From a virus: DNA of 32,392 nt. The notes under the pieces are model-generated. The model ran no database searches, was not told where the DNA came from, and worked only from the letters and a program-made list of their open reading frames with translations. The stretch covers positions 1 through 32,392 of the IMG/VR virus record IMGVR_UViG_3300001460_000063; one strand, given 5' to 3'. This document shows positions 1 through 32,392 of this stretch, piece after piece; within the stretch, counting starts at the first letter, position 1; the number at the start of each line of letters is the position of its first letter. The position numbers and the translations under genes were made by a program.

Positions 1-107
1 TAACGTTCGCTGTGTGCCGCCCACAATATCTCGCCTATACCTGAACTGTAATCCACAACAGCCATTGCGGCATCGTGGTTCATACAATTGATTCCTAATA
101 TCCTCAT
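1..107 (-). CDS. Carbamoyltransferase, NodU/CmcH-type (N-terminal fragment, runs off left edge)
   Basis: Only the first 35 codons are in the window. They read MRILGINCMNHDAA, then a short hydrophobic strand (AVVDY), then ILWAAHSER. This matches the opening of NodU/CmcH/TobZ O-carbamoyltransferases: a first beta strand, an HDA(S/A)A motif and an A(A/E)xSER motif. Family enzymes transfer a carbamoyl group from carbamoyl phosphate, with ATP, to a hydroxyl on a sugar or antibiotic. The ATG is at 107 and overlaps the stop of the zinc-ribbon gene as ATGA. A purine-rich AGGAAAAAG sits just upstream. The position after glycosyltransferase and SGNH genes suggests decoration of a sugar. The assignment rests on motifs in a short fragment, and the C-terminal domain is not visible. 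Confidence 0.72.
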   Translation of the reverse strand, partial: MRILGINCMNHDAAMAVVDYSSGIGEILWAAHSER

Positions 108-256
108 TCTTTTTCCTGGTGCCAGCCCATGTCCTCTATGTTCTCACTTTTACACGTTGGACACACCCACCATTCCTCGGTATCGTAATCCTGGTCAAGC
201 TCGTTTGCAACCCCTTTCCATTTGCAGTCGTAACAGTAAAAGTTCCACCATGTCAT
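104..256 (-). CDS. Small zinc-ribbon protein, 50 aa
   Basis: This 50-codon gene is tightly coupled on both sides. Its ATG at 256 forms TAATG with the stop of the secreted-protein gene, and its TGA forms ATGA with the carbamoyltransferase start. The protein begins MTWWNFYCYDCKW and carries two CxxC knuckles (C8/C11 and C32/C35, the second in WWVCPTCKSEN) about 20 residues apart. This is the layout of a one-zinc ribbon. The linker is acidic (ELDQDYDTEEWW). Such small ribbons can bind nucleic acid or act as partner proteins. Nothing here decides its role. The double overlap and intact cysteine pairs make it very likely to be a real gene. Confidence 0.75.
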   Translation of the reverse strand: MTWWNFYCYDCKWKGVANELDQDYDTEEWWVCPTCKSENIEDMGWHQEKE

Positions 257-633
257 TAAAAATCTATCCTAATCCCTAACTCGTGATTATCTTTGATTAT
301 ATTGTAGTTGTATACTATATTGTAAGTGTGCCATATGCCCCTGTATTTCTGTGGGATCATCTTGGTCACGTGGTAGTGTGCTAGTCCCCTCGCAACAAAG
401 TATGTCACTACCTGTGCTTCGCTGGGGTGTTTGCCCATAATTTTGTTCTTTTCATAATAAGCATCATTGTTTGCTATTTCAATTGTCTGTAGCATATCAA
501 CAAACTGTAAAGTATTGAATGCCAAGATTGCTTTCTTGTCAGTGTCTGTCAAATCTTCTTTGTAGTATTTTGTTAAGTTTATTGCATTTGCAGATGTGCA
601 TAGCAATAACATTATTATGATTTTCTTTATCAT
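256..633 (-). CDS. Small exported protein of unknown function, 125 aa
   Basis: The protein starts with a clear Sec signal peptide: MIKK, a hydrophobic run (IIIMLLLCTS), then ANA as a likely signal-peptidase I site around residue 17. A cysteine lies in the hydrophobic run, but the preceding LLL does not fit a lipobox well. The mature part has a central YYEKNKIMGKHPS segment and a basic, aromatic C-terminal half (RGLAHYHVTKMIPQKYRGIW). I do not recognise the family. Export suggests a periplasmic or envelope role during infection, for example in lysis or surface change, but this is only inferred. The ATG overlaps the upstream stop as ATGA, so it belongs to the same operon as its neighbours. Confidence 0.65.
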   Translation of the reverse strand: MIKKIIIMLLLCTSANAINLTKYYKEDLTDTDKKAILAFNTLQFVDMLQTIEIANNDAYYEKNKIMGKHPSEAQVVTYFVARGLAHYHVTKMIPQKYRGIWHTYNIVYNYNIIKDNHELGIRIDF

Positions 634-1187
634 TTTATTTTAAACCATCCTTTCGCCCTGTCTCTGAACTTTTCCCATTCTGATAATTCAATGTCGTATT
701 CAAAGTTCTGTGTGGTTAGGTTTACCTGCACTTCCTTTGCGCCATTTTTCAGATGGAACTTCCTTGCCATGTCAGTCATTGGGCTCAGTGTTACTAGTCT
801 GTTAAGATGGTTAGATTGCTTGATCATCTTGTACACTTCGTTGACCATGTGCTTTCCGCCACCTTTCTTCTTGGCCCACACTGTGTAGGCTATCGCTGTT
901 GAACCCTGCACTCCTGCCCTGTGTACTGCCTGCATGGCGGCGTCTTTACTCATCTTGTCCATCTCCTCCACGCTCTTTGGTATTCCGTTTGTGAAAGCGA
1001 AACACATTATGGCCGCTATGTCGGCCTCCTCGTCTTTGATACCGTATATCTTCCTACCATGGGATTGCCTAAACTCTAGGCTTAATTCTGGTCGCACAGG
1101 ATCTTCCGTAACATCTATGTACGGCAACTCCAACAGTTCGAACTTAGGCTTCCTTTCCAGTGCCTTTTTAATTTTTTGTAATACCAT
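630..1187 (-). CDS. GNAT-like phage protein, 185 aa
   Basis: The N-terminal part (KFELLELPYIDVTEDPVRPE, LSLEFRQSHGRKIYGIKD) looks like the first strands of an acetyltransferase-like fold. The centre has AIAYTVWAKKKGGGKHMVNEVY, in which the GGG-K/H loop before a helix resembles the acetyl-CoA pyrophosphate loop. The end has TLSPMTDMARKFHLKNGAKEV, similar to the closing helix-strand of GNAT enzymes, where a side chain follows an FxxxNGA-like turn. The N-terminus is basic (VLQKIKKALERK). The substrate is unknown. The stop overlaps the next start by four bases, and the start follows the 34-residue peptide gene by one base. It could equally be a GNAT-like fold without activity. Confidence 0.5.
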   Translation of the reverse strand: MVLQKIKKALERKPKFELLELPYIDVTEDPVRPELSLEFRQSHGRKIYGIKDEEADIAAIMCFAFTNGIPKSVEEMDKMSKDAAMQAVHRAGVQGSTAIAYTVWAKKKGGGKHMVNEVYKMIKQSNHLNRLVTLSPMTDMARKFHLKNGAKEVQVNLTTQNFEYDIELSEWEKFRDRAKGWFKIK

Positions 1188-1188
1188 T

Positions 1189-1293
1189 TTATTTGTATAT
1201 GAATGGGTCTTTCTTTTTCAACTCTTTGAGCCTCTTTCTGTAAGCTCTTTCTTGTTTGAACTTGTGCCAAAGATTCTTGATCCAGGTGAACAT
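1189..1293 (-). CDS. Basic 34-residue peptide
   Basis: The ATG at 1293 forms TAATG with the stop of the SGNH gene and is preceded by ATAGGAGAG, a good ribosome binding site. Translation gives MFTWIKNLWHKFKQERAYRK followed by a Lys/Leu-rich stretch ending in KDPFIYK. The first half is a likely amphipathic helix with three aromatic residues. The second half is highly basic. The TAA lies one base before the next ATG. The overlap, the Shine-Dalgarno sequence and the exact fill of a 100-base gap support a real gene. It might be a membrane-binding or RNA-binding peptide or a small partner of a neighbouring enzyme. No function can be assigned. Confidence 0.7.
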   Translation of the reverse strand: MFTWIKNLWHKFKQERAYRKRLKELKKKDPFIYK

Positions 1294-2093
1294 TATTTCT
1301 CTCCTATCAGTTTGTTAAAAGTTGGTAACATTAATTGTACAGCATCTCGATGTGCTTCGTCAAGTGGATGTGTTGAACCACGTGGATATTCATTCAACAG
1401 TGCCCATTGGTTGAATCCCATCATACGTTCTCCAAAAGAGAACCATTTGGTAAAATCTATCTCATTGTGCAGTGCGTTCATTAAAGAATCTTGATCCTTG
1501 AGATGTTCAAACACCTTATATAACAAACTGTTGTCAGCCAGTGTGAAAATGAATGGTATGCCCTTCTTTTCTAAAATGTTCTGTAGCCAAATGATACTTT
1601 TCCAACTAAGGTAGGTCTCGTGGTATTCATTCGCACCATATCTGTATATGGCTTCCGCAAAAGGCTTTACCCCGGTCTCCATCATTAGGTCTGCTCTCTT
1701 TTTCCATTGTTCCTGTTGTCCTTCTGATCCCGACAGTGCATTATGCCTTTCCTCACTTGAATTAGATGTGTCCCAAGGAGATATTGTGGCCCAACGTGTG
1801 CCTTCCAATTCCCTGTGTCTGGGCATGGCCCAATCGTACCGTGAGTTGAAACTCCACATCACCACCACACCTTTTATTTCTTTTGTTTTGGCCACTGCAT
1901 TGAACACTCTACGAGCTATACCGGAGTTGCCTGATCCTGGCCTGGCAGTGCAGACATAGTCACCGGTGGCTTTGCTCTGTTTGTAAAGTCCGTATGCCCA
2001 AGATTTCTCACTTGGTTTTTTACCTTTGTCGTCGTCTGACAGTTCGGACCCGTATGTGAAACTGCAACCGCCTACTATGATGTTCTTAGTCAT
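1293..2093 (-). CDS. SGNH/GDSL-type hydrolase-like protein, 266 aa
   Basis: The N-terminal strand leads into GCSFTYG (residues 9-15), where S11 is in the position of the SGNH nucleophile. Then come PGSGNSGIARRV (N56), an IKGVVVMWSFNSRYDW strand and loop, and near the C-terminus HPLDEAH (D245 and H248), the usual DxxH pair. The four conserved blocks are recognisable, although the family is divergent. SGNH enzymes remove or transfer acyl and other ester groups, often on sugars of polysaccharides. Placed between radical SAM genes and a carbamoyltransferase, it may edit a glycan. The start overlaps the upstream stop by eight bases and has no clear Shine-Dalgarno sequence, so translation may be coupled. 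Confidence 0.68.
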   Translation of the reverse strand: MTKNIIVGGCSFTYGSELSDDDKGKKPSEKSWAYGLYKQSKATGDYVCTARPGSGNSGIARRVFNAVAKTKEIKGVVVMWSFNSRYDWAMPRHRELEGTRWATISPWDTSNSSEERHNALSGSEGQQEQWKKRADLMMETGVKPFAEAIYRYGANEYHETYLSWKSIIWLQNILEKKGIPFIFTLADNSLLYKVFEHLKDQDSLMNALHNEIDFTKWFSFGERMMGFNQWALLNEYPRGSTHPLDEAHRDAVQLMLPTFNKLIGEK

Positions 2094-3267
2094 ATATTTT
2101 CAAAATATTATTTAAAAGTGGAAACATATCTCCAAAATTTTCTTTCCTATACTTGTCTGTTTGTAGTATTCTTCTTTTCCGTTCTGCTCTTATTTCAGGT
2201 GAATCCCTGTCGGCGGCATTCATGAATCTAATGCTGGGTTGATAGTCTGTTAGCATGTGGTATCTATCCACTACTATGTCCTTGACCTGCCTTGGCAGTG
2301 TCTGTATGTTGAACACTTCTGGATCAAAACAGGTGTTGACATAGAAAAATTTTGGTTGAAACTGTGCCACCCACATTGCCATCTTGGCCCAATTGAACAC
2401 GTTAAAAATATTCACTGTTGAACATATCTGGAAATCCATGTTTGGCGTTTTCATTTGTTTAAACTTGACAAGGTTCTGGTTCACTTCCCTCCACTTGGCT
2501 GGGTGTCTCTGATATTCAAAAGGTTCTCCCACGTCGTCAATGCTGAATGCCACTTCAACGTGCTTGAAGTAACTCCAAAGGTCAAATATCTCCTGTGGTG
2601 GCAACTGCGTGCCGTTGGTGTTGTAGTGTATGTCTATGTTCTTAGCGTAACCTTTCTCAACACAGTGCATCAAGATCTTGAAGTGGTCCTTGATCATGAA
2701 AGGCTCACCGCCCGTGAACTCAAAGTACTCCACGTGTTTTAGGTCCTCCTGTAACTCCTCAAAAAATTGTGGGTTACGTTTTGGCCAACCGCCCTCCTTC
2801 AATTGTTTCCTGGCGACAGGATTGTCTCCACCCTTGGCTGTCTCATAATCTATTTCTTCCTGTGCCCATTTTGAGGAACTCCACGATCCGCATATCCTAC
2901 ATTTAAGATTACACACGTTACCCAACTTAAAGTCAATAAACTTGAGTGTTGGCTCGCTATTAGGGGTCCAGGTTTCTAAACTGCTACGCATTTTGTAGAT
3001 CGAGTTTTGCCTTTTAGAAGTTTTGCCAGCATCTTCTTCTTGCCAACAGCTCTGGCAACCTGTAGGACGTTCGCCGCTCGTGAATTTCTCCCTAAGCAGG
3101 CCCATGTATTCTGTATGTTGTATAGATTTTAAACTCTGTTCGTATACTTTGACATTAGGAATACTGCCCTTGTACAAACAGCAGGGAGATGCACCACCAT
3201 TAACGTCAACTTCTAGATGTGTCCAAGGCAAAGGACATATGTTTGAATCTATATACTTGTCCACCAC
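2086..3267 (-). CDS. Radical SAM protein with N-terminal SPASM/twitch-like domain (fifth of five)
   Basis: Residues 11-74 form a SPASM-like cysteine domain: CPLPW (C11), NGGASPCC (C29, C30) and RPTGCQSCW (C71, C74). The radical SAM core follows, with CNLKCRIC (C119, C123, C126) binding the 4Fe-4S/SAM cluster, TGGEP at 185-189 for SAM, and YNTNG at 215-219. SPASM and twitch domains bind auxiliary Fe-S clusters and usually follow the core; here the order is reversed. The start is GTG at 3267 (a second GTG follows), with AAGGG eight bases upstream, inside the end of the previous gene. The family acts on peptides or small molecules. The substrate here is unknown. Confidence 0.88.
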   Translation of the reverse strand: MVDKYIDSNICPLPWTHLEVDVNGGASPCCLYKGSIPNVKVYEQSLKSIQHTEYMGLLREKFTSGERPTGCQSCWQEEDAGKTSKRQNSIYKMRSSLETWTPNSEPTLKFIDFKLGNVCNLKCRICGSWSSSKWAQEEIDYETAKGGDNPVARKQLKEGGWPKRNPQFFEELQEDLKHVEYFEFTGGEPFMIKDHFKILMHCVEKGYAKNIDIHYNTNGTQLPPQEIFDLWSYFKHVEVAFSIDDVGEPFEYQRHPAKWREVNQNLVKFKQMKTPNMDFQICSTVNIFNVFNWAKMAMWVAQFQPKFFYVNTCFDPEVFNIQTLPRQVKDIVVDRYHMLTDYQPSIRFMNAADRDSPEIRAERKRRILQTDKYRKENFGDMFPLLNNILKIYD

Positions 3268-4535
3268 TCTAACACCCTTTTATCTCTTCTTAATATTTTT
3301 GTAATGTCCTGTCTTCTGATCTTATCAATACTTTCTTGTCTCTGTTTTCCTTTTTTAGTTGGTGTAAAGGTCTCTCTGTTTTTTAAATTCTTTATTACAT
3401 CTATCAATGATCGTTGTTTTCGTGAGGCAAGAGGTTCTATGTATTCTAGAGCCTCATCAATCAGAGTATGTAGCAGTTCTTTGGGCAGTGCCAATGGACT
3501 TAGAATCTCATCATCGCTGAAAGTGAACATGACCTTTGTCAGTATCTCTGTGTCTAAATCTCTGCTCAGATCAAACATGTTTTTGAGCTCTAGTAACCCA
3601 GGCATCGTGATTGTGTAATCTAGCCTCATCTCCCTGGATGTTTTTGCCACTGCTAATCCTTCTTTGAAATTGCGTAACCACTGCTCGTAGTTCAATCCGT
3701 CTCTGATGTATTCGCCAACTTCACCTGTTCCGTCTAATGATGAACATATTTGCCAGTCCTGGAACTCAGGCAGTAAGTCAAACAGTTTGGTTCCCTTGAA
3801 TGATGTCCTACTTAGATTTGTGTTGTACCTCACATACACCTCTTTTGCGAATCCTAGTTCTATTATCCTCTGCATGGCTTTCCAATGCATGTCCCACATC
3901 AGTGGTTCCCCACCACACCAATATATTTCTTTTATCCTTTTTGTTTCTACTGCTTCGACGAACTCCTGCACAACCTGTGTGTCTTGGAACTTTACTATTT
4001 GTTCTCTCAAAGGTGATGCCATCCATGGTTGTGATTCTTTGCTCCATGTCTTGTTCTTCCTCGATTCTGCTTCCCAACTACTGCTCAACATGTCTCCACA
4101 CATCCTACATTTGAAGTTGCATAGATTGTTGAACCTGTAATCAAAACTGATGGTTTGCATTGTGGTCGCCCCTGTTTCGTCTGTGCTGTCGTATGCTTCG
4201 TCTACCCTGTCATTAAATAACTGATTCCAGTATGATCTGTATACGTCTGTGTTCAACAGTTTGTGGTCACACACTTCACACTCTGACAGTTCTTCGCCTG
4301 CCATCATACGCAGTCTCACAGATCGCATGTGGTCTGAATTCCAGTGTTCTTTCAGTGTAAGCGGTTTGTACTCTTTGGCGTCATTGCCCGTGTCTATGTA
4401 CTGCTTGAAACTCTGTGCAGGCTCTCTGGATGCACAACACATACGCCTCTCCGTCTGTGGCGACAGGTACGTGTGGGTCCACGGTGCCATGCAGAATGTT
4501 TTATTTCCCTCATTAGGTTTTATCCTATTTGTCAT
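3249..4535 (-). CDS. Radical SAM protein with N-terminal SPASM/twitch-like domain (fourth of five)
   Basis: I chose the ATG at 4535 (428 aa), which has GGAAGGAA upstream and overlaps the previous gene by 11 bases. An ATG at 4571 is in frame but lacks a ribosome binding site. The Cys-rich domain has FCMAPW (C15), RRMCC (C33, C34) and ECEVCD (C86, C89). The core has CNFKCRMC (C139, C143, C146) and CGGEP at 207-211, where the usual TGG is CGG. YNTNLSR and an SSLDGTGE segment follow. The C-terminal third is helical and very basic (RRQDITKILRRDKRVLEWW). It overlaps the next gene by 19 bases. Substrate unknown. Confidence 0.87.
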   Translation of the reverse strand: MTNRIKPNEGNKTFCMAPWTHTYLSPQTERRMCCASREPAQSFKQYIDTGNDAKEYKPLTLKEHWNSDHMRSVRLRMMAGEELSECEVCDHKLLNTDVYRSYWNQLFNDRVDEAYDSTDETGATTMQTISFDYRFNNLCNFKCRMCGDMLSSSWEAESRKNKTWSKESQPWMASPLREQIVKFQDTQVVQEFVEAVETKRIKEIYWCGGEPLMWDMHWKAMQRIIELGFAKEVYVRYNTNLSRTSFKGTKLFDLLPEFQDWQICSSLDGTGEVGEYIRDGLNYEQWLRNFKEGLAVAKTSREMRLDYTITMPGLLELKNMFDLSRDLDTEILTKVMFTFSDDEILSPLALPKELLHTLIDEALEYIEPLASRKQRSLIDVIKNLKNRETFTPTKKGKQRQESIDKIRRQDITKILRRDKRVLEWWTSI

Positions 4536-5814
4536 ATTTGTCGAAAAGTTCCTTCCATTCAGGGAACACATCTGTAAATTTTTCTTTTCTCACTTCGTCA
4601 TACTTCTTGGTTCTTTCAAAAAACCATTGAAGATGCTGTGTATTATCTTTCTTATACATCCAATCCAGAGCAGATTCATATCCTTTACTTGCACGGGTAA
4701 GGTGATCCTGATCCTTTAGCCATTTCAAATGTGCTGTATATTTTTCTTTAATCTGTTCTTTGTATTCTAATGGAAGAATGTCCAACCTTTGCCAAGTTGG
4801 CATTTGTAAAAGGTTATAATTAAAATCTTCTGGTTTGATTAGGCCTTGCTCGACCCAACTCCTATGAAAATCCGCAACGTGTAATGCATTTGGAAGACTC
4901 ACAGTGGAAGAAATATAGAAATCAACTTTTGGAGATACTTCCATCATTCTTTTTCTATTGTTAATAGTTTGTTCCCATTTGGTACCGGTACGCATCAACT
5001 CTGCACGTGGCCCTTCCGCGTCAAGACTGGCTCCCACAGATACTGAATCAAATTTATTCCATAATTCTAACACATCCATGTCTTTGAATTTGAGTCTTGA
5101 AAAATTAGTATTGTATATCAATCTAATATGATATGCTTTTCTTCTATCCAATTCTTTCAAAATTCTATAATGCTCCTCCATTATTAATGGTTCTCCACCT
5201 GCAAAATAAAATTGTTCAGCATGATCAATATTTTCCAAAACCTGTTCCCACATATCGTCTGCTTTTCTGCCTACTTTTATTATTTTTGCATGATTAGGCG
5301 GACCGCCATTTATTTTGATATGATCCTCGTACCAATTAGAACTAAACCATGTTCCACAACTTCTGCAGGCAAAATTACAGATATTGCTGAATCTTATATC
5401 CCAATATTTCATCACAAAGTCTGCTGTACCGTCTGCTTGGGTTGAGTTAACTAAATCAATGTTGTGTCCAAAATGTTTGTTTGAACTTAAACGTAATGAA
5501 AAGAAACCTGAATCTTCTTGGTCATAACACTTCGCACACTGTTTGCATTTCTTACCTGACAACATGTTTCTACGCATTTCCTTCATTTTATCATTGTTGA
5601 AAACTTCCTTTAAACTGTTTTTGTTGAAGTCCCCGACTGGATAGCGATCAAAACTGAAACAACAAGGGTATGCCCTGCCATCTGGGTACGCATGGAGATG
5701 CATCCAAGGAAGCATACAGAAAGTTTCACTTTCTATCAAAAGTTCCTTCTGACGATCCGTCATGTCTTTAATTTTTAATTTCTCAGGCTCCTTCGCTCCG
5801 TAATTATATGCCAC
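4525..5814 (-). CDS. Radical SAM protein with N-terminal SPASM/twitch-like domain (third of five)
   Basis: This gene has the clearest SPASM-first architecture. FCMLPWMHLHAYPDGRAYPCC (C33, C51, C52) is followed by VGDFNKNSLKEVFNNDKMKE and KKCKQCAKC (C90, C93, C96). This is very like the textbook SPASM pattern normally found at the C-terminus. The core has CNFACRSC (C146, C150, C153), AGGEP at 205-209 and a YNTNFSR strand. The gene is far richer in A+T than its neighbours: 13 of 60 bases are G or C at 5101-5160. That suggests a different origin from the GC-richer members of the array. It overlaps the previous gene by 11 bases. Confidence 0.9.
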   Translation of the reverse strand: MAYNYGAKEPEKLKIKDMTDRQKELLIESETFCMLPWMHLHAYPDGRAYPCCFSFDRYPVGDFNKNSLKEVFNNDKMKEMRRNMLSGKKCKQCAKCYDQEDSGFFSLRLSSNKHFGHNIDLVNSTQADGTADFVMKYWDIRFSNICNFACRSCGTWFSSNWYEDHIKINGGPPNHAKIIKVGRKADDMWEQVLENIDHAEQFYFAGGEPLIMEEHYRILKELDRRKAYHIRLIYNTNFSRLKFKDMDVLELWNKFDSVSVGASLDAEGPRAELMRTGTKWEQTINNRKRMMEVSPKVDFYISSTVSLPNALHVADFHRSWVEQGLIKPEDFNYNLLQMPTWQRLDILPLEYKEQIKEKYTAHLKWLKDQDHLTRASKGYESALDWMYKKDNTQHLQWFFERTKKYDEVRKEKFTDVFPEWKELFDKYDK

Positions 5815-7147
5815 GGTACCATTCTCCTATTATTGGGAAAGTCTTTTCAAAGTCCTTTCCTGATCGTTTGTCGTATTGACTGTAAAATGCTTTGAAGTCT
5901 TTCTGTAGTTTGCTCTGCTCGGCCGCACCCGCGTGTGGTGTTTTAACAACATCCAAGTAATCTATTAATCTCTGTGTTTGATTTATTTCCATATGTTCTA
6001 GGTGTTTCTCGTTACTACTTAAGAACTTTACCAAATCCAGTTTAAATTTATTTCTCAGGTCGTCTGGTAGTACAAGAGGTGATTGGAAACTAGGAAATCT
6101 CAGAATATTCAGTGTAAAATTGATTGTTGGTCCATACACCTTGCTGGCGCCTTTGAACCATATCATTTTCTCTAGAAACTCGGGTAATGTTTCTAAACAT
6201 AAAGCATTTATTGTGGCCATGTTGTGTATCTCACTAGGCACTTTATCAACCATCATGTGTAGCAAGTTCGAGTGCCATGTTCCAAAATCTAATCCATCTC
6301 TGATGTATCCTGCCTGATCAAATGTTGCTTCACAACTTGTATAAAGATGGAAATTTTTAAATCCTTTTAGTTTTGTTTTGAACCGATCAATGATGCTCTG
6401 CTTTGCACCAAGGTTTGAGTTTATGGCAATACGCATGTTAGGATTCATCTTTTCACCTTGCGTTTCTATCCAGTCTAGCAATCTCCATAGATTAGGTGAC
6501 ATCATGGGTTCGCCTCCTGTTATTCTCAATTCATCTAGACTCCTGTGTAGATCTGTTTCCCACCATTTGTAAAACGCTTCTACGTAGGGATTTGTCTCGT
6601 CCTTCTTGTATGGTTCTGCAGAATCGTGTGCATGAGTGAAATGGTTTCTGCCATCTGATTCCAGTCCTGTATATGGGCCTTGTCTTTTTATGTTGTTGGC
6701 CCACGTGGAACTGAAAGCAGGATTACAATACGTACAGGCAAAGTTACATGTTCTGTCAAACGCTATCTCCAATGTTTTTAAATTTACATTTTCATTGTGA
6801 TCATTGTTGTATGCTTTGTCTAAGTCGTCATTTGTGAATATCCTTGATTTGTAAACCCTATCGCTGATGTTATCTCTTCCTACATCCTCTATCTTCCAGC
6901 AGTACTCACATCCTGCAGGCCTCTCTCCACACTGCATCTGTCTACGTTGTTCTTTTTTCTGAATTGTGTTGTGTATGGCACTGGGATTAGTCTTAATCTC
7001 CTCTAGGTCTATCTTGTGCGGGAGTGGATGGTGGCAACTTGTGGTCATGCCACTGCCCAACCATATTGTAGCATTGTACCACTTGGCTCCGCAGAAACTT
7101 GCACTCTTTGGATCCAGTATCTGTTTCTTGTATTCTAGATCATTCAT
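5804..7147 (-). CDS. Radical SAM protein, variant N-terminal Cys/His domain (second of five)
   Basis: The N-terminal domain has FCGAKW (C19), GMTTSCHHPLPH (C38) and GERPAGCEYCW (C80, C83, with an extra C73). The Cys-Cys pair of the three downstream paralogues is replaced by Cys-His-His. The core has CNFACTYC (C134, C138, C141) and TGGEP at 210-214, with ETNPYVEAFYKWW just before it and GYIRDGLDF later. These extra segments are shared with the gene immediately upstream, so the two look like a tandem duplication that diverged. The ATG overlaps the previous stop as ATGA, with GGGAGGAG upstream. It probably modifies a peptide or glycan-linked substrate; neither is identified. Confidence 0.87.
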   Translation of the reverse strand: MNDLEYKKQILDPKSASFCGAKWYNATIWLGSGMTTSCHHPLPHKIDLEEIKTNPSAIHNTIQKKEQRRQMQCGERPAGCEYCWKIEDVGRDNISDRVYKSRIFTNDDLDKAYNNDHNENVNLKTLEIAFDRTCNFACTYCNPAFSSTWANNIKRQGPYTGLESDGRNHFTHAHDSAEPYKKDETNPYVEAFYKWWETDLHRSLDELRITGGEPMMSPNLWRLLDWIETQGEKMNPNMRIAINSNLGAKQSIIDRFKTKLKGFKNFHLYTSCEATFDQAGYIRDGLDFGTWHSNLLHMMVDKVPSEIHNMATINALCLETLPEFLEKMIWFKGASKVYGPTINFTLNILRFPSFQSPLVLPDDLRNKFKLDLVKFLSSNEKHLEHMEINQTQRLIDYLDVVKTPHAGAAEQSKLQKDFKAFYSQYDKRSGKDFEKTFPIIGEWYRGI

Positions 7148-8514
7148 GCGTTTCTACACTCCTCCCAGAATTCCGTCATCTCAGGGAAGGTGTTAAGGAA
7201 CCTTGTGAGACGTCTGCGATCGTGCTCGTTAAAGAAAGCGTAAAAGTTTCTTTTATTTTGCGTACTTGCGTCCGCGTTTTCGCGCCAGTATGCGAGATTC
7301 CTCTGCATCTTCTGGATCTCGAAATCCTTGAATATGTGTAGTCCGTTGTCCTCGCCGGAGTTGGCCTGCATGTACTTGATGTTGTCCTCGTGTATGCCCT
7401 GGTACGCCTCTGGTAGCAACGTGATCTGTTGCCATGCGGGTTGCCTCAGCAGTGGCACGTCGAACCAAACCCTCTGGTACGTCTTGCTGTATTTTTTACG
7501 TAGGTCCAATATTTTCTCTAGCAGTTTGTCCATGCTGGTTATACTGAGGTTGTTGTATGTGCATATGAACGTGATCGAATTACGTTCCGGTATCCTGTCC
7601 AGGAACTCCTCCACGTTGTCCATCATGTAGTCGAAGTCCAGACCGTCACGGATGTACTCAGCACGTTTGCCGAATGCGTCCACGCTCACGAACTGCATCA
7701 TGTGTTCAACCTTCTCCTGCATACATATCTCCTTTGCCATGTTGAAGTACTTCTCCTTGAGTTTCTTGTCTGGTGGACACAGGTTGCTGGTCACATTGAG
7801 GTGTAGGTCATCCTTGGGATGATCTATTATGTACTGGAACACCTTGTAGGTGTTCACATCCATCATGGGCTCTCCTCCGGTCATACGGAAGTGCTTTAAA
7901 TTCTTGTACAGGGTTGGCCACCACTTCCAAAATGCCTTCACGTAGGGGTTCTCCTCCCTGTGTGGTATGGGTTTGCGCCTGCCCTGGAAGTGTTCTGGTG
8001 CGTTATGGGGAGGAGATGTTGGATATTCGCCGTATCTGTCCACCTCCTTCGCCCAGGTTGTCGAGAACTGTGGTGAACAATAACTGCACTTGAAGTTACA
8101 AGCGTTGTTGAAGTTCACCTCCACGTATCTCGGCGTCCAACTTGTGGTCATTGGATTCTTTCTAATATCATCGAAGTCCTGCATGGCCCAGGGCTCTCCT
8201 GACCTGTAGTGCCTGTCGGACATCTCACCGGTCTTTTCTATGTTCCAACAATAACTACAACCCTGTGGCTTCTCGCCATCTAACATCTGCTGTCTCTGTT
8301 GCAGTTTCTCTTTCGTGTTGTGCAGTGCCGCTGGGTTCGACCTGACCGCCTCTGCATCCATGTTGTGCAGTGGTGGGTGATAGCAACTGTTGGTCATGCC
8401 TGTTGGCAGGTGCAGTGACGTCTGGTTCCATTTTGCCAGGCACATTGTGGGAGACACTTCCTCCAGTTTATCCTTGGCCACCAATGCGTCGTTCTTGTAA
8501 TCACTAGTGCTCAC
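7144..8514 (-). CDS. Radical SAM protein, variant N-terminal Cys/His domain (first of five)
   Basis: The start is GTG at 8514, with GGAG nine bases upstream, inside the end of the glycosyltransferase gene (11-base overlap). The N-terminal domain has MCLAKW (C25), GMTNSCYHPPLH (C44) and GEKPQGCSYCW (C86, C89). The core has CNFKCSYC (C139, C143, C146), ENPYVKAFWKWW, and TGGEP at 212-216. It is the closest relative of the next gene, and both carry Cys-(His/Tyr)-His in place of Cys-Cys. It is also notably GC-rich: 32 of 60 bases at 7621-7680. It is the first of the five-gene array, directly behind a glycosyltransferase. Confidence 0.87.
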   Translation of the reverse strand: MSTSDYKNDALVAKDKLEEVSPTMCLAKWNQTSLHLPTGMTNSCYHPPLHNMDAEAVRSNPAALHNTKEKLQQRQQMLDGEKPQGCSYCWNIEKTGEMSDRHYRSGEPWAMQDFDDIRKNPMTTSWTPRYVEVNFNNACNFKCSYCSPQFSTTWAKEVDRYGEYPTSPPHNAPEHFQGRRKPIPHREENPYVKAFWKWWPTLYKNLKHFRMTGGEPMMDVNTYKVFQYIIDHPKDDLHLNVTSNLCPPDKKLKEKYFNMAKEICMQEKVEHMMQFVSVDAFGKRAEYIRDGLDFDYMMDNVEEFLDRIPERNSITFICTYNNLSITSMDKLLEKILDLRKKYSKTYQRVWFDVPLLRQPAWQQITLLPEAYQGIHEDNIKYMQANSGEDNGLHIFKDFEIQKMQRNLAYWRENADASTQNKRNFYAFFNEHDRRRLTRFLNTFPEMTEFWEECRNA

Positions 8515-9403
8515 GGTCTTGGACTCCTCTGTTTATGTGTTGGGGTTTGACAAACCTATAGAACTTGCTCTGGATCTCGTCCATTTCTGCTATGGGCATG
8601 TCCAACTGCTGTCGCAGGCTGTTGCCGAACAACAGTAATTGCTTATCTATGTCGTCCCTGTCTATCACACCCTTGAAGTACTCTATCATGTGGTCGAGAT
8701 CCCTCACCTTGTAGAGATCCTTGTTGTAGTTTTCCAGCACGGTGTAGTAACAACCCATCCTGGCGCCCAACATGGCGTACTTGCCATACTCGACATCGGC
8801 TCCTATTGTACACCAAGTGCTCAGTGTACTGAGATTCTCTGGCCATATACTATGAAAATTATCTTGCTTGAGTGCAACACCCTTCTCTGTACTCATCTTG
8901 ACACCTTCCCTGTACCCTGCAATAAAACACTGCTCATCACTGCCATTTATTACTGTGTCAGAATAGCAGTTGTGTAGATTCTCATGTGGCACGCCCCAAC
9001 AGAAATCGATCTGATTCTCCTCTGAATCAGCGTTCTCGTGTGTCCTCATGCTGAGACAGGTCTCCTTAGGCCAACCAACTACGCCACCGTTACCGTACAC
9101 CAGACCATTCACATTATTTTTTGCCCGCCAACGGTGCACCGCTTTTGGATTAGTTTTGTTCCAATCCAATGTGTTTAGAAGAAATCGCTCGTCTAATATG
9201 TTATCACCATCAATGCTTATGAAGAAGTCGGTCTGTGCTATGTCCGCCGCGGCCTTGTGTGCGTTGTCGAAACCCACGACCCTGTCAACCCGCTTGGCCC
9301 ATGGCACCTTGTTCTTGAGGTCCGCCCAGTTTTCTTCCTTGTTGGGCTCCTTGAACGAGATGTACACGAAGTCAAGATCACTTATTCTTGTTCTATCTGC
9401 CAT
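8504..9403 (-). CDS. Glycosyltransferase-like protein (GT-A/GT2-like), 299 aa
   Basis: The N-terminal half has alternating strands and helices (LDFVYISF, RVDRVVGFDNAHKAAADIA) leading to FFISIDGDNIL. The DGD at residues 65-67 is in the position of the DxD metal and nucleotide-sugar binding motif of GT-A enzymes. The rest (RWRAKNNVNGLVYGNGGVVGWPKE and a later NGSDEQCFIAGYREG) fits an acceptor-side region. It should transfer a sugar from a nucleotide sugar in the cytoplasm. A strong GGGAGGGG lies before the ATG. The gene overlaps both neighbours, so it is part of the same coupled operon as the radical SAM genes. Donor and acceptor cannot be predicted. Confidence 0.68.
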   Translation of the reverse strand: MADRTRISDLDFVYISFKEPNKEENWADLKNKVPWAKRVDRVVGFDNAHKAAADIAQTDFFISIDGDNILDERFLLNTLDWNKTNPKAVHRWRAKNNVNGLVYGNGGVVGWPKETCLSMRTHENADSEENQIDFCWGVPHENLHNCYSDTVINGSDEQCFIAGYREGVKMSTEKGVALKQDNFHSIWPENLSTLSTWCTIGADVEYGKYAMLGARMGCYYTVLENYNKDLYKVRDLDHMIEYFKGVIDRDDIDKQLLLFGNSLRQQLDMPIAEMDEIQSKFYRFVKPQHINRGVQDREH

Positions 9404-9684
9404 GTGACCCCTCCCTCTGATATTTTTTTTGGCCAGTGTATGTCTGCGTCCTGGAAGAAATAGCCCTCGTCTGCTTTCAGTAATATGCTGTACTGTGTTT
9501 TTGGCTTTGGCTTAGGTTTTAATACTATCGCTCCATCCTTGAGCATCAAGTTCTCTTCTCCGTGCTGTTGTGCCCACAATTTCTTAGCCAGTGTGACTTC
9601 GTGTTCCACACCTTGCACTGTGATGAAAAACTTCTTTGGTCCTCTCTTGGGCAGTTTATTCAGTGCATCAAACAATCCTGGCAT
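9382..9684 (-). CDS. Conserved-looking unknown protein, 100 aa
   Basis: I chose the ATG at 9684 because AAGGAG lies four bases upstream. A GTG at 9723 in the same frame also has an AGGAGAG upstream, but it would overlap the previous gene by 56 bases. The protein starts MPGLFDALNKLPKRG. It has a basic strand-rich part (KKFFITVQGVEHEVTLAKKLW), a Lys-Pro repeat (KPKPKPK), and a C-terminal YFFQDADIHWPKKISEGGV. I do not recognise the family. Its place between two glycosyltransferase genes suggests a partner or modified substrate of that pathway. The alternating KP segment is likely an exposed linker. Confidence 0.65.
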   Translation of the reverse strand: MPGLFDALNKLPKRGPKKFFITVQGVEHEVTLAKKLWAQQHGEENLMLKDGAIVLKPKPKPKTQYSILLKADEGYFFQDADIHWPKKISEGGVTWQIEQE

Positions 9685-10462
9685 GTAACTCCTTATCGTG
9701 ATAGTGCCATACCCTGCTGACACGTGTCTCTCCTATGTAAACAGCATCTCCCACCTTGTTGGGATATAGGTATTCATTCTGGTTCTTCGCCTGCATGGTG
9801 TTGTTTACTGCTCGCTTGTGGTGTATGAATTTAAACCAATCGTAATCTATCAATCCCTGTGACGTGGGATCCATGATCCTATAAGCCAATGCAAACACAA
9901 CGTCAGTGCTTGGGTACTTGTCATGGCAGTTGATAAGCATTCTTGTTTTGACGTCATTCCAATTTTTTACTACGTCTCGTGCTGTGTTGTAGAACTGCTG
10001 TGCCTTGGTGCTTTGTCTGAAATACATCAGACCGTTGTATATGTTGGGTAATTGGTTCCTGTTGAAAAGTTTCCTGTACGGTGTTTCTTTAATGATGTTG
10101 TCCCTGTAATCTCTACAATTGACACTGAACACTAGATCATGTTGCGATAGGTGGTACCACCACCAGTCCGTGTTTATTGTCCATAACATGTCCGCCTCTA
10201 ATTTAATCGTGTGCGTGAATGGCGTCATGGCAAATGCCTTGTGCTCGTTGGCCCACTTGATATCATGTTCGGCACTATCGTCTTGCTTGATAACTTTTAC
10301 CACGTCCACGTGTTCATTCTCGAACTTGCTTTCATTATCCGTGATCACACATACCTGGTTGTACCTGTTCCAACGTTTAATGCTCTTGGCTAGGGTAATG
10401 GACAGTTCGACGTAGTCAGTCTTGGCGTTGTTCTGTGCGAACCATAGGAATCCTTTAGACAT
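9668..10462 (-). CDS. Glycosyltransferase, GT8-like, 264 aa
   Basis: The opening (GFLWFAQNNAKTDYVELSITLAKSI) and an NQVCVITDNES segment resemble the nucleotide-sugar binding half of GT8-type enzymes. TIKLEADMLW (E89-x-D91) stands where the DxD motif is expected. Later GLMYFRQSTKAQQFY is the strand and helix that follows in this fold. The gene starts at 10462 with AAGGAG seven bases upstream and overlaps the preceding gene by eight bases. It is distantly similar in plan to the gene just upstream, so the pair may add two successive sugars. The substrate is unknown. Confidence 0.7.
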   Translation of the reverse strand: MSKGFLWFAQNNAKTDYVELSITLAKSIKRWNRYNQVCVITDNESKFENEHVDVVKVIKQDDSAEHDIKWANEHKAFAMTPFTHTIKLEADMLWTINTDWWWYHLSQHDLVFSVNCRDYRDNIIKETPYRKLFNRNQLPNIYNGLMYFRQSTKAQQFYNTARDVVKNWNDVKTRMLINCHDKYPSTDVVFALAYRIMDPTSQGLIDYDWFKFIHHKRAVNNTMQAKNQNEYLYPNKVGDAVYIGETRVSRVWHYHDKELHARIV

Positions 10463-11204
10463 TGGCTATCTCCTTGTTTAGCACGTGTACATCTTGTTGT
10501 TCAACAAAACTGATGTTGTCATTGTGCTTCCATACAACACCATTGTCTTCAAAACTCAAGATCTCACAGTCAGGTGGCAGTGTTGATAAGGCAAAAGGAA
10601 AAGTATCATACCCAACAAAGCCGTTAAGTTGCTGGAGTGCTATGGCAAACACATAATCGTTACGTAGATTTTTTGCCCTAATCCTGTAAAGTTCATTAAA
10701 GTACGGATACCATTCTTTTACGTATTTGACCATTTGAAATATTTGGTTAACTCTTTTATTCTTTTTAAAGTATAAAACTGTAGCCCACACCATTGGTATG
10801 AGACTAAACCTCCTATGATCAAAACTGTTCATACCGCTGAGATCATGTGCTTTGTTTGGCACAAGGAAGTCATAATCTGTATTAAAAAGTTGTAAGAGAT
10901 TGTCTGTGAAACAAAAATAGTCTATGTCCATTACGATAGTTTTATCATACGGGGATAGTTCATAGGCCATGTGCCTGTCAACATTGTTCCAAGGTTTGCC
11001 TAGTTTCGTGTTGCCTAATTCAGGTTCCATGAATTTGTAATTGATTGATCCTAAAGGTGTGATTTTTTTAAATGTATCAAAATTAGTAACAACAGTTATC
11101 TCTAATTTTAGATTTTTTTTGATAAGTGCAACACATCTTTCAAGTATCTTGTGATACCGCGTGTCTTCTGTGTCAAAACAAAATAATAGAACTCCTTGCG
11201 TCAT
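10455..11204 (-). CDS. Glycosyltransferase-like protein, GT8-like, 249 aa
   Basis: The protein opens with a strand (GVLLFCFDTEDTRY), then LEITVVTNFDTFKK, and reaches KTIVMDIDYFCFTDN. The D93-x-D95 motif is a classic metal-binding DxD after a hydrophobic strand. Later segments (PMVWATVLYFKKNKRVNQIF, NDYVFAIALQQLNG) fit the second half of a GT-A fold in which the protein alternates with acceptor loops. The ATG shares a base with the previous stop (TAATGA) and is preceded by AAAGGTG. It is the second gene behind the 11.5 kb promoter. The fold assignment is fairly safe; the sugar is not known. Confidence 0.66.
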   Translation of the reverse strand: MTQGVLLFCFDTEDTRYHKILERCVALIKKNLKLEITVVTNFDTFKKITPLGSINYKFMEPELGNTKLGKPWNNVDRHMAYELSPYDKTIVMDIDYFCFTDNLLQLFNTDYDFLVPNKAHDLSGMNSFDHRRFSLIPMVWATVLYFKKNKRVNQIFQMVKYVKEWYPYFNELYRIRAKNLRNDYVFAIALQQLNGFVGYDTFPFALSTLPPDCEILSFEDNGVVWKHNDNISFVEQQDVHVLNKEIANV

Positions 11205-11521
11205 TAATCACCTTTTTTTGTAAAAGTTTCGTACATCTGATGATATGCGTTCAAGGCCTCCTGGTTACGTGCAATCAGTTTCATCAAAAAATCATCAGCA
11301 TCCTTGATTTCAACGGGATTGTTGTTGGTGTCCAGTAAGAAAAAAATGCTGTGGGTCTCTTTGAGTGTTTTCACAAGGCATATTGTCTGAGGATTAGCAA
11401 TGAAAAGATTTCCATTGTATGCTAATACCTGTCGAGAATGTGCTTTTTCCAGAGCGTTGCGTTTGGCAACTGCTACGTTGTAAGAAAAGTCCGATTGTTG
11501 TTTTAAAGAGCGAATATCCAT
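11204..11521 (-). CDS. Conserved-looking phage protein, 105 aa, first gene of the accessory operon
   Basis: I chose the ATG at 11521 (MDIRSLKQQSDFSYNVAVAK). The in-frame codon 15 bases upstream is a TTG that lies in the promoter -10 box. The protein is helical at both ends with a short central beta part (VLAYNGNLFIANPQTICLV, SIFFLLDTNNNPVEI). No signal peptide or membrane segment is seen. I do not recognise a function, although the general look is that of small conserved proteins of T4-like marine phages. There is no Shine-Dalgarno sequence, and the predicted transcription start coincides with the ATG. It is therefore a candidate for leaderless translation. Confidence 0.72.
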   Translation of the reverse strand: MDIRSLKQQSDFSYNVAVAKRNALEKAHSRQVLAYNGNLFIANPQTICLVKTLKETHSIFFLLDTNNNPVEIKDADDFLMKLIARNQEALNAYHQMYETFTKKGD

Positions 11522-11550
11522 ACCACAATTATACAATAATTATGGTGGTA
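11521..11550. promoter_or_regulatory. Palindrome over the promoter, possible operator
   Basis: Two pairs of complementary arms are nested: TACCAC with GTGGTA, and inside them AATTAT with ATAATT. The loop is TGT, and there is one three-base bulge (CAT) on one side. The 12 paired bases are perfect. The palindrome covers the promoter spacer, the -10 box and the start codon. It could be a repressor site or an RNA hairpin. No run of T follows on either strand, so an intrinsic terminator is unlikely. Confidence 0.5.
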
Positions 11551-11556
11551 TTGCAA
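11526..11556 (-). promoter_or_regulatory. Sigma70-like promoter for the accessory operon
   Basis: Read on the minus strand, the sequence has TTGCAA (11556-11551), a 17-base spacer, and a perfect TATAAT (11533-11528). It is the only extended non-coding gap in the window (48 bases) and lies between a virion gene and the accessory genes. With usual spacing, the start of transcription falls at about 11521, on the A of the ATG. The -35 box matches four of six consensus bases. The fit to host-type sigma70 rather than the phage late motif suggests expression at a different time from the structural genes. Confidence 0.7.
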
Positions 11557-11569
11557 CCTGGTAAAATTA

Positions 11570-12523
11570 TTATGATGTTGAGTTACTTACTTGAGCGTTT
11601 GAAGCCGTTTTGATGTCTGCCGCAAGTCCCTGTGAGTCGTTGGGCGATACTTCAATAAGTGCCATGGTCATTATAGGTGCCTCGTTGGGGTTGGTCGGAA
11701 CACCGTCCGTGTTACCACTAGTGTACGTGTCGTCGTTGTCCCCATCAGTCGAAAGCATTTTTACAGTCATCACTGTCGCTGAACCAATTGCCGCATTTAG
11801 TTTGGCAGATATCTCAACTGTGTTGGATGTGTAACCTGAGTTGTCTGAAGTCAATTTGATAATTGTTGTGTAACCTGTACCTAGGTCATGGAAGCCATTT
11901 CCCAGGCCGTTTGTTGTGAGTGTTTCACCTGATCCTGATCTCGTACTTGCCTGTGCCGCGATGTCTAGGTTACCGATCGCTGTAACTGTTAAATCATTGA
12001 ATACCGTGTCTTTGAGTCCATCAATACCTGTTGTACAACTTGGGTCGACCCTGATCTTTCCGCCTCCATTGAAGAATGCTCTCATCGTGTTGTTGTTTGC
12101 GAATGTTACTGATCTCTCAATAGTTGATGTTCCGTTCCATGTTGCTCCATTTGAACTTGATCCAACTGCTGTGGTGTCAAGTGCTGTAACGTTTACTCCA
12201 CCTGCCGCGACGTCAGCCGCCAAGTTGGCTAGGTCTGAGATCAATGCTGATCTGATAGCAATGGCGTCTCCCGCTGAAACTGATGATGATGTGATCGATC
12301 TATTTAGGTGATTGGCAATGTTGTCCATTCCTGTGAATAAACTATTCCAATGTGATGCGGCGATTGTGTCACCCGCACTAACCGTTGAAATTGTTGCTTG
12401 GTTTAACCCATATACCGTTGATCCTGGACCCGCGAAGTGGTTGTATCCAAATGGATCCGATGAACTGTTTACAAACTCGTTGTATTCATCGTCTAAAATT
12501 GCGTCACCTGCCGAATATGCCAT
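11570..12523 (-). CDS. Virion structural protein, fibre-like, 317 aa
   Basis: The N-terminal part has three copies of a SAGDxI motif. Two are in the form SAGDAILDDEYNEFV and SAGDTIAASHWNSLF, spaced about 45 residues apart, as found in marine phage tail-associated proteins. The rest is low in Cys and Lys, rich in Ser, Thr, Gly and Asn, and strand-forming (VFNDLTVTAIGNLDIAAQ). Such composition is typical of fibre or baseplate decoration proteins. The last part (PIMTMALIEVSPNDSQGLAADI) is more ordered. The start has ATAGGAG upstream, and the gene ends just before the accessory promoter. The exact tail position is not known. Confidence 0.65.
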   Translation of the reverse strand: MAYSAGDAILDDEYNEFVNSSSDPFGYNHFAGPGSTVYGLNQATISTVSAGDTIAASHWNSLFTGMDNIANHLNRSITSSSVSAGDAIAIRSALISDLANLAADVAAGGVNVTALDTTAVGSSSNGATWNGTSTIERSVTFANNNTMRAFFNGGGKIRVDPSCTTGIDGLKDTVFNDLTVTAIGNLDIAAQASTRSGSGETLTTNGLGNGFHDLGTGYTTIIKLTSDNSGYTSNTVEISAKLNAAIGSATVMTVKMLSTDGDNDDTYTSGNTDGVPTNPNEAPIMTMALIEVSPNDSQGLAADIKTASNAQVSNSTS

Positions 12524-12527
12524 TTTC

Positions 12528-14159
12528 TTATTTTACTCCTATCACACACTCTGTTAATTGTGTGTCTTGCGAATATTTATCCTTCATCAACCTGCCCAGC
12601 GTATTAAAAGCGGTACATTTGTCCAGGTCAGCAACTCTGGCCTCACCTTTGCCTGCTGAAACCACGCGGTCGCCCGCTTTGCCTGTACCTGTCAATTTCA
12701 CCATTACACGCCCTTTAAGTGCCACCATAGGATGTGAGTCATTATTACCTGCATTAGCGTTCATTAGGAACGCTGGTGACTCTGATATCACACCAAAAAC
12801 GGAGTCTGACAGTTCATCTTTGCAAATGGTTATCTCTGCATCACCGCCTAGTATGACCACATCTCCCACTTCCGTCTGACAGTCTGCTTCGTAACGTTCT
12901 GCCAAGTCAGCATATTGCGCCGACGTTGATGTTGCATGAACTATGTTTGCTCTGATGTCCACAAGTGTTGGTGCCTCTAGCGCCGTGTCTGTGTTAGCGG
13001 CGGCCTTGAATGCTGTCCAGGCACCACCCGCGTTACCATGTACTGTTGTACCGTCGTCTGCGAATGTTTCATCCCATACCCAATATAGGTCTTGTTCTGT
13101 GGCGCTGGAGGTCTCTCCCCTGTTTACTTTTAGACCTGTGTGGCTGGGCATACCTGCGTTGTTGGATACCCCCCTGTTTAATTCTATTATGTTGTCTTCC
13201 ACAGACAGCGTCGATGTGTTAATAATTGTGTTTGTACCATCAACAGTAAGGTCACCAACCCTAAGATGTTCGATCCTGCCCGTTGATCCTGTTATCCTTA
13301 ATGCCTCTTTTGTTGTTCCGCCATCGTTTACCGTAAAAATTATATCCTTGTCCTGTGTGGTCTGTGCTACAGTGAAATCATCACTGGACAATGTCATCGT
13401 AATGTCATTGCCGGCACCTAGTCTTATACCATCGTCTGTTTGTATTGTGATTCTGCCTGTTGTTGTATCTGCTGAATCTGATCTTAGATAGTTGGCCGCA
13501 ACAACTCCACCTAATTGTTCCGAGTCTGTGGCTGTGCCTCTGAATTTCGCTGATGTGACAGATGATGAAAGTTGAATACCCTGTGCCACTGTTGAGAAAC
13601 CTGCTGACACGAGTGCCGCCCCAAGTGTTTCTGTAGAGCTTGGTGTAAATGCAAGATTTGATACTACACCTACGACTGTGTCATTGGCTACAAGTTTCAA
13701 AATACTACGTTTTACACCTGTGTTGTCTTCCGGTGATTCAGTTATCACCTGTGTAACGCCTGAACCTGCTACTGTTGTTGGTCCAATCAGTGTCCATGCC
13801 GATCCTGTGTACACATAAAGTTGTGTATTTGTTGTGTCAAACCACATGTCTCCAAGAACAGCACTAGATGGTGCTGAAGCGGAGTTTGAAGTTGATCCCA
13901 CTGGTTTGAACTTAGAGCCAGTGTATACATTCAATTGATTGTTTGTCTTGTCATACCATAACTGTCCTTGTATTTTGTTTGAGGGTGCTGTGGTATTATT
14001 GAAATTCTCTAGGAGTTTTACAAGGTTTTCGTTCAACCTCTCACCGAACCCTGCGTAGCCTTTACCTATGAGTGTGAGGTCTGTGGTCGCGACATCTATT
14101 GTCCCGTCCGCTAGTGTGACCAATAAGGTCCCGAATGTGTTGTTTATCTTGTATGCCAT
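12528..14159 (-). CDS. Fibre-like virion protein, 543 aa (paralogue C)
   Basis: The N-terminal 125 residues contain a shared module: GKGYAGFGERLNENLVKLLENF, then two copies of a unit of the form G(D/Q)(L/M)W(Y/F)DxTNxQLxVYTGSxW/F. The middle has NYLRSDSADTTTGRITIQTD and FTVNDGGTTKEAL cassettes found in the two other fibre paralogues. From about residue 415 there is a YADLAERYEAD domain with VGDVVILGG and VFGVISESPAFLMN. It resembles the C-terminal Peptidase_G2-like intramolecular chaperone domains of tail spikes. That domain would trimerise or release the mature fibre; cleavage is not shown. It lies between the 60-residue gene and the 317-residue virion gene. Confidence 0.75.
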   Translation of the reverse strand: MAYKINNTFGTLLVTLADGTIDVATTDLTLIGKGYAGFGERLNENLVKLLENFNNTTAPSNKIQGQLWYDKTNNQLNVYTGSKFKPVGSTSNSASAPSSAVLGDMWFDTTNTQLYVYTGSAWTLIGPTTVAGSGVTQVITESPEDNTGVKRSILKLVANDTVVGVVSNLAFTPSSTETLGAALVSAGFSTVAQGIQLSSSVTSAKFRGTATDSEQLGGVVAANYLRSDSADTTTGRITIQTDDGIRLGAGNDITMTLSSDDFTVAQTTQDKDIIFTVNDGGTTKEALRITGSTGRIEHLRVGDLTVDGTNTIINTSTLSVEDNIIELNRGVSNNAGMPSHTGLKVNRGETSSATEQDLYWVWDETFADDGTTVHGNAGGAWTAFKAAANTDTALEAPTLVDIRANIVHATSTSAQYADLAERYEADCQTEVGDVVILGGDAEITICKDELSDSVFGVISESPAFLMNANAGNNDSHPMVALKGRVMVKLTGTGKAGDRVVSAGKGEARVADLDKCTAFNTLGRLMKDKYSQDTQLTECVIGVK

Positions 14160-14161
14160 TG

Positions 14162-14344
14162 CTAGTCGTTGTTTGATGCGTTGTCTCTGACCTCTGTCAA
14201 GAAACTCACATCGCCTACCAACTTGATCAAGATAGTTGCTAGTTCTGGTGTCAGCATAGCGTCAATCTTTGCTTCTTCTTCTGTTGACCACGCTGTCTCA
14301 TAATTTGCGTTGATGTAGTCTGCGACTTCTTGTTTTGTTGCCAT
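14162..14344 (-). CDS. Small unknown protein, 60 aa
   Basis: The ATG at 14344 has AAGGAG upstream, and a late-type promoter motif overlaps the end of the previous gene. The protein is acidic and mostly helical (MATKQEVADYINANYETAWS, then a Leu/Ile-rich helix ending in FLTEVRDNASNND). It has no cysteine and no membrane segment. The stop lies two bases before the start of the 543-residue fibre gene. I do not recognise a function. It may be a chaperone or cofactor for the fibre proteins. Confidence 0.62.
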   Translation of the reverse strand: MATKQEVADYINANYETAWSTEEEAKIDAMLTPELATILIKLVGDVSFLTEVRDNASNND

Positions 14345-14372
14345 TTAAATGTACTCCTTATGCTTATTTATT
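14345..14372 (-). promoter_or_regulatory. T4-like late promoter motif and ribosome binding site
   Basis: The minus strand reads AATAAATA at 14372-14365, which matches the T4-like marine phage late motif NATAAATA. By T4 spacing, transcription would start at about 14359. The 15-base leader then carries AAGGAG before the ATG at 14344. The motif overlaps the TAA stop of the GNAT-like gene. It would drive the 60-residue protein and the two virion genes after it. Confidence 0.55.
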
Positions 14373-14828
14373 ACGTGATTCGATCTGCTCATCGTCTGAT
14401 ATCCAAGTTAAATCCCTGGTATATGCCCCGTCTAGATCGTGTATGAAAGTCTTAACGTTGCTCTCCGTAAGCACCATATTGTGGTATTTGGTGTATCTTT
14501 TGTGCAGTGCTTGTTCTTTTGTGGCAGTATAGACCAATTTCAATTTTTTTGTCTTTGCTAATTTGATAATCTCATCTATACACTGTTTCAAACAATTATG
14601 GACAATACGCTGTTTTGCGTCCTTGTCAGTCACCAACCATTCCATAAGGCCAAACGCAGTACCATCACAGACATACAAGCCACCAGCACAGATAGGCACA
14701 CCGTCATGCTCAACTACTATGCCGTCGGGAGGGAGGCACTCCTTTGGAACTACACCAAACTCCCACTTGTTCCACCATTTGACAAGTGTTTCATAATCCT
14801 TGTCTCTGTCCCACGATCTACTTTGCAT
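14364..14828 (-). CDS. GNAT-like acyltransferase, 154 aa
   Basis: The length and order of elements fit a single-domain GNAT enzyme. An N-terminal helix (DYETLVKWWNKW) is followed by DGIVVEHDGVPICAGGLYVCDG, which resembles the central strands. FGLMEWLVTDKDAKQRIVHNC matches the strand, acetyl-CoA loop and helix. KLVYTATKEQALHKRYTKYHNMV matches the last strand and the closing helix. A strict Q/RxxGxG/A loop is not present, because the loop reads DKDAKQR. The start overlaps the dehydrogenase stop by 11 bases. It is the last of a three-gene enzyme group placed between virion genes. Substrate unknown. Confidence 0.58.
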   Translation of the reverse strand: MQSRSWDRDKDYETLVKWWNKWEFGVVPKECLPPDGIVVEHDGVPICAGGLYVCDGTAFGLMEWLVTDKDAKQRIVHNCLKQCIDEIIKLAKTKKLKLVYTATKEQALHKRYTKYHNMVLTESNVKTFIHDLDGAYTRDLTWISDDEQIESRNK

Positions 14829-15408
14829 TTTTCTGTAACACTATTTTGTTCACATTAAAAGTCGACTCAAAACAGTATCTTACTGCATCTGCAACTTCTT
14901 GTGCTGTTAATTTTGGCAGATTATCCCATAATCCTTTTGTCATATCTGTGTCTACCACGTCTGGACATATGTCATACACCGACAAAGGTTTGTTTAATAA
15001 TTCTTCCTGTAGTTCACTGATGTATTCTATCAATTCTTTTTTGATTTCGCAATACTGTGAGTACTCAAACTTATCCCACAGTTTAAATTGGTGTAGGTCA
15101 GGTTCGTCGTCTAGTCCTGACGTGCTGGTGATAACCGCTACTTGCATTTTATCAAATGAATGTTGTCCGTAAATTCTCTTCAGCAAGGTCAATTGTCCTC
15201 TCAAGGAGTGTGCATTCAACACGACGAGACCACAGTCTTCAATTTTTTCCAAAATTTTTTCTTGATCATGAACAAGGTCAAAACCATTGCTCCTGCTTAA
15301 ACCCACAACGTCATATTTCTTATTCGTGTACAGATCGGCTATTGCTTTACCTATGCCTCGTGTATGACCTATAATTGCAATTTTATTTTTGTTTTTTCCT
15401 AGATTCAT
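14818..15408 (-). CDS. Short-chain dehydrogenase/reductase-like protein, 196 aa
   Basis: A Rossmann opening KIAIIGHTRGIGKAIADLY has GHTRGIG at 14-20, the TGxxxGIG nucleotide site with His in place of the usual Gly or Ala. LVVLNAH (N65) fits the NAG motif. TSTSG at 94-98 holds the serine strand, and YCEIK (Y119, K123) is the YxxxK active pair. DVVDTDMT matches the segment after the active site. At 196 residues it is shorter than the usual 240-250, lacking part of the substrate loop. It likely reduces or oxidises a sugar or small molecule with NAD(P)H. It overlaps the oxygenase gene by 26 bases. Confidence 0.78.
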   Translation of the reverse strand: MNLGKNKNKIAIIGHTRGIGKAIADLYTNKKYDVVGLSRSNGFDLVHDQEKILEKIEDCGLVVLNAHSLRGQLTLLKRIYGQHSFDKMQVAVITSTSGLDDEPDLHQFKLWDKFEYSQYCEIKKELIEYISELQEELLNKPLSVYDICPDVVDTDMTKGLWDNLPKLTAQEVADAVRYCFESTFNVNKIVLQKNAK

Positions 15409-16054
15409 ATGTGTCCACTAAATTTTCTAATCCTTCGAAACACTCCGAATAGTGTTGGTAATATTTTTCAAACTTATCTTTAGTGTACGCTGATTCTTTC
15501 CAAAAGTCAATCAATAACGTGGTCCTTGGCTTGGTATTTTTGTTGAAGCCGTTGTGTATTTGTTTGTCCGGCTGGAATACATAAGCGTCACCAGTTTTCC
15601 ATGTCATAAGTTCTTGTTCACGTGTTTCCAAGTTCATCACTTGCATACCGCTTTGATCTCCACCACCATCGTCAAGGCACATTTGATACCGCCATCCTCC
15701 CTCGTTATCTGTATGGTTACCAATTTTTGTGTCTGGTCCAACTGTCATAATAGCAACATTAGTTTTGTATGGAAATTTTCGCAGTATAGAGTACAGCATT
15801 GGATAATCGTTGAAATGTTGCAGTTCCTTCTCCCCAGACTGTATTCCCAGTGCCTGCCATTCTCCGTGGACATAGTCACCTGACCTATCATCAAAGTCGT
15901 CGGGCAGTCCCCTAACACTGTCAGAGAAATCTTCTGGTTCTAGAAAAGTTTTGTTTGGTTGTGTATCGAACTCGTGTTTTATGTTTTCCCAGTGTTTATC
16001 TAACTGTCTGAAACATTCGCCTTGTTGTCCTTGATAAAAACTACTATGAAGCAT
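15383..16054 (-). CDS. 2-Oxoglutarate/Fe(II) oxygenase, Asp/Asn beta-hydroxylase-like, 223 aa
   Basis: The iron-binding facial triad is visible: H114-x-D116 in IGNHTDNEGGWRYQ, then H167 in KQIHNGFN. R177 follows in PRTTLLIDFW, ten residues on, as the likely 2-oxoglutarate salt-bridge residue. A MTWKTGDAYVFQP strand before H167 is typical of the aspartyl/asparaginyl beta-hydroxylase and related cupin-fold oxygenases. The enzyme would hydroxylate an amino acid side chain or small molecule. It overlaps the end of the glycine-rich Hint protein by 11 bases, which makes that protein one possible target, but this is only inference. The C-terminus is basic and helical. Confidence 0.82.
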   Translation of the reverse strand: MLHSSFYQGQQGECFRQLDKHWENIKHEFDTQPNKTFLEPEDFSDSVRGLPDDFDDRSGDYVHGEWQALGIQSGEKELQHFNDYPMLYSILRKFPYKTNVAIMTVGPDTKIGNHTDNEGGWRYQMCLDDGGGDQSGMQVMNLETREQELMTWKTGDAYVFQPDKQIHNGFNKNTKPRTTLLIDFWKESAYTKDKFEKYYQHYSECFEGLENLVDTYESRKKQK

Positions 16055-17474
16055 TCAGTATATTAACATTTTTATCATGTATCTGTCTATCATGATCCTG
16101 CCAATTACTAAAGATTTGTTCGCCGTGATTTACTAATTCTTGTTGCTCACTCAATTCAAAGTAGTCTGTGAATTCTATTCCGTTAATTATTATTCTTCTA
16201 TTCATTGATCCAAACACATACACAATGGCATCATCATTTCCAAGAGATACACCGTGTTTGCTGTTCTCTACCCTTGTCCACATACCATCTTCTTTGACCA
16301 TGTGCGTTCCTGCAACTTGAATGCCTTTGTATTCGTACAAGTTGTCTATTAGGAATTTTGCAGTTGCGAACACTTTGCCACCTACCGCAACTTCGTCGCC
16401 TATGTCAATTAGTTCTACCGCTTTGAAAGTACCATCTGCCATTGTGATCATTGTACCTGGCATGAAACAACCACCGCCTGATCCTCCGCCTCCTGAACTT
16501 GATCCACCTTCTGAGTCACCAAATCCTGCCGCTGTTGACACGAAAGATATTCCTGAATTGAACAAGGCCTTCCAGGCTCCACCTATTTTAACATACCCTG
16601 CTGTGATCTGTTTCCAAGCACCACCAACTTTGAAGTATGCTTCTGTGAGAGTCTTCCATGCTCCTCCCACTTTGAATTCTCCTTGCACACCGATGTTGAA
16701 AACAACAACCGCTTTTCCGTCTGCTCCTGGACTACTAGGCTGTCCACCAACTGCCACTCCTGCTGTATAGTTAGATTCGCCTGTGCCTCCTGGTGTCACA
16801 CCTGATCCATCGCTTGATGAACCACTGGATGGGACTAAATTTGATCCAGACTTTCCGCCGGTACCACCATTGTCGCCTGATCCACCGTCTCCTGACGTAC
16901 CGCCGTCAACACCGCCACCACCGGCTCCACCACCACCACCGTCTCCGCTGTGGTCCTTGCCGTTCTCTCCCAGTGTTCCTGGTGTGTTTGATGTGGCTGA
17001 GTTTGCGTTTACGCCTGCTGTTCCGTTTGAGCTCTTACCTGCTCCTGCTCCACCTCCGCCGCCTCCTGCGACTGCGATGTCCGTTCCGTCGATCCTCACT
17101 AAAGTGGCTCCTCCGCCACCTCCACCTGCTCCTGAATATGGTTGTGGTCCAGCGTTACCGCCTTCTCCACCCGAATATGCTGTTTTACTTTTTCCGTTAG
17201 TACCACCTGGTGCCCCACCTCCAGATCCGCCACCGGCTCCACCACCACCAACTGCGACTTCTAATGTTGTGCCTATCTGTCCTGATGTGATCGCCAAAGC
17301 GGTTTTTTTGACATGGTGTCCTGCGGCTCCTGTTCCTCCAGGTCCGCCTGCGTCTGCGCCTCCGCCTCCGCCTGCTCCTGCCCAAAGGTATACATCTATC
17401 GATGTGGTGCCCGGTGGTATGGTTGCCTGCTGAAGGGTTCCTGTGTAGTTTAATGTCTTAGTGACTGCGACCAT
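16044..17474 (-). CDS. Glycine-rich adhesin-like virion protein with C-terminal Hint domain, 476 aa
   Basis: Residues 1-30 form a short beta domain. Residues 31-250 are dominated by poly-glycine tracts, as in the polyglycine-II adhesins of T4-like phages (gp38 type). At 266-302 there are three copies of a (F/Y)xK(V/I)GGAWK unit. After a Gly/Ser linker, CFMPGTMITMADG (C336) begins a Hint domain, continued by LIDIGDEVA, GIQVAGTHMV (H391) and WTRVENSKHG. C336 and H391 are the expected autoprocessing residues. No C-terminal Asn-Cys/Ser splice junction is seen, so cleavage rather than splicing is expected. A GGGAGG ribosome binding site lies upstream. It probably binds the host surface at the fibre tip. 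Confidence 0.78.
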   Translation of the reverse strand: MVAVTKTLNYTGTLQQATIPPGTTSIDVYLWAGAGGGGGADAGGPGGTGAAGHHVKKTALAITSGQIGTTLEVAVGGGGAGGGSGGGAPGGTNGKSKTAYSGGEGGNAGPQPYSGAGGGGGGATLVRIDGTDIAVAGGGGGGAGAGKSSNGTAGVNANSATSNTPGTLGENGKDHSGDGGGGGAGGGGVDGGTSGDGGSGDNGGTGGKSGSNLVPSSGSSSDGSGVTPGGTGESNYTAGVAVGGQPSSPGADGKAVVVFNIGVQGEFKVGGAWKTLTEAYFKVGGAWKQITAGYVKIGGAWKALFNSGISFVSTAAGFGDSEGGSSSGGGGSGGGCFMPGTMITMADGTFKAVELIDIGDEVAVGGKVFATAKFLIDNLYEYKGIQVAGTHMVKEDGMWTRVENSKHGVSLGNDDAIVYVFGSMNRRIIINGIEFTDYFELSEQQELVNHGEQIFSNWQDHDRQIHDKNVNILNAS

Positions 17475-17480
17475 TTGGGA

Positions 17481-18917
17481 TTACGCCTCCCTTACGAACC
17501 AAAGATCCCCGTTTGAACCTTGTCCAGATGTTGGTGCTGAAGTCTCAACGTATCTGTTTCCTGCGATACTGTTACTGCTGTCATCTGAGATTGTAGATCC
17601 ACCCCAAAGTTTTAATGATTTAGCCACCTGTCCTGTAGTCGGAACAGATACGCTTGATGTACTTGTAGATGACGTGATGTCTGAACCTACTGCCGCTAAA
17701 TTCATGTTTGTTACTGTCAACAATCCTGCCGCAGTTGTTCTTAAGAATTTTGAATTTTTGTTTGCGTTACCGTCTGCTGTTGCATCTGTATCTCTGATTA
17801 TCTGTGAGAAAGAACCTGTTGTGCCCGCGGTCCAATAACTCTCCGAAGTGTCCCAGAATAGTCTCGCCTCACCTGACGCTTTCTCAACAATAAGTCCACC
17901 GTCAACGTCAGAACCGTTGTCTGAGTTTACTTCTATAAATGCATCAGTGTATGTTGAAACGTCCACACTTGATTTGTCATAAGATCCAGTGATTGTTAAA
18001 TTTCCTGTTATTGTTGTGTTACCGGTAAGTGTTATGTCGCCTGAGGTCCCAGTAAACGCCAATGGGGTTTTTGTGACTCCACCATCATTTATTGTGAAAC
18101 TTAAATTTTTATCCTGTGATGTTTGTGCAACTGTTACATTGTTACTTGCAACTGTCACTGTCAATTCCTGTGCATCACCAATTATTATTCCTGAGTCTGT
18201 GTCAATTGTCAGTGCACCTGTTGTTGTGTCTGCCGCATCTGCTCTCAGGAAGTTTCCACCTGCTATTACTGAGGCTGATGTGTTTGTTGTGCCTGACACA
18301 TCTATGTTGCTGGCCTGCGTGTTTGTTCCTTCGAACACTGCACCTAGTGTAGAATTTAAGGTCAATCCTGCTTTGATCTGTGCGAAACCTGACTGCGAGG
18401 CAGTGGGTGTGAAAGTCTCTTTCGAAACTATTGACACTCTGGTGTTGCCCACGTACATAGAACTTACTACCTTGTTACCTCCCGAACTGGCAAGTGTTTC
18501 AATCTTCCAGCCTGACAAGGTCTGTCCTGATGTGTAAACTGGTCCAACCAGTAAAAACGCAGATCCTGTGTAAATAAAAACTTGATCGTTCGTTGTGTCA
18601 TGCCATAGATCACCCGCTGATGGTGATGTAGGTTGGCTTGAACTAGATTTTGCCCCGCCTGTGGGTTTGAAACTCGTTCCGTCGTAAACTTTTAATTGGT
18701 TAGTTGCTGTGTCAAACCACAGTTCACCTTTAAGTGGTGCTGTGGGTGCCGAAGTTCCAGAGGCGTTCTCTAATAATTTTACTAGGTTCTCGTTAAGGCC
18801 TTCACCAAATCCTGAAAATGATTTTCCAAACAACTGCAACGAAGTGCTAGTATCTACCGTTCCGTCCGTGATCGTTGTAACTACTGATCCGTCTGTTTTG
18901 TTAATTGTGTACGCCAT
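17481..18917 (-). CDS. Fibre-like virion protein, 478 aa (paralogue B)
   Basis: It shares the N-terminal module of the two other fibre paralogues: GKSFSGFGEGLNENLVKLLEN, then GELWFDTATNQLKVYDG and GDLWHDTTNDQVFIYTGS. It also has the central NFLRADAADTTTGALTIDTD and FTINDGGVTKTPL cassettes. Its C-terminus differs: there is no YADLAE domain, and it ends with an SGQGSNGDLWFVREA segment after Ser/Thr-rich repeats (SSTSTSSVSVPTTGQV). The protein is beta-rich, without cysteine, and suited to a long trimeric fibre. The intergenic sequence before the ATG contains GCTAAATA, a one-mismatch copy of the late motif, on the upstream stop codon. It is followed by the glycine-rich adhesin gene. Confidence 0.74.
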   Translation of the reverse strand: MAYTINKTDGSVVTTITDGTVDTSTSLQLFGKSFSGFGEGLNENLVKLLENASGTSAPTAPLKGELWFDTATNQLKVYDGTSFKPTGGAKSSSSQPTSPSAGDLWHDTTNDQVFIYTGSAFLLVGPVYTSGQTLSGWKIETLASSGGNKVVSSMYVGNTRVSIVSKETFTPTASQSGFAQIKAGLTLNSTLGAVFEGTNTQASNIDVSGTTNTSASVIAGGNFLRADAADTTTGALTIDTDSGIIIGDAQELTVTVASNNVTVAQTSQDKNLSFTINDGGVTKTPLAFTGTSGDITLTGNTTITGNLTITGSYDKSSVDVSTYTDAFIEVNSDNGSDVDGGLIVEKASGEARLFWDTSESYWTAGTTGSFSQIIRDTDATADGNANKNSKFLRTTAAGLLTVTNMNLAAVGSDITSSTSTSSVSVPTTGQVAKSLKLWGGSTISDDSSNSIAGNRYVETSAPTSGQGSNGDLWFVREA

Positions 18918-18918
18918 T

Positions 18919-18932
18919 TGCTTATATTTAGC
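18919..18932 (-). promoter_or_regulatory. Possible late promoter, one mismatch
   Basis: The minus strand reads GCTAAATA at 18932-18925. It differs from NATAAATA at one position and spans the stop codon of paralogue A. The ATG of paralogue B is seven bases further. The placement matches the two exact late motifs, but the mismatch keeps confidence low. Confidence 0.25.
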
Positions 18933-20424
18933 ACCTTCCCACTACTATATTAATTGTGCCTATTTCCTCTGAATCGTAATTTTCTAATGATTTTCCTATC
19001 ACTTCACCAACCTGTGGGTCATGTGTTTTCTTGGCAACACCGTTGTTGGCTGGATCTGTAGAAAGCATATCACCTTTGACAATGTGTCCTATCACTTTGC
19101 AGGGAACTTTACCCATTAATGCTACAGGTTGTCCTGCTGATTCTGAATTCATTAAGTACGCAGGCTTTTCACTGATCACACCCGCCACTCTCGGATCATT
19201 GCCTTCGGTGGCAATTGTGACTTCCTTGTCTCCGCCGAACACAACAACTGTGCCGACTTCGTACTCAGCATCGGTCTGGTATATCTCAGCCAAGTCAGCG
19301 TACTGCGCCGATGTGGCCTTGGCATATATTGTATTGTATTTCTTTGAAGCCGTTCCTATGTCGTATGTTAAATTTGTGTCTGGCTCTATTTCCTGTGTCG
19401 TGAGTTTGTCACTTAACACTAATGTTCCCATTGTATTTGCGCCTGAACTAGCAACATTACCTGTGAGGTTACCCGTCAGTGGTCCTGCGAATGCCGTTGA
19501 AGTAGTCGTGCCTGACACTTGTAATTTAGTGCTTGGCGTTGCTGTCCCTATACCTACTCTTGAGTCTGCCCCGTCTATGGTCATCACAGTGGTTGTCACT
19601 CCGCCGTCATTGACCTTGAAAGTTATGTCTGTGTTCGTGACAGTGTTTGATATTATTCCTCCAGAGCTATCAACTGAAAATGTTAAATCACTGTCCGCCC
19701 CAACAACTATTCCGCCGTCATTGGCAACACTGATTGTACCTGTAGTGGTGTCATTGGCGTTTGATCTTAGGAAGTTTGCCGCGGCAACTCCTCCTAATGC
19801 ATCTGAATCCGAGGCAGTGCCTTGGAATTTCAAATCGCTGATCGCTGTAGAAAGTGTTATACCTTTCTTGACTGTTGCGAAACCTGTAATGGTTACCTTT
19901 GGTGTAAAGGTGTCTTCTGATATGATGGCTATAAGATTCCCATCATTGAATAATTTTGTTATGTTCTGTGCTGTGTCTGATGAATCATTTATTGTGTCAA
20001 ATGTGAAACCGTTTGTGGTCCCGGTCGTGCTCGGTGGTCCTACGAGAACAGAATTTGATCCGTCATACAAATATAGTTGTCCTGTGTCGGAATCTATCCA
20101 AAGGTCTCCCCTTGTTAGCGAACTAGGGGCAGTTGCTTGGTATGGTACATTTCCACCAGCAGGAACAAATGTGGATCCTGAGTATACTTTCAACCTGTTG
20201 TTTGTAGAGTCGTACCAAAGTTGTCCGCTGATTGGTTTAGTCGGGGCAGTGGTGTTTGAAAAGTTTTCCAAAAGGTGCAAAAAGTTTTCGGCGATGCTCT
20301 CTCCGTAACCTGCATATCCTTTTCCTATGAATGATAAATCAGTCTGTGAGTTGACCACACCGTCCTGTACAGTGTACTGGTTTGGCGATGCCGAACTATT
20401 TGATTTGTTTACAGTGTATGCCAT
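18928..20424 (-). CDS. Fibre-like virion protein, 498 aa (paralogue A)
   Basis: The N-terminal module reads GKGYAGYGESIAENFLHLLENF, then GQLWYDSTNNRLKVYSGS and GDLWIDSDTGQLYLYDGS. The central cassettes are NFLRSNANDTTTGTISVAND and FKVNDGGVTTTVM. From about residue 372 a YADLAEIYQTDAEYEVGTVV domain with VAGVISEKPAYLMNSESAGQ closes the protein. It matches the last domain of paralogue C and resembles the Peptidase_G2-like chaperone domains of tail spikes. The ATG shares one base with the previous stop (TAATG) and has AGGA upstream. It is likely a tail fibre or baseplate-attached protein. Confidence 0.76.
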   Translation of the reverse strand: MAYTVNKSNSSASPNQYTVQDGVVNSQTDLSFIGKGYAGYGESIAENFLHLLENFSNTTAPTKPISGQLWYDSTNNRLKVYSGSTFVPAGGNVPYQATAPSSLTRGDLWIDSDTGQLYLYDGSNSVLVGPPSTTGTTNGFTFDTINDSSDTAQNITKLFNDGNLIAIISEDTFTPKVTITGFATVKKGITLSTAISDLKFQGTASDSDALGGVAAANFLRSNANDTTTGTISVANDGGIVVGADSDLTFSVDSSGGIISNTVTNTDITFKVNDGGVTTTVMTIDGADSRVGIGTATPSTKLQVSGTTTSTAFAGPLTGNLTGNVASSGANTMGTLVLSDKLTTQEIEPDTNLTYDIGTASKKYNTIYAKATSAQYADLAEIYQTDAEYEVGTVVVFGGDKEVTIATEGNDPRVAGVISEKPAYLMNSESAGQPVALMGKVPCKVIGHIVKGDMLSTDPANNGVAKKTHDPQVGEVIGKSLENYDSEEIGTINIVVGRC

Positions 20425-21149
20425 TAGTATCCTGTGTTACCACCTGATGTCGTTCCGCTGACAGTGTTAGATGTTGACAGTGCCGTAGAACTTGTTTCAG
20501 TGAATGTTGTCAAACTCTGTATCCTCAGTGTGTAATCAATCTGTATAAGCCTGTTCAATGATTTCTGCACAGGGTGGAATATCACGTGTGTCAACAGTTT
20601 GTTGGTTGATCCGTTCTCTGTTCCCTCCCAGCTCTTCAGACCTAGTTCATCAAAAACATAGTCACCGTTGAAGTCGGTTGTGTTGTCGAACGCCGCCTGT
20701 CCTGTTGGCTCACCATAGTCAAGTGTGCAAGTCACAACTATGTCGGTGTACTTGTTACCCGCTGTGTGTCTCACTTCCATCTTGTTCCTTGTGGTGTCCT
20801 TGTTTGTTGCGGAGTTGTCATCTATCACTTTGTAATAAGTTTGATTGTATAATGCGGCATTGGTACCTGTTGAGTTTGGAGTGAGGTACGTGATCACACC
20901 AGTTGGATCAACGCTCGTGCCACCATTGCCTAGTGCAATCTCGTGTACGAACCCTGTTGTCTTGTTTGCTAGACTGTTAGCAAGTGCCTGAGACATGTTT
21001 TCATAGTGTATCGCATTTCTCTTGTCTACGATAACCTCACCTGTCTCTGGATCTGAAATCTTGATATGCCCCGTCATCATAACACCTGTGTTATCCTGAG
21101 GCTTATTGTTATCTTCTTTTGCTTCTGTGGGTTTGTTGTCCTGTGTCAT
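20424..21149 (-). CDS. Virion structural protein, 241 aa
   Basis: After a charged, probably disordered N-terminus (about 25 residues), an ordered domain begins: TGHIKISDPETGEVIVDKRN, then AIHYENMSQALANSLAN, IALGNGGTSVDPTGVITYLT and YVFDELGLKSWEG. This looks like the conserved T4-like marine phage structural protein that lies beside the giant tail protein. The C-terminus is a Ser/Thr/Gly tail. A perfect late motif overlaps the previous stop codon and leaves no room for a ribosome binding site. The start may therefore be leaderless or depend on coupling with the giant gene. The exact place in the virion is not known. Confidence 0.66.
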   Translation of the reverse strand: MTQDNKPTEAKEDNNKPQDNTGVMMTGHIKISDPETGEVIVDKRNAIHYENMSQALANSLANKTTGFVHEIALGNGGTSVDPTGVITYLTPNSTGTNAALYNQTYYKVIDDNSATNKDTTRNKMEVRHTAGNKYTDIVVTCTLDYGEPTGQAAFDNTTDFNGDYVFDELGLKSWEGTENGSTNKLLTHVIFHPVQKSLNRLIQIDYTLRIQSLTTFTETSSTALSTSNTVSGTTSGGNTGY

Positions 21150-21163
21150 CTAGTGTATTTATT
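21150..21163 (-). promoter_or_regulatory. T4-like late promoter motif on the stop codon of the giant gene
   Basis: The minus strand reads AATAAATA at 21163-21156. It includes the TAA stop of the giant virion gene (21161-21159) and sits six bases before the ATG at 21149. By T4 late-promoter spacing, the first transcribed base is at about 21150. There is no Shine-Dalgarno sequence. The exact match to NATAAATA at a gene junction supports a promoter, but an eight-base AT-rich motif can occur by chance. Confidence 0.5.
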
Positions 21164-24100
21164 CAGGTGCGTTTGTAGGCTCGTTAGCAATGAATTTAGC
21201 CTGTTGTGTGCCAGAAGCCTGTAATCCTTTACCATCCGCTGGATTACCATCCTTAGCAGTGTACCATACCTGTCCTTTCTTGTGTAATATTTTGATCTGT
21301 GTGCCTGACGCAGGAACAGTGCTCAAAGTCACTGCTGTCGTGCTTCCGTCCACAAAGTAGTTGATAGTTGATCCATCCTCGCTAGTAAGTTCTAATCTCG
21401 CTAAATCGTTAGATTTAGGATTTCCGACTAATCGTTGGCCACCAATGAATATGTCTAACTCACTAGCAGAGGCTGGTGCTTGTGATAGTGCGAATGTTGC
21501 CGTGCTACCGTCGCCTGTGAAGGTGTTGGTGTAAACGGTGTCCGCATAAGGGATGGTTTGAGTACCAGACGCATCTACCACTTCAGTGCCTGATCCATGC
21601 TCCTTAATTCCTGTTCCAAGTGTTCCACGTCTTAGTTGTCCCAACGTGTTACTTGATTTTGTAAAGTATTCTATTCTCTCTTTGTCTATGAATATGACAC
21701 CTGGTACGTTCGCAGACGCATTTGGTGTTGGTAAAACACTTGCATCTTCCACCGTTATGGTCTGTGTTCCCGCGGTCATGTCTAGAGTTAATTTTGTTGT
21801 TGCTGTCTTGCTGATACGTTTGTAGAACGTCCTGTTCATCATGTCTTTAAATATCCTGAATCCTGTGGCATTTACCGCTGAATCCACTGCGAAGTACATC
21901 ACATCCAGGCTGTCCGATGACGTGATTGTTTTTCCTTTTACAGTGATTGTGTTTCCGCTAACTGTATAATCAACTGCCTGTGTCAGTTGTTCTCCGTTCA
22001 ACCACACATATGTGTATCCTGCATTTACTGTGTCGAATCTCAACTTGAATATTCCTGAGCCCTTGCCTTCTAGCACTTCTCTTCTCTGTTTCATGCCAAG
22101 TGCATTGTTTATTGATGTGACTGAAAGAACGTCATTGGCTGTGATAGCATTTCCATCTGCAGACAATTGGGTTGTGTTCAATATTATGTCTGTCCCTTCA
22201 TTGTAGTATTGATAGTCTGTCAATGTTGTTATTGCCACAAGATCGTTTGAACTAGGAGCAGTCTTGAAAACTATTCTGTCAGGACTACCTGCAATATCTG
22301 TTGTAAGACTTGATGAGTCAGCAGTTCCAGTTGTTGCGTCTGCCGTAGTAGTAGTTCCTGCCAAGTCCACAGTGTAATCAGTGTTTAGTACCTGTTGGAC
22401 ACCGTTCAAGTGCACCTGTATCTGTGCGGCACTTGTGATACTTTTTCCTGGATCCACGGTAGAATCTTCACCTAAAGGATTTACCCAAGAAGAATCTTCT
22501 CCAATTCCTGTCAAAGGGTTAAACAAATATCGTGTTGTAGTTCCATCTCCGAGATAGTAACTTATATCTGGTCCACGTAACATTTTTCCGTTTAATTCGA
22601 TCATAGTCAATCCTGAAAGTGGTCCTATAGCACCAGGTGGATATGTTAACGTGTATCTGTTTGTCGATCCATCATATGTTATGGCTTGGTTTCTCACACT
22701 TGCATAACTCCTTGTAGATGTTGCTGACTTGTTGAAACCGGCTATCTGTATGTAAGAACTTGCTTCAGGAGCCGAGGTGAACACGACCGTGATCGTGTTG
22801 GCCGAAGTGGTGGTCGAGTATGCAGTTGTTGGCACACCATCCACTGTGACATAGATGTCAGAAGATGTAGAATCTAAATTGAACTCACCTCTAGTTGAAG
22901 TAAGGAATGTAGTAGTACTACCGTCTCCTGTGAATGAATTCAACACTCTGTAATTTTCTCCGGATATAGCAAACACTTTCGTTGATATCTGTGTGTGATT
23001 TGCGGGTGCCGTGTCAAATGTAATTGTTTTGTTTGCAACATTGATTGAATAATCAGACACTGTTGAATCTAATGCACTGCCTTTCTGTACCACACCGTCA
23101 ACTGCAACAGTCACTGACCCAAGTGAGCCAGGATAGTCACCTATACTGAATGTCGTCGTGCTTCCGTTACCTCTGTGATTCATCTCACTTATAAATGGTA
23201 CGCCAGACTCTGGTGATGTGTAAACCTTGATATCTAATGTGTCAAACAACTGTCCAGGCACTACTTCTTCCGGTGCGTAACTAGTGTCTGGGGAAACAAA
23301 GTCGTCACCCTCTAACACAATGTCACTAGGTGCGTGTCCCAGTGCCGATGTGAATAAACCACCTTTGACTATTGAATCTAAAGTCCTGTCATCTGTTGGC
23401 GTCAGCACGCCGTCGTCATCGAAAGGTATGAATTCTACCAATGCGTTGGATTCTGGAGTTTCACTTATAGTGAAAGTCACTGTGGATCCGTCACCCCTGA
23501 TTACATCTGAAAGTTTCTTCCTGGTGCTGTCGTCCTGCGTCAAGTAAACTTGGTATACTTCACTGCTTGGAGGTGCAGAGTCAAATGTGTACGACGCAGT
23601 CGAACCGTCTGCCCTAAACGCCTTGACTCTAGAAGTACCGTAGTTGTCCCAAGGGAAATCATACCATCCTGCTTTGTCCCAACCCGCTTCTTGATTGAAT
23701 AATAAGCCAGTGACCATTGTGCCACCGTAATCAACACCTGTCATTACCTGGTCCAGTTCATTTCCTGGCATGTCTGTACCAGGTGTGTAGAAACCTTTTG
23801 TCCTGTCGGCCGCCGTAAGTCCGGTCTCGTTACCGTATACTTTGTACACACTTCCTATGTTGTCATCGAAGTCTGTGCTTGACGTGAATGCGTTTGTGAC
23901 TTTGTAAAGTTCATTGTTGTATCTCAATAGATCGTTGTAGGCGTATGCCGTTGATGCCGCCCAATCCACTACACGAGATGTGCTAGACACCCTGTCAAAC
24001 TTGATCGTTGTGTCAAAATCCCTAACAAGGTCGTTGTTTAGGTTTGCATATGCTTTAGCAGTGTCCGTTGGCTTTGTGCCGTCTGTCATACCGCCAGATA

Positions 24101-27100
24101 AAACAACAGTTGGTGTTGTTGTGTAGTTTGCACCATTGCCTGTTACTGTGATTTTCGTTACCGCACCACTTTGTATTGTTGCAGTTGCAGTGGCGGCAGT
24201 GGTTTCTGGAGTTACGTACATCTTGGATGTGCTAGACTTGTCACTTTGGGATTCCCTGACCGATGCTGTTGGGCCATAGAAAGTGCCTGTGTAACCATCA
24301 AAGGTGTAGGTTTTGGTAGTGCCCGAACCTGAATTCTGTAAGTCGTATATCTCTGCCTGTTTTTCACTTGTGAACAATGGATAGTAGTATCCAAACTGGC
24401 CGTTTGTTGCACCCGACGAGCTAGTTGCTTGAATCTGGAATGGACCTGTGGATCCTGTTGTTCCACCTAGAATGGTCACTGTTGGCGCAACTTGATATCC
24501 TGAACCACCTGCCGTCAGTGTGATCGACTGCACGTACTTCTTGTGGTAGTCGTACCACATCTGGTATGGGTATTCAGTTAATTTTGCTGTGTCTAATTCG
24601 ACGTTGAGGCTCCTGATCTTTCCTGTTGTAGCATCGTAGAAAGTTGGATTATCAAAATCTGAGAATATGCCGTCTTGTGTTTCCGTCTTATCATAACCCA
24701 GTTTGTACTCTCTTAATTTTGTGTGGAAGGGTTTGACTTCGTTGATGTAGCTCTCTATCCAACTGTCCGTACCAGTGGTGTAAGTTTTTCTCTGGTCTAG
24801 TTGCCTCACACTGTTTTTGGCATTTATGAACGATGTCTTGAACATCCAATCCACATACGTTTGCTCTGCCATAACTTTTCTTAATCCTGTAAAGAACAGT
24901 GTGTTGTATTCTCCGGCTAGATCATTTATGAATAAGTCATCCCTCAACGCTGTAAGTATTTTCCTAGTTTCTTGGCTTGGGTCTTGATCAAAGAAGTTGT
25001 CATCGAAATTATCTTGTCCGGCGAATCCTGACGCATCTTGACTGTAGTCGTAAAGTTTTGTGCTCAATCTTATCGTCCCGTTCTCTGTTCCAACATTTTT
25101 CCAACCGTCTGCTGTTTTCATAAACAGTTTCCAACCACCAGTGTCTGCGTTGGTGACTTTGACATGTTTACCTATTGCGACGTCTAAAGTGTCTAGCTCG
25201 TATTGAAACTTGACCTGCTTGTCAATTGGTGTGTTTTCGCTATGGATCATTTCATGGACCGCAGGATCTGTGCCATACCAATCTGTGTAACTCCAATAAT
25301 TTGAAGTGTTGTAAGTCTGTATTTTTGTTCTTGACCACTCTGTGCCATCCCATTGGTATATTGCCCAGTAGTTGTTAGCGGTCTCGTCTGCCTTTACCAA
25401 GTAGTTCACTGTTCCTGATAGATCTCCTGTGTTGATGTAGGTCAACTCAGCATATGTGTCTACCGAAGCGTCCCATTCGCCACTCTGTGCCGTTGGTTCT
25501 GGATCCACAGCATCTAGGTTTGTTAGATTTACCTGTCCAACCAGTTGGTTTTTCTTCAAGACACTGTTGGCATAGTCTATGATCTCTTCCAATGCGTCAT
25601 ACCTGTCAACATACCAGCTCTGTCTCGGTCTGATGTTGTTCCCGTATCTCTCGTTCAGCGGAAGATTTAAATCTGGCACAATGTCACCAGCGGAATTTTT
25701 ACCTATCAAAGAATCCCACCAACGAGTCTCTATCTGTTGTCCTGGCCTGTAGTCAGCATCGCCTTCTCTGACCAATTTCCATACACTGTGTGAATCTCCC
25801 TCGAATGTGTTTGTTCTTAAATCCACATTTAGTACTACATCGTCATTAGTTAAATTTGAAACATTGTTTAATAGTAATTTGTTAGTGTCTGTGATAGAAT
25901 AGTACTTGTAATCAAATGCCCTAGGATTTGAAATGAGGTTGGCCACAAAAGCCACTGTGTTCTTCCTGTGTGTAACACTGTTGGCAGGCATTGTGGTCTT
26001 GCCCTTGACCCAATAATAATAGTAGTTCACGAAACTGTCCAATTGTGAATTGTATTTCTGTGCAACAGTGTATTTAGAGTCATCGCCGTACAGTGCAGTC
26101 CCTGATACCGTTGATCTTGTGCCTTCCACCCTGTTGTTCCATTCACTTGGTAGGAGCCTTGACTCAACCCATTCGTACACATCTACGCTTGAACCAGGGA
26201 ATGTTTTACCCCAGTGATTGTGTTTGTATTCCTGTGTGTCCTGCTCGTACCACAACCATTTGACTGTGGAAAGATCCCACCATACCTCACCTATGTGATC
26301 TTCCGCCCATGGTGTTTTGAGGTTGGCTTTGTCTCCTGTATTGTATGTCGCTGGATCCCATGTGGTCTTAATGTTGATCTCCCTGTCTGCAACACCTAGT
26401 ATCCTGCCCTTGATGGGATCGTACAGATCATAGTACTCTATTATTTGTTTCGTCTTTCTGTTGAACTCGAAAACTTTGCCCAGTTTATCTGTATCCATCA
26501 GTGCTGTCTCAGTCACTATGTTCTTCCAAGCGTACTCGCCATTGTTTGTGAGATCGTAATATGCAACAGTACCATCATTCACCACTTTGGTGCTTCCGTC
26601 TGATGTTGTGTTTCCGTCGTCGTCTGGTGCACCAACGAACACCGTGTTGTCTATGACACAGACTCCTCGTCCAAAGTCATCATTTGCCGTCACGTTGTCT
26701 GTGATCAACCTGTCATCAACAATAAATTTAGTGTTGTACATAGTTGCCGTGAACGCTCCGCCGGATCCTGTATTGCTGTCAACTATGGTAGTATCCTGCA
26801 GATCAAAAGTCGTCTCTCCTGCATCAAATTTCATTTCTCTTGAGCTCGCAAAATTTTCAGCGCCTAATATTACTCTCGTGCCTGCATCATTGATGTCTAG
26901 ACTTGTACCAAACTTCATGTTCGTGCTTGACTCTGGAGCACTTATGGTCTGTTGCAACGTGTAGGTATTTGTCGAATCATCTGCGTTCCATTTGTAGTAG
27001 TACACGGCTCCCGCATCTGGATGTGACGTACCGTCAACACCAGGAGCACCTATCATGAGAGTAGTTCCGTCTTTACTCATTGCAATAGACTCACCAAATG

Positions 27101-30100
27101 CAGTGTTTATAGACGACCCGTCGCTCGATACTCCGGTTAATGTTTGTACCAGAGTAAATGAGTTCAGCGTACTACCGTCATTGGCTTGAGAAGTTTTTAC
27201 AAATATCTCAACTTTACCTGCATTACCTGGTGCCAAAGAACTTACGGCAAGTATGTCACCGTTATCGTTTGCTTGTACCCTGTGTCCAAATCTCTGTCCT
27301 CGGCCACCGTCTGGTGCTTCTATGGCAGTCTCTGACGTCCATGTGTCATACGTGGATCCGTCTGCTCCAACTCCCCAAGTGTACATGTAAACTCTACCTC
27401 GATCATTATCGTGGCCGGGTGCAGACACAAACAGATACTTGGCAGGTGTCGTTCTCACTGAATTGGCTCCCGGTTCTGATATCTTGTGGGACCATCCAAA
27501 GTTTAAATTTTCATTGGCTGTTGAGCCATCCGTGGGTGCGGTGACAGTTGAAAGAATACCATATTTGAATGTGGTTGGCTCCCACATATAAATTTTTACC
27601 AGTCCTGCATCAATCTGCCTTGTACTTCCGTCTAATCCAATTGTGTTTGTGTACGGTGCTCCTGCAACAACGAAGTTCTCATCAGTACTGATTGATAACG
27701 ACTCCCCCAGTCTGCTGGTGTTGTCATTGTTGTCTGTCATAGTTGCCGTAGACTGTGTCTGGAAAGATGTACCTGCGACTGTTGAAGATCTAAACAAGAA
27801 GTGTACTTCGCCTTGTCCTTTGCCCGGTGCAGATGCTATCATTGTTCTTCCGTCGTTACGTGCCACGATTCTGTGGCCGAACTCCTGTTCCGTTCCGCTG
27901 GCGTCTGGCGATAGAATTATTGCTGATGTGTATGGATCCTGTTTCTCGTACACACGCCAAAGTCCAGAACTGTCCGCGTCCGCGAACACCTTGTCTCCAG
28001 GTTGTCCTATCACGTCATCCTTGTCTACGTAATTTTCAAACCCTGTCAAGTCATTGACATTGTCCATCGATGACAATCTCACAGACAAGAATTTGTATAT
28101 GTTGCCATAACTGTCTGCGGTTGATCCGTCCTCTAATGCTGGGATGAATCCCACGTTGCCCGTGTAGTCTATGATCACCGTCTTGTGGTCTGGAGTAGAT
28201 GATACCTGGTAAACACCGTTCAGGGTCGCTTCCTCGCTGTTTACTATTGCAAAATAATCGGCCTGTGTGGTCGTTGAACCCGCCGTCAAGTTATGAGAAC
28301 CTGTGAACGTGATCTCCAACTGTGTTGAATCGTTGATCAGCTCTAACGTTGCTATCTTTATGCCAGCACTGGTGATCCTTAAAACGTCCCAATCACGGTT
28401 GCTCTTGTTGGCAACCCATATCAGATCGTTTGCAGTTATGGCGTTCGTGTCCAAGTTGAGGATCTCATCTATGTTGAACGCTGTGTGTTGAACTTGTTGT
28501 GTTTGTGGATATCCTGCAGTTTTAAATACCTGTACCGTGTCCCTGGTGACACCTCCCTTGGTGTAGTCAAGTCTCTTGAATGTCGTTGATGCTGTGTATT
28601 CAACTGGCTTGTAGTAAAAGTTTTCCTTTACGATGGCGTCTGATCTTGCGTAATCTATCTTGTCATTGGATGTGTCGAGCAACTCAATGCTCTGTGGGTT
28701 TGCTGTGATCTCGTCGTCTTTCAGTGTGATCTGTATGTTCTCTATGGAATCTGTGTTTCCGAGGTTGCCGGTACGAATCATCCATTCTGGATAAAGGTCG
28801 AGAGTGATGTCCTCCCCCTCATACTTGGCCTTGAGGATTTTGTCTATGGCGTTCTGTGTGCCCTTCTCCCTGATGTAGCCTTGATAGAACTTGTACTGTG
28901 ACACGTCGTTGACGAATAAGTTCTCTAGGTAGTCCCTGCTCTGGTACCCAGTGAGTCTTTGTGCTAACTGCTGTTGTGATTCGTCGAAATTGTTTGTTTC
29001 CAAGTTATAGAAGTCATTGAACTGTGAGATCTTGTATTCGAAGTTGGGTATTAGTTGTGGTGCTGGTTTCTCATTTTTAAGGGTCCAATTTGTTGTCTCA
29101 AAAGTTTGACCTGAGGTTTGATTGATTTTTGCCACGTAGAACTTGCCTTGGTATTCAACACTGTCGCCAATCCTGTAGTCAGTGTTGGCTGTCCAGTAAG
29201 TTACCTGTGCGGCGTCAAAAACGAAACCTGGTGCGTAGTAGTCACCGTTCCAGCCCGCTGTTTTCCAACCTACTAATTTCAATCTCTGTTGCCTAAATCC
29301 TGTGAATGGATCATATACGATGTCAGCGAACACTGTGCTGTTGTCGAACAGCAACACATGTTCCTTCTGTACAGTGTTCAGTGCTATGTTGTAAAGGCCA
29401 ACTGTGTCCGATTTAATGCCTAGTTCAAAAGTCTTGCCTATCCTTTTGGTTGAAATTTCCTGTATGTCGATCTTCCTGCCACCTGAATCTAACACTGAAT
29501 AGTCTCCTGCTAGATTACGAAGTTTGCCTACGATACTGTTGTTGGTGTCGAGTTCAAAACCATCCGCCGCTGGTGAAACTGTGACCGCTGACCCTGGAGT
29601 CCATTCCTGCGTTGTCCAGAACAGGAATTCTCTGACTGCGTTTGCCCAATTCAACGTTTCTTTGAGTTCGTTTGAGAACTTATTGAAGCGGAACCCCTGT
29701 GATTCCAACCAGTGACCATAACCGAACAAGAAGTCTGTTACGTCTTGTATGGTGTTGAACACATGACCATAAGGTATGGTTTGTGTGACCTGTTGGTAAG
29801 CGTTGTACTGTTCAACCACCGTCGATCCTTCAACAGATACTGACTTGGTAGTGGTAGTCTTTGTAGGGTAATTGAAATTGAAATATGGCTTTGTGGTACT
29901 GTAACCTAAAACTTTGTATCCACCCAGTATTGTCGAACCGTCCTGGCTGATGTCTGTGTTCTTCTCGATAAGCACACCCGAGTATTGGAAACTCTCTACA
30001 GGGTTGGATGTCCTAAACAGTATCTTGTAGTTTTCGTCTGGGATGAATTTTGATCCTGAAGTTGATCCCGGTGACACACTGTCTGTAAGTATCTTTATGT

Positions 30101-30428
30101 TGTCTTTGTCTGTGAACCCTCCCAACTTGTGTAGCAACTGCACAGATAGGTTCTTCATCTTGTCGTAGTAGAAAGTCTTAATGTCTAGACTCCTCGAAGC
30201 CAAGTAGTTGACCACATACGGTTGATATCCCGCTGTCTGGTACCTGGTTGTTACACCAGTCGCTAGATCGGTCTCTGTTTCAAGATGGTATCTTGCTGAG
30301 GCCAGTGTTTTCCTAACACCAGTTTCCGTGTAGATTTGGTTTCCCGCAACGTTGGTTGTCAATCTCGATGGATCAAAAAGATTGGAGAAGAGTTTTGCTG
30401 GTTTGGCCAGTGCCAGAGTCTTTATCAC
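21159..30428 (-). CDS. Giant virion protein, main part, at least 3089 aa (continues from the upstream frame)
   Basis: This frame holds most of a giant tail or baseplate-type protein. Residues about 1-830 are a mixed domain (DYLENLFVNDVSQYKFYQGY and similar). Residues about 845-1295 contain seven FG-GAP-like blades, each of the form FG-x-(S/R)-x(6-10)-DG-x(3-5)-(G/S)AP, for example FGESIAMSKDGTTLMIGAPG. A helical and beta region follows, with two AGGSGYQVAPTVTILGG-type repeats near 1970 and 2100. Residues about 2260-3045 are GDGSTTTF/VxVDGV/TITFxxAP beta repeats, with VIFIDKERIEYF and LGQLRRGTLGTG near 2900. The GTG at 30428 has no ribosome binding site at a usable distance. The real start is almost surely upstream across a frameshift. 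Confidence 0.82.
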   Translation of the reverse strand: MIKTLALAKPAKLFSNLFDPSRLTTNVAGNQIYTETGVRKTLASARYHLETETDLATGVTTRYQTAGYQPYVVNYLASRSLDIKTFYYDKMKNLSVQLLHKLGGFTDKDNIKILTDSVSPGSTSGSKFIPDENYKILFRTSNPVESFQYSGVLIEKNTDISQDGSTILGGYKVLGYSTTKPYFNFNYPTKTTTTKSVSVEGSTVVEQYNAYQQVTQTIPYGHVFNTIQDVTDFLFGYGHWLESQGFRFNKFSNELKETLNWANAVREFLFWTTQEWTPGSAVTVSPAADGFELDTNNSIVGKLRNLAGDYSVLDSGGRKIDIQEISTKRIGKTFELGIKSDTVGLYNIALNTVQKEHVLLFDNSTVFADIVYDPFTGFRQQRLKLVGWKTAGWNGDYYAPGFVFDAAQVTYWTANTDYRIGDSVEYQGKFYVAKINQTSGQTFETTNWTLKNEKPAPQLIPNFEYKISQFNDFYNLETNNFDESQQQLAQRLTGYQSRDYLENLFVNDVSQYKFYQGYIREKGTQNAIDKILKAKYEGEDITLDLYPEWMIRTGNLGNTDSIENIQITLKDDEITANPQSIELLDTSNDKIDYARSDAIVKENFYYKPVEYTASTTFKRLDYTKGGVTRDTVQVFKTAGYPQTQQVQHTAFNIDEILNLDTNAITANDLIWVANKSNRDWDVLRITSAGIKIATLELINDSTQLEITFTGSHNLTAGSTTTQADYFAIVNSEEATLNGVYQVSSTPDHKTVIIDYTGNVGFIPALEDGSTADSYGNIYKFLSVRLSSMDNVNDLTGFENYVDKDDVIGQPGDKVFADADSSGLWRVYEKQDPYTSAIILSPDASGTEQEFGHRIVARNDGRTMIASAPGKGQGEVHFLFRSSTVAGTSFQTQSTATMTDNNDNTSRLGESLSISTDENFVVAGAPYTNTIGLDGSTRQIDAGLVKIYMWEPTTFKYGILSTVTAPTDGSTANENLNFGWSHKISEPGANSVRTTPAKYLFVSAPGHDNDRGRVYMYTWGVGADGSTYDTWTSETAIEAPDGGRGQRFGHRVQANDNGDILAVSSLAPGNAGKVEIFVKTSQANDGSTLNSFTLVQTLTGVSSDGSSINTAFGESIAMSKDGTTLMIGAPGVDGTSHPDAGAVYYYKWNADDSTNTYTLQQTISAPESSTNMKFGTSLDINDAGTRVILGAENFASSREMKFDAGETTFDLQDTTIVDSNTGSGGAFTATMYNTKFIVDDRLITDNVTANDDFGRGVCVIDNTVFVGAPDDDGNTTSDGSTKVVNDGTVAYYDLTNNGEYAWKNIVTETALMDTDKLGKVFEFNRKTKQIIEYYDLYDPIKGRILGVADREINIKTTWDPATYNTGDKANLKTPWAEDHIGEVWWDLSTVKWLWYEQDTQEYKHNHWGKTFPGSSVDVYEWVESRLLPSEWNNRVEGTRSTVSGTALYGDDSKYTVAQKYNSQLDSFVNYYYYWVKGKTTMPANSVTHRKNTVAFVANLISNPRAFDYKYYSITDTNKLLLNNVSNLTNDDVVLNVDLRTNTFEGDSHSVWKLVREGDADYRPGQQIETRWWDSLIGKNSAGDIVPDLNLPLNERYGNNIRPRQSWYVDRYDALEEIIDYANSVLKKNQLVGQVNLTNLDAVDPEPTAQSGEWDASVDTYAELTYINTGDLSGTVNYLVKADETANNYWAIYQWDGTEWSRTKIQTYNTSNYWSYTDWYGTDPAVHEMIHSENTPIDKQVKFQYELDTLDVAIGKHVKVTNADTGGWKLFMKTADGWKNVGTENGTIRLSTKLYDYSQDASGFAGQDNFDDNFFDQDPSQETRKILTALRDDLFINDLAGEYNTLFFTGLRKVMAEQTYVDWMFKTSFINAKNSVRQLDQRKTYTTGTDSWIESYINEVKPFHTKLREYKLGYDKTETQDGIFSDFDNPTFYDATTGKIRSLNVELDTAKLTEYPYQMWYDYHKKYVQSITLTAGGSGYQVAPTVTILGGTTGSTGPFQIQATSSSGATNGQFGYYYPLFTSEKQAEIYDLQNSGSGTTKTYTFDGYTGTFYGPTASVRESQSDKSSTSKMYVTPETTAATATATIQSGAVTKITVTGNGANYTTTPTVVLSGGMTDGTKPTDTAKAYANLNNDLVRDFDTTIKFDRVSSTSRVVDWAASTAYAYNDLLRYNNELYKVTNAFTSSTDFDDNIGSVYKVYGNETGLTAADRTKGFYTPGTDMPGNELDQVMTGVDYGGTMVTGLLFNQEAGWDKAGWYDFPWDNYGTSRVKAFRADGSTASYTFDSAPPSSEVYQVYLTQDDSTRKKLSDVIRGDGSTVTFTISETPESNALVEFIPFDDDGVLTPTDDRTLDSIVKGGLFTSALGHAPSDIVLEGDDFVSPDTSYAPEEVVPGQLFDTLDIKVYTSPESGVPFISEMNHRGNGSTTTFSIGDYPGSLGSVTVAVDGVVQKGSALDSTVSDYSINVANKTITFDTAPANHTQISTKVFAISGENYRVLNSFTGDGSTTTFLTSTRGEFNLDSTSSDIYVTVDGVPTTAYSTTTSANTITVVFTSAPEASSYIQIAGFNKSATSTRSYASVRNQAITYDGSTNRYTLTYPPGAIGPLSGLTMIELNGKMLRGPDISYYLGDGTTTRYLFNPLTGIGEDSSWVNPLGEDSTVDPGKSITSAAQIQVHLNGVQQVLNTDYTVDLAGTTTTADATTGTADSSSLTTDIAGSPDRIVFKTAPSSNDLVAITTLTDYQYYNEGTDIILNTTQLSADGNAITANDVLSVTSINNALGMKQRREVLEGKGSGIFKLRFDTVNAGYTYVWLNGEQLTQAVDYTVSGNTITVKGKTITSSDSLDVMYFAVDSAVNATGFRIFKDMMNRTFYKRISKTATTKLTLDMTAGTQTITVEDASVLPTPNASANVPGVIFIDKERIEYFTKSSNTLGQLRRGTLGTGIKEHGSGTEVVDASGTQTIPYADTVYTNTFTGDGSTATFALSQAPASASELDIFIGGQRLVGNPKSNDLARLELTSEDGSTINYFVDGSTTAVTLSTVPASGTQIKILHKKGQVWYTAKDGNPADGKGLQASGTQQAKFIANEPTNAPE

Positions 30429-32392
30429 TGTGAATGGATAGGAACTTGATCTCCTCCATGCCGTCTCCGCTGGTGCTTGGTCTCCAAACTTCCAAGCGTT
30501 CTTCTTCCCGGTATGTCAAAGTTGTCAACGAGTCCCGCCGCCAATGGATCTAGTAGGTTACCAGATGCGTCAACCGGTAGATAGTCCCTGATCAAAGGTT
30601 TGCCATACCTGCCTGGTTCTGTTGCAACTGCATTCCATAGTACATCGTTACCTGATGTGTATGGTGCAGTGCCGTATGTGGCATCCCAATCTGTGGGTTT
30701 CTCTGAATGGCCTAACATCTCCCATGGTCTCACATGTGGTGCGTCTGTGTCATAGAAGTATTTGTATATGCCCCTCCAGTACCCTGGCAGATTTTCACCT
30801 ATCAGTCTACCTTTTGACCTAGCGTAATTGTAAGTGAAAGGTGATCCTTCACTGAACGCAGTGTTGTTTATGTACTGAACATTATTACGCCCCGCCCATT
30901 GGTAGAAATCTGGTCCCATCACACTGTCAACTTCTTCAAGAGTGTAATCAGTTGATGTGAAAGCACTAGGTGATACATCATGTATGTCAATCAAAGTCGC
31001 ATCATAAGTTACTTTTATATTATTGTAAATCCTTTTCTCAAGTTCCAGTATTAATGCATCACGTTCGTCTCCGTATGCTTTGATTATGCTACCGTCATGT
31101 TTCCTGATCACTGCTGTGTCAGTCAAATAGGTTGTGTCTGTGTATGCTTCAGGAGTGAACTTAGGATACATTCCAAGTTTAGTTGGTGATGGTGGCATGT
31201 AACTTCCTGTGGTGTCGGTGTAGTCCTTAATCACCAACTTATCTCCCTCTGCTAGAGTTTCAGTTATGTTAACACTGTCATCTGTTGTACTGAAAGAGTA
31301 GTCTGTGCCCAACAACAACTGCACACCATTCAAGTAAATGTAGACTGCCCTGTTGCTTAGAGTTGTTATATCGTGCTGTGAATCTAGTGCATAGTCCGTT
31401 TGTGACGAGCCCATCACAGTGTATGATCTAGTTGAAACATTTTCTCCCCAACCTAACATGTCTTCATAATAGAAAGGGAAAGTGCTATTTCTGCCTGGTG
31501 TGATAGCGGCAATTATCTCGTCAACTCTGTCGGCGGCCACACCCTCGTATGCTGTGCCTGTAGCATGTGTCAAAAATGCGTTGTACCATTTCTCGTATTC
31601 CTGGTTAGCATAATCCGTCGCTATGAAGAAGTTGGCTGTCTGGTCTATGGTGCTGAAAATAGCAGGGACCAATGGCCCTTCGTGCTGATGTATGCTTCCT
31701 CCTTTGAGTCTCGCATCAGGTTGATCTCGTAGGTTCGACACGCCAGGTATTGCCCCCGTCACATCTTGGTTTTTATCAAATATGTCTTTGACATGATTCA
31801 ATATCTGTCCATAGGTGAATGTGCCCAACTGCTGGTTGAGACTGTTTGTTGCTAAATTTTCCGGTATTTCATATATGCCCTTGTCAGCGACCTTGTCGGC
31901 ACTGCTGTGTCCTGCTATTCTGATCTGATCATCCACTTCAAGTGCTTTGTTAAATTTTATGTATTTGTTTTTAGTCCCTGTCTCAAGTGTGTAATCTGTT
32001 GAAAGTGTTTTCCTGATTCCATTGACTGCTACCGACACTTCAAGATCTGTTAGGTCTGCTGAATTCTTATAGAAGTCTACAGGGAACAACTGTTTCTCTG
32101 TGGCATCGACCGTGAAGGTCCTTATCACACGCTGTTTACTTTCGTTTGTTCTTTTTATCCAAGCACCACGTGAGTTGTGTGTTGCCCTACCTGTGGTGTA
32201 GTGCAGGTGTCCTTCTGCCAAGTTCTTTGTGATTGTGGTTTTTCCGCTCTTGTACGTGAATGTTCCTGCTGTGTGATCGGATTCGAACACAATGTCTCCG
32301 ACATTGTTAACGGTGTTGTACTTGACCTTGATGCCCAGCACTGTGTCAGTTACTGAGGTTTCCGATGTTGCGAAAGCGAAAACCTTTGCTCC
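30425..32392 (-). CDS. Giant virion protein, N-terminal side (open at the right edge)
   Basis: The frame is open to the window edge. The codons before the GTG at 32341 read AKVFAFATSETSVTDTV in frame, so the gene starts outside the window. It contains beta-repeat segments (FTYKSGKTTITKNLAEGHLHYT; VAVNGIRKTLSTDYTLETGT), then helical parts (ATDYANQEYEKWYNAFLTHA) and a Trp/Tyr-rich part (GYWRGIYKYFYDTD). The last 26 residues before the TGA (30425) are an unusual Arg/His/Gln-rich string. The alternative frame here gives normal protein sequence that runs into the 3089-residue part. Together they would make one protein of at least 3,744 residues in the window. Confidence 0.8.
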   Translation of the reverse strand, partial: GAKVFAFATSETSVTDTVLGIKVKYNTVNNVGDIVFESDHTAGTFTYKSGKTTITKNLAEGHLHYTTGRATHNSRGAWIKRTNESKQRVIRTFTVDATEKQLFPVDFYKNSADLTDLEVSVAVNGIRKTLSTDYTLETGTKNKYIKFNKALEVDDQIRIAGHSSADKVADKGIYEIPENLATNSLNQQLGTFTYGQILNHVKDIFDKNQDVTGAIPGVSNLRDQPDARLKGGSIHQHEGPLVPAIFSTIDQTANFFIATDYANQEYEKWYNAFLTHATGTAYEGVAADRVDEIIAAITPGRNSTFPFYYEDMLGWGENVSTRSYTVMGSSQTDYALDSQHDITTLSNRAVYIYLNGVQLLLGTDYSFSTTDDSVNITETLAEGDKLVIKDYTDTTGSYMPPSPTKLGMYPKFTPEAYTDTTYLTDTAVIRKHDGSIIKAYGDERDALILELEKRIYNNIKVTYDATLIDIHDVSPSAFTSTDYTLEEVDSVMGPDFYQWAGRNNVQYINNTAFSEGSPFTYNYARSKGRLIGENLPGYWRGIYKYFYDTDAPHVRPWEMLGHSEKPTDWDATYGTAPYTSGNDVLWNAVATEPGRYGKPLIRDYLPVDASGNLLDPLAAGLVDNFDIPGRRTLGSLETKHQRRRHGGDQVPIHSQ
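30426..30518 (-). other. Frameshift junction in the giant virion gene
   Basis: A switch of minus one (or a missing base) at the GGG run at 30509-30507 joins the two open frames. The joined reading is DIPGKKNAWK, then FGDQAPAETAWRRSSSYPF, then TVIKTLALAKP. The downstream frame has a TGA at 30518-30516, so the switch must lie between that codon and the point where the upstream frame stops resembling protein. No canonical X XXY YYZ slippery heptamer is present. A lost G from a GGGG run in this sequence is the simplest reading. Confidence 0.8.

Follow-up and report, generated by a model that had tools for sequence, protein, structure and literature searches.

The window analysed here, 32,392 nucleotides of viral DNA (IMG/VR record IMGVR_UViG_3300001460_000063, positions 1 to 32,392), carries five overlapping open reading frames for radical SAM proteins on the minus strand, spanning positions 2086–8514. 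We refer to them as A to E, in array order, and list them with their neighbors by position:

1..107, minus strand: c5, first part of a carbamoyltransferase of the TobZ/NodU type, truncated by the record end; N-terminus MRILGINCMNHDAAMAVVDYSSGIGEILWAAHSER
1293..2093, minus strand: c4, protein resembling SGNH-type hydrolases, downstream of E; recognized by motif only, no Pfam match; 39 members in 27 loci
2086..3267, minus strand: N_Twi_rSAM gene E, 393 aa; NF033640 364 bits; clade E, 40 loci
3249..4571, minus strand: N_Twi_rSAM gene D, 440 aa; NF033640 322 bits; clade D, 39 loci
4525..5814, minus strand: N_Twi_rSAM gene C, 429 aa; NF033640 416 bits; clade C, 46 loci; AF2 pLDDT 92.1; twitch matches BtrN, E 4.5e-6
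5804..7147, minus strand: N_Twi_rSAM gene B, 447 aa; NF033640 296 bits; clade B, 38 loci
7144..8514, minus strand: N_Twi_rSAM gene A, first in the array, 456 aa; NF033640 325 bits; clade A, 40 loci, support 1.0; AF2 pLDDT 91.8
8504..9403, minus strand: c1, conserved protein directly upstream of A; same family at this position in relatives; glycosyltransferase-like by eye only (invariant DGDN)
9382..9723, minus strand: small ORF (113 aa) of variable sequence, lying after the c3 pair and ahead of c1; elsewhere c13/c22-type small proteins hold the position; no family match
9668..10462, minus strand: c3, GT8-like glycosyltransferase, second of a pair; weak profile match to glycogenin (E 0.006), synteny
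10455..11204, minus strand: c3, GT8-like glycosyltransferase, first of the pair; same weak profile match (E 0.006), synteny
11204..11536, minus strand: c8, small conserved protein upstream of the c3 pair; 22 loci; no Pfam match
11570..12523, minus strand: c7, conserved protein with tail-fibre-like genes on one side and the cluster on the other; found in 26 loci (28 members)

All five proteins scored 296–417 bits against the NCBIfam model NF033640 (N_Twi_rSAM, twitch domain-containing radical SAM protein; curated cutoff 170 bits), with matches running from model positions 1–2 to 393–398 of 398. This bears out the initial annotation, which had described five overlapping radical SAM genes with a Cys-rich domain ahead of the CxxxCxxC core, and, as all five exceed the cutoff, it means that the enzyme type already has a name. 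The model names only the architecture, with neither a substrate nor an array in its name, while A to E form separate clades with different signatures. Pfam Radical_SAM exceeded its cutoff in C, D, and E and stayed below it in A and B. As to the description of the N-terminal domain as SPASM-type, Pfam SPASM matched the N-termini of the three proteins with a CxxPW motif only (C, D, and E); the two with CxxKW (A and B) are a diverged subtype, which hhalign nevertheless aligned with C over the full length (E 6.6e-41). The true start of gene D may be an internal methionine 12 codons in.

The cysteine signatures read CLAKW...SCYHPP...GCSYC followed by CNFKCSYC in A, CGAKW...SCHHP...GCEYC followed by CNFACTYC in B, CMLPW...PCC...CAKC followed by CNFACRSC in C, CMAPW...MCC...CEVC followed by CNFKCRMC in D, and CPLPW...PCC...CQSC followed by CNLKCRIC in E. 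The CxxPW and CxxKW motifs noted earlier are thus present in three and two proteins, and the GxxPxGCxxC motif was found in A, B, and E but not in C and D, which end in CAKC and CEVC. In A to E the twitch cysteines lie at residues 11–101 and those of the core at 119–158. The core CxxxCxxC, present in all five, is invariant in 866 of 866 members, and all seven cysteines (four N-terminal and three in the core) are kept in 857 of the 866, with a spacing of 18–19/41–53/3 ahead of CxxxCxxC. All five have the ligand set of a twitch domain, Cys, hairpin, Cys, and then CxxC, with the four cysteines conserved. The same pattern and spacing occur in BtrN (PDB 4m7t and 4m7s), a twitch-bearing radical SAM dehydrogenase from the butirosin pathway, with whose twitch cysteines the C profile aligned (E 4.5e-6); of the CC pair, the first cysteine fits BtrN better than the second, and conservation is 857 of 866 with either. 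As far as an alignment can tell, this contradicts the possibility that the N-terminal cysteines are scattered, and we infer that the N-terminal twitch of each protein holds one auxiliary [4Fe-4S] cluster. The canonical order of SPASM and twitch enzymes, with the auxiliary domain C-terminal to the core, was not found in A to E: the twitch follows the core in BtrN but precedes it here. BtrN oxidizes an aminocyclitol alcohol, a reaction that the likeness does not imply for A to E.

By sequence comparison, the five proteins are ancient paralogues that fall into separate clades, each phage having a single copy from every clade. All five groups were present together at 162 loci, 134 of them distinct by their A protein, and gene order is conserved as ABCED or, in the lineage of this record, ABCDE. 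Among the A-anchored loci with enough flanking DNA (n = 48), 47 contained all five genes and in the remaining one C and E are fused, contradicting the concern that the genes rarely occur together; for c6-anchored loci the figure was 60 of 66, and several exceptions in the two sets are C+E fusions. Natural fusions of adjacent members comprise A+B (one contig), C+E (five contigs), and E-like+D (one contig). Since 162 loci contain all five groups, the seven cysteines are conserved, and the genes are under purifying selection (pN/pS 0.07–0.40), the array is not a product of chance. An alternative is a moron-like expansion of a successful family, whose members have no joint function and travel together only as neighbors. 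The family is indeed numerous, with 1–17 N_Twi_rSAM copies per record at scattered sites, and the distance matrices of the five proteins correlate only partly (0.36–0.78), a variation indicating that individual array genes have also been exchanged. Five ancient clades represented once each, near-obligate co-occurrence in a fixed order, conservation of the seven cysteines, and fusions of adjacent members nevertheless make such an expansion quite improbable.

The phages that carry the array are T4-like and belong to a large uncultured group. In the window the array lies beside tail-fibre-like genes, these and large structural genes being upstream, and the rest of the record contains gp25 and base-V-type baseplate proteins; c7, which has a distantly matching protein in Pseudomonas jumbo phages of the PA5oct type, is probably structural. 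Judged by its gene content, the region, set among GT8-like and sugar-type genes, resembles the region that in pelagimyophages is termed the host-recognition cluster, although no gene of the record was recognized by name as VrlC, one bound of that cluster, and the other, gp14, would lie beyond the record end. The neighboring carbamoyltransferase reported earlier is real: the window holds its first 35 codons (positions 3–107, minus strand), and a full-length relative matches Carbam_trans_N and Carbam_trans_C. Together with the GT8-like c3 pair it supports the sugar-type neighborhood that had been proposed. In relatives, genes for NAD epimerase, DegT aminotransferase, and UDP-glucose dehydrogenase lie in or near the locus. 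We rejected c1 as a proven glycosyltransferase, having found no Pfam or PDB match. The T4 late promoter TATAAATA was absent from the window, and promoter and terminator scans of the window gave chance-level results.

The reading we favor, with a probability of about 45%, is that the array is one module of five non-redundant enzymes acting on one shared substrate, most likely a glycan. The first suggestion, that a glycan or polypeptide undergoes radical modification in several steps, is plausible, and it is the genomic context only (the upstream GT8-like pair, the carbamoyltransferase, and the sugar-type genes) that favors the glycan. Several observations count against it, the exchange of individual array genes among them. 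The c3-c3-c1 upstream unit also occurs without the full array, all five genes being present in 11 of 43 c1-anchored loci. The protein c6 is tightly linked to the array in ABCED phages and absent from ABCDE phages, and searches for its function gave no match. Some N_Twi_rSAM genes are solitary between gp47 and gp46 or adjoin uvsX, with no glycosyltransferase, indicating that the family is not tied to glycans. Finally, we know of no enzyme with a known substrate that shares the architecture of A to E.

Structural comparison also counts against a glycan. The best PDB matches of the C model in Foldseek were CteB, anSME, and SuiB, SPASM enzymes with peptide or protein substrates (TM to query ≤0.37), and those of the A model SkfB and BlsE. 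Like A to E, the maturases CteB, anSME, SuiB, and SkfB combine a radical SAM core with an auxiliary Fe–S cluster domain; their SPASM domain is C-terminal, their substrates are peptides or proteins, and usually one enzyme serves a pathway. The main rival explanation is that the five enzymes cross-link, epimerize, or oxidize a protein or peptide, such as a tail fibre, another virion protein, or the product of the small ORF that precedes c1. In its favor, tail-fibre-like genes lie ahead of the array, and the interval from the c3 pair to c1 repeatedly contains a small ORF whose sequence varies, represented here by 9382..9723, a candidate protein substrate. On the other hand, all radical SAM enzymes resemble one another in the core fold and the TM scores are low, the small ORF keeps its position but, unlike the enzymes, not its sequence between lineages, and the neighbors are sugar-type genes; we therefore hold a protein substrate possible but on balance doubtful. 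BtrN, which the C twitch matches, and BlsE, a fold match of A, act on small sugar-like molecules, and the cores show weak similarity to viperin, so that the enzymes could instead produce a cofactor, some other small molecule, or, like viperin, a modified nucleotide that acts during infection. That similarity is no higher than for any radical SAM core (the viperin model, whose cutoff is 180 bits, gave 16–33), no gene for export or for a cofactor was recognized, and we regard this explanation as improbable. The glycosyltransferases and carbamoyltransferase could also decorate a base in a DNA hypermodification pathway of T4-like phages, and some loci contain a dCMP deaminase and a QueC-like protein. 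However, C5 cytosine methylase was found in none of 14 large phage records (the control search was positive in 10 genomes) and the array adjoins tail rather than replication genes, leaving a role in DNA modification very improbable. A Tet_JBP search gave no match in the phage records, but none anywhere else either.

Searches of the phage collection gave just three matching records for gene C and none for A, c1, c3, c6, or c13, indicating that the lineage is essentially absent from isolate records. The array had no match in plasmids and, among cellular genomes, matches in 2 of 396 Bacteroidota; one of the two, a 7.6-kb contig of a Flavobacterium MAG with C, D, and E in order and a B-type copy, is probably a mis-binned phage. 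Two independent contexts place the family near glycosyltransferases. On a Bacteroidota contig, one N_Twi_rSAM gene lies near a GT1-domain protein and a methyltransferase, and in the cultured Vibrio phage K566 five N_Twi_rSAM matches, two of them above the cutoff, are interleaved with two GT8 genes and a weak GT4 match. For a structural relative, KVP40 Q6WHP4, the match to the C model covers most of the protein (TMq 0.58); the K566 and KVP40 proteins are divergent (about 20% identity) and are not the A to E set. An A-type Fe–S carrier, a point in favor of the module, was present in 11 of 13 records >250 kb, a count with no control frequency from other large phages beside it; carriers adjoin radical SAM genes in some cases, not clearly above a rough expectation, and this adjacency was not used as evidence.

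The family (NF033640) and T4-like marine phages with multiple radical SAM genes were already known (PMC5332604, PMC7029224). The host-recognition cluster of pelagimyophages, the same type of region, contains tail fibres, glycosyltransferases, and radical SAM cassettes, the latter noted as added between two genomes; the parts of that text available to us mention neither an N-terminal twitch nor an ordered five-paralogue module, both features of the present array (PMC7029224). The T4-like marine genome TARA_ERS488813_N000010 has 12 radical SAM genes and an A-type Fe–S carrier, a combination also seen here, and in the sections consulted these appear as Fe–S-related auxiliary genes with no analysis of array structure (PMC5332604). 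Within the literature covered, partly in excerpt, we found no report of an ordered five-paralogue radical SAM module, and it is this array, not the enzyme type, that is new.

If the five enzymes share a substrate, each would cleave SAM at its core cluster and remove a hydrogen atom at a separate site of that substrate, while the twitch cluster would take up or return an electron, giving net oxidation, epimerization, or bond formation. The substrate would most likely be a glycan or glycoconjugate built by the adjoining glycosyltransferases and sugar-modifying enzymes of the host-recognition cluster, and the product could be used on the virion adsorption apparatus or the infected-cell surface. 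The five enzymes probably cooperate physically. The full picture, a physically coupled five-enzyme radical assembly line that places several radical-type modifications on a single glycan or glycoprotein, either of the adsorption apparatus or of the surface of the infected cell, is speculative and, taken as a whole, rather unlikely; if true, it would be viral carbohydrate chemistry of a kind not yet described.

Radical SAM enzymes usually number one or two per pathway, whereas here five obligately co-occur, non-redundant and with a rearranged domain order. Their fusions and fixed order give testable predictions of enzyme contacts, and related genes in a cultured Vibrio phage provide an entry to the substrate question. 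A five-member array under purifying selection across many large phages points to unusual multisite radical chemistry carried out by viruses.

All five proteins of the array (A to E, encoded at 2086–8514) scored above the cutoff curated for NCBIfam NF033640 (N_Twi_rSAM, "twitch domain-containing radical SAM protein"). This bears out the initial annotation, which had placed a twitch domain ahead of the core in each gene, and means that the architecture already has a name. In each protein, a Cys is followed after 18 or 19 residues by a second and after about 42 more (53 in D) by a CxxC, with the core motif CxxxCxxC about 45–51 residues further on. The group C profile matched the twitch domain of BtrN, a reference enzyme with the domain after the core, with the cysteines in register (E = 4.5e-6). 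At the second Cys position, C, D, and E carry a CC pair, the first Cys of which is in register with BtrN; A and B have one Cys there, with a stretch rich in His and Pro after it. The Pfam SPASM model picked up C, D, and E and missed A and B; nonetheless, A is homologous to C along the full length (hhalign E = 6.6e-41), and all seven Cys are kept in 857 of 866 distinct members. AlphaFold2 models of C and A were confident (mean pLDDT 92.1 and 91.8), and Foldseek matched them to radical SAM enzymes in the PDB with a TM to the query no higher than 0.37, a low value expected from the changed domain order. The matched enzymes act on peptide, protein, sugar, or nucleotide and, as judged from these predicted models, point to no particular substrate. 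A second, shorter radical SAM family (about 300 aa) with C-terminal Cys motifs lies near N_Twi_rSAM genes in other phages (loci L053, L058, L064, L065, and L067).

In a tree of 326 relatives, the five proteins fall in five separate clades, each represented once in most phages. The five genes, from A at 7144–8514 to E at 2086–3267, are consecutive and overlapping on one strand. Most phages have them as ABCED; the lineage to which the window belongs has ABCDE. Our first locus scan was anchored on E and then redone with A as anchor: of the 48 A-anchored loci whose downstream DNA spans 9 kb or more, 47 contain all five genes, and in the remaining one C and E are fused. A further anchor was c6, a neighbor family without a match in Pfam or PDB and not found in the ABCDE lineage:

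L034, 11258–12322, plus strand: c6, following the ABCED array and almost always adjoining it

All 66 c6-anchored loci contain some array genes and 60 contain all five. Loci with the complete set total 162 (134 distinct by A protein), the anchored scans being not fully independent as some contigs were retrieved via more than one anchor. Seven contigs carry fusions of adjacent members as a single open frame (one A+B, five C+E, one E-like+D), and pN/pS against close relatives is 0.07–0.40. Pairwise distance-matrix correlations among the five are 0.36–0.78, and the array is thus mostly co-inherited, with some single-gene exchange. As the five enzymes are distinct, conserved, co-inherited, and sometimes fused, the simplest meaning is that they act, in contact, on a single substrate, each at a different step or position (probability roughly 0.85). 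Separately, C, D, and E stand in order on a contig in a Flavobacterium MAG (L087, 1–7653), probably mis-binned phage DNA; it also has a B-type copy in inverted orientation and two genes in between, one oxygenase-like and one for a B12-type radical SAM protein.

The N_Twi_rSAM family is already known. Two sources describe radical SAM cassettes in the pelagimyophage host-recognition cluster (PMC7029224) and T4-like phages rich in radical SAM genes, among them a marine genome with 12 and an A-type Fe–S carrier (PMC5332604). For the ordered five-paralogue N-terminal-twitch module, its fusions, and the linked c6, we found no description in the open-licence literature, which is no proof of absence. 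Across 18 phage records, all N_Twi_rSAM-bearing, such genes number 1–17 per record, and one or two A-type Fe–S carrier genes occur in 11, and in 11 of the 13 above 250 kb. The highest counts are 17 (G410, the record of L153) and 16 (G002, that of L012).

The window covers bases 1–32392 of a 40304-bp IMG/VR record, which beyond it encodes a gp25-type baseplate wedge protein and a base-V-type protein. Together with the tail-fibre-like and structural genes, these make the phage T4-like in this region.

11.5–32 kb, minus strand: tail-fibre-like and very large structural proteins, upstream of the array
12528–14159, minus strand: tail-fibre-like protein, weak match to the Peptidase_G2 self-cleaving chaperone domain
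14818–15408: short-chain dehydrogenase, adjoining the oxygenase gene
15383–16054, minus strand: aspartyl/asparaginyl beta-hydroxylase-type oxygenase, among tail-fibre-like genes
16044–17474, minus strand: Gly-rich tail-type protein, C-terminal part resembling, weakly and below cutoff, a Hint (intein-like) domain
18928–20424, minus strand: tail-fibre-like protein with a stretch similar, by eye, to that of 12528–14159

Relatives conserve the order tail fibre, c7, c8, c3, c3, small ORF, c1, array, c6 or c4, and carbamoyltransferase (c labels denoting neighbor gene families). Family c3 is GT8-like, with a weak match to glycogenin (E = 0.006); c1 has no recognisable homologue in Pfam or PDB and looks glycosyltransferase-like by eye. 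Downstream, relatives encode the carbamoyltransferase, an NAD epimerase, a DegT aminotransferase, a UDP-glucose dehydrogenase, and an APS-kinase-like protein. The c3–c3–c1 unit is found also without the full array: all five genes occur in only 11 of 43 c1-anchored loci, some N_Twi_rSAM gene in 37. The enzyme type is paired with glycosyltransferases in two independent contexts: in K566, a Vibrio phage in culture, GT8 genes are interspersed among the radical SAM genes, and on a Bacteroidota contig the companions are a methyltransferase and a GT1-domain protein. Single copies also lie, with no glycosyltransferases, between gp47-like and gp46-like recombination genes (L047, L048, L079, and L081) or beside a uvsX-like gene (L052, L080, and L085), and the link of the family to glycans is thus not an exclusive one. 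The main rival to a glycan is modification of a protein or peptide; DNA hypermodification via a methylase/Tet route is disfavoured, there being no C5 methylase among 14 phage records. If the five enzymes do serve one substrate, the gene context makes the chances of its being a glycan about even.

Follow-up and report, generated by a model that had tools for sequence, protein, structure and literature searches.

The locus described here raises the question of why a putative phage adhesin should end in a Hint-like domain, and whether that domain would cut the adhesin free, pass it to another molecule, or do neither. A sequence-only reading of the gene had proposed a glycine-rich adhesin that is mounted on the tail by a hedgehog-like device. 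The gene is an ATG-initiated open reading frame (ORF) on the minus strand of the window, which is the whole stretch of 32,392 nucleotides that we analyzed and is part of a virus record of 40,304 bases (Table 1). The flanking ORFs match tail-fibre and virion structural families, indicating that the gene lies in a run of tail genes. Two of the ORFs in the vicinity, at 12528-14159 and 18928-20424, are tail-fibre-like paralogues with common N-terminal repeats; the first has a weak match to Peptidase_G2 IMC at its C-terminus, and the C-terminal region of the second matches the same phrog_22593 region. The tail region also holds an ORF of 3089 aa at 21159-30428.

Table 1. Features of the adhesin-Hint gene and of the genes associated with it, in window coordinates.
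Feature	Position	Strand	Basis
Whole gene, 476 aa: TNF-like/glycine-rich adhesin, KVGGAWK repeats, Gly/Ser linker and C-terminal Hint domain	16044..17474	-	ORF, AF2 model, residue count
Residues 1-262: TNF-like and glycine-rich domain	16689..17474	-	AF2 pLDDT about 75-97; VIA Z 13-14; Foldseek E 1.8e-5
Residues 266-306: three K[VI]GGAWK repeats, predicted beta strands; matches phrog_25859	16557..16679	-	AF2, phrog match
Residues 307-335: linker, its end SGGGGSGGG modelled at low confidence; G335 precedes the predicted scissile bond	16470..16556	-	AF2, sequence
Residues 336-437: Hint core, from C336 (domain C1) to D437 (domain D102); H391 is domain H56	16164..16469	-	AF2, Foldseek, VIA, alignment
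Residues 438-476: conserved C-tail, begins YFE, two predicted helices, ends NILNAS	16047..16163	-	AF2, alignment
Aspartyl/asparaginyl beta-hydroxylase homologue (PF05118)	15383..16054	-	Pfam; locus comparison
Short-chain dehydrogenase/reductase (SDR) homologue, between hydroxylase and partner gene	14818..15408	-	Pfam; locus comparison
Partner protein, 154 aa, phrog_17252, GNAT-like by eye only	14364..14828	-	Gene-neighbour counts, PHROGs

The N-terminal part of the protein has the features of an adhesin. Glycine makes up 37% of residues 33-260, and the repeats begin at residues 268, 282 and 296, the third reading KIGGAWK rather than KVGGAWK. Most of residues 1-330 were modelled confidently in the full-length AF2 prediction, and the nearest folds to residues 1-262 in Foldseek were those of the tail fibre gp24 of cyanophage Pam3, the Bxb1 tail tip and the TG domains of LTK/ALK; VIA gave Z-scores of 14.1 to 7ypx and 13.5 to Bxb1. 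As modelled, this part is a phage TNF-like/glycine-rich adhesin in which a TNF-like sandwich is combined with a glycine-rich lattice, a fold of receptor-binding type that it has in common with the Pam3 gp24, S16 gp38 and Bxb1 tail-tip adhesins. Both the glycine-rich, adhesin-type region and the three repeats that had been proposed from the sequence alone are thereby borne out. Receptor recognition by Pam3 gp24 has been ascribed to its TNF-like and glycine-rich domains, and docking of the fibre to its N-terminal helices (PMC9608196). The window protein differs from Pam3 gp24 and S16 gp38, which dock by N-terminal helices and have been described without a Hint domain, in that it adds a C-terminal Hint domain and in that the strands of its modelled TNF-like domain begin as early as residue 2 and are preceded by no docking helix. 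Docking must therefore use another part of the protein, and in the model the adhesin presumably attaches through its C-terminal side.

The identity of the C-terminal domain rests on structure together with the intein-type block A. This is because sequence profiles alone would not prove a Hint domain: in Pfam only block A of the 476-aa protein was seen, below threshold (Hom_end_hint, 17.7 bits against a cut-off of 32.1), the Pfam Hint model gave 11.6 bits against 29.7, and a sequence profile of the domain matched only fragments in the PDB. The Hint part of the full-length AF2 prediction was not usefully modelled (pLDDT mostly under 50), so the domain was modelled separately from 22 aligned sequences, which gave a mean pLDDT near 90 across domain residues 1-100. 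Foldseek searches with this model had a best E of 5e-5, and all 50 PDB matches listed were Hint, intein, hedgehog or BIL domains. Poor modelling of the C-tail kept the TM-scores at a moderate 0.5-0.6. In VIA the top-ranked structure was BIL2 of Tetrahymena (Z 13.0; 107 residues superposed at 2.0 A), with hedgehog 1at0 at Z 11.6 and with inteins and a Clostridium BIL also close, although rows within 1 Z are tied and their order is no evidence. Other viral Hint proteins were also listed by the fold searches. Residues 336-437 thus have, as modelled, the Hint fold.

To gain data on the residues that matter in this domain, relatives were gathered as fifty loci from a sequence search, 80 retained from 186 alignment-search matches, and more through divergent members and the partner gene described below. 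The resulting 127 distinct domains are those with duplicates removed and both ends covered. C336 is the sole cysteine of the 476-aa protein, and its equivalent, Cys1, was present in 127 of the 127; that invariance was not built in, since the search patterns behind the 186 matches omitted the cysteine. Natural homologues lacking the cysteine, which would have spoken against a catalytic role, were thus looked for and numbered zero. Glycine precedes Cys1 in all but one of the 127. Seven positions (C1, F2, H56, V58, T101, D102 and F104) were invariant in an alignment of 122 distinct sequences, a few rows of which also contain an upstream Hint domain, with no effect on the counts from the 127. The Hint domain with C336 and H391 that the sequence-only reading had recognized is accordingly upheld by both model and alignment. 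It was also right that C-terminal splice residues are missing: where inteins have H-N-(C/S/T) the window protein has T436-D437-Y438, and T101-D102 recurs in 122/122 sequences and Y103 in 121. No sequence among the 122 has a C-terminal His-Asn-(Cys/Ser/Thr), and the domain is always C-terminal rather than set between two exteins, as an intein would be.

Selection on the domain is stronger than on the protein that carries it. Among 37 close relatives dN/dS was 0.077 for the Hint part, compared with 0.23 for the N-terminal part, and by this measure the Hint part is under strong purifying selection. The C-tail of 39 residues is conserved whatever the N-terminal partner, and its position may recall that of the sterol/adduct-recognition region of hedgehog proteins. 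Two features count against autoprocessing. One is the TxxH motif, which reads [SA]-G-x-H, its threonine being serine in 109 sequences and alanine in 13, including the window protein (A388); in hedgehog, T326A greatly reduces activity (PMC9163320). The other is the hedgehog general base D303, which has no clearly conserved counterpart. A weak alignment places it near domain residues 41-42, where residue 42 is D, T, N, K or E, and the Hint-hedgehog profile alignment spans only block A to about residue 46.

The Hint domain is not confined to adhesins. Clustering of its N-terminal partners gave twelve groups; one of these is no more than a truncated upstream Hint domain, and the others include glycine-rich adhesins, VrlC/DUF4815 proteins, and proteins adjoining terminase, portal and major head genes. 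Sequence identities in the Hint and adhesin parts were weakly correlated (r 0.24). Some pairs were 97% identical in the Hint domain and 56-59% identical in the adhesin, and other pairs had a milder reverse pattern. By these comparisons the domain is a cassette that moves, being attached to about ten structural proteins of unrelated kinds and recombining independently of them. Some of the loci lie on small contigs of 4-10 kb, for which a Microviridae origin was considered; nearby terminase, portal and head genes identify these contigs as tailed-phage fragments.

The cassette includes a second gene. A small gene, which we call the partner, lay downstream of distinct Hint domains in all 134 cases where the contig reached far enough for this to be assessed. 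The same linkage was found from the other side, as searches seeded from the partner placed a Hint domain upstream in 77 of 77 assessable loci, drawn from the closest 80 of 115 relatives. Two arrangements occur after the Hint gene: either the partner, of 144-163 aa, comes next, or a beta-hydroxylase gene and an SDR gene intervene, in that order. The next start codon is usually within the last codons of the Hint gene. The window has the second arrangement, with the hydroxylase starting inside the last codons of the Hint gene; insertion of these two genes was observed at glycine-rich loci and at the VrlC loci L046-L048. The beta-hydroxylase might hydroxylate a tail protein. Neither the partner gene nor the mobility of the cassette had been part of the sequence-only reading.

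The partner belongs to a family that PHROGs places in its category of unknown function. Its assignment as a GNAT acetyltransferase had no profile support: one of 17 members reached E 0.068 to PF00583, nothing was found in PDB profiles or NCBIfam, and small hhalign tests against four MAG GNATs were null, their positive control being weak too. Distant relatives of the partner occur in flavobacterial phages (Tenacibaculum, Maribacter, Cellulophaga) and in an uncultured podovirus, among or beside structural genes. No Hint domain is annotated beside these relatives, and the one upstream protein that was read through contained none. Given its constant linkage, the partner protein probably has as its target the Hint domain, the thioester or the released product.

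The family has a narrow known distribution. The whole 476-aa protein had no tblastn match among phages, and with the Hint domain alone the matches were either to block A of inteins or weak and partial; among the 50,697 phage records searched, no cultured phage with this Hint domain was found, and megablast of the window returned no near phage. The same fusion, a search for which in other phages the sequence-only reading had suggested, was present at further marine glycine-rich loci but at none in those records. The genome collection gave a single match, a contig (L160, NHDJ01000025.1) binned in a Verrucomicrobia MAG and carrying the full Hint-hydroxylase-SDR-partner cassette; this contig is probably viral. 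From these sequences the Hint family has so far been seen only in marine phages.

Taken with the modelled fold, these data lead us to favor, with some reserve, a reading in which the last 141 residues form an autoprocessing Hint domain that cleaves off the N-terminal part. Because Cys1, the block-B histidine and the glycine at -1 are present and H-N is not, one would expect an N-S acyl shift with cleavage on the N-terminal side, the chemistry of hedgehog proteins and B-type BILs, which keep the N-terminal reaction without canonical splicing (PMC7765530; PMC7664689; PMC9163320). Judging from sequence, self-cleavage would likely fall at G335|C336. In this scheme, which includes a timing within assembly that we likewise infer, the precursor would fold and C336 would attack the G335 carbonyl in an N-to-S acyl shift, with help from H391. 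Canonical splicing could not follow, as block-G residues T-D-Y replace H-N-(C/S/T). The thioester would be resolved by water, in which case a C-terminal maturation domain is simply removed, or else by a different nucleophile; the TNF-like/glycine-rich host-recognition adhesin would leave the Hint part behind and have ...SGGG as its mature C-terminus. We regard plain removal as the safer of these readings, but a covalent transfer to some other molecule, by analogy with BIL2, is possible in view of the obligatory partner, the glycine end and the missing docking domain. The domain, linker and partner gene would move together, as a cassette, from one virion protein to another unrelated one, which suggests a general maturation device. 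The idea of a hedgehog-like device for mounting an adhesin therefore stands in part: the Hint domain, Cys1 and the nearly invariant G|C junction are as expected for N-terminal autocleavage, but the device is not specific to adhesins. Since the domain also occurs on VrlC/DUF4815 and on terminase-, portal- and head-side proteins, and is tied to a partner gene, the mechanism must be more general than adhesin mounting.

Comparison with known systems revealed both likenesses and differences. BIL2 of the Tetrahymena BUBL1 locus (6y75, 6tmm) has 23% identity to the phage domain over the superposed residues and shares Cys1 and the block-B histidine. It uses N-S acyl shift chemistry, is reported to form an isopeptide bond without ATP and has been linked to lysine conjugation (PMC8616854). 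BIL2 ends in Asn and sits between two ubiquitin-like domains, whereas the phage domain ends in T-D-Y with a 39-residue tail, has phage structural proteins as N-terminal partners and is accompanied by a separate partner gene. Hedgehog Hint/Hog (1at0) is like the phage domain in its fold, its Gly-Cys-Phe junction, its lack of H-N and its conserved, partly helical region after the Hint core, and its SCYA lines up by eye with TDYF (the hedgehog sequence was checked against 1at0). It differs in that the phage domain matches the Pfam Hint model only below threshold, has no clearly conserved counterpart of D303, does not conserve the TxxH threonine, has no sterol context, and belongs to phages rather than animals. 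B-type BILs, set beside the phage family by their description, resemble it by motif, with N-terminal cleavage motifs kept, the C-terminal splice motif lost and variable fusion partners. They have been reported from bacterial proteins that are not conserved, where they lie within hypervariable regions (PMC7765530), whereas the phage family is phage-borne and has a fixed partner gene.

Several other explanations have to be weighed against autoprocessing. The Hint part could be a removable C-terminal folding helper which, like the Peptidase_G2/IMC-type C-termini nearby, helps the protein to fold or keeps it from assembling too early, and is afterwards removed by simple hydrolysis. The matches of the two neighboring paralogues are in keeping with this, and fibre tips often need chaperones, such as Pam3 gp25 (PMC9608196). 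A chaperone is expected to co-evolve with its client, yet Hint and adhesin shuffle, and a helper role by itself leaves the obligatory partner gene and the use on portal-side proteins unexplained; we view it as possible but lean against it. It is unlikely, in our estimation, that the thioester hands the C-terminal glycine of the adhesin to an amine (a lysine or an N-terminus) of another virion protein, in an ATP-independent isopeptide bond like those that BIL2 makes for ubiquitin-like domains, with the partner possibly a transferase or docking factor. That BIL2 is the closest structural match would fit, as would the flexible glycine-rich end with its nearly invariant Gly -1, the lack of an N-terminal docking domain, the tandem forms in which a canonical H-N Hint domain is followed by Lys-Gly, and a dedicated, always-linked partner, which exceeds what plain hydrolysis seems to need. 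A common fold does not show common chemistry, no candidate acceptor was found, and the GNAT likeness of the partner lacks support from Pfam, NCBIfam, the PDB or hhalign. The wider proposal is that marine phages possess, in Hint and its obligatory partner, a module for protein conjugation that needs no ATP. In it, Hint would make the thioester at the glycine end of a structural protein, and the partner would help to transfer it to an amine of a second virion component, so that adhesins and other parts are covalently mounted. We think this proposal improbable, together with the convergence with ubiquitin-like conjugation by ciliate BILs that it would imply. Both the helper and the conjugation explanations overlap with autoprocessing, each being one fate or purpose of cleavage, so our confidences in them do not sum to one.

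Two further explanations would do away with cleavage altogether or with its present function. An inactive Hint fold might be retained as a binding or structural domain, as the change of the TxxH threonine to alanine or serine and the loss of H-N would suggest. In a dead enzyme C1 would be free to drift, and instead Cys1, the block-B histidine and Gly -1 are invariant or nearly so, which makes this quite doubtful. Block A resembles the intein N-termini of phage helicases, terminases and RecA-like proteins, as it would in a remnant of an ordinary intein or selfish element. We consider such an origin very improbable, as the domain sits at the C-termini of unrelated proteins without a separate C-extein or homing endonuclease, dN/dS is 0.08, and the splice residues are replaced by an invariant T-D.

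Overall, the same domain, together with the same small partner gene, recurs with many phage structural proteins that are unrelated to one another, and this points to a module for protein maturation or protein joining that has not been described. The phage Hint domains in the papers that we found are inteins, in a terminase, in a ribonucleotide reductase and in the terminases of Rak2-like phages; the open-licence literature that we searched contained no non-splicing Hint domain that serves virion proteins as a portable C-terminal cassette and has a fixed partner gene. Work on cultured phages would have missed the domain, given its absence from the phage records searched. If it cleaves, it would be a maturation route for phage structural proteins, and if it transfers, a route of covalent assembly without ATP. 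The linkage to the partner allows a clean two-gene experiment.

During these comparisons we also noted about 15 proteins with two Hint domains in tandem, on several unrelated N-terminal partners (loci L042, L099, L100, L103, L106-L110, L116, L121, L132, L148, L151 and L158). In these, a canonical Hint domain (Cys1, TSEH, VVHN) is followed by one of the T-D type, the two usually being joined by Lys-Gly. Relatives of the upstream domain were sought among phages and none were found; the domain itself passes the Pfam threshold, at 52 bits.
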